Shown here piece by piece: positions 1-43,935 of a DNA stretch of 43,935 nt (position 1 is its first letter; each line of letters opens with the position of its first letter). The DNA lies in the NCBI RefSeq assembly GCF_017183135.1, contig NZ_JADDXW010000022.1:1-43935 (forward strand), given 5' to 3'. The position numbers were made by a program, and so were the translations under genes. The DNA is from Aurantimonas marina (GTDB lineage Bacteria > Pseudomonadota > Alphaproteobacteria > Rhizobiales > Rhizobiaceae). The notes under the pieces were generated by a model that saw only the letters and a list, made by a program, of their open reading frames with translations, did no database searches and was not told the origin of the DNA.

Positions 1-3
1 CAT

Positions 4-14
4 TATACCAACTC
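4..14 (+). repeat. IS630 left terminal inverted repeat
   Basis: TATACCAACTC matches the reverse complement of 4033-4043 over all 11 bases. The first TA is the presumed target duplication. Confidence 0.8.
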
Positions 15-38
15 TCGGATTGTATGACTCGTAGGGGA

Positions 39-59
39 TTTTCGGCGTATCCCTCCGGC
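39..59 (+). repeat. IS66 target duplication plus left inverted repeat
   Basis: Bases 39-46 read TTTTCGGC and are repeated exactly at 2913-2920. Bases 47-59 read GTATCCCTCCGGC and match the complement of 2900-2912 at 12 of 13 positions. An 8-bp duplication is the family norm for IS66. Confidence 0.92.
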
Positions 60-77
60 AGGAACCGCCTTGCGTAG

Positions 78-563
78 ATGAGGCAAGATCGCTGTTTTGC
101 GGCGTGGTGTGGCAACCACGGTGCAAACAGCGAGGATAACCACGTGGCCTTCCAACAAATCGATATGGATCGAGATCGAGGGCGACGCCGGACCTGGCCG
201 ACTTCATTCAAGGAACAGGTGGTTCTGGAAACACTGGTGCCGGGCGCCAGCGTCAGCGCGATCGCCCGTCAGCACGACATCGATACGTCCCTGATTTACC
301 GATGGCGGCGTCAATGTCGCGTTGAGAAGGTCGATGACGTTGGCGGGGGACGGTTCCTCCCCGTCGCCATTTCCGACCGGGTGCCCGAAACACCTGGGAA
401 GACCGAGGTCGCCACCCGGACAGCGGGACGACCGAAGTCTCGGCGATCGCGAGCCTCGCGGATCGAAATCGAACTCGCCGGTGGCCGGACGATCCGCGTT
501 GACGCAGGTATCGATGCTGAAGCGCTCGCCCGCATTCTCGATGTTGTGGATCGTCGCGGATGA
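78..563 (+). CDS. tnpA: IS66 accessory protein TnpA
   Basis: This is the first gene of the IS66 element. IS66 TnpA is a small helix-turn-helix protein needed with TnpB for efficient transposition; its exact role is not settled. The reading frame allows 161 residues. A helix-turn-helix typical of IS3/IS66 first proteins is visible (SFKEQVVLETLVPGASVSAI, then an IYRWRR recognition segment, about residues 42-77). The basic C-terminal third ends in a motif common to the family (LAGGRTIRVD, then an ALARIL segment). Family members usually begin near MDRDRGRRRTW, so the true start may be position 165 (132 residues). The stop overlaps the tnpB start, suggesting translational coupling. Confidence 0.85.
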   Translation: MRQDRCFAAWCGNHGANSEDNHVAFQQIDMDRDRGRRRTWPTSFKEQVVLETLVPGASVSAIARQHDIDTSLIYRWRRQCRVEKVDDVGGGRFLPVAISDRVPETPGKTEVATRTAGRPKSRRSRASRIEIELAGGRTIRVDAGIDAEALARILDVVDRRG

Positions 564-907
564 TCCCGGTTCCGAGCGGCGTTCGGGTTTGGCTGGCGAC
601 TGGCCATACCGACATGCGCAAAGGATTCCCGGGCCTGAGTTTATTGGTCCAGGAGACACTGAAGCGTAATCCGAACAGCGGTCACATTTTTTGCTTTCGG
701 GGCCGTCGTGGCGATCTGATCAAGGTGATTTGGCACGATGGCCAGGGCGCCTGCCTGTTCACGAAGAAGCTGGAACGCGGCCGGTTTTTATGGCCGTCTC
801 CGGCGGATGGCGCGGTGACGATCACAACGGCGCAGATGGGTTATCTGCTTGAAGGGATCGACTGGAGAAATCCCCAGAGAACCTGGCGTCCGCTGACCGT
901 CGGATAG
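560..907 (+). CDS. tnpB: IS66 family protein TnpB (Orf2)
   Basis: A 115-residue protein with the IS66 Orf2 signature: IPVPSGVRVWLATGHTDMRK at the N terminus, then FCFRGRRGDLIKVIWHDG, TKKLERGRFLWP and a C-terminal LLEGIDWRNP. The family is well conserved and required for transposition, but its biochemical activity is undefined. The length is normal. Its ATG overlaps the tnpA stop (ATGA), and 71 bases separate it from tnpC. No frame damage is visible. Confidence 0.93.
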   Translation: MIPVPSGVRVWLATGHTDMRKGFPGLSLLVQETLKRNPNSGHIFCFRGRRGDLIKVIWHDGQGACLFTKKLERGRFLWPSPADGAVTITTAQMGYLLEGIDWRNPQRTWRPLTVG

Positions 908-978
908 GCGAAAAGCGTTGCATTGCAGGGGGTTTATGGCAGAATCAGTTTTGTCACGAACTGCTTCGAGTTCCGTCC

Positions 979-2643
979 ATGACCGCCTCGCCGGACGATA
1001 TCGCTGCCTTGAAGACCGCCTTGGCGGCGGCTGAACGGCGCGCCGATCTTGCTGAGGCAGAAGCGGCCCGGGGAAAGGCGACAGCTTCAAATGCCGAGGC
1101 GCTGATCGCCCATCTGACGCTGACGATCGAGAAGCTGAGGCGCGAGCTTTACGGCAGCCGATCGAAGAGGAAGGCTCGCCTTCTCGATCAACTCGAGATG
1201 CAGCTGGAAGACGCTCAGGCGGCCGCGACCGAGGACGAACTGGCCGCGGAAGAAGCGGCGGCAAAGACCACGACGGTCAAGGCCTTCACGCGCAAACGTC
1301 CTTCGAAGAAACCGTTCCCCGAACACCTGCCGCGCGAGCGCGTCGTCATCCCCGCGCCAACATCGTGCCCGTGTTGCGGTTCGGGTCGCCTGTCAAAGCT
1401 GGGTGAGGACGTCACCGAGACGTTGGAGGTGATCCCGCGGCAGTGGAAGGTCATCCAGGCGGTTCGCGAAAAGGTCTCTTGCCGTGAATGCGAGAAGATC
1501 AGCCAGCCGCCGGCGCCGTTCCACCCGACATCCCGTGGCTTTCTTGGGCCGAACCTCCTCGCCATGGTGCTGTTCGAGAAGTTCGGTCAGCATCAGCCGC
1601 TGAACCGCCAGTCCGATCAATACGCCCGTGAGGGTATCGATCTCAGCCTGTCGACGCTCGCCGACCAAGTCGGCGCCTGCGTCCATGCCCTGCGCCCGCT
1701 CCACGGCCTCATCGAGGCTCACGTCTTGGCCGCCGCGCGGCTGCACGGCGACGACACCACCGTGCCGATCCTGGCAAAGGGCAAGACGGTGACGGGACGG
1801 GCCTGGGTCTATGTCCGGGACGATCGGCCCTTCGGTGGCCAGGCACCGCCGGCGGCGCTGTTCTATGCCTCCCGCGATCGATCGGCCGAGCATCCCGAGC
1901 GTCATCTCGTCGGCTATGGCGAAATTCTGCAAGCCGATGCGTATGCCGGCTATGGCCGCCTTTACGACGCCGACCGAAGTCCTGGCCCGGTGATGGAAGC
2001 GCTCTGTTGGGCGCATTCGAGACGGAAGTTCCCCCGGGTCTGGCCTCCGGCCAGCCCGAGGACATGCTTCGAGCTCGCCGACATCGCCAAAAGCGCCCGG
2101 CGCGGAAAGAACGCGGTGCCGATCTCGCCGCTGGCGCTGGAGGCGGTCAAGCGCATCGACGCGCTATTCGATATCGAGCGGGAGGTGAGCGGCCGCTCGC
2201 CTGACGAAAGGCTTGCGGCCCGGCGCGAAAGGAGCATGCCGCTTCTGGTCGATCTGGAAGACTGGATGCGCACCGAGCGGGCGCGCCTGTCGCGCCATGC
2301 GCCTGTCGCCAAAGCCATGGACTACATGCTCAAGCGCTGGGACAGCTTTGCCCGGTTCACGACCGACGGCCGGATTTGCCTCACGAACAACGCCGCCGAA
2401 CGCGCAATCCGCGGTCTTGCCCTCGGGCGCCGCTCATGGCTCTTTGCCGGTTCGGATCGTGGCGCGGATCGGACCGCCTTCATGCTGACGCTCATCGCGA
2501 CGGCCAAGCTCAACGATATCGACCCGCAGGCCTGGCTCGCCGATGTCCTCGCCCGCATCGCCGACATGCCGCAAACTCACCTCGGCGAACTCCTGCCGTG
2601 GAATTGGCGACCGCGCCAGGAGATCATGGCGTCGGCCGCGTAA
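979..2643 (+). CDS. tnpC: IS66 family transposase TnpC
   Basis: A 554-residue DDE transposase. In order it has an N-terminal leucine-rich coiled coil (residues 5-60), a zinc-finger region with two CxxC pairs (CPCC and CREC), a helical region, and a catalytic core. The core includes LHGDD (Asp258/259), LQADAYAGYG (Asp320), a WAHSRRKF block and NNAAERAIRG with Glu474, followed by the usual C-terminal DUF-type tail. The three acidic residues are present, so the enzyme may be active. One oddity is that about 11 residues (PRVWPPASPRT) appear to be inserted between RRKF and the FELADIA motif, compared with family members I recall. The gene end overlaps the convergent DUF6429 gene by 20 bases. Confidence 0.95.
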   Translation: MTASPDDIAALKTALAAAERRADLAEAEAARGKATASNAEALIAHLTLTIEKLRRELYGSRSKRKARLLDQLEMQLEDAQAAATEDELAAEEAAAKTTTVKAFTRKRPSKKPFPEHLPRERVVIPAPTSCPCCGSGRLSKLGEDVTETLEVIPRQWKVIQAVREKVSCRECEKISQPPAPFHPTSRGFLGPNLLAMVLFEKFGQHQPLNRQSDQYAREGIDLSLSTLADQVGACVHALRPLHGLIEAHVLAAARLHGDDTTVPILAKGKTVTGRAWVYVRDDRPFGGQAPPAALFYASRDRSAEHPERHLVGYGEILQADAYAGYGRLYDADRSPGPVMEALCWAHSRRKFPRVWPPASPRTCFELADIAKSARRGKNAVPISPLALEAVKRIDALFDIEREVSGRSPDERLAARRERSMPLLVDLEDWMRTERARLSRHAPVAKAMDYMLKRWDSFARFTTDGRICLTNNAAERAIRGLALGRRSWLFAGSDRGADRTAFMLTLIATAKLNDIDPQAWLADVLARIADMPQTHLGELLPWNWRPRQEIMASAA

Positions 2644-2857
2644 ACAGCGCTCGGAAAAGCCCCTCCGATCGCTGAAGACCTTCATCCGTCAGCATCACCG
2701 ACTTTGCCTTGTTCGCCGGATCCGTGATCATTCCCTTCCGATGCAGACGGTCGGTCACTTCCCAATCAAAACTCTTCCAGGCACGCTGATCGCCGTGCAG
2801 CGTCAACCACAAAAGCGCCAGAACAGCATCATCGATCTTGTCGTTATCGATCTCCAT
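2624..2857 (-). CDS. DUF6429 family protein carried by the IS66 element
   Basis: A 77-residue acidic protein beginning MEIDNDKIDDAVLALLWLTL. It matches my memory of DUF6429, a family repeatedly annotated beside IS66 transposases in alphaproteobacteria. The C-terminal half (DWEVTDRLHRKGMI, then AKSVMLTDEGLQR) looks like a small winged-helix-type fold: helix, recognition helix, then a TDEG wing. No function is established. It lies inside the inverted repeats of the element, on the opposite strand and convergent with tnpC (20-bp overlap), so it is a passenger or accessory gene of the transposon. A role as an antisense or protein regulator of transposition is only an inference. Confidence 0.8.
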   Translation of the reverse strand: MEIDNDKIDDAVLALLWLTLHGDQRAWKSFDWEVTDRLHRKGMITDPANKAKSVMLTDEGLQRSEGLFRALFTRPTP

Positions 2858-2899
2858 TCGCTCAACTTAACACCGCAACCGCGACCCGCCGCGGTTCAG

Positions 2900-2920
2900 G
2901 CCGGATGGATACTTTTCGGC
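2900..2920 (+). repeat. IS66 right inverted repeat plus target duplication
   Basis: GCCGGATGGATAC (2900-2912) is the complement of the left end with one mismatch. It is followed by TTTTCGGC (2913-2920), identical to 39-46. Confidence 0.92.
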
Positions 2921-2964
2921 GGGGAACTGATGTGATTCATTGGGCGAACAGGAGGATGTCCGCC

Positions 2965-4025
2965 ATGGCCACGCCGGTTCCGCTTCGCTCTGACTTCGAT
3001 ACGAGCACACTTCGCCAGGCTGCTCGGCCTTCTCGGGACGCATCTCAAACCCGCCGGCTTTTGGCACTGGCGATGATCTACGAGGGCGGCACGCGCAGCG
3101 ATGCGGCCAAAGTCGGAGGCGTGACGCGCCAGATCGTGCGGGACTGGGTCGTGCGTTTCAACGCCGAGGGCCAGGACGGTCTCCTGGACCGCAAGTCGCC
3201 CGGCGCGCCCTCGCGGCTAGGGCCGGACGAGCGGCAGGCTCTGGCGGGCAAGCTTGAGGCGGGCCCGATCCCGGCCGTCGACGGGGTGGTGCGCTGGCGG
3301 CTCGTAGATCTGGCGCAATGGGTGTTCGAGGAGTTCCGCATCCCCATAAGCGTACAAACGCTGAGCCGCGAACTGCGGGCCATGGGCTACCGCAAACTCT
3401 CTGCCCGCCCCCGCCATCACGCGCAGAACGAGTTCGAACTCGACGCTTTTAAAAGGACTTCCTCACCGCGCTGGCAAAGATCGCGGCGAGCGAGGCCGCC
3501 GGCAAGCCCGTAGAAGTCTGGTTCCAGGACGAGATGCGGGTGGGCCAAAAGAACCCGATCACCCGCCGCTGGGCAAAACGGGGAACGCGACCCGCGGCTC
3601 CCAGAGACCAGCGCACCGCCTCGGCCTACCTGTTCGGGGCGATCTGCCCAAAGCGGGGCGCGGGCGCCGCACTCGTCATGCCCCGCTGCGACACCCATGC
3701 CATGGCATGTCATCTCGCCGAGATCTCCCGCAACGTCGCGCCTGGCGCCCACGCCGTCGTCCTGCTTGATCAGGCCGGCTGGCACATGACGCCGAAGCTC
3801 CCCATCCCCCACAACATTACCTTGATGCCGCTGCCGCCCAAGGCGCCCGAACTGAACCCGGTGGAGAACCTCTGGCAGTTCATACGCGACAACTGGCTTT
3901 CGAACCGCATCTTCCAATCCTACGACGACATCCTCGACCATGCCTGCCGCGCTTGGCGAAACATCGAAGCCCAACCCTGGCGCATCATGTCCATCGGAAT
4001 GCGCCAATGGGCTCATGGGTTCTGA
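2965..4025 (+). pseudogene. IS630 family transposase, frameshifted
   Basis: Two adjacent frames together encode one IS630 transposase of about 353 residues. The first (from ATG 2965, with AGGAGG nine bases upstream at 2950-2955) has the helix-turn-helix region (SDAAKVGGVTRQIVRDWVVR). The second, ending at 4025, has the DDE core (VVLLDQAGWH, then LPPKAPELNPVENLW). The frame is lost at TTTTAAAAGG (about 3449-3458). An intact reading would be FKKDFLTALAKIAASE, which needs one more A, so this copy seems to have lost a base in the A run. A programmed minus-one slip is less likely, because the adjacent minus-one codon at the T run is TAA. In-frame ATG codons upstream (2905, 2956) are not favoured: one lies in the IS66 end and the other abuts the ribosome-binding site. 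Confidence 0.85.
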
Positions 4026-4032
4026 TCAATGG

Positions 4033-4043
4033 GAGTTGGTATA
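4033..4043 (-). repeat. IS630 right terminal inverted repeat
   Basis: GAGTTGGTATA is the exact complement of 4-14; its last TA (4042-4043) is the presumed target duplication. Confidence 0.8.
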
Positions 4044-4086
4044 AAGTGTTGTTCGCCAAACAATACTGAAGTTTTTCTTGTTTTTA

Positions 4087-4100
4087 TTGATTTTGATCAA
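4087..4100 (+). promoter_or_regulatory. FNR/FixK-type box upstream of the universal stress protein gene
   Basis: TTGATTTTGATCAA is a perfect match to the FNR/Anr consensus TTGAT-N4-ATCAA. It lies in an AT-rich patch (4044-4105), and a possible -10 (TTTCAT, 4122-4127) follows 21 bases later, which is the class II activator arrangement. Transcription would then start near 4135, so an upstream in-frame ATG at 4106 cannot be the start. Confidence 0.75.
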
Positions 4101-4168
4101 GGCTGATGACAACCGGAGATGTTTCATTGCCTGCGTCGCACTCACGCATTTGGATGAAGAGGCAGGCA

Positions 4169-5029
4169 ATGAAGAAGATCATGGTGGCGACGGATTTCTC
4201 CGAGAGATCCGATCGGGCGCTGCGGCGTGCGACACTGCTTGCCAAACGCATCGGCGCGGCACTCTTCCTTGTTCATGTCGTCGATAACGACCAGGCGCGA
4301 CGCATCGTGGAAAGTGAGCGCGATATGGCACGTCGCCTCCTGCATGAGATGGCGACGACCGTGAAAGATGTCGACGGTGTAGTCTGCGGTACCCGGGTAG
4401 TCCTCGGCGCGCCGTATGCAGGCATAGCTAACGCTGTGGAAGAGATTGCACCGGACTTGCTTGTCATCGGCCCCCATCGGCGGCAAGCGCTCCGGGACGT
4501 GTTTATGGGTACAACGGCAGAGCGCACAATTCGGACGGTCGCTTTACCGGTTCTAATGGTGAACGCTTCCCCCGCTGGCCCTTATCGCCATGCAATGCTG
4601 ACCACCGACCTCTCCGAAGGCGCGCGTCGCGCTGCGCGGACCTTCCTCGCGCTCAACATCGATCGTGAAGCGAAGGTTTCGATCCTTCACGTGTTCGACG
4701 CGCCAGCCCTCCGTCTAGCCATGAGCCACGCGATGCCGAAAAGCGACAAAGAGCATTACCTCGAAGGAGAACGGAAGAGCGCGGCGCGGGCGCTTTCGGA
4801 ATTCGTGCACTTCACCGGCATAGGACCCATCACGCAAATCGTTTACCACGACAAGACCACGCCTGCGCAGGAGATTCTCAATGCCGCAAAGGCCGGAGGG
4901 GTGGACTTGATTGTCATCGGAACTCACGGTCGGAGCGGTCTTGCTAGGTTTTTTCTCGGTAGCGTGGCCGAGCATGTGCTCCGCAACGCCGATCGCGATG
5001 TTCTTGCAGTGCCGTCAACGATGGCATGA
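4169..5029 (+). CDS. Tandem-domain universal stress protein (UspA family)
   Basis: A 286-residue cytoplasmic protein made of two UspA domains (about 1-140 and 147-286). Each opens with a short beta strand (MKKIMVATDFSERSDRALRR; YRHAMLTTDLSEGARRAART). The second has the full ATP-binding signature GTHGRSGLARFFLGSVAEHV. The first has a degraded version, GPHRRQALRDVFMGTTAERT, so only the C-terminal half may bind ATP. I chose ATG 4169 because GAGG precedes it by six bases and because the FNR box upstream leaves ATG 4106 outside the transcript. Tandem Usp genes are common members of FNR/FixK regulons and help survival at low oxygen; the specific role here is inferred. It stands alone between insertion sequences. 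Confidence 0.9.
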   Translation: MKKIMVATDFSERSDRALRRATLLAKRIGAALFLVHVVDNDQARRIVESERDMARRLLHEMATTVKDVDGVVCGTRVVLGAPYAGIANAVEEIAPDLLVIGPHRRQALRDVFMGTTAERTIRTVALPVLMVNASPAGPYRHAMLTTDLSEGARRAARTFLALNIDREAKVSILHVFDAPALRLAMSHAMPKSDKEHYLEGERKSAARALSEFVHFTGIGPITQIVYHDKTTPAQEILNAAKAGGVDLIVIGTHGRSGLARFFLGSVAEHVLRNADRDVLAVPSTMA

Positions 5030-5045
5030 ATACAATCTTTGTATT
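5029..5045 (+). terminator. Possible short AT-rich hairpin after the universal stress protein gene
   Basis: AATACAA (5029-5035), loop TCT, TTGTATT (5039-5045) is a perfect 7-bp stem that starts at the last base of the stop codon and is followed by TTT. The stem is AT-rich and weak, so termination is only suggested. Confidence 0.35.
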
Positions 5046-5303
5046 TTGGGCAGCATGGGTGTTTTGAAAGTGATCGCGACATGAATTTTTAGGCCTCGCG
5101 TCGTGAGGAAGGAGCCGCCGCCTGAGCGTCAACATATCCGTCACCCGTCTCGAAGGTCGGCTCGACGACGGCGCGCTAGCCGTGCCAACGCCGGAGCAAA
5201 AATGTGCCAGGCGATATCATGAATAGGGTCCCGATCGGGGCACCCTCATGACGTTTCGCGCTTTTCCGCCTTTCAGTCCGGCTGATCGTTCCCGGTGCGG
5301 TGG
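5046..5303. other. Non-coding stretch with IS21-type end-like sequence
   Basis: I see no credible gene here. Part of it (about 5184-5240, reading GCCAACGCCGGAGCAAAAAT and then a gggtcccgat segment) resembles the non-coding region downstream of istB in IS21-family elements. It is continuous with the istB remnant at 5304-5500. I could not define inverted repeats or a target duplication. Confidence 0.4.
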
Positions 5304-5500
5304 GCTTGCCAGCCTGACGAAGCCGGTAGCTCTCGCCGTTCATCTCGAGAATGAGAACGAGGTGCGTCAAGCCATCCAGAAGCGCCGGTCGGCCATTCGC
5401 TCCCGAAGACGCTCCCCCATTCGTCCAATGGCAGATGAGATGTAACGATGGTAGAGACCCGCTCGTAAGGCGGGGAGAAGACCTCGAAGAGCAGGGGCTC
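5304..5500 (-). pseudogene. istB: istB remnant (IS21-family helper ATPase, C-terminal fragment)
   Basis: The minus strand encodes, in two frames, the end of an IstB-type AAA+ helper protein. The pieces are LLFEVFSPPYERVSTIVTSH continuing to LPLDEWGSVFGSE, and then, after a frameshift, LLDGLTHLVLILEMNGESYR. The LEMNGESYRL block is characteristic of IS21 IstB. The Walker motifs and all of istA are missing, so this is a decayed fragment about 140 bp downstream of atpG. The stretch between it and atpG (5501-5637) holds no gene I recognise. Confidence 0.7.
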
Positions 5501-5637
5501 CGTGGAACCACAGGACAGGCCCCGGGACGGTCTTGGCGCTGTCTTGGCTCATCGGAAAATCGCGCCGTTATCGCAAGAATCGAATGCTGTCGATCGCCAC
5601 GTTCAGGTCGTGATCGTCTCCTGGCAATCCATGGGCA

Positions 5638-6495
5638 TCACCGCCCTTCTCGCCCTTCGCTCGACGCCGCACCGCCGGCGAGCTCAACGATCTCCGCAGT
5701 GATCTGTTCCTGGCGCACATGCCGGAATGTCGCCCGCAAAGCGCCGAGCTGCCGATCGATTTCGCGATGCGCCGCGGCCATCGCCGTCATGCGTGCCTGG
5801 TTTTCCGCGGCGAAGGCGTGCAGCGCGATCTCGCAGAACAGAGCATGCAAGTATTCGGCAGTGAGATCGGCCAGGAGCTTGCGGGCCGGCAGATTGAGGA
5901 TCGGTGGCTCCCTGTGCTCAGCCCCCGCAAAGGTGGTCGGGTCGAGCGGCAGGAGAAGTCGACGAACGATGGTCGACTCGGCCTCGGCGGACCCATCGGC
6001 GAAGACCGCTGTCACGCGTTCGACTCCTTGTGTCCCGATCCTTCGGTAGAGCGCGCCGCAAATGTCGCTGGCAAGCTTCGGAATGCCGGCCGAATGGGAG
6101 GGCATTGGGCTGGTCCATTCGGCCACGATGCCGCGTTCGATGGCATGGGATATTCCGCGCGTGCCGACAAGAAAGAGCACCGGCGCCGGCACGTCGTCGG
6201 CGATGGTCTCCAACACACGCTCGTTGAAGGCTCCGGCGAACCCCTGCTCGGCGCCGAAGACGACGATCGCTGCCTTGCTCGTCCCGCCGGGCGAAGGCGG
6301 CGCCTCGGCGGAAACGAGAGCCAACACCTGAACAAGTCCCGCCACGATCGTTCGGGAATAGGCGTCGACCGCTTTGAGCTCGTCGCGCGCTTTCTGCACC
6401 CGGCTTCCGGCGATCCCTCGCATGGCGTTGACCACGGTGCCGAGATGGCGGATGCCCTCGATGCGGGCAGAGACGTCGGCGAGCCGTTCGCTCAT
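5638..6495 (-). CDS. atpG: N-ATPase gamma subunit
   Basis: A 285-residue central-stalk subunit of a rotary ATPase. It couples rotation of the c ring to catalysis in the alpha3-beta3 head. The N terminus ([20 protein letters not shown], then [16 protein letters not shown]) is the coiled-coil helix of gamma, and the C-terminal helix ([20 protein letters not shown], then [14 protein letters not shown]) is its partner. This is the last gene of the operon, and ATG 6495 overlaps the atpA stop (ATGA). The sequence is divergent from housekeeping gamma, as expected for N-type enzymes. Downstream lies an istB remnant rather than a clear terminator. Confidence 0.93.
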
Positions 6496-8036
6496 GAGGG
6501 CGCCGCGGTGGTTTTCCGGGCATCGACCTCGCGCACGATTCTCCGCATGATCTCGAGGAGCGCTGCATGGCCGTCGGCGTCGAGCATTCCGCTTTCCTCG
6601 ATCTGCCGGACCGCATCCGGGGCGCCGTGGTCGAGCCGCGCCGCGATCGCTCGACGCAGCGCCGGCACCCGTTCCAGCGGCAGCCCGTCGACGAGCCCCG
6701 CCTGCACGGCGCCGACCAACGCGACTTCCTCGGCAAGCCGAAGCGGGTGATACGGTCGCTGGCCGAGGATCGCGCGGATCCGCGCCCCACGGGTCAAGCG
6801 ATCGCGCACGCGTGCGTCCGGCAGGCCGCCGAAGCGCGTGAACATTTCCAGTTCGAGGAACTGGGCGTAATCGAGGCGCATCGTTTCCGCGGCCTCCCTG
6901 AGGGCGCGCGCTTGCGTCTTGCCGCCGACGCGGCTGACACTGGTGCCGACATCGACCGCCGGCTTCTGGCCTTCGTTGAACAGCCGGGTATCGAGGACGA
7001 TCTGTCCATCGGTGATCGAGATCAGATTGGTCGGGATGTAGGCACTGAGATTGCCCGCGTCGGTTTCGGCGATCGGCAGCGCGGTGAGCGAACCGCCGCC
7101 CCTGTCCCCAGACAGCATGGCGGCGCGTTCGAGCAGGCGAGCATGGACGTAGAAGATATCCCCCGGATAGGCTTCCCGGCCCGGAGACTGGTGGGTCAGG
7201 AGCGCGATCTCGCGATGCGTGGCGGCGTGCTTGGAAAGATCGTCGATCACGACGAGCGCGTGCTGGCCGCGATCGCGAAAATATTCGGCGATGGTGAAGC
7301 CGGCAAAGGGCGCGATCCATTGCAAACCGGGCGAGGTCGCCGGTCCTGCTACGACGATGATCGTTCGCTCGAGCGCACCGTGGGTCCGGATCGCGTCGAT
7401 CGCCCGGCGGACATTGGCGCTCTTTTGACCGACGGCGACATAGATCGAAATCATGTCGCTCGCCTTCTGGCTGATGATCACGTCAAGCGCCACCGTCGTC
7501 TTGCCGGTCGCGCGGTCGCCGATGACCAGCTCGCGCTGGCCGCGGCCGAGAGCGAACAGCGCGTCGAGGACAAGGATTCCCGTTTGGACAGGCCGGGTCA
7601 CGGCGGCGCGCTCGACGATTGCTGGAGCCGGACATTCGATCGGCTCGTTGCTCTCGGCTGAAACCGGGCCCATGTCGTCCAAAGGCCGGCCGAGCGGATC
7701 GACGATCCGGCCGAGCAATCCAGGCCCCACCGGCACCCGCACCACGTCGCCGGTGCCGGTAACGGTGTCGCCAGCTTGAACGCCGGCCACATCGTCGAGA
7801 AGGACGCAGCCGATACGGTCCTCGTCCAGCGTTTGGGCGAAGCCGAACCGCCCGTCCTTGAACGCGAGCAGTTCGTCCAGTCGCGCGTCGGGAAGGCCGG
7901 AGATCAGTGCAATGCCGTCGCCGACCTCTTCGACCCGACCGATCTGCCGCGCCTCGGGACGGAGCATGGCGGCGTCGAGACGTTGGCGCGCGCGCCGACG
8001 CCAGGCCTCCGGCCCCCGTTCAGTCGCGGACGTCAT
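6492..8036 (-). CDS. atpA: N-ATPase alpha subunit
   Basis: A 514-residue alpha subunit of the F1-like head. It binds nucleotide non-catalytically and supplies the arginine finger to beta. The P-loop is GDRATGKT (173-180), followed by a [10 protein letters not shown]-type Walker B region and the arginine-finger block [10 protein letters not shown]. The N terminus is short, which fits with N-ATPases lacking the delta subunit that normally docks on it. It overlaps atpF by 17 bases and atpG by four. The length is normal. The protein is clearly an ATPase alpha subunit; assignment to the N-type branch rests on the operon order. Confidence 0.96.
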
Positions 8037-8763
8037 GGGAAAGCTCCGTCAGGATGCGGTCGAGATCGGCGCGCCAACTGTTGGTCACCAGGATATGCGA
8101 TCCATGCAACTCGAGGCCGGCGATCAGCTTGGGATCGGCCGTGAAGTCGAGTCTCGGATTACCGCCCAGCACCTCGGCGAGACGCGTCCGGACGCGCTCC
8201 CTGTCTTCGTCATCGAGAGGACTGGCACTGACCGCCTGGAAGGTCGCCCCGTCCCGTGCAAGGTTGTGACGGGCATGGTCGGACAGACGGCCTATCTCCG
8301 CGACCAGCGAATCCAGGAATGCCTCCCGCAAGGCCTTGTCGTCCAATCTGGACACCAGGCGCCGGGCGATGTCGACGGCGAGCCGGGAGGCGTGCTCGGC
8401 CCAACTTGCGCGGCTCGCCTCCTCTTCTTGCGCAATTTCCGCCCTCGCCCTGTTCCGCAAGGCGCCTGCCTCCGCTTCGGCCTTCGCCAACACGTCCGCA
8501 CGGATTTTTTCGGCGGCGGCCTGCGCCTCCGCGACCATCCGCCCCCGCTCCTCGGCAAAGCCCGCTCGCGTCTTTTCGATCTCGGCGAGGGCCGCTCGCG
8601 CCTTGCCGCGCTCGGCCTCCGCCTCGGCCAGCGCCCCGGCCGCCGCCTTGCGCCGCGTTTCGATCATCGCGGCGAGCGGCCGCCAGAAGAAGCGCGCCAG
8701 GAGCCAGACCAGGATCAGGACGTTGACGGTCTGGATGCCCAACGTCCACCAGTCGATACGCAT
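8020..8763 (-). CDS. atpF: N-ATPase b subunit with long C-terminal extension
   Basis: A 247-residue peripheral-stalk subunit. It has one membrane segment near the N terminus ([20 protein letters not shown]), a long charged coiled coil (about 30-130), and a C-terminal domain of roughly 100 residues that is longer than in an ordinary b subunit (about 160 residues). The last 40 residues ([20 protein letters not shown], then an LDRILTELS segment) resemble the C-terminal part of delta/OSCP, which fits an operon lacking a delta gene; that resemblance is by eye. ATG 8763 is six bases after the atpE stop; a TTG at 8769 is also in frame. Confidence 0.9.
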
Positions 8764-8769
8764 GGGCAA

Positions 8770-9015
8770 TCAGAGCAACAAGGGGTTGGCGAAGAGCAGG
8801 AGCAGCGCCACGACCAGGCAATAGATCGCCATGGTCTCGATCATCGCCAGACCGACGAACAGCGTGCGGGAGATCGTGGCGGACGCTTCGGGCTGTCGGG
8901 CGATGGCGTCCATTGCTGCGGCGACCGAGCGCCCCTCGGCGAGGGCCGGTCCGATCGCACCGAAGGAGACCGCGATCACCGCGCCCAGAATGCTTGCGAG
9001 CGCTAGCCAATTCAT
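8770..9015 (-). CDS. atpE: N-ATPase c subunit (rotor ring), double-glutamate type
   Basis: An 81-residue hairpin of two membrane helices joined by the polar loop ARQPEA (residues 39-44). Helix 2 has the ion-binding Glu60 in MIETMAIY, with Thr61 and Tyr65 at positions used for sodium ligation in Ilyobacter c rings. Helix 1 carries a second carboxylate, Glu27 (PALAEGRS), while the position of the Ilyobacter Gln32 is a proline. Such a double-glutamate pattern is known from the Burkholderia pseudomallei N-ATPase ring, which was reported as proton-specific with 17 subunits. Ion use here is therefore open, with protons favoured. The start overlaps the atpB stop (ATGA). Confidence 0.95.
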   Translation of the reverse strand: MNWLALASILGAVIAVSFGAIGPALAEGRSVAAAMDAIARQPEASATISRTLFVGLAMIETMAIYCLVVALLLLFANPLLL

Positions 9016-9710
9016 TGTGGAGCCCTTTCCTTGGTCTTCGTGGGAGCCGGGCGTCCGTCGTTGACGGCTCCGGCGATGAACACCGTCGCGAGGACGGCGA
9101 AGATGTAGGCCTGGACGGCGCCGGTCAGGAGATCGAGCGCCATCAGTGGGATCGGGACGAGTAGCCCGGCAAGCGACAGGACGATGCCGATGACGAAAAC
9201 CCCGCTCATGATGTTGCCGAAGAGGCGGACGAGCAGGGAAAAGGTGCGTGTGATGCTCTCGACGAAGTTGAGCGGGATCATCAGGACACTCGGCGACGCG
9301 AAGCTTTTGAGATAGCCGCCGACGCCCCCTGCCCGGACGCCGAACCAGATCACCGCTAGGAAGACCAGCAGCGCCAACGCCGCGTCGGTTTCCAGATTGG
9401 CAGTCGGCGGCTCGACACCTGGCACCAGCGAGGTCCAGTTGGCGAAGAGAATGAAGACGAAGAGCGTACCGATAAAGGCGCGATAGTCATCGGGCTCTGC
9501 CTGCATCGTTTCGCGAATCTGCCCGTCGACCGTCACGACAACAAGTTCCAGCGCCGCCTGAAGCGACGACGGCACGAGCGACAGACGACGAGACACCGTC
9601 ATGCCACCGGCGGCGAGCAGCACCATCAACGCCCATGTTACGAGGATCGGCTCGGTGATCGGGACCGGGCCAAGCTGGAACATCGCTTCGGTGGTCAGCG
9701 GCGAGTTCAT
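9012..9710 (-). CDS. atpB: N-ATPase a subunit
   Basis: A 232-residue integral membrane stator subunit that forms the ion half-channels against the c ring. The essential arginine is Arg162 in SLLVRLFGNIMSG. At least five hydrophobic segments are visible (about 22-37, 78-95, 110-125, 158-185 and 190-222). The sequence starts MNSPLTTEAMFQLGPVPITE and matches bacterial a subunits in order and length. ATG 9710 overlaps the atpR stop and the gene's own stop overlaps atpE, so translation of the membrane sector is tightly coupled. Confidence 0.95.
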   Translation of the reverse strand: MNSPLTTEAMFQLGPVPITEPILVTWALMVLLAAGGMTVSRRLSLVPSSLQAALELVVVTVDGQIRETMQAEPDDYRAFIGTLFVFILFANWTSLVPGVEPPTANLETDAALALLVFLAVIWFGVRAGGVGGYLKSFASPSVLMIPLNFVESITRTFSLLVRLFGNIMSGVFVIGIVLSLAGLLVPIPLMALDLLTGAVQAYIFAVLATVFIAGAVNDGRPAPTKTKERAPQ

Positions 9711-10012
9711 TCGGCGAGCCTTCGGACACGGCGCATGACGAAGGCGCGGCCGCCGAGCAAGCCGATCGTCATCGCGAACAGGGCCGGCGCGCCGTGGAGG
9801 CTGGCCAGCGTGAGCGCTCCGACAAGCAGCGCGAATCGCGCGATCGCCACGGCCCCAGTCGGCCAAAAGGACATGCCGCTCGCGAGCCGCCTTGCCTGGT
9901 GCCAAAGGGCCGAGAAGTGGGCCAAGCCGAGGGCGAAGCCGGCCGCGAGGAAGCCGAAAAGTTCCATCGGCGTTCGCCAGTCCGTCATCTGGGCGGTATC
10001 GATCAGGGTCAT
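9707..10012 (-). CDS. atpR: N-ATPase accessory membrane protein AtpR
   Basis: A 101-residue protein with three hydrophobic segments (ELFGFLAAGFALGLAHFSAL, then VAIARFALLVGALTLASLHG, then APALFAMTIGLLGG). In N-ATPase operons a small protein of this size, AtpR, sits between atpQ and atpB. It has been proposed to help assemble the c ring, by analogy with AtpI. ATG 10012 was chosen because it overlaps the atpQ stop as ATGA, like the other junctions; the frame is open further upstream but that part is antisense-like. AtpR-specific identity is inferred from position, size and membrane topology. Confidence 0.88.
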   Translation of the reverse strand: MTLIDTAQMTDWRTPMELFGFLAAGFALGLAHFSALWHQARRLASGMSFWPTGAVAIARFALLVGALTLASLHGAPALFAMTIGLLGGRAFVMRRVRRLAE

Positions 10013-10316
10013 TGCCCATTCATCCATTTCCAGGCCGACCAGCAGCCGATGCCAAGACCGATCATCAGCAACGCCCCGGTGATCGTCAGCCCCGACTCGA
10101 ACATCCGGTCGAGCCAGCGACCCACGAAGAGGCCGATGAGGGTCGGCACCACGATGATCCAGCCGAGCACGCCGATCTGCGCCAACCGCTTCGCCACGGT
10201 CGGCTCGCCCTCCCGCAGCCATTGGCGGTGGCGCTCGCCTCTGACGCGGACGGTCTCAGCCAAGTGGTTGACCTGCTCTGGCTCGGCTGGCTTGTCCTGC
10301 TTATCGCGCCGCACGT

Positions 10317-10320
<4 letters not shown>
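10009..10320 (-). CDS. atpQ: N-ATPase accessory membrane protein AtpQ
   Basis: A 103-residue protein with a charged N-terminal half (NVRRDKQDKPAEPEQVNHLA) and two membrane helices (IGVLGWIIVVPTLIGLFVGR; GLTITGALLMIGLGIGCWSA). It resembles the AtpZ/AtpQ family annotated as ATPase gene 1 or putative Ca/Mg transporter. In N-type operons it lies after atpC. The role is not well established; assembly or magnesium supply has been suggested. The start overlaps the atpC stop and the stop overlaps atpR, both as ATGA. Confidence 0.88.
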
Positions 10321-12256
<1,936 letters not shown>

Positions 12257-12276
12257 CTACAGCGCACCAGCGGCCT

Positions 12277-12290
12277 TTGACTCCGATCAA
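12277..12290 (-). promoter_or_regulatory. FNR/FixK-type box upstream of the N-ATPase operon
   Basis: TTGATCGGAGTCAA (minus strand) fits TTGA-N6-TCAA exactly. It lies about 110 bases upstream of the atpD ATG, in the gap between atpD and the aminotransferase gene. If the box centre is at -41.5, transcription starts near 12242. A weak -10 candidate (TAGCCT or CTAGAG, 12249-12260) is in the right zone. Confidence 0.65.
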
Positions 12291-12364
12291 CGACTGCACC
12301 ATCCGCTTCCGCGGTGTCGTTTGGGAAGACGTACGCGGTGTTGCGGCGTTACGGCCGGAGGCGA

Positions 12365-13546
12365 TCAGGCCGCGGCGCTGGAACGAAGAAACCCATCCAT
12401 CCGCGCCAGCGCCTTGCGGATGTTGTCCTCGGAATTGGCATAGGACAGCCGGACATAACCCTCGCCAAGAATGCCGAAGTCCGGCCCGCCGATCAGCGCG
12501 ACTCCGGCCTCCTCCAGGAGGGCCGAGGCCAGCTTCTTGGCCTTCCAGCCGGTTCCGGAAATGTTCGGGAAGGCATAGAACGCGCCCTTCGGCGTCGCGC
12601 AGGTCACGCCCGGCAGGACATTCAGCCCCTCGACGACGACCCGGCGGCGGCGGTCGAAGGCGGCCATCATCGCCGCGACATCGTCCTGCGGCCCGTCGAT
12701 CGCCGCAATCCCGGCGAACTGGCTCGGCGCGTTGACACAGGACCAGCAATTGACCGCCAGCTTGCGGATCTTGTCGGTGAGCTGGTCGGGCCAGATCGAC
12801 CAGCCCATGCGCCAGCCGGTCATCGCCCAGGTCTTCGACCAGCCGTTCAGCACGATCAGCCGATCGCGGAGTTCCGGGAAGGTCAAAAGCGAGCAATGTT
12901 CCTCGCCGTCATAGGTCATGACGTCGTAGATCTCGTCCGACAGGATTGCCACGTCCGGATGATCGGCGAGGCCTTTCACCAGCTTCTCGATCTCGGCCCG
13001 CGGAGTCACACCGCCGGTCGGATTGGCCGGCGAGTTCAGGATCAGGAGCCGCGTCCGGGGGGTGATCAGCGACAGTGTTTCGTCGGCGGAGAAGGCAAAG
13101 CCGTTCTCCTCGCGCACCGGCACCGGCACCGGCGTCGCGCCGGTGTATTCGATCATCGAGCGATAGATCGGAAATCCCGGATCTGGGTAGAGGATCTCGG
13201 CGCCCGGCTCGCCGAACATGACGATCGCCGCATACATGGTCGGCTTGCCCCCCGGCAGGATCACGATGCTTTCCGGCGAGACCTCGACGCCGGTGGTCGT
13301 CAGCGTTCGCCGCGCCACCGCCTCGCGCGTCGCCAGCAGGCCGGTTGCCGGCGTATAGCCGTGGTGGCCGTCACGCAGCGCCTTGATCGCCGCTTCGACG
13401 ATATGATCCGGGGTGCGAAAATCCGGCTGGCCGATGCCGAGATTGATGATGTCCTTGCCCGCGGCGCTGAGCGCCGTCGCGCGGGCGAGCACAGCGAAGG
13501 CGTTCTCTTCGCCGATGCGGTCGAAGCCTGAAATCGTATGAAGCAT
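12365..13546 (-). CDS. Class I/II aminotransferase (aspartate aminotransferase-like)
   Basis: A 393-residue PLP-dependent enzyme of fold type I. The PLP lysine is Lys238 in NGWSKTWAMTGWR, the cofactor loops include NSPANPTGG and LSDEIYD, and the substrate-carboxylate arginine is Arg366 in GYVRLSYAN. Family I enzymes move an amino group between an amino acid and 2-oxoglutarate or pyruvate. It is the last gene of the catabolic operon, 147 bp after the iron alcohol dehydrogenase. In that context it probably deaminates the amino acid released at the end of the pathway (for example alanine or glycine); this is inference. The closest well-known relatives are AspAT-like enzymes of broad specificity. 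Confidence 0.9.
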   Translation of the reverse strand: MLHTISGFDRIGEENAFAVLARATALSAAGKDIINLGIGQPDFRTPDHIVEAAIKALRDGHHGYTPATGLLATREAVARRTLTTTGVEVSPESIVILPGGKPTMYAAIVMFGEPGAEILYPDPGFPIYRSMIEYTGATPVPVPVREENGFAFSADETLSLITPRTRLLILNSPANPTGGVTPRAEIEKLVKGLADHPDVAILSDEIYDVMTYDGEEHCSLLTFPELRDRLIVLNGWSKTWAMTGWRMGWSIWPDQLTDKIRKLAVNCWSCVNAPSQFAGIAAIDGPQDDVAAMMAAFDRRRRVVVEGLNVLPGVTCATPKGAFYAFPNISGTGWKAKKLASALLEEAGVALIGGPDFGILGEGYVRLSYANSEDNIRKALARMDGFLRSSAAA

Positions 13547-13693
13547 CGTGGTCTCTCGGAAGGGCGTGGCGCAAAACCGTGGCTCTCGACGCGCGTTCCC
13601 GCGCCGGGATTTGCGACCACTGCCTATGCCATGCCGGCGCCGAAGTCGAGTTGGAGCGCCTTGCTGCGGCAGGGACCGACGCTCCGCATCGCC

Positions 13694-14839
13694 TCACAGG
13701 CAGGCGCGGATCAGGTCGCGGGTGTTCTCGGCCGTCATCGTGACCGGATTGCCGCCGGTGCTGGGATCGCGCAGCGCCATCTCGGTCAGGCGATCGACGT
13801 CGGGATCGACGACGCCCAGCGACGTCAAATTGGCGGGGATGCCAAGCTCATCGGTGAGCTCGCCGACGAAGGCGTCGAAACCATCGAAACCGCCTGCGAT
13901 GCCAAGATAGGCCGCCGCCCGTTCGATCCGCGCTTCGATCGCCTCGCGGTTGAAGGTCAGCACCGGCCGCATGACGACGGCGTTGGTGGTGCCGTGATGG
14001 GTGTGATGGAGGGCGCCGATCGGATGGGAGATCGCATGGATAGCGCCGAGACCCTTCTGGAAGGCGGTCGCGCCCATGGCGGCGGCGGCCATCACCTGGG
14101 CGCGGGCCTCGACGTCGGAGCCGTCGCGGAAGGCGCGCGGCAGATAGTCCTTGACCAGGCGCAGGCCTTCCAGGGCGATCCCCTGGCTCATCGGATGAAA
14201 ATGCGGCGAGCAATAGGCCTCCAGGCAATGGGCGAAGGCGTCCATGCCGGTTCCGGCGGTGATCACCGGCGGCATGCCGACGGTGAGCTCGGGATCGCAG
14301 ATGACCATCTGCGGCATCAGCTTGGGATGGAAGATGATCTTCTTGGTCTCGGTCGCCGTGTCGGTCAGGACGCCAGCGCGGCCGACCTCCGAACCGGTTC
14401 CCGCCGTCGTCGGCACCGCGATGATGGGAGCGATCACGTCGGCCTCCGCACGCGTCCACCAGTCGCCGATGTCCTCCAGATCCCAGACCGGGATCGACTG
14501 CCCGGCCATCAGCGCGACGAGCTTGCCGAGATCGAGACCCGAGCCGCCGCCGAAGGCGATCACGCCGTCATGGCCGCCGGCGCGATAGGCCTTTACCCCG
14601 GCGTCGAGATTGGCGCCGTTCGGATTCGGGTCGACCTCGGCGAAGATCGCCCGACCCAGTCCCGCTTCCGCCATCAGGTCGAGCGCGCGGGCGGTGACCG
14701 GCAGCTTGGCCAGGCCCCGATCGGTGACCAGCAGCGGGCGCGCGATGCCGGCGGCCGCGCAGGCGTCGGCAAGTTCCGCGATGCGTCCGGCGCCGAAACG
14801 GATGGCGGTGGGATACGACCAATTGCCCCAGAGCTTCAT
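13694..14839 (-). CDS. Iron-containing (group III) alcohol dehydrogenase
   Basis: A 381-residue NAD(P)-dependent dehydrogenase. It has the N-terminal dinucleotide fold with FGGGSGLDLGK (96-106), the PTTAGTGSE motif (143-151) and the metal site Asp200, His204, His268, His282. These have the same spacing (4, 64, 14) as the FucO iron ligands (4, 63, 14). It would oxidise a primary alcohol to an aldehyde, which the adjacent aldehyde dehydrogenase (three bases upstream) could take further. Within this cluster the likely substrate is the hydroxyl of a glutamylated amino alcohol; the substrate itself is inferred. Confidence 0.92.
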   Translation of the reverse strand: MKLWGNWSYPTAIRFGAGRIAELADACAAAGIARPLLVTDRGLAKLPVTARALDLMAEAGLGRAIFAEVDPNPNGANLDAGVKAYRAGGHDGVIAFGGGSGLDLGKLVALMAGQSIPVWDLEDIGDWWTRAEADVIAPIIAVPTTAGTGSEVGRAGVLTDTATETKKIIFHPKLMPQMVICDPELTVGMPPVITAGTGMDAFAHCLEAYCSPHFHPMSQGIALEGLRLVKDYLPRAFRDGSDVEARAQVMAAAAMGATAFQKGLGAIHAISHPIGALHHTHHGTTNAVVMRPVLTFNREAIEARIERAAAYLGIAGGFDGFDAFVGELTDELGIPANLTSLGVVDPDVDRLTEMALRDPSTGGNPVTMTAENTRDLIRACL

Positions 14840-14842
14840 GGG

Positions 14843-16228
14843 TCAGGCTTTCTTCAGATGATAGGATTTCGGGCGGGTCACGCTGCGATAGCCGAGCGTC
14901 GACAGCGCCGCGCCGCGGCCGGTGTCCTTGCAGCCGGTCCAGCAGAGCGCCGGGTCGAGATAGTCGCAGCGGTTCATGTAGATCGTCCCGGTCTCGATCT
15001 GGCGGCCGATCCGCTCCGCCGCGTCGGCGTCGCGCGTCCACAGCGACGCGGTCAGGCCGAAGGGCGAATCGTTCATCAGCGCGATCGCTTCCTCATCGGA
15101 CGACACCCGCATGATGCCGACGACGGGGCCGAAGCTTTCGTCGCGCATGACGCGCATGGAATGATCGACGTCGATCAGGATCTGCGGGGCGAGATAGGCG
15201 GTGTCGCCAGTATCGGCCGGAAACAGCGTCGGATCGATCAGCGCCTTCGCACCGGCGTCGATCGCCTCCTTCACCTGGGTCCGAACTTCGCGCGCGAAGC
15301 GGATATTCGCCATCGGCCCGAGCGTCGTTTCGGGGTCAAGCGGATCGCCGAGACGATAGGCTTCGACGATCTTGACCGCCTTCTCGACGAAGGCGTCGAA
15401 AAGCTTGTCGGCGACATAGATCCGTTCGATACCGCAGCAGCATTGGCCGGAATTGAACATCGCGCCGTCGATCAGCGTCTCCACCGCCGCGTCGAGGTCC
15501 GCGTCCTCGCGGACATAGCCGGGGTCCTTGCCGCCGAGCTCCAGCCCGACGCCGGTGAAGGTGCCGGCCGTGGCGCGCTCGATCGCGCGCCCGCCGCCGA
15601 CCGAGCCGGTGAAGTTGACGAAGTCGAAGGCGCGTGCGCCGAGAAGCTCGGCGGTCGTCTCATGGGTGACGTGGATCGCCTGGAACAACCCGTCCGGCAG
15701 ACCGGCGGCTCGGAACGCTGCCGCAAACCGGTCTCCGGCGAGGATCGTCTGCGTCGAATGCTTCAGCACCACGGCGTTGCCGGCGGCCAGCGCCGGCACG
15801 ATCGTGTTGACGGCGGTCAGATATGGATAGTTCCACGGCGCGACGACCAGCACGAGGCCGAGCGGCTCATAGGCGATGAAGCGGCGAAAGGCTTTGGAAT
15901 CCTCGATCACCGTCGGCGCCAGCGCATCCTTCGCCAGCGCGGTCATGTGGAAGGCGCGTTCTTTCACGCCGCCGATCTCGCCGCCGTAGCGCACCGGCCT
16001 GCCCATCATCCGGGCGAGTTCGGGGACGATCTCGTTGTTCATCGCCTCCAGCGCCGAAATCGCCCGGTCGACGATCGCGACACGCTCGGCGAGCGGTCGC
16101 CCCGCCCAGTCTTTCTGGGCCGTTCGCGCGGCCTGAAGGCGAGGCGCCAGCGCCGCCGCGTCCTCGGTCTCCCGGCGCACCAGAACGCTGCCGTCGATCG
16201 GCGAGATACAGGTCAGTTCGCTCATCAT
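14843..16228 (-). CDS. NAD(P)-dependent aldehyde dehydrogenase
   Basis: A 461-residue aldehyde dehydrogenase superfamily member. Visible landmarks are APWNYPYLTAVNTIVPALAA (the 169-region Asn), FTGSVGGG (207-213), catalytic-base Glu230 in LELGGK, and the nucleophile in FNSGQCCC (Cys264 by the GQxC rule). It lacks the N-terminal extension of larger classes and resembles the short gamma-aminobutyraldehyde/succinate-semialdehyde type. It lies between the glutamine-synthetase-like gene (six-base gap) and the iron alcohol dehydrogenase (three-base gap), so the three are co-transcribed. The probable step is oxidation of a gamma-glutamylated amino aldehyde to the acid. Confidence 0.93.
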   Translation of the reverse strand: MMSELTCISPIDGSVLVRRETEDAAALAPRLQAARTAQKDWAGRPLAERVAIVDRAISALEAMNNEIVPELARMMGRPVRYGGEIGGVKERAFHMTALAKDALAPTVIEDSKAFRRFIAYEPLGLVLVVAPWNYPYLTAVNTIVPALAAGNAVVLKHSTQTILAGDRFAAAFRAAGLPDGLFQAIHVTHETTAELLGARAFDFVNFTGSVGGGRAIERATAGTFTGVGLELGGKDPGYVREDADLDAAVETLIDGAMFNSGQCCCGIERIYVADKLFDAFVEKAVKIVEAYRLGDPLDPETTLGPMANIRFAREVRTQVKEAIDAGAKALIDPTLFPADTGDTAYLAPQILIDVDHSMRVMRDESFGPVVGIMRVSSDEEAIALMNDSPFGLTASLWTRDADAAERIGRQIETGTIYMNRCDYLDPALCWTGCKDTGRGAALSTLGYRSVTRPKSYHLKKA

Positions 16229-16234
16229 AGCCTC

Positions 16235-17605
16235 TCAGGCGCGCTCGAAGCCGCGCCGGACTTCCCAGTCCGTCACATGGAAATCATATTCGTGCTGCTC
16301 CCACCGGGCGGCATGCACATAATGGTCGACGACCTCGTCGCCGAAGGCCCGTCTCAGCATCGGGGATTGGTCGAAAGCCTCGGTCGCGGCGCGAAGGGTC
16401 GAGGGGACATGCCGCATTCCCTCGCGCGCGCCATAGGCATCCCCCTCGAAGGCCGGTTCCAGCGCCAGCTTTTCCTCGATCCCGGCGAGCCCGGCGGCGA
16501 TCTGGCCGGCAAAGGCCAGATAGGGATTGAGGTCCGAGCCGCCGACCCTGCACTCGACCCTGACACCCTTGGTGCCGGCGCCGCAAAGGCGATAGCCGGC
16601 GGTGCGGTTGTCGAGGCTCCACACGGCCATGGTCGGCGCGAAGGTGCCGGCGACGAAGCGTTTGTAGGAATTGATGTTGGGCGCGAGCAGCAGGGTGACC
16701 TCGTCGGCGTATTGCAAGAGCCCGGCCAGATAGTGCCGCATCAGTTCCGACATGCCGTGCTCGGCGTCAGCGTCGTAGAAGGCGGGCTCGCCATCAAGGG
16801 TCTGAAGCGATTGATGGACATGGCTGGACGAGCCGGCGGAGGCATCGTTCCACTTCGCCATGAAGGTCGCCGCGCGGCCCTTGGCCCAGGCGATCTCCTT
16901 GACGCCGTTCTTGACGATGACGTGGTTGTCGGCGGCGGTCAGCGCATGATCGTATTTGACGTTGATCTCTTCCTGACCCGCCGAGGCCTCGCCCTTCGAG
17001 CATTCGACCGGGATGCCGGCGCCGTAGAGGCCATTGCGCACGGCCCGCATGACCTCCTCTTCCTTGGTCGTCTGGAGGATGTGGTAGTCCTCGTTATAGG
17101 CGCTGACGAGCGAGAGATCGCGATAGCCGGCGCGCTCGGCGGCCGCGAAACTGTCCTCGAACAGGAAGAATTCGAGCTCCGAGGCCATCGTCGGCCGCAG
17201 CCCGATCGCCTCCAGCCGGGCGATCTGGCGCTTCAGGATGGCGCGAGGCGAATGGGCGACCGGCGCGTGGGCGTCGTGGTCCTCCACGTCGCAGAGGACA
17301 AGCGCCGTAGCTTCCAGCCAGGGCACGCGGCGCAGCGTCGACAGGTCCGGCCGCATGACATAGTCGCCATAGCCCGCCGCCCAGCTCGTCGCCTTGTAAC
17401 CCTCGACCGTGTTCATTTCCATGTCGGTGGCGAGGAGATAGTTGCAGCCATGGGTCTCCTCCCAGGCGCTCTCGACGAAGAACGCCGCGTGGAAGCGCTT
17501 GCCCATCAGCCGCCCCTGCATGTCCACCTGGACAGCCAGAACCGTGTCGATTTCGCCGCTCTGAACGGCCTGTTTCAGTTCGTCGAAGGTCAGTTTGCCG
17601 GGCAT
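16235..17605 (-). CDS. Glutamine-synthetase-like gamma-glutamyl-amine ligase
   Basis: A 456-residue member of the glutamine synthetase superfamily. Metal and ATP residues are in place: SELEFF (Glu143, Glu145), GQEEIN (210-215), SSHVHQS (His262/264), DNRT with Arg334, and VECR (Glu351, Arg353). The flap that contains the ammonium-site Glu327 in E. coli GlnA (PGYEAP) reads AGTFAP here, putting Phe322 at that position, and the adenylylation motif NLYDLPP is absent. These changes are typical of relatives that attach glutamate to amines (PuuA, GlnT/GMAS, IpuC) rather than to ammonia. Clustering with a transporter, two dehydrogenases and an amidohydrolase supports such a catabolic ligase. The amine substrate is unknown. 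Confidence 0.88.
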   Translation of the reverse strand: MPGKLTFDELKQAVQSGEIDTVLAVQVDMQGRLMGKRFHAAFFVESAWEETHGCNYLLATDMEMNTVEGYKATSWAAGYGDYVMRPDLSTLRRVPWLEATALVLCDVEDHDAHAPVAHSPRAILKRQIARLEAIGLRPTMASELEFFLFEDSFAAAERAGYRDLSLVSAYNEDYHILQTTKEEEVMRAVRNGLYGAGIPVECSKGEASAGQEEINVKYDHALTAADNHVIVKNGVKEIAWAKGRAATFMAKWNDASAGSSSHVHQSLQTLDGEPAFYDADAEHGMSELMRHYLAGLLQYADEVTLLLAPNINSYKRFVAGTFAPTMAVWSLDNRTAGYRLCGAGTKGVRVECRVGGSDLNPYLAFAGQIAAGLAGIEEKLALEPAFEGDAYGAREGMRHVPSTLRAATEAFDQSPMLRRAFGDEVVDHYVHAARWEQHEYDFHVTDWEVRRGFERA

Positions 17606-17636
17606 CGGTGAGACATGTCGCAGCTGGAGTGAGGGA

Positions 17637-17664
17637 GCCGCGGCGCCGATCGTGGCGCCGCGGC
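17637..17664 (-). terminator. Perfect intercistronic hairpin after the TRAP binding-protein gene
   Basis: Arms GCCGCGGCGCC (17637-17647) and GGCGCCGCGGC (17654-17664) are fully complementary around a six-base loop. There is no T run. The hairpin sits between dctP and the glutamine-synthetase-like gene. It probably slows 3' decay or partly terminates, giving more binding protein than enzyme. Confidence 0.6.
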
Positions 17665-17686
17665 CGGGTGAGGTTCTTCCGACTCG

Positions 17687-18739
17687 CTACGTGTAGCGGT
17701 AGGGCTTGCCGGCCTTGGCCATCACGTCGTTGTACTCGCGGAAGATCTTCACCACACGGGCGGTACGCTCGCTGGTCGCGGCGATCTCGTCCCAGAACTT
17801 GATCGCCTCGGCTTCCACCGTCGCCCATTCCTCTTCCGGGATCGTGGTCAGCTTCAGTTTGTCGCCGTTGACACGCAGCTTGGCCTCGCCGCCCCAATAC
17901 CATTGCTGGCGGAAGTAGTGGGAGGAATCCATCGCCAGCTTCAACAGCGTCTTCAGGTGATCCGGCAGCTCGTCGTACTTCTCCTGGTTGGCGAAGAACG
18001 AGCCGCACCAGGCGCCGGAGATGTTGTTGGTGAGGAAGTAGTTGGTCACGTCGGCCCAGCCGACGGTGTAATCCTCGGTGATGCCGGACCAGGCGATACC
18101 ATCGAGTTCGCCGGTCTGCAGCGCCACTTCGACATCTTCCCAGGGCAGCGTCACGGGCACGATGCCGAAGCGGGTGAGGAAGCGGCCGGCCGTCGGGAAG
18201 GTGAAGATCCGCTTACCCTTCAGATCCTCGAGGCTGTTGATCGGCTCCTTGGTGGCGAAGTTGCAAGGATCCCATGAGCCGGCGGAGAGCCATTTGACGC
18301 CCTCGACCTCGCCATAGGCCTCTTCCCAGATTTCCTTCAGCCCGTACTGCTCGAACAGCACCGGCACGTCGAGGCTGTAGCGGGTCCCGAAGGGGAAATA
18401 GCCGCCGAACACCGAGATATCGACCGGCGCGGCGATCGAATCGTCGTCCGACTGGACCATGTCGATGGTGCCGCGCTGCATGGCGCGGAACAGTTCGCCC
18501 GTCGGCACGAGCTGATCGGCGAAGAACAGCTCGATTTCCATCTGGCCATTGGCCGCCTTGTTGAAGTCGTCGACCATGCCCTTGACGACGAATTCGGCCA
18601 GCGCCGGGCCGGCATAGGTCTGCAACCGCCAGCGGATCGGCGCGCTTTGGGCGTGAACGGCCGGGGCGGCGAGGGTCGAGGCACCGGCCGCCGCCGTCAC
18701 GACGCCCGCCTTCTTGAGGAAATCGCGTCTGTTCGTCAT
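17687..18739 (-). CDS. dctP: TRAP transporter substrate-binding protein (DctP family), Tat-exported
   Basis: A 350-residue periplasmic binding protein. The N terminus TNRRDFLKKAG is a twin-arginine signal, with cleavage likely after AVHA (residue 30), so the protein would be exported folded. The TRAP signature region reads LEDLKGKRIFTFPTAGRF. By eye the arginine that binds carboxylates in most DctP proteins (LKGLKIR type) is replaced by Phe179. ELDGIAWSGITEDYTVGWAD marks the second half of the pocket. A start further upstream would destroy the signal peptide, so ATG 18739 is chosen. It follows dctM by 79 bases and precedes a strong hairpin. Substrate unknown; a neutral or cationic amine would fit with the neighbours. 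Confidence 0.92.
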   Translation of the reverse strand: MTNRRDFLKKAGVVTAAAGASTLAAPAVHAQSAPIRWRLQTYAGPALAEFVVKGMVDDFNKAANGQMEIELFFADQLVPTGELFRAMQRGTIDMVQSDDDSIAAPVDISVFGGYFPFGTRYSLDVPVLFEQYGLKEIWEEAYGEVEGVKWLSAGSWDPCNFATKEPINSLEDLKGKRIFTFPTAGRFLTRFGIVPVTLPWEDVEVALQTGELDGIAWSGITEDYTVGWADVTNYFLTNNISGAWCGSFFANQEKYDELPDHLKTLLKLAMDSSHYFRQQWYWGGEAKLRVNGDKLKLTTIPEEEWATVEAEAIKFWDEIAATSERTARVVKIFREYNDVMAKAGKPYRYT

Positions 18740-18818
18740 GTCGTCGCTTCCTTCTGTTGCGGCCCGGTCAGGCCGGTTGCACGGGTTTCCGCCCGCCTGT
18801 TTTCGCCGGCCAGCGTGG

Positions 18819-20150
18819 TCAGCGGCCATTGGCGTAAGTGAATTCCGGCAGCCACAGCGCGATCTGCGGGAAGGCGGTGACGATGCCGAGGCCGACGATC
18901 ATGATGCCGACGAACGGCCAGACCGAACGGTAGATATCGGACAGCGAGATTTCGGGCGGCGCCATCGCCCGCATCAGGAAGAGATTGTAGCCGAAGGGCG
19001 GCGTCATATAGGCGATCTGGCAGGTGATCGTGTAGAGGACGCCGTACCAGACGAGGTCGAAGCCGAGGGCGCCGACCAGCGGAATGTAGAGCGGCGCCAC
19101 GATGACCAGCATGGCCGTGTCGTCGAGGAACATGCCAAGCAGGATGTAGGAAATCTGCATCATGATGAGAATCTGCCAGGGCCCAAGCCCCAGATCCTCG
19201 GTGAAGAAGCTGTCCAGCGCTCGCGACGCGCCGACACCGTCGAAGATACTGCCGAAGGCGAGCGCCGCCATGATGATCCAGAAGAACATGCAGGAGATGA
19301 GGAGCGTCTTTCGCACCGTCTCGTGCAGCACATGAAGGGTCAACCGACGCTTGACCAAGGCCGCGATCATCGCCGCCACCGCGCCGACGGCGGAGCTTTC
19401 CACCAGGCTGGTGACACCCATGACGAAAAGGCCGGTCATGGCGAAGAAGATGAACAGCGGCAGGATGCCGGCCTTGAGCAGACCGATCTTCTGCGCGCGG
19501 GTGATGTTCTCGCGCTCTTCCAGCGGCAGGACCGGGCCCAGCCTGGGATTCGCCCGGCAGCGGAGGTAGATATAGACGATGAACATCGCCGCGATCATCA
19601 GCCCCGGAAAGACGCCGGCGAGCCAGAGCTGGCCGACCGGCTGGCGGGCGATCATGCCGTAAAGAACGAGGACGACGCTCGGCGGCACCAGGATGCCCAG
19701 GGACGACCCCGCCTGGATAACCCCCGTCACCATCACCTTGTCGTAGCCGCGCCGCAGCAGTTCCGGCAGCGCGATCGTCGCGCCGATCGCCATGCCGGCA
19801 ACCGAGAGCCCGTTCATGGCCGAGATCATCACCATCAGCCCGATCGTCCCGATGGCGAGGCCGCCGGCCGTGCCGCCCATCCAGACGTGGAACATGTGGT
19901 AGAGATCGTCGGCGATACCGCTCTCCGACAACATGTAGCCCATGAAGATGAACAGCGGCAGCGTGAGCAGCGGATACCATTTCATCAGCTTCATCACGGC
20001 CGAGAAACCCATCTCCGAACCGCCGTCGCCATAAAGAAAAAGCGCGGTCACCACCGCCACGCCACCGATGACGCCGAAGACGCGCTGGCCGGTCAAAAGC
20101 ATGACCATCATGCTGGCGAACATGACGATGGCGATCATCTCGTAGCTCAC
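18819..20150 (-). CDS. dctM: TRAP transporter large permease (DctM)
   Basis: A 443-residue membrane protein of the TRAP large subunit family (12-13 segments), which uses a sodium gradient to take up the substrate delivered by DctP. Recognisable blocks are LLTLPLFIFMGYMLSESGIA, then ATIALPELLRRGYDKVMVTG followed by QAGSSLGILVPPS, and ITCQIAYMTPPFGYNLFLMR. The start is GTG 20150, which overlaps the dctQ stop (GTGA). An extension of the frame to 20690 is the shadow of dctQ. Confidence 0.95.
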   Translation of the reverse strand: MSYEMIAIVMFASMMVMLLTGQRVFGVIGGVAVVTALFLYGDGGSEMGFSAVMKLMKWYPLLTLPLFIFMGYMLSESGIADDLYHMFHVWMGGTAGGLAIGTIGLMVMISAMNGLSVAGMAIGATIALPELLRRGYDKVMVTGVIQAGSSLGILVPPSVVLVLYGMIARQPVGQLWLAGVFPGLMIAAMFIVYIYLRCRANPRLGPVLPLEERENITRAQKIGLLKAGILPLFIFFAMTGLFVMGVTSLVESSAVGAVAAMIAALVKRRLTLHVLHETVRKTLLISCMFFWIIMAALAFGSIFDGVGASRALDSFFTEDLGLGPWQILIMMQISYILLGMFLDDTAMLVIVAPLYIPLVGALGFDLVWYGVLYTITCQIAYMTPPFGYNLFLMRAMAPPEISLSDIYRSVWPFVGIMIVGLGIVTAFPQIALWLPEFTYANGR

Positions 20151-20737
20151 GAGGCCGCCCCCCGCTCGGCTTCGTCCGGTTCCCCGCCACGCGGGTGATC
20201 GAGCTCGTCCTCGCGCGGCAGCCGCTCGACCCCGGGCAACACAATTCCCCGCGCTTCGGCGACGTTGCGGATCAGCATCGCAATGGCCTGAAGCAGCATC
20301 AGCACGATGCCGCAGACCATGACGATCTTGATCGGCGCCATGTAGGGCCGCCAGGACGAATAGCTCCGCTCGCTGTATTCCAGCGCATAGGCCGTGGATG
20401 AGATGCCTCCGTAGAGGAGGATGCCGAGATAGAAGATCAGGAGAAGGATCGTGACCGCGTCGACACTTGCCTGCGTGCGTGGTGACCAGCGCCCGTAAGC
20501 AAGGTCCATGCGGACATGGGCGCCCATCTTGAGCGAGTAGCCACCGCCGACCAGGAAATAGGCCACCATCGCGAACTGGGCCATCTCCAGCGTCCACAGC
20601 GATGGCAGGAAGAAGGTCTTGGTGATGGTCGAATAAAACAGGATGCCGATCATCGCGAAGATCGAATACATCGTGACGAGGCCCACCCAACCGCTCACCC
20701 GGTCGATGAATCGGACATAGGCGGCCAGCCGCCTCAT
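20147..20737 (-). CDS. dctQ: TRAP transporter small permease (DctQ)
   Basis: A 196-residue four-helix membrane protein (VGLVTMYSIFAMIGILFYST and TLEMAQFAMVAYFLVGGGYS; two more helices around residues 85-115 and 130-155), followed by a charged cytoplasmic tail. It is the small partner of DctM. It overlaps both neighbours: its ATG overlaps the stop of the amidohydrolase gene and its stop overlaps the GTG of dctM. Transporter and hydrolase are therefore translated from one coupled message. Confidence 0.93.
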   Translation of the reverse strand: MRRLAAYVRFIDRVSGWVGLVTMYSIFAMIGILFYSTITKTFFLPSLWTLEMAQFAMVAYFLVGGGYSLKMGAHVRMDLAYGRWSPRTQASVDAVTILLLIFYLGILLYGGISSTAYALEYSERSYSSWRPYMAPIKIVMVCGIVLMLLQAIAMLIRNVAEARGIVLPGVERLPREDELDHPRGGEPDEAERGAAS

Positions 20738-21540
20738 AGCGCCGACCCCTTTGGCGCGTCGGCCGTGAGCGAGGCGTGGGCGCGCGAGACCCAGGCGGTC
20801 AGGCGTTCCGCAATATCGCCCACATCCTCGGGAGTAGCGATCAGGTCGTTGCGGATCTCGATCATCGCATTGGCCATCCCATGCGGAACCGCGTGGGCCG
20901 CCAGCGTGTGCATGACCCCGTCGGCCGGACCGTATGGCTCGTTGCGGCGTATGTCGAGCGAGCCGTCTGCGGCATCGAGGATGGCGTCGGCGAGGCGCCG
21001 GTCACTGTCGTGCAGGATACCGATTTCCACGGACCGCCGCTCGCCGGCATAGATCGGCGTGAAGGAATGGATCGTCAAAAGCACGGGGTTGGCATGGGTG
21101 GCGCGATGCCGCGCGACGGCCTGCGCCAGCGTCCGCTCGAACGGCCGATAGAAGCGTTCGACCCGGTCGGCCCGCGCCGCCGCGCTCAACCCCGTATTAC
21201 CGGGAATCTCGTGGATTTCACTGCGGGCGGGAATGGCGTCGCCGGCATCCGGCGGCCGGTTGCAGTCATAGACGAGGCGCGACACGGTCTGCGCGACCAG
21301 CGGCGCGTCGAACATCTCCGACAGATGCCGTGCCACCGCCAGTGCTCCCGGGTCCCAGGCGGCGTGGCTGGCTTTCGTCGCCGCGCCGATGCCGAGATCG
21401 CCGAACTCGGCGGGAATCGCGTTCGAGGCATGTTCGCAGACCAGCAGAATGGCGCCGGCGCCGTCCGGATTGATCACCTCGACCGTTTGGGTGCGCGAGC
21501 CGTCGGACGGTTCTTCCAGCGTTGCGCTCCCTTCGGACAA
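20734..21540 (-). CDS. N-formylglutamate amidohydrolase family protein
   Basis: A 268-residue zinc amidohydrolase (FGase family, carboxypeptidase-like fold). The metal-binding motif LVCEHASNAIP includes Glu36 and His37; LTIHSFTP supplies a further histidine; MANAMIEIRNDLI is the conserved C-terminal block. Classical members hydrolyse N-formylglutamate in histidine breakdown, but no hut genes are nearby. As first gene of an operon with a glutamine-synthetase-like ligase it may instead release glutamate from a gamma-glutamyl or N-acyl product; that is inference. The start appears to be TTG 21540, preceded by AGAGG seven bases upstream. An ATG start is not available near it. Confidence 0.85.
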   Translation of the reverse strand: MSEGSATLEEPSDGSRTQTVEVINPDGAGAILLVCEHASNAIPAEFGDLGIGAATKASHAAWDPGALAVARHLSEMFDAPLVAQTVSRLVYDCNRPPDAGDAIPARSEIHEIPGNTGLSAAARADRVERFYRPFERTLAQAVARHRATHANPVLLTIHSFTPIYAGERRSVEIGILHDSDRRLADAILDAADGSLDIRRNEPYGPADGVMHTLAAHAVPHGMANAMIEIRNDLIATPEDVGDIAERLTAWVSRAHASLTADAPKGSAL

Positions 21541-21559
21541 GGCGTTACCTCTCGACTGG

Positions 21560-21581
21560 CTCTGAAACGATCATTACAGAG
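21560..21581. promoter_or_regulatory. 22-bp palindromic operator, probably for the RpiR-type regulator
   Basis: CTCTGAAACGATC on one strand faces CTCTGTAATGATC on the other, sharing the central GATC, so 18 of 22 positions are symmetric. The core TGAAA-N6-TTACA resembles operators of RpiR/HexR-type repressors. It lies between the two divergent genes and covers the -10 of the catabolic operon. Confidence 0.65.
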
Positions 21582-21597
21582 TTGCCTACCATGTCAA
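21571..21597 (-). promoter_or_regulatory. Predicted promoter of the catabolic operon
   Basis: On the minus strand a consensus -35 TTGACA (21597-21592) is followed after 15 bases by TAATGA (21576-21571), or after 17 bases by ATGATC. The -10 zone lies inside the palindrome at 21560-21581, so binding there should block transcription of the amidohydrolase-TRAP-ligase operon. Confidence 0.55.
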
Positions 21598-21674
21598 GCA
21601 CGACCGGCCGCGAAATTCGTCGGCGGCGCGGCACCATGTTAGGAGGCCGGCGCGGATGGACGGGGAGCTTTTGA

Positions 21675-22550
21675 ATGACGACGAGCGATGACCGGACGGT
21701 CGCGGAGCTGATCCGCGCCGCGTTTCCCGATCTGACCCGCGCCGAGCGGCAGTTGGCCGACGCCATCCTCGAGGACTATCCGATCTCCGGGCTCGGCAGC
21801 ATCACCGCCCTGTCGGAAAGCTCCGGCGTCTCGACGCCGACGGTGCTGCGCATGGCGCGCAAGCTCGGCTTCGACGGCTTCACGCATTTTCAGGCGAGCC
21901 TGCGCGGCGAACTGAAGATGATGATTTCCGATCCCGTCGCCAGGCGCGAGCATTGGACCGACGAGCTACCGCACGCCCATATCCTCAACCGCTTCGCCGA
22001 GGCGGTATCCGACAATCTGCGCAAGACACTGCAGCGGATGGACGTGGAGACCTTCGACGCCGCGACGGCCCTTCTGGCGGACCCCGCTCGGGCGGTCTTC
22101 GTCGTCGGCGGCCGGGTCACCCGCTCGCTCGCCGACTATTTCTTCAGCCTGCTGCAGGTGATCCGCGACGGCGCGCATCTGTTGCCGCCCAACGCCAATA
22201 TCTGGCCGCACAGCGTTTTGGGCATGAAGGAGGGCGACGTCCTCCTGATCTTCGACATCAGGCGCTACGAGCGCGAACTCCTGAGCCTCGCCAGGATGGC
22301 CCGCGCGCGCGGCGTGACCATCGTCTTGATGACCGACCAGTGGGGCTCGCCGATCACCACCCAGGCGGCGCACGCCTTTCATGCCCGGATCGAGGTGCCG
22401 TCGGCCTGGGATTCGACCGTCGTCCTGACCTACATGGTGGAGGCGTTGCTGGCCGGCATCCAGGCGCTGCACTGGGACACCGCGCGGCGGCGGATGAACG
22501 AGCTGGAAGGCCTGCTCGACGAAACCGCGATGTTCAAGAAGTTTACGTGA
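21675..22550 (+). CDS. MurR/RpiR family transcriptional regulator
   Basis: A 291-residue regulator with an N-terminal helix-turn-helix domain (about 1-77; ERQLADAILEDYPISGLGSI, then SESSGVSTPTVLRMARKLGF) and a C-terminal SIS domain (about 120-265; VFVVGGRVTRSLADYFF and VTIVLMTDQWGSPITTQAAH). RpiR proteins sense phosphosugars or other metabolites through the SIS domain and usually repress neighbouring catabolic genes. It is transcribed divergently from the TRAP/ligase operon with a palindrome between them, so it is the likely local repressor. GGGGAG precedes the ATG by seven bases. The effector is unknown. Confidence 0.93.
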   Translation: MTTSDDRTVAELIRAAFPDLTRAERQLADAILEDYPISGLGSITALSESSGVSTPTVLRMARKLGFDGFTHFQASLRGELKMMISDPVARREHWTDELPHAHILNRFAEAVSDNLRKTLQRMDVETFDAATALLADPARAVFVVGGRVTRSLADYFFSLLQVIRDGAHLLPPNANIWPHSVLGMKEGDVLLIFDIRRYERELLSLARMARARGVTIVLMTDQWGSPITTQAAHAFHARIEVPSAWDSTVVLTYMVEALLAGIQALHWDTARRRMNELEGLLDETAMFKKFT

Positions 22551-22580
22551 GGGAGAGGCGATGGGCGGGTTGACCGGCCT

Positions 22581-23405
22581 CTATCCCCTACCCTCGCGCT
22601 GGCCGCGGCGGCGGGCCTGAACGATCTCGGCGAGGATCGACAGGGCGATCTCTTCCGGCGTGATCGCGCCGAGATCGAGACCCGCCGGCGCCTTGACCCG
22701 GGCGAGCGCCAAAGGGTCGGCACCCTCGGCGGCCAGCGTCTGGCGCAGCGCCGTCATCTTGCGCCGGCTGCCGACGAAGGCGTGGGTGTCGGCCGCGATC
22801 CCCAGCGCGGCTGTCAGCGCCGCCTTGTCGCCCCGACCTTGCGTCGAGACAACGAGGAAGCGCCGGGCTTCCTGAAGACCCTCCACCGCGAAGCCGTCGA
22901 TGACGCGGTCGGCGTCCGGCGTTGAGGGCCGATCCTCCGCCGGGGCCGCGAGGGTGACATGGAAGCCGAGCGGCCGCGCCTGACTCGCCAGCGCCATCGC
23001 AACGGGACTGGCGCCAAGGATCACCAGCGAGGGTTGCGGCAGGACGGGCTCGATGAAGATGTCCATGGTGCCCTCGCTCGGGCACATGTTCTTGGCGAAG
23101 CGCACGCCCTCGCGGCTTTCGCCGGGGCTGACGCCGAGTTCGGCGAGGAGGTTTTCCGGCTGCACCGAGACGAGCCGCGCCACCCCGTCGGCGAGCGCCT
23201 CGCGCGCCGCCTTCAGCACCGCGCCACGGGCGCAGCCGCCGCCGATCCAGCCGGCCGCGATAGTGCCGTCCGCACGGATCACCGCCTTGGCGCCGGCCTT
23301 GGCGGCGGTCACCGAAACGGTCCGCACGACGGTCGCCAGAACGAAGGCTTCCTCGGCCGCCTTCAGACGGGATATCAGGTCGATCACGTCGACATGGGCG
23401 GTCAT
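22581..23405 (-). CDS. coxF: XdhC/CoxF family molybdenum-hydroxylase maturation protein
   Basis: A 274-residue protein of the XdhC/CoxI family that loads or sulfurates the molybdenum cofactor of xanthine dehydrogenase-type enzymes. The N-terminal part has GWIGGGCARGAVLKAAREAL, with the conserved cysteine. The C-terminal part has a Rossmann-like fold (PSLVILGASPVAMALASQAR). I start it at ATG 23405 (MTAHVDVIDL); the open frame runs further up but into a low-quality sequence. It is the last gene of the cox operon, 13 bp after coxE, and convergent with the RpiR gene. In Afipia (Oligotropha) carboxidovorans coxF occupies this position after coxE. Confidence 0.87.
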   Translation of the reverse strand: MTAHVDVIDLISRLKAAEEAFVLATVVRTVSVTAAKAGAKAVIRADGTIAAGWIGGGCARGAVLKAAREALADGVARLVSVQPENLLAELGVSPGESREGVRFAKNMCPSEGTMDIFIEPVLPQPSLVILGASPVAMALASQARPLGFHVTLAAPAEDRPSTPDADRVIDGFAVEGLQEARRFLVVSTQGRGDKAALTAALGIAADTHAFVGSRRKMTALRQTLAAEGADPLALARVKAPAGLDLGAITPEEIALSILAEIVQARRRGQREGRG

Positions 23406-23418
23406 CGCAAGGGGTCCG

Positions 23419-24630
23419 TCACAGTTTCGCCAGATAGGGTTCGAGATCGGCAAGGCTTTGCAGCGTGTGTGCCGGCGCATAGAGGTCGACATGGGGCAGC
23501 GCCGCCTTGATGCCTGCGGCCTCCGGCGCGTAGCCCTCCCAGCCGATCATCGGGTTCAGCCAGACGATCCGGCGGCAGCGCCGGGCAAGCCGCGCCATCT
23601 CGCGGCCAAGCAGCGCCGCGTCGCCGGTCTCGTAGCCGTCGGACACGATCATGACGCAGGTCCGCGAATGGATCACCCGCGCCGCGTGCCAGCGGTTGAA
23701 GGTCTGAAGGCTCTCGCCGATCCGCGTGCCGCCGCCGGCGCCTTGCGCCATCATCGACAGCCGGTCGAGCGCGCGGACGGGGTTCTTCTCCTTCATCGCG
23801 TCGGAGACATGGGCGAGCCTCGTGTGGAACAGGAAGGCGTCGGCCTCGCGAAACTCGTCCAGAACGCCGTGGATGAAGCGGAGAAAGACGCCGGTGTAGA
23901 GGCTCATCGAGCCCGACGCGTCGAGCAGCATGACCAGCCGCAGCGGTTTTTCCTTGCGGCGGCGCTTCACAAGGGAAATCGGCACGCCGCCATGGCTGAT
24001 ATTGCGGTGGATGGTGCGGCGAAGGTCGAGCCGGTAGCCACGCCGGCGGGCGAGATCACGGCGGGTGAGCCGCGTGCGCATGGTCCGCGCCAGCCGCGCG
24101 GCAATGTCGTGGGCCGCCGCGATCTGCGCCGGGTCGGCGATCTTGCGAAAATCGGTTTCGGCGAGATTGTCGGCGCGTGATGCGCCTTCCATGCGGCCGA
24201 CGCCGTCGCGGTCCTCGCCGGGCTCGTCGCCGGCGGGCATCTGGTCCGGCGCCGTGTCGCCGCCGGAATTGGCCGCGTCGTTGCGCAGATTCTTCAGCGA
24301 CGGGCTGTTGGCGGCTTTGGTCGAACCGGAGATCGCCGAGCGCGAGCGCACCCGCTTGCCGAGCCAGAAGGCGTCGAACAGGCCGTCGAACACCTCCCAG
24401 TCGGCCTTGCGCGCCGCGAACAGATGCTTGAAGGCCGCCCGCAGAAGAGCGGGCCGGTCACCATAGCCGGACGCCAGCAACATCGCCGCATCCTGGCCCT
24501 CGCTGAGGCCGACGGCAAAGGCATTGTCGCGCAGGGTGCGCAGAAAGGCCGCAAGCTTGTCGGCAACGCGCGCTGCCGCCATTTCCGGCTCGACCGGCAG
24601 AAGGGCGGGCGCGGGGCCGGCGGCGCTCAC
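23419..24630 (-). CDS. coxE: CoxE, VWA-domain CO dehydrogenase maturation protein
   Basis: A 403-residue protein with a C-terminal von Willebrand factor A domain. The MIDAS motif is DASGSM (237-242), preceded by LRLVML. CoxE acts with the AAA+ protein CoxD in building the CuSMoO2 active site of aerobic CO dehydrogenase. A charged low-complexity region (about 100-165) separates a helical N-terminal domain from the VWA domain. The start is GTG 24630, overlapping the coxD stop (GTGA). Confidence 0.92.
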   Translation of the reverse strand: MSAAGPAPALLPVEPEMAAARVADKLAAFLRTLRDNAFAVGLSEGQDAAMLLASGYGDRPALLRAAFKHLFAARKADWEVFDGLFDAFWLGKRVRSRSAISGSTKAANSPSLKNLRNDAANSGGDTAPDQMPAGDEPGEDRDGVGRMEGASRADNLAETDFRKIADPAQIAAAHDIAARLARTMRTRLTRRDLARRRGYRLDLRRTIHRNISHGGVPISLVKRRRKEKPLRLVMLLDASGSMSLYTGVFLRFIHGVLDEFREADAFLFHTRLAHVSDAMKEKNPVRALDRLSMMAQGAGGGTRIGESLQTFNRWHAARVIHSRTCVMIVSDGYETGDAALLGREMARLARRCRRIVWLNPMIGWEGYAPEAAGIKAALPHVDLYAPAHTLQSLADLEPYLAKL

Positions 24631-25511
24631 GCCACCTTCCCCAGCAGGCGCTCCGTCACTTCCCGCGACAGCCGCGCCTTGTCCTCATGGGTCTTCAACA
24701 GGCACATCAGCGTTTCGTGCACGGTCTCCGGCCGATCGGCGAGATCGCGCACGTCGAGCCCGACCAGCGCCGCCGCCCAGTCCAGCGTCTCGGCGACACC
24801 GGGAACCTTGCGCAGATCCTCCTTGCGGATGCCCTCGACCATCCGCGCGATCTGCAGCGACAGCGAGGCGCCGGCGCCCTCAACCCGCGCCATGATGATG
24901 CGGGCCTCGCGATCGACGTGGGGATAGTCGACATAGTGATAAAGGCAGCGCCGGCGCAGCGCGTCCGACAGCTCGCGCGTGCCGTTCGAGGTCAGCACGA
25001 CATGGGGGATCGAGACGGCGGTGATGGTGCCGAGTTCAGGGATCGAGACCTGAAAGTCCGACAGGAGCTCGAGCAGAAACGCCTCGAACTCCTCGTCGGC
25101 GCGGTCGACCTCGTCGATCAACAGGATCGGCGGCTTTTCCCGGCGGATCGCGGCGAGGAGCGGGCGCTCCAGGAGATATTTTTCCGAGAATATCTGGTCC
25201 TCGATCTCGCCCGCCTTGCCGCCCGCGTCAACCTGATGCGCCTGGATCGCCAGCAATTGCCGCTGGTAGTTCCATTCGTAGAGCGCCGCCGACTGGTCGA
25301 GGCCCTCGTAGCATTGCAGCCGGATCAGCTCGGTCGAATGCACGGCCGCCAGCGCCTTGGCCACCTCGGTCTTGCCGACGCCCGCCTCGCCTTCCAGAAG
25401 CAGCGGACGCTTCAGAAGGTCCATCAGCGAGATCGCCACCGCCAGTTCGCCATCGGCGATATAGCCCGCCGCGGCGAGGCGCTCGGCGATCTGGTCGCGG
25501 GACAGACTCAT
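24627..25511 (-). CDS. coxD: CoxD, MoxR-type AAA+ ATPase
   Basis: A 294-residue AAA+ ATPase. Walker A is GEAGVGKT (41-48), Walker B is LLIDEVD (130-136), and the sensor region is VVLTSNGTRELSDALRRRCL. CoxD is a membrane-associated chaperone-like ATPase required to insert sulfur and copper into the CoxL cofactor; it pairs with the VWA protein CoxE as MoxR proteins generally do. It lies 87 bp after coxL, the largest gap in the operon. Confidence 0.93.
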   Translation of the reverse strand: MSLSRDQIAERLAAAGYIADGELAVAISLMDLLKRPLLLEGEAGVGKTEVAKALAAVHSTELIRLQCYEGLDQSAALYEWNYQRQLLAIQAHQVDAGGKAGEIEDQIFSEKYLLERPLLAAIRREKPPILLIDEVDRADEEFEAFLLELLSDFQVSIPELGTITAVSIPHVVLTSNGTRELSDALRRRCLYHYVDYPHVDREARIIMARVEGAGASLSLQIARMVEGIRKEDLRKVPGVAETLDWAAALVGLDVRDLADRPETVHETLMCLLKTHEDKARLSREVTERLLGKVA

Positions 25512-25598
25512 GGCCGGTGCTCCGGTCTCCCCCGCGGCGCCGGCCGCGCGCTTATCGCGACGCGCGACGCCGCCATGCCTTGCCCTCTCACGACAGGC

Positions 25599-28019
25599 TC
25601 AACCGAGCGCGCCGAGGTCTTTCGCCGCCTTCCAGTTGCGCCAGAAGTCATGCGGCATCTGGATATGCGTCGAGCCCAGAAACGAAAAGGCGTCGTTGAC
25701 GGCGTTGGAAAAGGCCGGTACGCCGCCGACATTCGGGCTTTCGCCGACGCCCTTGGCGCCGATCGGGTGATGCGGCGAGGGCGTGACCGTGAAATCGGTC
25801 TCCCAATGCGGGGTCTCGACCGCGGTCGGCATGAAGAAATCCATGAACGAGCCGGTGATGACGTTGCCGGTCTCATCGTAGCGAATTTCCTGACCCATCG
25901 CGATGGCGAAGGCTTCGGTCAGACCGCCATGGACCTGCCCCTCGATGATCATCGGATTGATGCGCGTGCCACAATCGTCCAGCGCGTAGAAGCGGCGGAT
26001 CTTGTAGACGCCGGTGTCGACGTCGATCTCCATCACGCAGATATAGGCGCCGAAGGGATAGGTCATGTTGGGCGGGTCGTAATAGCTGACCGCCTCCAGT
26101 CCCGGCTCCATGCCCGGCGGCACCGAATTATAGGCCGCCCAGCAGATGTCCTTCATCGACATGGTCTTTTCCGGCAGGCCCTTCACCCGGAAACCGTCGA
26201 TGTCCCATTCCAGATCGCCTTCGTGGACCTCGAGCTTGTAGGCCGCGATCATCTGCGCCTTGGCCTTGATCTTGCGCGCCGCCATGGCGATCGCCGCGCC
26301 GGCCACCGGGGTCGAGCGCGAGCCGTAGGTGCCGAGGCCGTAGGGCGCGGTGTCGGTGTTGCCCTCCTCGACCATGATGTCGTCGGCGGGAATACCGATT
26401 TCCGTCGCGATGATCTGCGCCCAGGTGGTTTCGTGCCCCTGGCCCTGGCTCTTGGAGCCGACGCGGGCGATGCCGGCGCCGGTCGGATGCATCCGGATCT
26501 CGCAGCTGTCGAACATGGCGATGCCGAGGATGTCGCAGTTCTTCGACGGGCCGGCGCCGACGATCTCGGTGAAGAAGGACACGCCGACGCCCATGATCTC
26601 GCGCGTCTCGCCGCGCGTGAAGGCCTCGCGCTTTGCCGCCTGCTCCTTGCGCAGGCCGGCGTAGTCGACCGCCTCCATCATCTTCTTCATGGCGGTGTGG
26701 TAGTCGCCGGAATCATATTCCCAGCCGAGCGCCGAGTGATAGGGAAACTGCTCCGGCTTGATGAAATTCTTCAACCGCAGCTCGGCCGGGTCCATGCCGA
26801 GCTTCTGGGCGAGAATGTCCATGCCGCGCTCGATGCAATAGGCGGCCTCCGTCACCCGGAACGAACAGCGGTAGGCGACGCCGCCCGGCGCCTTGTTGGT
26901 GTAGATGCCGTCGACCGCCACATGCGCCGTCGGAAAATCATAGGACCCGGTGACGATGTTGAAGAAACCGGCCGGCCATTTCGACGGATCGGCGCAGGCA
27001 TCGAAGGCGCCGTGATCGGCGAGGACGTGGACGCGAAGCCCGGTGACCTTGCCCTCGTTCGTCGCGGCGATCTCGGTCGTCATGTGGTAGTCGCGGGCAA
27101 ACGACGTCGTGGTCAGGTTCTCGATCCGGTCCTCGACCCATTTCACCGGCTTGCCGGTGACGATCGTGGCGACGGCGGCGCAGATATAGCCCGGATAGGC
27201 GCCAACCTTGTTGCCGAAGCCGCCGCCGATATCCGGCGCGATCACGTGGATCTTGTGCTCGGGAATCTTGGCGATCAGCGCCACCACCGTGCGGATGACG
27301 TGCGGTGCCTGGAAGGTGCCCCAGATCGACAGCTCGCCGGTGATCTTGTCGAAGGAGCAGACGCACTGACAGGTTTCCAGCGGCGAGGGATGGGTGCGGT
27401 GATAGGAGAGCATCTCCTTGATCGTCACGTCGGCCTTGTCAAAGGCGGCGTCGGTCAGTTCCCGGTCGCCCACCGTCCACTCGAAGACGTGGTTGTGGTG
27501 CTTGCGCGGCCCGTGCGCTCCCTCGGTCTTGCCGGCCAGATCCTCGCGCAGCACCGGCGCGTCGGGCGCCATCGCCTCGAACGGATCGATGACGACGTCG
27601 AGCTGCTCGTATTCGACCTCGACGGCGTTGATGCCGTCATCGGCCGCATAGCGGTCGGTGGCGACGACGAAGGCGACCTCCTGGTTCTGATAGAGCACCT
27701 TGCCGTCGGCCAGCACCATCTGGACGTCGCCGGCCAGCGTCGGCATCCAGGCGAGATTGACGCCCTTGAGATCCTCGGCGGTCAGCACGGCCAACACGCC
27801 CGGCACCTTCAGCGCCGCCTCCGTGTTGATAGAGACGACCCGCGCATGCGGATAGGGCGAGCGCACGAAATCGCCGTGCAGCATGCCCGGCAGCTTCAGA
27901 TCGTCGACATAATTGCCCCTGCCCTGGGTGAAGCGCACATCCTCGACGCGCTTGCGCTTGCAGCCCATGCCTTCGAGATTGGCCTCGCGTTGTTCCCGCG
28001 TGGGTGCCATGTCGTTCAT
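25599..28019 (-). CDS. coxL: Aerobic CO dehydrogenase large subunit, form I (CoxL)
   Basis: An 806-residue molybdenum hydroxylase subunit that oxidises CO to CO2 at a Mo-Cu centre. The decisive feature is [16 protein letters not shown]: AYxCSFR is the form I signature, and Cys385 would bind copper (Cys388 in Afipia carboxidovorans). Form II proteins have AYRGAGR instead. Other cofactor blocks are [38 protein letters not shown] and the C-terminal [16 protein letters not shown] with the active-site glutamate. Length is normal (809 in A. carboxidovorans). ATG 28019 overlaps the coxS stop (ATGA); an upstream extension is antisense to coxS. All catalytic features seem intact, so CO oxidation is likely. 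Confidence 0.97.
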
Positions 28020-28516
28020 TGCGCGGCCTCCTGAAATTCGGTGCCGTTGATCTTGGCGGCCGCGTACTGGATCGCCTTGACGATGTTCTGGTAGCCCGTG
28101 CAGCGGCATAGATTGCCGGCGATGCCGAAGCGGATTTCCTCCTCGCTCGGCGTCGGGTTCTCCTGCAGCAGGCGATGCGCGCGCAGGATCATGCCCGGGG
28201 TGCAGAAGCCGCATTGCAGGCCGTGCATCTGCCTAAAGCCCTCCTGCAAGGCCGACAGCGTGCCGTCGGCATTGGCCACGCCCTCGATCGTGGTGATCGC
28301 GGCGCCTTCCGCCTGGACGGCGAACATCGTGCAGCTCTTCACCGACATGCCGTCGATATCGATGGTGCAAGCGCCGCAATGGGTGGTCTCGCAACCGATA
28401 TGCGTGCCGGTGAGCTGCAAATTCTCGCGGATGAAATGGACGAGCAGCGTACGCGGCTCGACGAGGCCCTCGACCTCTTCGCCGTTGACCGTCATCGTGA
28501 TGTGAGTCTTTGCCAT
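28016..28516 (-). CDS. coxS: CO dehydrogenase small subunit, [2Fe-2S] protein (CoxS)
   Basis: A 166-residue iron-sulfur subunit passing electrons from the Mo-Cu centre to FAD. The plant-type cluster is bound by Cys42, Cys47, Cys50 and Cys62 ([13 protein letters not shown], then SC). The second cluster is bound by Cys102, Cys105, Cys137 and Cys139 ([18 protein letters not shown]). All eight cysteines are present and the length is that of CoxS. GAGGGGGA precedes the ATG. It overlaps coxL by four bases and follows coxM by ten. Confidence 0.97.
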
Positions 28517-28526
28517 CGTTTCCCCC

Positions 28527-29390
28527 TCAGCCGGCGCGGCCGGCGGCGCGGGTCAGCGCGCGCGCGACCATGATGCCGCCGACATGTTTTCGGTATTCGA
28601 CCGGACCGCGCGTATCGGCGGCCGGCGACATGATCGCCTCGGCGGCGGCGGCGGCCTTTTTCAGCGTCGCGTCATCGAGATCGGAGCCGATGACCAGCCC
28701 GGCCGCCTCTTCGGCGAGCAGCGGCGTGTCGGACAGATTGGTCAGCCCGATCGCGCAGCTCGCCACCGTGCCGCCGTCCATCGTCAGCATGACGGCGGCG
28801 GCCGCCGTCGCGTAGTCGCCGACCTTGCGTTTCAGCTTCTCATAGGCGTAGCCATGGCCGTCCGCCGGCGCCGGAATCGCGATCGCCGTCACAATCTCCC
28901 CCGGCTCCAGCGCGGTCACATAGGCGCCCTGATAGAATTCCGCCGCCGCGACCTCGCGGGCGCCATCCGGCCCGTGGATCCGGTAGCGCGCGCCCAGCGT
29001 CATCATCAGCGCCGGCATGTCATTGCCCGGATCGCCATTCGCCACATTGCCGCCGATCGTGCCGCGATAGCGTACCTGCGGGTCGGCGATTAAAAGCGCC
29101 GTCTCACGAAGGATCGGCAGCGATGCGGCGATGGTGTCGTCGGCGAGCAGTTCGTGCTGGGTCGTCATCGCGCCGATCACCACCGTGTCGCCGTCGCGGC
29201 TGATGCCCTTCAAGGCGGCGATGCCGTGCAGGTCGACGAGATGCTCGGGCGCCGCGAGCCGCAGCTTCATCATCGGTATCAGGCTGTGGCCGCCGGCAAG
29301 AAGGTTCGCGTCTTCGCCGAGCAAAGTCAGCAGGTTGACCGCCTCCGCGACGGTCGCTGGCCGGTGATAGTCGAACTGACCCGTTATCAT
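28527..29390 (-). CDS. coxM: CO dehydrogenase medium subunit, FAD protein (CoxM)
   Basis: A 287-residue flavoprotein, the electron exit of CO dehydrogenase. The FAD motifs are [14 protein letters not shown] (from residue 32) and [11 protein letters not shown] (111-121). The protein starts [11 protein letters not shown] at ATG 29390, with GGGGGG just upstream; an in-frame ATG at 29429 would add 13 residues without family support. It heads the structural operon in the order coxM-S-L-D-E-F, the arrangement of form I clusters, and lies downstream of coxC. Confidence 0.95.
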
Positions 29391-29482
29391 CGTTCCCCCC
29401 TTGTCCATTTTCGCGATAGGCGCGGGCATTTGCGGCGAGGCTGTTCCGCGGCTCGCGCGGCGGCAAGACAGCCGACCTCAAC

Positions 29483-29537
29483 GCGTCACGAACGCCCGGA
29501 TTGCGCACGAAACGCGGCTTTTGGCGCATGAACCGCG
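29483..29537. promoter_or_regulatory. Three imperfect direct repeats in the coxC-coxM gap
   Basis: The units GCGTCACGAACGCC (29483-), GCGCACGAAACGCGG (29503-) and GCGCATGAACCGCG (29524-) share CRYGAA followed by a GC-rich block, and recur every 19-21 bases, about two helical turns. LytTR-domain regulators bind direct repeats with such spacing. The regulator encoded next door (coxC) has that domain, so this is a candidate operator for coxM transcription. Confidence 0.45.
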
Positions 29538-29544
29538 TCAGTCT

Positions 29545-30777
29545 TTATGACCTATTCCCGGCTTGTTGCAGCCGGGTTCCATGCCGGGCGATGCCGAGAC
29601 GGGTCTTCAGTTCGGCGATCCTCGCCCGGCTCACCGGCACCTGGTGCGGCGTCAGCCCGTCGAGTTCGACGATACCGCCATCACCCGCCCGGCGCACCGA
29701 GGTCACATGGGGTATCGCCACGATGTGGCTGCGATGCACCCGTAGGAACTGGGCCGGGTCGAGCCGCGCCTCGGTCGTGGAAATCGACCACGGGCACATC
29801 CGCTCCCGGGTGCCGTCATGCACCAGCGTATAATGGGCGTCGGCCTTGACGCCGCGCACCTCCGCCACGTCGATGAAATGGGTGCCGTCAGGCCCTTCGA
29901 CCGGCAGTCGTGTCACCGGCAATGAGCGATGTCCGGTTGCCGCGTCCGGCTGCGGCGATAGCGCGCGCGCGTCGGTCGGAGGATGGGTCGCACCAGCGTC
30001 GAGGACCTCGGCGGCAAACGCCGCGTCGCCGAAACCCGCCGGAGCAAAGGCATGGACCGCGCGCTGGCGCGGTTCCGGCACCAGCAGCAGCAGGAAGCCC
30101 GCGGCGACGACGAAACACAGCAGCGCGACGACCAGCGCCAGCACCTCGGCCGAGGCGACCAATCCGCCGGAATTGACGACCTCCAGGGAATCGAGCGGCT
30201 GCAATCGCATCCCGTACATCGCCGTATAGTGCATGCCGGAGACCGCGAGGCCGAAGGCGACGGCACTCAGCGCCAGCCGCCGGCCGTCATGCCGGGCGAT
30301 CAGGATCCGCAAGCCGCCATAGGCCGTGCCGACCGCGATCAGGGCCGCGAGGCCGACCATGACGGGGTCGTGCTCAATGGCGAAATCGCCCGCCAGGCCG
30401 TGAATCCCGACATAGTGCATCGAGACGATACCGGCGCCGAGCAACAGTGCCGAGGCGATGATGCGCCCTTCCGACGGCTCACCGACGCTGACGAAGAACA
30501 GCGAAACACCGACGACCAGCGCGCAGATCAGAAACGAGACGATCGTCGGCAGGACGAGATAGCCGGTGGCCTGCGGAAGCGGCGCGGCCAGCATGCCGAT
30601 GAAATGCATGGTCCAGATGCTGACGGCGAGGAACACGGCCGCGCCGGCGAGCAGCAGCCTGCGGGTCAGCCCCGGCGTGCCGCGAACCCGCGCCGCAAGG
30701 CTGAAGCCGGTGTATCCGCCCAGAATCGCGACCGCCAGCGAGAGGGCGACCAGATAGGGATTGTGCCCGTCGAACAT
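29545..30777 (-). CDS. coxC: MHYT-LytTR membrane-bound transcriptional regulator (CoxC-like)
   Basis: A 410-residue one-component regulator. The N-terminal part has about seven membrane helices with three MHYT motifs (MHFIGM 57-62, MHYVG 120-124, MHYTAM 182-187). This domain was proposed to bind copper and sense O2, CO or NO. The C-terminal ~105 residues form a LytTR DNA-binding domain (FIDVAEVRGVKADAHYTLVH, then RVHRSHIVAIPHVTSVRR). CoxC and CoxH of Afipia carboxidovorans have the same architecture. The start is placed at ATG 30777 (MFDGHNPYLVALSL, the MHYT-family beginning), consistent with a promoter at 30833-30860; an ATG at 30903 would precede it. It is the likely CO or redox-responsive activator of coxMSLDEF. 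Confidence 0.88.
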   Translation of the reverse strand: MFDGHNPYLVALSLAVAILGGYTGFSLAARVRGTPGLTRRLLLAGAAVFLAVSIWTMHFIGMLAAPLPQATGYLVLPTIVSFLICALVVGVSLFFVSVGEPSEGRIIASALLLGAGIVSMHYVGIHGLAGDFAIEHDPVMVGLAALIAVGTAYGGLRILIARHDGRRLALSAVAFGLAVSGMHYTAMYGMRLQPLDSLEVVNSGGLVASAEVLALVVALLCFVVAAGFLLLLVPEPRQRAVHAFAPAGFGDAAFAAEVLDAGATHPPTDARALSPQPDAATGHRSLPVTRLPVEGPDGTHFIDVAEVRGVKADAHYTLVHDGTRERMCPWSISTTEARLDPAQFLRVHRSHIVAIPHVTSVRRAGDGGIVELDGLTPHQVPVSRARIAELKTRLGIARHGTRLQQAGNRS

Positions 30778-30832
30778 CTTGATACCGGCACGCACCAGGC
30801 TTCTCCCGGCGCGCTTTCTCCTCGCGGAGAAG

Positions 30833-30860
30833 TCTATAATCGCCGGGGCGGCAATGACAA
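30833..30860 (-). promoter_or_regulatory. Predicted promoter of coxC
   Basis: Minus strand: TTGTCA (30860-30855), a 16-base spacer, TATAGA (30838-30833). It lies 56 bases upstream of the coxC ATG, in a 220-bp gap (30778-30997) that otherwise shows nothing beyond a 7-bp hairpin near 30930 (CGCCGAA/TTCGGCG). Confidence 0.45.
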
Positions 30861-30997
30861 CGTGCCGTTGCCGCCAATGTCCAGACGCCAGGGAGCCTGG
30901 CAATCGCGCATCGTCCCCGTCGCCGAACCTGATTCGGCGATCATGCTTTTGTCAGGTCGATGCGACGGAGCGACGATCAGCCGATTTCAGGCGACTT

Positions 30998-31255
30998 TCA
31001 GCTGCTCGCAAGCCCCACCAGCATCGCGCCGAGAGCGACGAGGTGGATCAGGATGAGTGCCCGATCGTTCCACAGCACACCGACCGCGAACCAGCCGATG
31101 AGCCCGACCACAAACAGATAGATGTTCCAAGGCGTCCACCCGAAGGCCGTCGCCGTATAGCCCATGATCTGGATGATCGACGCAGCCCATTTGATCGTAA
31201 AGGCGATCTGGCCGGTGTTGCGCGGTGCCGGTTCCGCGACGGCGTCAGACAGCAC
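30998..31255 (-). CDS. Small membrane protein, DUF6552-like
   Basis: An 85-residue protein with two to three membrane segments (ASIIQIMGYTATAFGWTPWN, then IYLFVVGLIGWFAVGVLW and LILIHLVALGAMLVGLA). It resembles proteins I recall as DUF6552; I know of no function. Its start overlaps the end of the SDR gene by 11 bases, so the two form a translationally coupled pair. A membrane partner or anchor for the SDR is a possibility only. Confidence 0.75.
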   Translation of the reverse strand: MLSDAVAEPAPRNTGQIAFTIKWAASIIQIMGYTATAFGWTPWNIYLFVVGLIGWFAVGVLWNDRALILIHLVALGAMLVGLASS

Positions 31256-31946
31256 GGGTCAGCCCGCCATCGACGCGAATGTTCTGGCCGGTCATGTAGG
31301 CGGCGTCCTCCGAAGCGAGATAGGCGATCAGCGACGAGACCTCGCCCGCCTTGCCGTAGCGGCCCATGGGAATGCGGGCGCGGCGGTCCTCGGTCTCGGG
31401 CAGACTGTCGATAAAGCCGGGCAGGACGTTGTTCATCCGCACATTGTCGGCGGCGTATTTGTCGGCAAACAGCTTGGTGAAGGCGGCAAGCCCCGCCCGG
31501 AAAACGCCCGAGGTCGGAAACAGCGGGTCCGGCTCGAAGGCGGCGAAGGTCGAGATGTTGACGATCGAACCGCCGCCCTGCGCCACCATGAGCGGCGCGA
31601 CGATACGGGTCGGCCGCACGACATTGAGCAGATAGACCTCCATGCCGGTGTGCCAGTCCTCGTCACTGATCTCCAGCACCGGCCCCTTCGGCCCGTGTCC
31701 GGCCGAATTGACCAGCACATCGACGCGGCCCCAGCGGTCCATTGCCAGATCGACAAGCTTTTGCAGATCCGCGACCGCCCGGTTGGAGCCGGTGACGCCG
31801 GCACCGCCGAGTTCGGCGGCCAGCGCCTCCCCCTTGCCCGATGACGACAGGATCGCAACCTTGTAGCCGTTGGCGGCCAGGCGCTTTGCCGCTTCGGCGC
31901 CCATGCCGCTGCCGCCGGCTGTGATGAGGGCTACTTTCGAGGTCAT
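31245..31946 (-). CDS. Short-chain dehydrogenase/reductase with atypical active site
   Basis: A 233-residue SDR. The nucleotide-binding glycine motif (TAGGSGMG, 9-16), NSAG (80-83) and catalytic-position Ser132 (VNISTF) are visible. Where the YxxxK motif should be, the sequence reads PTSGVFRAGLAAFTK, so Tyr is Ser146 and Lys is Arg150. The C-terminal YMTGQNIRVDGGL block is normal. Loss of YxxxK argues against ordinary ketoreductase chemistry, although the fold and cofactor site are kept. It is divergent from a LysR gene and coupled to a small membrane protein. The substrate is unknown. Confidence 0.88.
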   Translation of the reverse strand: MTSKVALITAGGSGMGAEAAKRLAANGYKVAILSSSGKGEALAAELGGAGVTGSNRAVADLQKLVDLAMDRWGRVDVLVNSAGHGPKGPVLEISDEDWHTGMEVYLLNVVRPTRIVAPLMVAQGGGSIVNISTFAAFEPDPLFPTSGVFRAGLAAFTKLFADKYAADNVRMNNVLPGFIDSLPETEDRRARIPMGRYGKAGEVSSLIAYLASEDAAYMTGQNIRVDGGLTRAV

Positions 31947-32010
31947 GACCGTTCTCCGTTGTCTTTATCCGGCGCCAGAATGGACCTCCTGCGGGGGCTT
32001 GACCAATCAT

Positions 32011-32027
32011 GTCTCGTCGCGCGAGAC
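32011..32027. promoter_or_regulatory. Inverted repeat in the LysR/SDR divergent region
   Basis: GTCTCG (32011-32016), five bases, CGAGAC (32022-32027): a 17-bp symmetric site between the divergent SDR and LysR genes, 37 bp before the LysR start. Size and place suit a LysR-type operator, but it lacks the T-N11-A form exactly. Confidence 0.4.
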
Positions 32028-32063
32028 TGCAGAATTTCTACTGCCTCAACAGGGACGTTCCCC

Positions 32064-32954
32064 GTGCGAACACCAAATCTGAACGCGCTGCGGATGTTCG
32101 ACGCCGCCGCGCGACATCTGAACTTCCGGCTCGCGGCGGAGGAACTGAACCTGACGCAAGGGGCCGTGGCGCAACAGGTGCGCCGGCTCGAGGCCGATCT
32201 CGGGCAGGTGCTCTTCCACCGCAAGGCACGCGGCCTCGCGCTGACCGACATCGGGCGGAGCTACCACGCGCCCGTGCGTCGGGCGCTGGCGATCATCGAT
32301 GACGCGACCCAAAAGCTGCGGCCGGAGACCGCCCGCATCACGCTGAGCGTCACGCCCTCCTTCGCGGCGAAATGGCTGGTGCCGCGACTGAGCCGCTTCG
32401 AAGAAGCCTACCCCGAGATCGATCTGCGCACCGTCGCCAGCGAACGGATCGCCGATTTCCAGCCCGACGGCGTCGACATCGCCATCCGCCACGGGCACCC
32501 GCCGTTCGAACGCGGCACACACAGCACGCTCCTTGCCCCACTCGATCTCTGCGCGGTCTGCAGCCCCGGATACGCGAAGTCAGCCGCCCCGATTGACCGG
32601 TTCGAGGATTTTACCGCGCACCGGCTGATCCAGGATAGCCATATTTTCTGGGAAACGCTGTTCGAGCGGCGCGGGACGACGGCCCGCCATCGCATCATGC
32701 AATTCAATCAGACCGCGCTCGCCATGGACGCGGCAGCCAACAGACAGGGCATTGCGCTGGCGCCGCGCCTGCTTGTTGCGGAGGAGATCGCGCGGGGCCG
32801 ACTTGTCATGCTGTGGCGGGACGAAAGCGAAGATCAAAGCGGCTACCACATCGTCCACCCGATCACGGCGAAACCGAACCCCGCCAGGGACGCCGTGATC
32901 GCGTGGATCCTCTTTGAGGCCGGCGGAACCGACGATCTCAACCCATCGCTATAG
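32064..32954 (+). CDS. LysR family transcriptional regulator (GcvA-like)
   Basis: A 296-residue LysR regulator. The N-terminal winged helix (PNLNALRMFDAAARHLNFRL, then AAEELNLTQGAVAQQVRRLE) and the effector domain from about residue 90 (ITLSVTPSFAAKWLVPRLSR) are typical of the GcvA/AmpR-like subgroup. I place the start at GTG 32064, with AGGGA about eight bases upstream. The open frame extends to ATG 31959, but that would run through the inverted repeat and promoter region. It is divergent from the SDR/DUF6552 pair and is probably their regulator. Confidence 0.9.
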   Translation: MRTPNLNALRMFDAAARHLNFRLAAEELNLTQGAVAQQVRRLEADLGQVLFHRKARGLALTDIGRSYHAPVRRALAIIDDATQKLRPETARITLSVTPSFAAKWLVPRLSRFEEAYPEIDLRTVASERIADFQPDGVDIAIRHGHPPFERGTHSTLLAPLDLCAVCSPGYAKSAAPIDRFEDFTAHRLIQDSHIFWETLFERRGTTARHRIMQFNQTALAMDAAANRQGIALAPRLLVAEEIARGRLVMLWRDESEDQSGYHIVHPITAKPNPARDAVIAWILFEAGGTDDLNPSL

Positions 32955-33289
32955 CTTGGGCGGACGATCCGATGGCGGACCGTAAGCGTTCGCGGCACGG
33001 CGTGAGGCGGGTTGGGGATAGCACAGCGAAGAACGCCTGCCGGTGCCAAAGCGACCGCCGGTTCGCTCATTCGGACCGCCATGCGCCATTGCCGCGGCGC
33101 CGATCCATTTTCGTATCGGATTGATGGCGAGGCGAGGACGTGCCTAATATCACCGGTCGAGCCTTTCTGGAGCCTGCCGTGCAGCGACATCCGACTGTCA
33201 TCGACGGATGTTACCGCACCGGCGCTCCCATTGGGGAAGCGACTGGTTTTCGTCGACGCCCGTGTCGACGCGCTTTGAGAGGGTTACCC
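32955..33289 (+). promoter_or_regulatory. 335-bp leader with predicted promoter of the ABC importer operon
   Basis: No gene is convincing here. A sigma-70-like promoter is visible: TTGATG (33121-33126), 18 bases, TAATAT (33145-33150), giving a start near 33157 and a leader of about 130 bases. The leader contains two copies of GTCGACGC (near 33251 and 33263), each holding a GTCGAC palindrome. I looked for TPP, glycine and similar riboswitch cores and found none. Confidence 0.5.
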
Positions 33290-34411
33290 ATGATGACATC
33301 CCGAACATGCACAACGGCGCTCGCAACCGTTCTGTCCCTGTCGACCAGCCTTGCCTTCGCGCAGTCCGGCGACGTAGCGATGTCGATGGACGACCTCGTC
33401 GCGGCGGCCAAGCAGGAAGGCCAGTTGACGACCATCGCGCTGCCGCACGACTGGTGCAATTACGGTGAGATGATCGAAGGCTTCAAGGCGAAATACGGCC
33501 TCGAGGTCAACGAGCTCAATCCCAATGCCGGCTCCGGCGACGAGATCGAGGCGATCAAGGCCAACAAGGGCAACACCGGCCCGCAGGCGCCCGACGTCAT
33601 CGATGTCGGACTGTCGTTTGGGCCGTCCGCGATGGCCGAAGGCCTGCTGGCTCCCTACAAGGTCTCGACCTGGGACGAAATTCCGGAGGATGCCAAGGAT
33701 GCCGACGGCCATTGGTACGGCGACTACTACGGCGTCCTGGCCTTCCAGGTGAACAAGGACATCATCGACAATGTGCCCACCGACTGGGCCGATCTGATGA
33801 AGCCGGAATATGCCAACGCGGTCTCGCTGGCGGGTGACCCGCGCAGCTCGGCCCAGGCGATCCAGTCGGTCTACGCGGCCGGACTCGTGGCCACGCCCGA
33901 CGGCGGCGGCGAGGCGGTCGGCAAGGCCGGCCTCGACTTCTTCAAGAAGCTGAACGAAGCGGGCAATTTCGTGCCGGTCGTCGGCTCGACCGCGACGCTG
34001 GCGCAAGGGACAACCCCTGTGCTCATCCATTGGGACTACAACGCGCTCGCCTCGCGCGATACGCTGAAGGGCAATCCCGCAACGGAAGTCGTGGTACCGA
34101 AGTCGGGCGTCGTCGCCGGCGTCTACGTCCAGGCGATCAGCGCCTTCGCGCCGCATCCGAACGCCGCCAAGCTGTGGATGGAATATCTCTACTCGGACGA
34201 AGGTCAGTTGACCTACCTGAAGGGCTATTGTCACCCGATCCGCTTCAACGCAATGTCGAAAGCCGGCAAGATCCCGCAGGAGCTTCTCGACAAGCTGCCG
34301 CCGGCCGAGGCCTACGATGCAGCGAAGTTCCCGAGCCTCGACGACCAGAACGCCGCCAAGGCAGCGATCACCGGCGAGTGGGACAGCGTCGTCGGCGCCA
34401 CCGTCCAGTAG
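33290..34411 (+). CDS. ABC importer substrate-binding protein (iron/polyamine/thiamine-type family)
   Basis: A 373-residue periplasmic protein with a Sec signal peptide (MMTSRTCTTALATVLSLSTS, cleavage likely after AFA near residue 24). The mature part is a type II binding protein of the Fe(III)/spermidine-putrescine/thiamine class (LTTIALPHDWCNYGEMIEGF, then a YYGVLAFQVNKDI hinge segment and TPVLIHWDYNALASRD). GAGAGGG precedes ATG 33290; an upstream in-frame ATG at 33140 lies before the predicted transcription start. Two cysteines, in DWCNYG and GYCHPI, may form a disulfide. The ligand cannot be told from sequence. It leads a four-gene importer operon. Confidence 0.9.
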   Translation: MMTSRTCTTALATVLSLSTSLAFAQSGDVAMSMDDLVAAAKQEGQLTTIALPHDWCNYGEMIEGFKAKYGLEVNELNPNAGSGDEIEAIKANKGNTGPQAPDVIDVGLSFGPSAMAEGLLAPYKVSTWDEIPEDAKDADGHWYGDYYGVLAFQVNKDIIDNVPTDWADLMKPEYANAVSLAGDPRSSAQAIQSVYAAGLVATPDGGGEAVGKAGLDFFKKLNEAGNFVPVVGSTATLAQGTTPVLIHWDYNALASRDTLKGNPATEVVVPKSGVVAGVYVQAISAFAPHPNAAKLWMEYLYSDEGQLTYLKGYCHPIRFNAMSKAGKIPQELLDKLPPAEAYDAAKFPSLDDQNAAKAAITGEWDSVVGATVQ

Positions 34412-34425
34412 CACGCTCGATGTTC

Positions 34426-34450
34426 GGACCGCCGGCGACGCCGGCGGTCC
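34426..34450 (+). terminator. Perfect intercistronic hairpin after the ABC binding-protein gene
   Basis: Arms GGACCGCCGGC (34426-34436) and GCCGGCGGTCC (34440-34450) pair completely around GAC. No T run follows. It starts 15 bases after the stop and is 34 bases before the permease gene. It probably protects the upstream message or causes partial termination, so that binding protein exceeds permease. Confidence 0.65.
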
Positions 34451-34483
34451 GTCCGGTCGCGACACGGACGACAGCGGGGGATC

Positions 34484-35401
34484 ATGGCGTCTATCGTCGA
34501 TGCAGGGACGACCGGCTCGCGAACCGCGCCGGCCGCGGGACCGTCGCGCAGACGACCGCCACGTTCGCTGGCCTGGCTCGGCATCGTTCCGTTCTTTGCC
34601 TTCGCGCTCCTGTTCCTGATCGGGCCGACGGTCTATCTGGTCTTCGGCGCCTTTCAGACGCCGAGCGGCGCGCTGACCTTCGACAATATCATCGGCCTCT
34701 TCACCCCGCAGATCATGGCGGCCTATTCGATCTCGATCCAGGTCAGCCTGGCCTCGGCGGCGTTCGGCGCGCTGGTCGGCTTCTTCATCGCCTACGCGAT
34801 CGTCCACGGCGGCCTTCCGGGCGGGATCCGGCCGACTGTCGTCACCTTCGCGGGCGTCGCCTCGAATTTCGCCGGCATCCCGCTCGCGTTCGCCTTCCTG
34901 GCGACGCTCGGCCGGCTCGGCCTGGTCACATTGTTCCTGAAGGATACGTTCGGCATCAATATCTACACGCTGGGCTTCAACCTGTTGTCGTTCTGGGGCC
35001 TGACCATCACCTATCTGTATTTCCAGATTCCGCTGATGGTGCTGATCATCACCCCGGCGCTCGACGGGTTGAAGAAGGAATGGAGCGAGGCCTCCGAGAT
35101 ACTCGGGGCATCGCGCTGGCAATACTGGCGGATGGTCGGGCTGCCCGTGCTGACGCCTTCGATCCTCGGCTGCTTCCTCCTGCTCTTCGCCAATTCCTTC
35201 GGCGCGATCGCGACCGCATATGCACTCACCGGCTCTTCGCTCAACATCGTGCCGATCCTGCTCTACGCGCAGATCCGCGGCGACGTCCTCTACAACCCCA
35301 ATCTCGGCTACGCGCTCGCCTTCGGCATGATCGTCATTACCGGCTGCTCCAATGTTCTCTATCTATGGCTGCGCGCCCGTGCCGAGCGGTGGCGGCAATG
35401 A
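34484..35401 (+). CDS. ABC importer permease 1
   Basis: A 305-residue inner-membrane protein with about six helices after a basic N-terminal region. The first helix is LAWLGIVPFFAFALLFLIGP, and the ATPase-coupling EAA loop is WSEASEILGASRWQYWRMVG (about residues 204-223). It belongs to the PotB/thiamine/iron permease group. Its stop overlaps the ATG of permease 2 (ATGA). Confidence 0.93.
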   Translation: MASIVDAGTTGSRTAPAAGPSRRRPPRSLAWLGIVPFFAFALLFLIGPTVYLVFGAFQTPSGALTFDNIIGLFTPQIMAAYSISIQVSLASAAFGALVGFFIAYAIVHGGLPGGIRPTVVTFAGVASNFAGIPLAFAFLATLGRLGLVTLFLKDTFGINIYTLGFNLLSFWGLTITYLYFQIPLMVLIITPALDGLKKEWSEASEILGASRWQYWRMVGLPVLTPSILGCFLLLFANSFGAIATAYALTGSSLNIVPILLYAQIRGDVLYNPNLGYALAFGMIVITGCSNVLYLWLRARAERWRQ

Positions 35402-36222
35402 CAAACTCGCGGATCGCCCCCTTCGCCATCGTCGCCATCGGCGCGCTGTATTTCTTCTTGCCGCTGGTCGCCACTTTTGAATTCTCGCTATCGATGCTGC
35501 GCGGAATCTGGAGTTTCGAGGCTTACCGGGTCGTCTTCGACGATCCGCGCTTTCGCGAGACCTTCGTATTTTCCGTCGTGGCCGCGCTCGCGACGATCGT
35601 CCTCGGCGCGCTTCTCGTCGTGCCGACGGCCTACTGGGTGCGGCTGAAATTCCCCAGGCTGAGGCCGCTCGTCGAGTTCATCACCCTGCTGCCGCTGGTG
35701 ATCCCGCCGATCGTTCTCGTCTTTGGCTATCTCAGGCTCTACAACTCGTCGTCTTTCCTGCCCTTCACCGACAGCGCCCTCGGCACCAATATCCTGCTCA
35801 CCTTCGGCTATGTCGTCCTGTCGCTGCCCTACATGTTCCGCGCGGTCGATACTGGCATGGCGGCAATCGATATCCGCACTCTCACCGAGGCCGCCGAGAG
35901 CCTCGGCGCCAGCCGCCGCACGACCCTGCTCAAGGTGATCCTGCCGAATGTCCGCGCGGCAGTCCTGTCGGGGGCGTTCCTCACCTTCGCCATCGTCATC
36001 GGGGAATTCGTACTGGCGAGCCTTCTCAACCGGCCGGCCTTTGGCCCCTATCTCGCACTGATGGGCGCCAACCGCGCCTATGAGCCGGCGGCGCTCGCGG
36101 TGATCGCCTTCGCGGTCACCTGGGCCTGCATGGCCTTGCTCCAAATCGTCGGCAGCCAGGCTCCCGGCCGCTCCCGCTCGGGCCGATCGCTGTTCAAATT
36201 GGGAAGGCGCGCCGTCCGATGA
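35398..36222 (+). CDS. ABC importer permease 2
   Basis: A 274-residue PotC-like permease with six predicted helices. The EAA loop reads LTEAAESLGASRRTTLLKVI and the C-terminal membrane block is FAIVIGEFVLASLLNRPAFG. It pairs with permease 1 to form the channel. The start and stop overlap the adjacent genes by four bases each, so permeases and ATPase are coupled. A longer frame covering 34030-36222 is a shadow of the first permease and binding protein joined to this gene. Confidence 0.93.
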   Translation: MTNSRIAPFAIVAIGALYFFLPLVATFEFSLSMLRGIWSFEAYRVVFDDPRFRETFVFSVVAALATIVLGALLVVPTAYWVRLKFPRLRPLVEFITLLPLVIPPIVLVFGYLRLYNSSSFLPFTDSALGTNILLTFGYVVLSLPYMFRAVDTGMAAIDIRTLTEAAESLGASRRTTLLKVILPNVRAAVLSGAFLTFAIVIGEFVLASLLNRPAFGPYLALMGANRAYEPAALAVIAFAVTWACMALLQIVGSQAPGRSRSGRSLFKLGRRAVR

Positions 36223-37301
36223 GTTTTCTCCAGATCTCGAACGTCTCGAAGCGCTTTGGAGCGAATACCGTGGTCCGCGACTTCGACCTTGGCGTCGAGC
36301 GCGGCGAGTTCGTCTCGTTTCTCGGTCCGTCCGGTTGCGGCAAGACGACGATGCTGCGGATGATCGCGGGCTTCGAGACGCCGTCGGCCGGCAACATCGT
36401 GATCGACGGCGAAGACGTGACCGACACCCGGCCCAACCGCCGGCGGATCGGCATGGTGTTCCAGGCCTATGCGCTGTTTCCCAACCTTTCGGTCGCCGAC
36501 AATGTCGCCTTCGGCCTCAAGGTCGCCGGCCGCCCGAAATCCGAGATCGGCCCCCGCGTCGCGGAAATGCTGGCGCTGATCAAGCTTCCGCATCTGGCCG
36601 AGCGCTATCCCTACCAGCTCTCCGGCGGACAGCAGCAGCGCGTCGCGCTCGCACGCGCCCTGGCGCCGAGCCCGCGCGTCTTGCTGCTCGACGAGCCGCT
36701 TTCGGCGCTCGACGCGCAAATCCGCCTGTCGCTGCGGGAGGAAATCCGGGCGCTGCAGCGCGAACTCGGCATCACCACGATCTTCGTCACGCACGATCAG
36801 GAAGAAGCCCTTTCGATCTCCGACCGGATCGTCGTGATGAGCGACGGCCGCATCGAACAATGCGGCGCGCCCTTCGAGATCTACAATCGGCCGGCCAGCC
36901 GTTTCGTGGCGAGTTTCGTCGGCACGCTCAGCCTTCTCGACGGCGTCAGGGAGAGCGGTTCGACGGTCGCGGTCAACGGCACGTCGGTGACGCTGGCCGA
37001 ACCGCCGCGAGGCGCGACGGGAACTCCGGTGACGCTGGCGCTGCGGCCCGAGGCGGTGAAGCTCGAACCCTCGCCCGAACGGATCAACCGGTTGAGCGCG
37101 CGGGTGGAGGACACGCAATTTCTCGGCTCGGTGGTGCGGCTGAAACTGTCGGTCGCCGGCGGCATCATCCTCGCCGACACCTTCAACCGGCCAACCGCGC
37201 CGCCGCCGCTACGCGGCGCGGTCGTCGACCTCTACTTCTCGCCGTCCGACGTCTTCGCGCTGAAGCCGGGCGCGGCGCCGGAACCCGCGACAGCGGCCTG
37301 A
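36219..37301 (+). CDS. ABC importer ATPase (PotA-like)
   Basis: A 360-residue ATPase that powers the importer. Walker A is GPSGCGKTT (about 36-44), the Q-loop follows in GMVFQAYALFPN, the signature is LSGGQQQRVALARAL, Walker B is VLLLDEPLSALD and the switch histidine is in FVTHDQEEAL. The C-terminal ~120 residues form a TOBE-type regulatory domain. It is the last gene of the operon, convergent with the SHOCT gene 43 bp away. Confidence 0.95.
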   Translation: MSFLQISNVSKRFGANTVVRDFDLGVERGEFVSFLGPSGCGKTTMLRMIAGFETPSAGNIVIDGEDVTDTRPNRRRIGMVFQAYALFPNLSVADNVAFGLKVAGRPKSEIGPRVAEMLALIKLPHLAERYPYQLSGGQQQRVALARALAPSPRVLLLDEPLSALDAQIRLSLREEIRALQRELGITTIFVTHDQEEALSISDRIVVMSDGRIEQCGAPFEIYNRPASRFVASFVGTLSLLDGVRESGSTVAVNGTSVTLAEPPRGATGTPVTLALRPEAVKLEPSPERINRLSARVEDTQFLGSVVRLKLSVAGGIILADTFNRPTAPPPLRGAVVDLYFSPSDVFALKPGAAPEPATAA

Positions 37302-37344
37302 CCGCCGTCCCCGAGCCTATTCGCCGCCAACCGCGACCCCTCGA

Positions 37345-37698
37345 TCACTCGCCGAGGGTCCGCTTGCGTTCCTCGAAATCGTCCTTGTCGATCTCGCCGC
37401 GCGCATAGCGCTCCTTGAGAATATCGTGCGGCGAGCGTCCGCCCTGCTGATTGGGCGCCTGGGTCGCCGGCCACGTCCCACCGCCGAGCCAGCGTACCAG
37501 GAGGACGATGAGGCCGATCACAATGGCCAGAAACAGGATCATGAAGAACGGACCGAAGATCATGCCGTACCAGCCTCCATCCCAGCCCATATGCGGGCCA
37601 TAGGCGTAGCGATAGGATTCCGTCTGCTGCGCCAGGGCCATGCCCGGCAGTAGGGCGACGGCCGCGACCGTCGCCGGAATGAGTGTATGTCTGATCAT
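37345..37698 (-). CDS. SHOCT-domain membrane protein
   Basis: A 117-residue protein. ATG 37698, with AAGGAG upstream, gives a hydrophobic N terminus (MIRHTLIPATVAAVALLPGM, then ALAQ) that looks like a signal peptide. It is followed by one membrane helix (FFMILFLAIVIGLIVLLVRW) and a C-terminal SHOCT motif (SPHDILKERYARGEIDKDDF). SHOCT is a short domain of about 30 residues at protein ends, thought to aid oligomerisation. Small SHOCT membrane proteins of this type are frequent in low-oxygen regulons, and here a TTGA-N6-TCAA box lies 92 bp upstream. Function unknown. Confidence 0.85.
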   Translation of the reverse strand: MIRHTLIPATVAAVALLPGMALAQQTESYRYAYGPHMGWDGGWYGMIFGPFFMILFLAIVIGLIVLLVRWLGGGTWPATQAPNQQGGRSPHDILKERYARGEIDKDDFEERKRTLGE

Positions 37699-37789
37699 TG
37701 CGCTGCTCCTTGGTTTGGCTGGGGCGGCGCGCGCAGGCGCGCGCCGCCGTTCCATTCCGGAACCATGAAACCTTCCAGCGACGGCCGCC

Positions 37790-37803
37790 TTGACGCGGAT
37801 CAA
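37790..37803 (-). promoter_or_regulatory. FNR/FixK-type box upstream of the SHOCT gene
   Basis: TTGATCCGCGTCAA (minus strand) matches TTGA-N6-TCAA. It overlaps the stop codon of the preceding SDR gene. A TTTCAT follows 19 bases later, close to the spacing of the same hexamer at the universal stress protein gene (21 bases). Confidence 0.55.
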
Positions 37804-38783
37804 ACCGGGCGCAGGCGCGGGTCTTCCCCTTGCTGTGCCGACCCGTAATCCCCAACCAACCCCGCCAGGCCCTCGCGATAGGTCGGATAGCGGAAAGCGT
37901 AGCCCGCCGCCTTGATCTTGGCGTTGGAAACCCGCTTGTTCTCGCCGTAGAAACTGCGCGCCATCGGCGACAACTCGGCCTCGTCGAACCCGGTTTCCGG
38001 CGGCGGCGCGACGCCTGCGAGTTCGGCGGCGTGGGCGACGACGTCCTGTGGTGGCGCCGGCTCGTCGTCGCTGACGTTGAACACACCGCCGAGGCGCTGG
38101 CCGGCAAGCAGCGCCAACGCCCCGGCGATATCGTCGACATGGATGCGGTTGAACACCTGGCCGGGCTTCACCAGCCGCTTGGCCGTCCCCCTGGCCAGAT
38201 TGACGAAACCGTTGCGGCCCGGCCCGTAAATGCCGGAAAGCCTGAGGATCGTCAGCGGCACGCCGCGCGTTTCCGCGACCTTGCGCCAGGCATCCTCCGC
38301 CGCGACCCGCGCCGTGGAGCGCTCGGAGACCGGCCGCGTTTCGCTCTCCTCATCGACCCAGGCGCCGTCATGGTCGCCATAGACGCCGACCGTCGACAGA
38401 TAGCCGATCCATCGCAGATTCGGGCTGCCATGGGCGATCTCGTCGGCATACCAGCGCAGCACCGGGTCGCCGGCCCGGGCGTTGGCGCCGCCGACGGAAG
38501 CGCCGGCCGGGGCGGCATGGCCGGGCGGGATCGAGACCAGGAGGTGCGTGGCGCGATAGAGCGTCGAGGCGATGCCGTCCGCCGGATGCTCGCCATCGAA
38601 GACGAAGGGCTTCAGGCCATGCGCGGCCAAGCTTGCCGCCTTGTCCCTGGAGCGGACGGTAACGCCGGTGACCGTCTTCCTGTTGAAAATCGCCGGCTCG
38701 AAACTCTCGACGAAGCGCGAAGCCGAATAGCCGTGACCGAAAACGAAGAGCCGCATCCGAGATGGATCGGATATGTCCGTCAT
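37800..38783 (-). CDS. NAD-dependent epimerase/dehydratase-like SDR (YeeZ-like)
   Basis: A 327-residue extended-SDR protein. The N terminus MRLFVFGHGYSASRF has the GxGxxG-like cofactor loop (GHGYSA). The middle has STVGVYGDHDGAWVDEESET and LRLSGIYGPGRNGFVNLARG, which resemble epimerase active-site regions; the YxxxK motif is not in its usual form. Related proteins are annotated as YeeZ-like SDRs of unknown substrate. ATG 38783 overlaps the upstream gene's stop (ATGA). It is part of a minus-strand run gst-queG-repeat protein-SDR. Confidence 0.85.
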   Translation of the reverse strand: MTDISDPSRMRLFVFGHGYSASRFVESFEPAIFNRKTVTGVTVRSRDKAASLAAHGLKPFVFDGEHPADGIASTLYRATHLLVSIPPGHAAPAGASVGGANARAGDPVLRWYADEIAHGSPNLRWIGYLSTVGVYGDHDGAWVDEESETRPVSERSTARVAAEDAWRKVAETRGVPLTILRLSGIYGPGRNGFVNLARGTAKRLVKPGQVFNRIHVDDIAGALALLAGQRLGGVFNVSDDEPAPPQDVVAHAAELAGVAPPPETGFDEAELSPMARSFYGENKRVSNAKIKAAGYAFRYPTYREGLAGLVGDYGSAQQGEDPRLRPV

Positions 38784-39157
38784 GCCGCTCGACCTTTGAC
38801 ACGCGGATAATGCCGGCCAGCCGGAACGATCTCGTCGACCTCGAGCCGACCGATCCTGAGACGGCCGATATCGGCGGACCCGACCTTTGCCCGACCGATC
38901 GACAGCCGGCCGATCGCGAAGGCGCCGACCGCGATCGCTCCGACGGCGAGCGCGCCGATCGCCAGCGCCCCGACCGCCCCAGCGCCGATCGCCTGGCGGC
39001 GGCGCAGCGCGTCGGGCAGGCTGTCGCCGGCCCATTGCAGCGAGTGCCGGGCCTGCTCGACGCTCATTCTGCCAGCCTTGACCGCGGTTTCGCCGGCCGT
39101 AACGGCGGCATCACGCACCGTCTCGGCCGACTGCCTCGTGTTCCTGCCCCAGCGCAT
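38780..39157 (-). CDS. Pentapeptide-like repeat protein, function unknown
   Basis: A 125-residue protein. The N-terminal 50 residues are charged and helical. Residues 56-110 consist of eleven consecutive five-residue units with Ile/Val at position 2 and Gly at position 3 (AIGAG AVGAL AIGAL AVGAI, then AVGAF AIGRL SIGRA and four more, progressively more polar). Such a period-five pattern suggests a right-handed quadrilateral beta helix or a glycine-rich membrane-associated stack. I start it at ATG 39157, inside the end of queG (47-bp overlap); an upstream frame to 39325 is antisense-like. The stop overlaps the SDR start. No function is known to me. Confidence 0.75.
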   Translation of the reverse strand: MRWGRNTRQSAETVRDAAVTAGETAVKAGRMSVEQARHSLQWAGDSLPDALRRRQAIGAGAVGALAIGALAVGAIAVGAFAIGRLSIGRAKVGSADIGRLRIGRLEVDEIVPAGRHYPRVKGRAA

Positions 39158-40295
39158 GCCATTCGCTCCTGACGTTCGGATTGCCTTCGCTATCGAGCGC
39201 GCCGACGCGTTCACGCAAGGCGTCGGCGCGATCCAGGCGGTCCAGCGCCCAGATCGCCATCGCCCGAACCAGCGGCGCTGGGTCCCGCAGAAGTCCCCGC
39301 ACCAAGGGAGCCAGAGTCGGATCACCGGAATTTCCGGCCGCGATCAGGCAGTTGGAAACGAACTTGTCGCGACCGATCCGCTTCACCGGCGAACCGGAAA
39401 ACAGCGCCCGGAAGCCAGGATCGTCGAGGGCGAGCAGTTCCGCAAGGCGCGGCGCGCGCAATTCGTCGCGCGCGATCAGCTTGGCCTCGCGGGCGCTCGC
39501 CGCGAACTTGTTCCAGGGACAGACGGCAAGGCAGTCGTCGCAGCCATAGATGCGGTTGCCCATTGCGGCACGGAACTCGCGCGGGATCACCGCCCTGGTT
39601 TCAATGGTCAGATAGGAGATGCAGCGCCGCGCATCGAGCTGATAGGGCGCGGGGAAGGCGTCGGTGGGGCAGATGTCCTGGCAGGCGCGGCAAGAACCGC
39701 AAAGGTCCCGGCCCGGCGCGTCGGCGGGAAGCTCGAGCGTGGTGAAGATCGAGCCGAGGAACAGCCAGGAGCCATGTTCCCGGCTGACCAGATTGGTGTG
39801 CTTGCCCTGCCAGCCGAGTCCGGCGATCTCGCCGAGCGGCTTTTCCATCACCGGCGCGGTGTCGACGAAGACCTTGGCGTCGTGGCCGCTGGCGGCGCCA
39901 CCGGCCCTGGCGATCAGCCGTGAGGCCAGCTCCTTCAGCCGACCCTTGATCAGTTCGTGATAGTCGCGGTGGCGGGCATAAACCGAAATCCCGCCGCGAT
40001 CGGGCCGCGACAGGATCGCCAGCGGGTACTCGTCCGGCGCATAGCTCAGGCCCAGAACGACAATCGAGCGCACTTCGGGCCACAGCGCCTTGGCCGAGCG
40101 GCGCCGCGCCGCCGTCTCCGGCATCCAGTCCATGGTGCCGTGACGGCCCTTGGCGAGGAAGTCGTCGAGCCGCGGACCGGCCGCAACGTCGCCGGTGCCC
40201 GGCGCGATGCCGACGGCGTCAAAGCCGAGACGGCGCGCGTCCTCCCGGATGAAGGATTTCAGGCGGTCGGGCAGATTGGCGGGTTCGGCGACCAT
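39111..40295 (-). CDS. queG: Epoxyqueuosine reductase QueG
   Basis: A 394-residue cobalamin-dependent enzyme for the last step of queuosine synthesis in tRNA, epoxyqueuosine to queuosine. Asp145 (FVDTAPVMEKPLGEIAGLGW) is the probable catalytic acid. Two [4Fe-4S] clusters are bound by Cys199/202/205/209 (CGSCRACQDIC) and Cys252/255/259 (CDDCLAVC) with Cys225. The C-terminal HEAT-like repeat region (LAPLVRGLLRDPAPLVRAMA) contacts tRNA in known structures. Length and motifs are complete. It follows the glutathione S-transferase gene by 48 bp. Confidence 0.96.
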   Translation of the reverse strand: MVAEPANLPDRLKSFIREDARRLGFDAVGIAPGTGDVAAGPRLDDFLAKGRHGTMDWMPETAARRRSAKALWPEVRSIVVLGLSYAPDEYPLAILSRPDRGGISVYARHRDYHELIKGRLKELASRLIARAGGAASGHDAKVFVDTAPVMEKPLGEIAGLGWQGKHTNLVSREHGSWLFLGSIFTTLELPADAPGRDLCGSCRACQDICPTDAFPAPYQLDARRCISYLTIETRAVIPREFRAAMGNRIYGCDDCLAVCPWNKFAASAREAKLIARDELRAPRLAELLALDDPGFRALFSGSPVKRIGRDKFVSNCLIAAGNSGDPTLAPLVRGLLRDPAPLVRAMAIWALDRLDRADALRERVGALDSEGNPNVRSEWHALGQEHEAVGRDGA

Positions 40296-40343
40296 GCTTC
40301 ACTTATAGCCGAAGCCTGCGGCAGGCGGGAACCGCCGCGTCGC

Positions 40344-41036
40344 TCAGAAATCCAGTTCGCCGTAATGATGCACCGGCGGCAGGCCGCGCACCCGCTCGCT
40401 GAGCAGCGGGCGGAAGGACGGCCGGGATTTCACCCGCATGTACCAGTCCTTGGCTGCCGGCTCGTCCTCCCAGGGGACCTCTCCCAGATAGTCGAGGATC
40501 GACAGGGCGGCGGCCGCCGCCAGATCGGCATAGGACAGCTTCGGCCCGGCCAGCCAGTCGCGGCTTTCGGCCAGCCAGCCGAGATAGCGCAGATGATGCT
40601 TGAGATTGGCCCGCGCGGCGCGGATCGCCGAGGCGTCGGGCGCGCCGCCGCCCTCCTGCGGCGACATTTCCAGCTTGAAGACCCGTTCGCGCACCAGATA
40701 GCGCGTGACCTCGCCGTCGAGCTTGGACAGGAACCATTCGGTCAGCCGGCGTGCCTCGGCCCGCTCGATCGGCTTTTCCGGCAACAGCCGCCGGTCGCGC
40801 TGGAAGACGCCGCGGGTCTCGTCGAGATATTCGCCCACCACCGTCGCGCCGACGATGGGCGGGCCGTTGTCCTCGATCATCACCGGCAGCGTCGCAGCCG
40901 GATTGAGGGCGAGGAATTCCGGCCGCTTTTCCCAGGTCCGCTCCTGCAGGAGTTCGGCCCGCTCGCCGTATTCGCCGAGCGCCAGCCGCACGAAGCGCGA
41001 GGCGGCGGACATCGGATGATGGTGAAGCTTCAGCAT
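40344..41036 (-). CDS. Glutathione S-transferase family protein
   Basis: A 230-residue GST. The N-terminal thioredoxin-like domain is seen in MLKLHHHPMSAASRFVRLAL, with the cis-proline region NPAATLPVMIEDNG. The C-terminal all-helical domain carries LAGPKLSYADLAAAAALSIL with the conserved Asp cap. A serine near residue 10-13 may activate glutathione. The start is ATG 41036; the frame extends to 41231 but that part has no family support. It heads the minus-strand gst-queG run. The substrate is unknown. Confidence 0.92.
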   Translation of the reverse strand: MLKLHHHPMSAASRFVRLALGEYGERAELLQERTWEKRPEFLALNPAATLPVMIEDNGPPIVGATVVGEYLDETRGVFQRDRRLLPEKPIERAEARRLTEWFLSKLDGEVTRYLVRERVFKLEMSPQEGGGAPDASAIRAARANLKHHLRYLGWLAESRDWLAGPKLSYADLAAAAALSILDYLGEVPWEDEPAAKDWYMRVKSRPSFRPLLSERVRGLPPVHHYGELDF

Positions 41037-41386
41037 GGAAACGGGTCGGGAGCTCTTGCGTGGGGTCGCCGGACACGGCCGGCGGCGCCGGGCCGTGATG
41101 ATGTCGAAACACGCGCCCGGCCGATCGGGCGCTCGCGTGAACCAGGATTGTCGCAGGCCCGCGTCAACGAACCCTGAACAGCCTTTCGTCGGTGCTTGCG
41201 CGCCACATAGCAGCATCCGTGCGGCTTGCAAGATGTTGCAATCCGCAGCCGAAGGGGGTCAAAGCGCTGCGGGTCATGTCCCGCGCCGCGCTTCCATGCC
41301 CGTGCGCATCCCTCACCCGGACCTGCATGGAAAGCTTCGCATCAGCCTTCCCGCCTAGATCAGAGATTCCTCAAGGACGACGCTTT
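41037..41386. other. 350-bp divergent intergenic region between gst and uppP
   Basis: I see no gene. A hairpin with arms GCGCCCG (41113-41119) and CGGGCGC (41126-41132) lies in what would be the gst leader. AAGGACG near 41374 serves as the uppP ribosome-binding site. I could not identify confident promoters. Confidence 0.4.
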
Positions 41387-42193
41387 ATGGAAATCGGGGC
41401 CATCATCGACGCGGTCATTCTCGGCATTACCGAGGGTCTGACGGAGTTCATCCCGGTCTCCTCGACCGGGCATATCCTCTTGCTCGGCCATTTCCTCGGC
41501 TTCCAGTCCACTGCCCGGAGCTTCGAGGTGCTGATCCAGCTCGGCGCGATCCTGGCGATCCTCGCCGTCTATTTCGCCCGGCTGTGGCAGCTCTTCATCA
41601 CGCTGCCGTCGAGCCCGAGAAGCCGGCGCTTCGTCGCCGGAATCGTGCTGGCCTTCCTGCCGGCAGCCTTTGCGGGCGTGCTGGCGCATGATTTCATCAA
41701 GACCGTGCTGTTCGAGACGCCGATCGTCATCTGCGTGGCGCTCGTCGTCGGCGGCATCCTGCTCCTCGTCGTCGACCGGATGCCGCTCAAGGTGCGCTAT
41801 CACGACGTGATGGACTATCCGCTTTCGCTGTGCCTGAAGATCGGCCTGTTCCAGACCCTGGCGCTGATCCCCGGCACGTCGCGCTCGGGCGCCACCATCG
41901 CCGGCGCGCTATTGATGGGCACCGACAAGCGATCGGCGGCCGAATTCTCGTTCTTCCTGGCCATGCCGACCATGGTCGGTGCCTTCACCTACGATTTGAT
42001 CAAGAACGGCGATCTCTTGTCGCTCGACGATTTCGGCCTGATCGCCATCGGCTTCGTCATGGCGTTCCTGTCGGCGCTGGTCGTCGTCCGCGGCCTGCTC
42101 GACTTCGTGTCGCGGCATGGTTTCGCGCCGTTCGCCTGGTGGCGCATCGCGGTGGGTCTGGCCGGTATCGTGGCGATCGTGGCGATCGGCTAG
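41387..42193 (+). CDS. uppP: Undecaprenyl-diphosphatase UppP (BacA)
   Basis: A 268-residue integral membrane enzyme that recycles undecaprenyl diphosphate to the monophosphate carrier for peptidoglycan synthesis; overproduction gives bacitracin resistance. The two signature motifs are [14 protein letters not shown] (16-29) and PGTSRSG (162-168). About eight membrane segments are evident, and the length is typical. ATG 41387 follows AAGGACG; a much longer frame upstream has no family match. Confidence 0.97.
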
Positions 42194-42209
42194 CGCCGAA
42201 CCAGGGCTT

Positions 42210-42227
42210 GGACGCCGGCTGGCGTCC
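42210..42227. terminator. Hairpin between convergent uppP and NDUFA9-like genes
   Basis: GGACGCC (42210-42216), loop GGCT, GGCGTCC (42221-42227): a perfect GC-rich 7-bp stem in the 53-bp gap between two converging genes. There is no T run on either strand; a bidirectional terminator is possible. Confidence 0.45.
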
Positions 42228-42246
42228 CGGCCTTGCGCGATCCGGC

Positions 42247-43251
42247 TCAGACGAACTCGCTATCGTCGGGCGTCAGGCCACCGGCCTGCGGCTGCGGCGT
42301 GGTGAACTGGCCCTCGGGGCGAAACCGGACGAGATAGGTCGGCAGGATCGCGTCGATCGTATGCCCCTTCAGCCCAAAGGCGGCGAGGTCGCGGCCTTCA
42401 GCGATGGCCTGCTCGGAGACCACATTGTCGTGCCGCAACTGGCGGACCTGGTCCTCGGTCAGCGGCGCACCGGGCAGAAATCGCATGGCCCTCGCCATCG
42501 AAGCCGCGGCGCCGAACGGGATCGTCACGAAGCGCCGCTTGCGGCCGATCACACCGAGCATCTCCTCCATCATTTCCCGGAAGGTGAGAATTTCCGGCCC
42601 GCCGAGTTCGTAAACGCGGCCGCCCGCCGCCTTACCGTCCACCGTATCGGCGATCGCCTCGGCGACGTCGCCGACATAGACCGGCTGGAAACGGGTGTGG
42701 CCGCCGCCGATCAGCGGCAGGACCGGCGAAAACCGCGCCATCTGGGCGAAGCGGTTGAAGAACTGGTCTTCCGCCCCGAACACGATCGAAGGCCGGATGA
42801 TAAAGGCGCCCGGGATCGTCTCGAGCACCGCCTGCTCGCCGGCCGCCTTGGTGCGGGCATAGGCGGAGCCGGAGGACGCGTCCGCCCCGATTGCCGATAT
42901 CTGGGTCATTCGCGCACCGACGCCACGCGCCGCCTCGGCGACCGCCCGCGCCCCGAAAGACTGCACCGCCTCGAAATTCTGACGGCCGCTTTCGGCGAGA
43001 ATGCCGACAAGATTGATCACATGGTCGGCGCCAGCCACCGCCCGGTCGACCGACCAGCGATAGCGCAGATTCGCCTGGACCGGCATGATCTGGCCCATAT
43101 TGCCGTTGGTCTGCAGGTGATAGGCCAGATCCGGCCGCCGGCAGGCGACGCGGATGCGGTGACCGCGGCGGGCCAGCGCCCGCGTCACATAGCGGCCGAG
43201 GAACCCCGAACCGCCGAAGACCACCACCGTCTTGCCCGTGTCGACCGCCAT
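42247..43251 (-). CDS. NDUFA9-like NAD(P)-binding protein (atypical extended SDR)
   Basis: A 334-residue atypical SDR similar to the complex I accessory subunit NDUFA9, common in alphaproteobacteria. The cofactor loop is GGSGFLG (13-19), followed by ACRRPDLAYHLQTNGNMGQI and INLVGILAESGRQNFEAVQS. The active-site region has SAYARTKAAGEQAV, a YxxxK-like motif. IIRPSIVFGAEDQFFNRFAQ and YELGGPEILTFREMMEEMLG complete the fold. Bacterial members bind NADP(H) and may associate with respiratory complex I. I start it at ATG 43251; upstream sequence to 43548 runs antisense through the tRNA. Confidence 0.93.
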   Translation of the reverse strand: MAVDTGKTVVVFGGSGFLGRYVTRALARRGHRIRVACRRPDLAYHLQTNGNMGQIMPVQANLRYRWSVDRAVAGADHVINLVGILAESGRQNFEAVQSFGARAVAEAARGVGARMTQISAIGADASSGSAYARTKAAGEQAVLETIPGAFIIRPSIVFGAEDQFFNRFAQMARFSPVLPLIGGGHTRFQPVYVGDVAEAIADTVDGKAAGGRVYELGGPEILTFREMMEEMLGVIGRKRRFVTIPFGAAASMARAMRFLPGAPLTEDQVRQLRHDNVVSEQAIAEGRDLAAFGLKGHTIDAILPTYLVRFRPEGQFTTPQPQAGGLTPDDSEFV

Positions 43252-43423
43252 CGTTCCCGCGCTCCTTGCTTCGCGCCGTGTCGCCGGCCGGTAGCCCGCG
43301 CGCAATCGGCTTCGCCTTGCCTCATAGCCGGTTCGCCCGCCAAGGTGAAGGCGCCAAAGCACCGTCGCTTTCCCGTGGTCGTCCGCGCCGGGCAGCGCCG
43401 ATCGCGGCGCGAAAAAATCCGCG

Positions 43424-43452
43424 TTGACAGCGGCGGGTCCAGCTTCTAATTG
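43424..43452 (+). promoter_or_regulatory. Predicted promoter of tRNA-Leu
   Basis: A consensus -35 TTGACA (43424-43429) and, after 17 bases, TAATTG (43447-43452), or TCTAAT after 15 bases, end about ten bases before the tRNA. Confidence 0.65.
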
Positions 43453-43462
43453 TCCGCGCCGT

Positions 43463-43547
43463 GCCCAGGTGGCGGAATTGGTAGACGCGCACCGTTCAGG
43501 TCGGTGTGTCGCAAGGCGTGAAGGTTCGAGTCCTTTCCTGGGCACCA
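43463..43547 (+). tRNA. tRNA-Leu (anticodon CAG), CCA encoded
   Basis: An 85-base tRNA. The acceptor arms GCCCAGG (43463-43469) and CCTGGGC (43537-43543) pair fully, followed by A and an encoded CCA. The anticodon arm is CACCG-TTCAGGT-CGGTG with anticodon CAG, reading CUG leucine codons. A long variable arm (TGTCGCAAGGCG region) and a T arm with GGTTCGAGTCC identify it as a class II tRNA. No integrase or repeated 3' end lies beside it, so it shows no sign of being an attachment site in this window. Confidence 0.97.
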
Positions 43548-43576
43548 TTTCCCTATTCGAGAATCAGGCTCCCCGC

Positions 43577-43795
43577 CTAAGCGATCCCATGAAGACTCGG
43601 CCGGCGCCCCGGCAGGGCATTCGTCTGGGCGTATCGCAGGGCCTGGAGGCGGGCGTAGGGTTCCCAGTTCGCGAGCACTTTACGCGCCGCGTCGGAAATT
43701 TCGAACTCGCCACATCGCGGGCACTGCACGACGGCGACATGCGCTGCCTCGACCTCGCCCCGCTCCGCCGGTCCATCACAGATGATGCACTGCAT
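43577..43795 (-). CDS. Small zinc-ribbon-like protein, function unknown
   Basis: A 72-residue protein beginning MQCIICDGPAERGEVEAAHV, with CxxC at residues 3-6 and CPRC at about 25-28. The pairs are spaced for one structural zinc ion. It continues FEISDAARKVLANWEPYARL. GGGAGG about ten bases upstream supports ATG 43795; an ORF start at 43879 would add 28 residues without cysteines. I do not recognise a named family. Past 43795 nothing further is supported before the window ends. Confidence 0.65.
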   Translation of the reverse strand: MQCIICDGPAERGEVEAAHVAVVQCPRCGEFEISDAARKVLANWEPYARLQALRYAQTNALPGRRPSLHGIA

Positions 43796-43935
43796 GATTG
43801 CTCGCCTCCCGGCCTTCGATGAGGCGCCATCCTGCGCCTTCGATCTTGGAAATGGAATAGCGGCGCGGGCTCGCCCCACCTCGTGACCGCGGATGCCGAC
43901 GAGCGTCCGTCATCGCCTGGTTCGGATGAAAAAAG

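Follow-up and report, generated by a model that had tools for sequence, protein, structure and literature searches.

A probable gamma-glutamyl (EtoVWX) type ethanolamine-utilisation operon in Aurantimonas marina

Described gamma-glutamyl routes and the Aurantimonas locus

Phaeobacter sp. MED193 has one operon that reads, in locus-tag order, RpiR-GGAH-EtoV-EtoW-EtoX-ETAGA-GAADDH-GETADH, in which GGAH is gamma-glutamylglycine amidohydrolase, ETAGA is ethanolamine gamma-glutamylase, GAADDH is the aldehyde dehydrogenase and GETADH is gamma-glutamylethanolamide dehydrogenase (PMC10132767). According to the same source, the amidohydrolase, EtoX, the ligase and both dehydrogenases are raised on phosphorylethanolamine, EtoX binds ethanolamine with a Kd of 7.9 uM, and earlier work had been done on C. 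salexigens and A. tumefaciens (PMC10132767). The standing of the C. salexigens pathway differs between sources, being an "in-silico prediction" in PMC6529630 and "demonstrated" in PMC10132767. In Streptomyces the same chemistry is described with glycine and glutamate as products (PMC6529630, PMC9397018), and the ligase activity of GlnA4 has been shown (PMC6529630). The GlnA4 pathway of Streptomyces coelicolor, compared by description, resembles the locus studied here in having a ligase, two dehydrogenases and a last step of the formylglutamate-amidohydrolase type, and differs from it in its regulator, EpuRI, and in that "TRAP" occurs in the text of PMC6529630 as the name of an instrument only.

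The stretch of A. marina DNA that we analyzed (the window; 43,935 nucleotides) contains nine intact open reading frames between positions 12365 and 22550, all open at the positions, and belonging to the Pfam families, that a first-pass annotation had assigned to them. The plus strand encodes the divergent RpiR-family regulator that this annotation had recognized (21675–22550; HTH_6 4.4e-14, SIS 9.7e-19). On the minus strand follow, in order, an FGase-fold amidohydrolase with a TTG start (20734–21540; FGase 1.1e-43), the EtoV-like small TRAP permease DctQ (20147–20737; DctQ 8.9e-22), the EtoW-like large permease DctM (18819–20150; DctM 5.4e-68), the EtoX-like TRAP binding protein (17687–18739; DctP 5.1e-22), a glutamine synthetase (GS)-like amine ligase (16235–17605; Gln-synt_C 2.3e-99), an aldehyde dehydrogenase (14843–16228; Aldedh 6.2e-114), an iron-containing alcohol dehydrogenase (13694–14839; Fe-ADH 8.4e-47) and a class I/II aminotransferase (12365–13546; Aminotran_1_2 2.5e-63). 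The amidohydrolase and DctQ genes overlap by 4 bp, as do those of DctQ and DctM if DctM starts at GTG 20150 and not at the other candidate codon, ATG 20138; the later gaps within the unit measure, in order, about 79, 81, 6 and 3 bp, and the one that separates the alcohol dehydrogenase from the aminotransferase 147 bp. This last gap folds no better than shuffled sequences do (z 0.56). Because they are joined by overlaps or by gaps of at most 81 bp, the genes from the amidohydrolase to the alcohol dehydrogenase form a tight unit of seven, to which the aminotransferase is the most loosely attached.

The window thus has the order RpiR / amidohydrolase, TRAP Q-M-P, ligase, aldehyde dehydrogenase, alcohol dehydrogenase of an EtoVWX-type operon, and the Phaeobacter operon consists of the same eight kinds of genes in the same order (PMC10132767); it also shares with the window homology to the ethanolamine-binding protein Csal_0678. 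Since that order had already been described, the impression in the first-pass annotation that no pathway with this TRAP/FGase/Fe-ADH set was known was wrong, and the cluster is very probably a further example of the described ethanolamine system. It differs in the aminotransferase after its last gene, the main text of PMC10132767 containing neither "aminotransferase" nor "transaminase". C. salexigens and A. tumefaciens C58, on which we rely on PMC10132767, PMC12410723 and PMC4646407, were compared at the level of proteins: the binding protein of the Csal_0678 region (PDB 4UAB) is 71% identical to that of the window (233 of 326 residues, counted from the alignment), and Atu2144 is homologous to the window amidohydrolase. 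Among the matches listed by a literature search that left most subscription papers outside, we recognized none that deals with this operon in Aurantimonas or with an aminotransferase belonging to it.

Conservation of the gene order

To look for the same gene order in other genomes had been proposed along with the first-pass annotation, and the order recurs. When genome contigs were scanned with the ligase, the best 80 of 436 relatives were taken as loci, a sample that leans to close relatives because only the best were kept. All seven core genes are present in the same order and orientation in 31 of these 80 loci, 30 of which also have the divergent RpiR gene; of the 48 loci that span 21.3 kb or more, 26 have the full order, and many of those without it are truncated by the end of their contig. 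As the loci were fetched with the ligase alone, this conservation argues that the grouping is not due to chance. The nearest loci are from Aurantimonas, with ligases 96–98% identical. Nine of the 80 loci, of Rhizobium type and not including A. tumefaciens C58 itself, have, in place of the TRAP genes, a permease between the amidohydrolase and the ligase, assigned to the amino-acid-permease family by Pfam on one of them (L013), and a TRAP binding protein was not found in these nine.

Ligase, binding protein and the proposed substrate

The ligase could in principle be an ordinary, ammonia-using glutamine synthetase, an outcome that the first-pass annotation had named as a refutation of its proposal, with the cluster then serving some other compound. 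It belongs to the GS family, its nearest solved relatives, 5dm3 (E 1.2e-188) and 11zs, carry no other name than glutamine synthetase, and an alignment with L081, a GlnA of the same genome, reveals that the general catalytic, metal-site and glutamate-site motifs are kept. Its scores, however, are below the cut-offs for GlnA (TIGR00653; 252.3 versus 429.15 bits) and for type III glutamine synthetase (237 versus 470 bits), whereas L081 reaches 670 bits for GlnA. The genome encodes five GS-family proteins, and of the three others that were scored, all but L085, one (L081) passes the GlnA cut-off and one the type III cut-off. Moreover, the DGSS and GYEAP motifs of L081 are replaced by EMNT and GTFAP in the ligase, changes that presumably touch the ammonia site of glutamine synthetase. 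Because two further GS paralogs in this genome also lack the glutamate of GYEAP, the latter change marks the protein as "not GlnA" rather than as specific for ethanolamine. Family score and motifs together count against a normal glutamine synthetase, a reading to which we assign a negligible probability, and by homology the protein would be an ethanolamine gamma-glutamylase.

A gamma-glutamylation pathway for polyamines of the Puu type would also involve a GS-like ligase and an aldehyde dehydrogenase, which resemble PuuA and PuuC in kind. The two proteins score far below the respective cut-offs (NF045547 for gamma-glutamylputrescine synthetase, 214.1 versus 650 bits; PuuC, 222 versus 850 bits), no amine oxidase is found among the nine proteins using Pfam, and it is hard to see what an alcohol dehydrogenase would do in the breakdown of a diamine, making this pathway extremely improbable. 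In the isopropylamine (Ipu) pathway the gamma-glutamyl intermediate passes through an amino-alcohol stage, as proposed here, but that pathway starts with an oxygenation, and none of the nine proteins is an oxygenase by Pfam. For the dehydrogenases no NCBIfam cut-off was reached, among the 25 families shown for the aldehyde dehydrogenase and in any of 14 matches for the alcohol dehydrogenase; by position they may oxidize the gamma-glutamyl aldehyde and gamma-glutamylethanolamide, respectively. The sole PDB match of the amidohydrolase at E<=0.001 is 2odf (Atu2144; E 4.3e-78), and by homology it is a putative gamma-glutamylglycine amidohydrolase; the HutG N-formylglutamate deformylase family was tried and rejected (TIGR02017; 29 versus 278.75 bits). 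A search for the ethanolamine ammonia-lyase EutB in the A. marina genome, which is 99% complete, gave no match, with a positive E. coli control.

The substrate is indicated by the TRAP binding protein, which has a Tat signal (TIGR01409, above cut-off) and for which the best PDB matches are 4uab and 4xf5 (E 1.5e-163), the next solved relative being at only 9.5e-18. The structure 4UAB is that of Csal_0678 of Chromohalobacter salexigens with bound ethanolamine held by Glu220 (PMC12410723), and Csal_0678 lacks the Arg by which carboxylates are bound (PMC4646407). A Glu that we infer to correspond to Glu220, and thus the presumed ligand, is invariant in all 46 orthologs that the 80 loci provide with 270 or more aligned residues. 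At the position of the usual carboxylate-binding Arg, as mapped here through an alignment with 5cm6, 39 of these orthologs have Phe and seven have Tyr; the window protein, with Phe, appears to be of the Csal_0678 type. Given its identity to ethanolamine-bound Csal_0678, we suggest that the substrate is most probably ethanolamine. The specificity may be wider, because 4xf5, a second structure of Csal_0678, reportedly has an amino alcohol other than ethanolamine as its ligand.

The neighboring aminotransferase

The first-pass annotation had placed a transamination at the end of the pathway. Among the 51 loci that contain the alcohol dehydrogenase gene and extend at least 2 kb beyond it, an aminotransferase gene follows in two, both from Aurantimonas (L001 and L002), and is absent there from 49; a third Aurantimonas locus, L003, ends just after the alcohol dehydrogenase. 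In a set of 40 genomes that includes A. marina, aminotransferase orthologs (at least 74% identity) are present in 16 and binding-protein orthologs (at least 64%, nearly full length) in 18, to which G011 adds a partial match. Only G000 and G004 have the two genes no more than 10 kb apart, G004 probably being the same genome as that of L001. The two G006 genes are split between contigs, but as that of the aminotransferase is close to the end of its contig, they could still be neighbors. G005, G007 and G009 encode the aminotransferase and no close binding protein. Those of its neighbors that were scanned include an FAA hydrolase, an alpha/beta hydrolase, an ornithine-cyclodeaminase-like protein, PALP-family enzymes and a relative of the window DctM (31%) in G005, with G007 alike by BLAST, and an acetyltransferase in G014 and G017; they indicate no clear function. 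In total, synteny and distribution rule out the aminotransferase as a core step, since, across the loci examined, Aurantimonas alone has it next to the operon, and its orthologs occur in genomes without a close ortholog of the binding protein. It is a lineage-specific neighbor and not a conserved member of the operon, and it may act in the pathway without being required there.

These data also bear on the reading that the cluster handles a wider range of amino alcohols or a different one, such as L-alaninol, with the neighboring enzyme transaminating the amino acid that is set free. In the window as in L001 and L002, the aminotransferase gene comes after that of the alcohol dehydrogenase on the same strand; a search of the 147-bp gap revealed no terminator-like site, and the other ligand of 4xf5 would fit as well. 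Against it are the 49 of 51 loci without the gene, its proximity to the binding protein in only two genomes while orthologs occur in 16 of 40, and the fact that glycine and glutamate as products need no dedicated transaminase, and we regard it as quite unlikely. That the Aurantimonas operon captured the aminotransferase and has since extended its range to further amino alcohols such as alaninol, converting the amino acid to keto acids, is a variant that we hold to be unlikely too, if not quite to the same degree.

Predicted regulation and the proposed pathway

Upstream of the amidohydrolase gene, a predicted sigma-70-type promoter, TTGACA-16-AATGAT (21570–21597, minus strand), is the sole promoter-like match in 12000–22700; because 1.4 matches are expected in shuffled sequences, its position and not its score is the argument. 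Its second hexamer is covered by a predicted operator palindrome, TCTGTAATGATCGTTTCAGA (21561–21580, minus strand), with one mismatch to TCTGAAA-N6-TTTCAGA. The motif TCTGAAA-N4-8-TTTCAGA with at most three mismatches is present in 35 of 55 gaps between the amidohydrolase and RpiR genes (the window and 54 loci) compared to 4.67 expected from shuffles, the pattern having first been spotted by eye in some of the same gaps. It is found at 34 of the 44 loci in which RpiR is at least 47% identical to that of the window, the other 10 lacking it, a point against the scheme proposed below, and at none of the 10 with an identity of at most 41% (Fisher p 8e-6, for loci that are related to each other and a split chosen after the data were seen). 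The presence of the predicted operator goes with the type of RpiR.

Combining these data, we suggest that the cluster serves, with high probability, for ethanolamine utilisation by a gamma-glutamyl route of the EtoVWX type. For this organism we infer every enzymatic step, as well as the repression and the operator, and the scheme would be as follows: (i) the TRAP transporter would import ethanolamine, (ii) the GS-like ligase would join it to glutamate at the expense of ATP to give gamma-glutamylethanolamide, (iii) the iron-containing alcohol dehydrogenase and then the aldehyde dehydrogenase would oxidize this to gamma-glutamylglycine, and (iv) the FGase-fold amidohydrolase would free glycine and give back glutamate. 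Between the two divergent units, RpiR probably acts as a repressor on the palindrome over the -10 box as long as no inducer is available. In outline this is the chemistry that the first-pass annotation had put forward, in which an amino alcohol is imported, gamma-glutamylated and oxidized twice before the amidohydrolase frees an amino acid and glutamate, and our analysis lends support to it.

The aminotransferase illustrates that a neighboring gene is not to be taken as a step of the pathway, and the predicted operator offers a testable site for the RpiR regulator. In this scenario, the Aurantimonas operon would add a genus to the known marine and soil route by which the head group of phosphatidylethanolamine is used without an ammonia-lyase.

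Genes flanking the operon in the window

The aminotransferase gene (12365-13546, minus strand), a neighbour of the ethanolamine-type operon, is directly followed by an N-ATPase operon, i.e. a second, AtpR-containing F-type ATPase (5638-12250, minus strand), with matches to beta, epsilon, ATPase_gene1, AtpR, a, b, alpha and gamma. The window also holds a coxMSLDEF-like set (22581-29429, minus strand) encoding FAD-binding medium, Fe-S small and molybdopterin large subunits together with an AAA ATPase, a CoxE-type VWA protein and an XdhC/CoxI protein. The large subunit contains AYRCSFR, the motif by which form I aerobic CO dehydrogenases are recognised. Immediately upstream of this set lies a gene for a protein with MHYT repeats and a LytTR DNA-binding domain (29545-30903, minus strand), possibly its sensor-regulator. 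Two transposases are encoded on the plus strand, that of IS66 at 979-2643 and another of IS type in two frames (helix-turn-helix part, 2905-3513; DDE_3 part, 3534-4025).

Transporter exchange, and ligase homologs with few core genes found nearby

Among the loci fetched with the window's ligase (best 80 of 436 relatives), nine encode, between FGase and ligase, an amino-acid-permease-type protein, assigned by Pfam on L013 only (8340-9890), instead of the TRAP transporter (L013, L020, L025, L042, L049, L057, L066, L069 and L078); this is a transporter exchange inside a conserved pathway. In seven loci (L029, L033, L040, L065, L070, L071 and L079), most other core genes were not found near close ligase homologs (70-72%).

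RpiR and its predicted operator

Ten loci encode a more distant RpiR, 33-41% identical to that of the window (L007, L010, L012, L017, L021, L023, L024, L028, L032 and L073), and in none of the ten was the predicted RpiR palindrome of the FGase-RpiR gap, TCTGAAA-N4-8-TTTCAGA, found within 3 mismatches. This suggests that in the ten loci the regulator and its predicted site have changed together.
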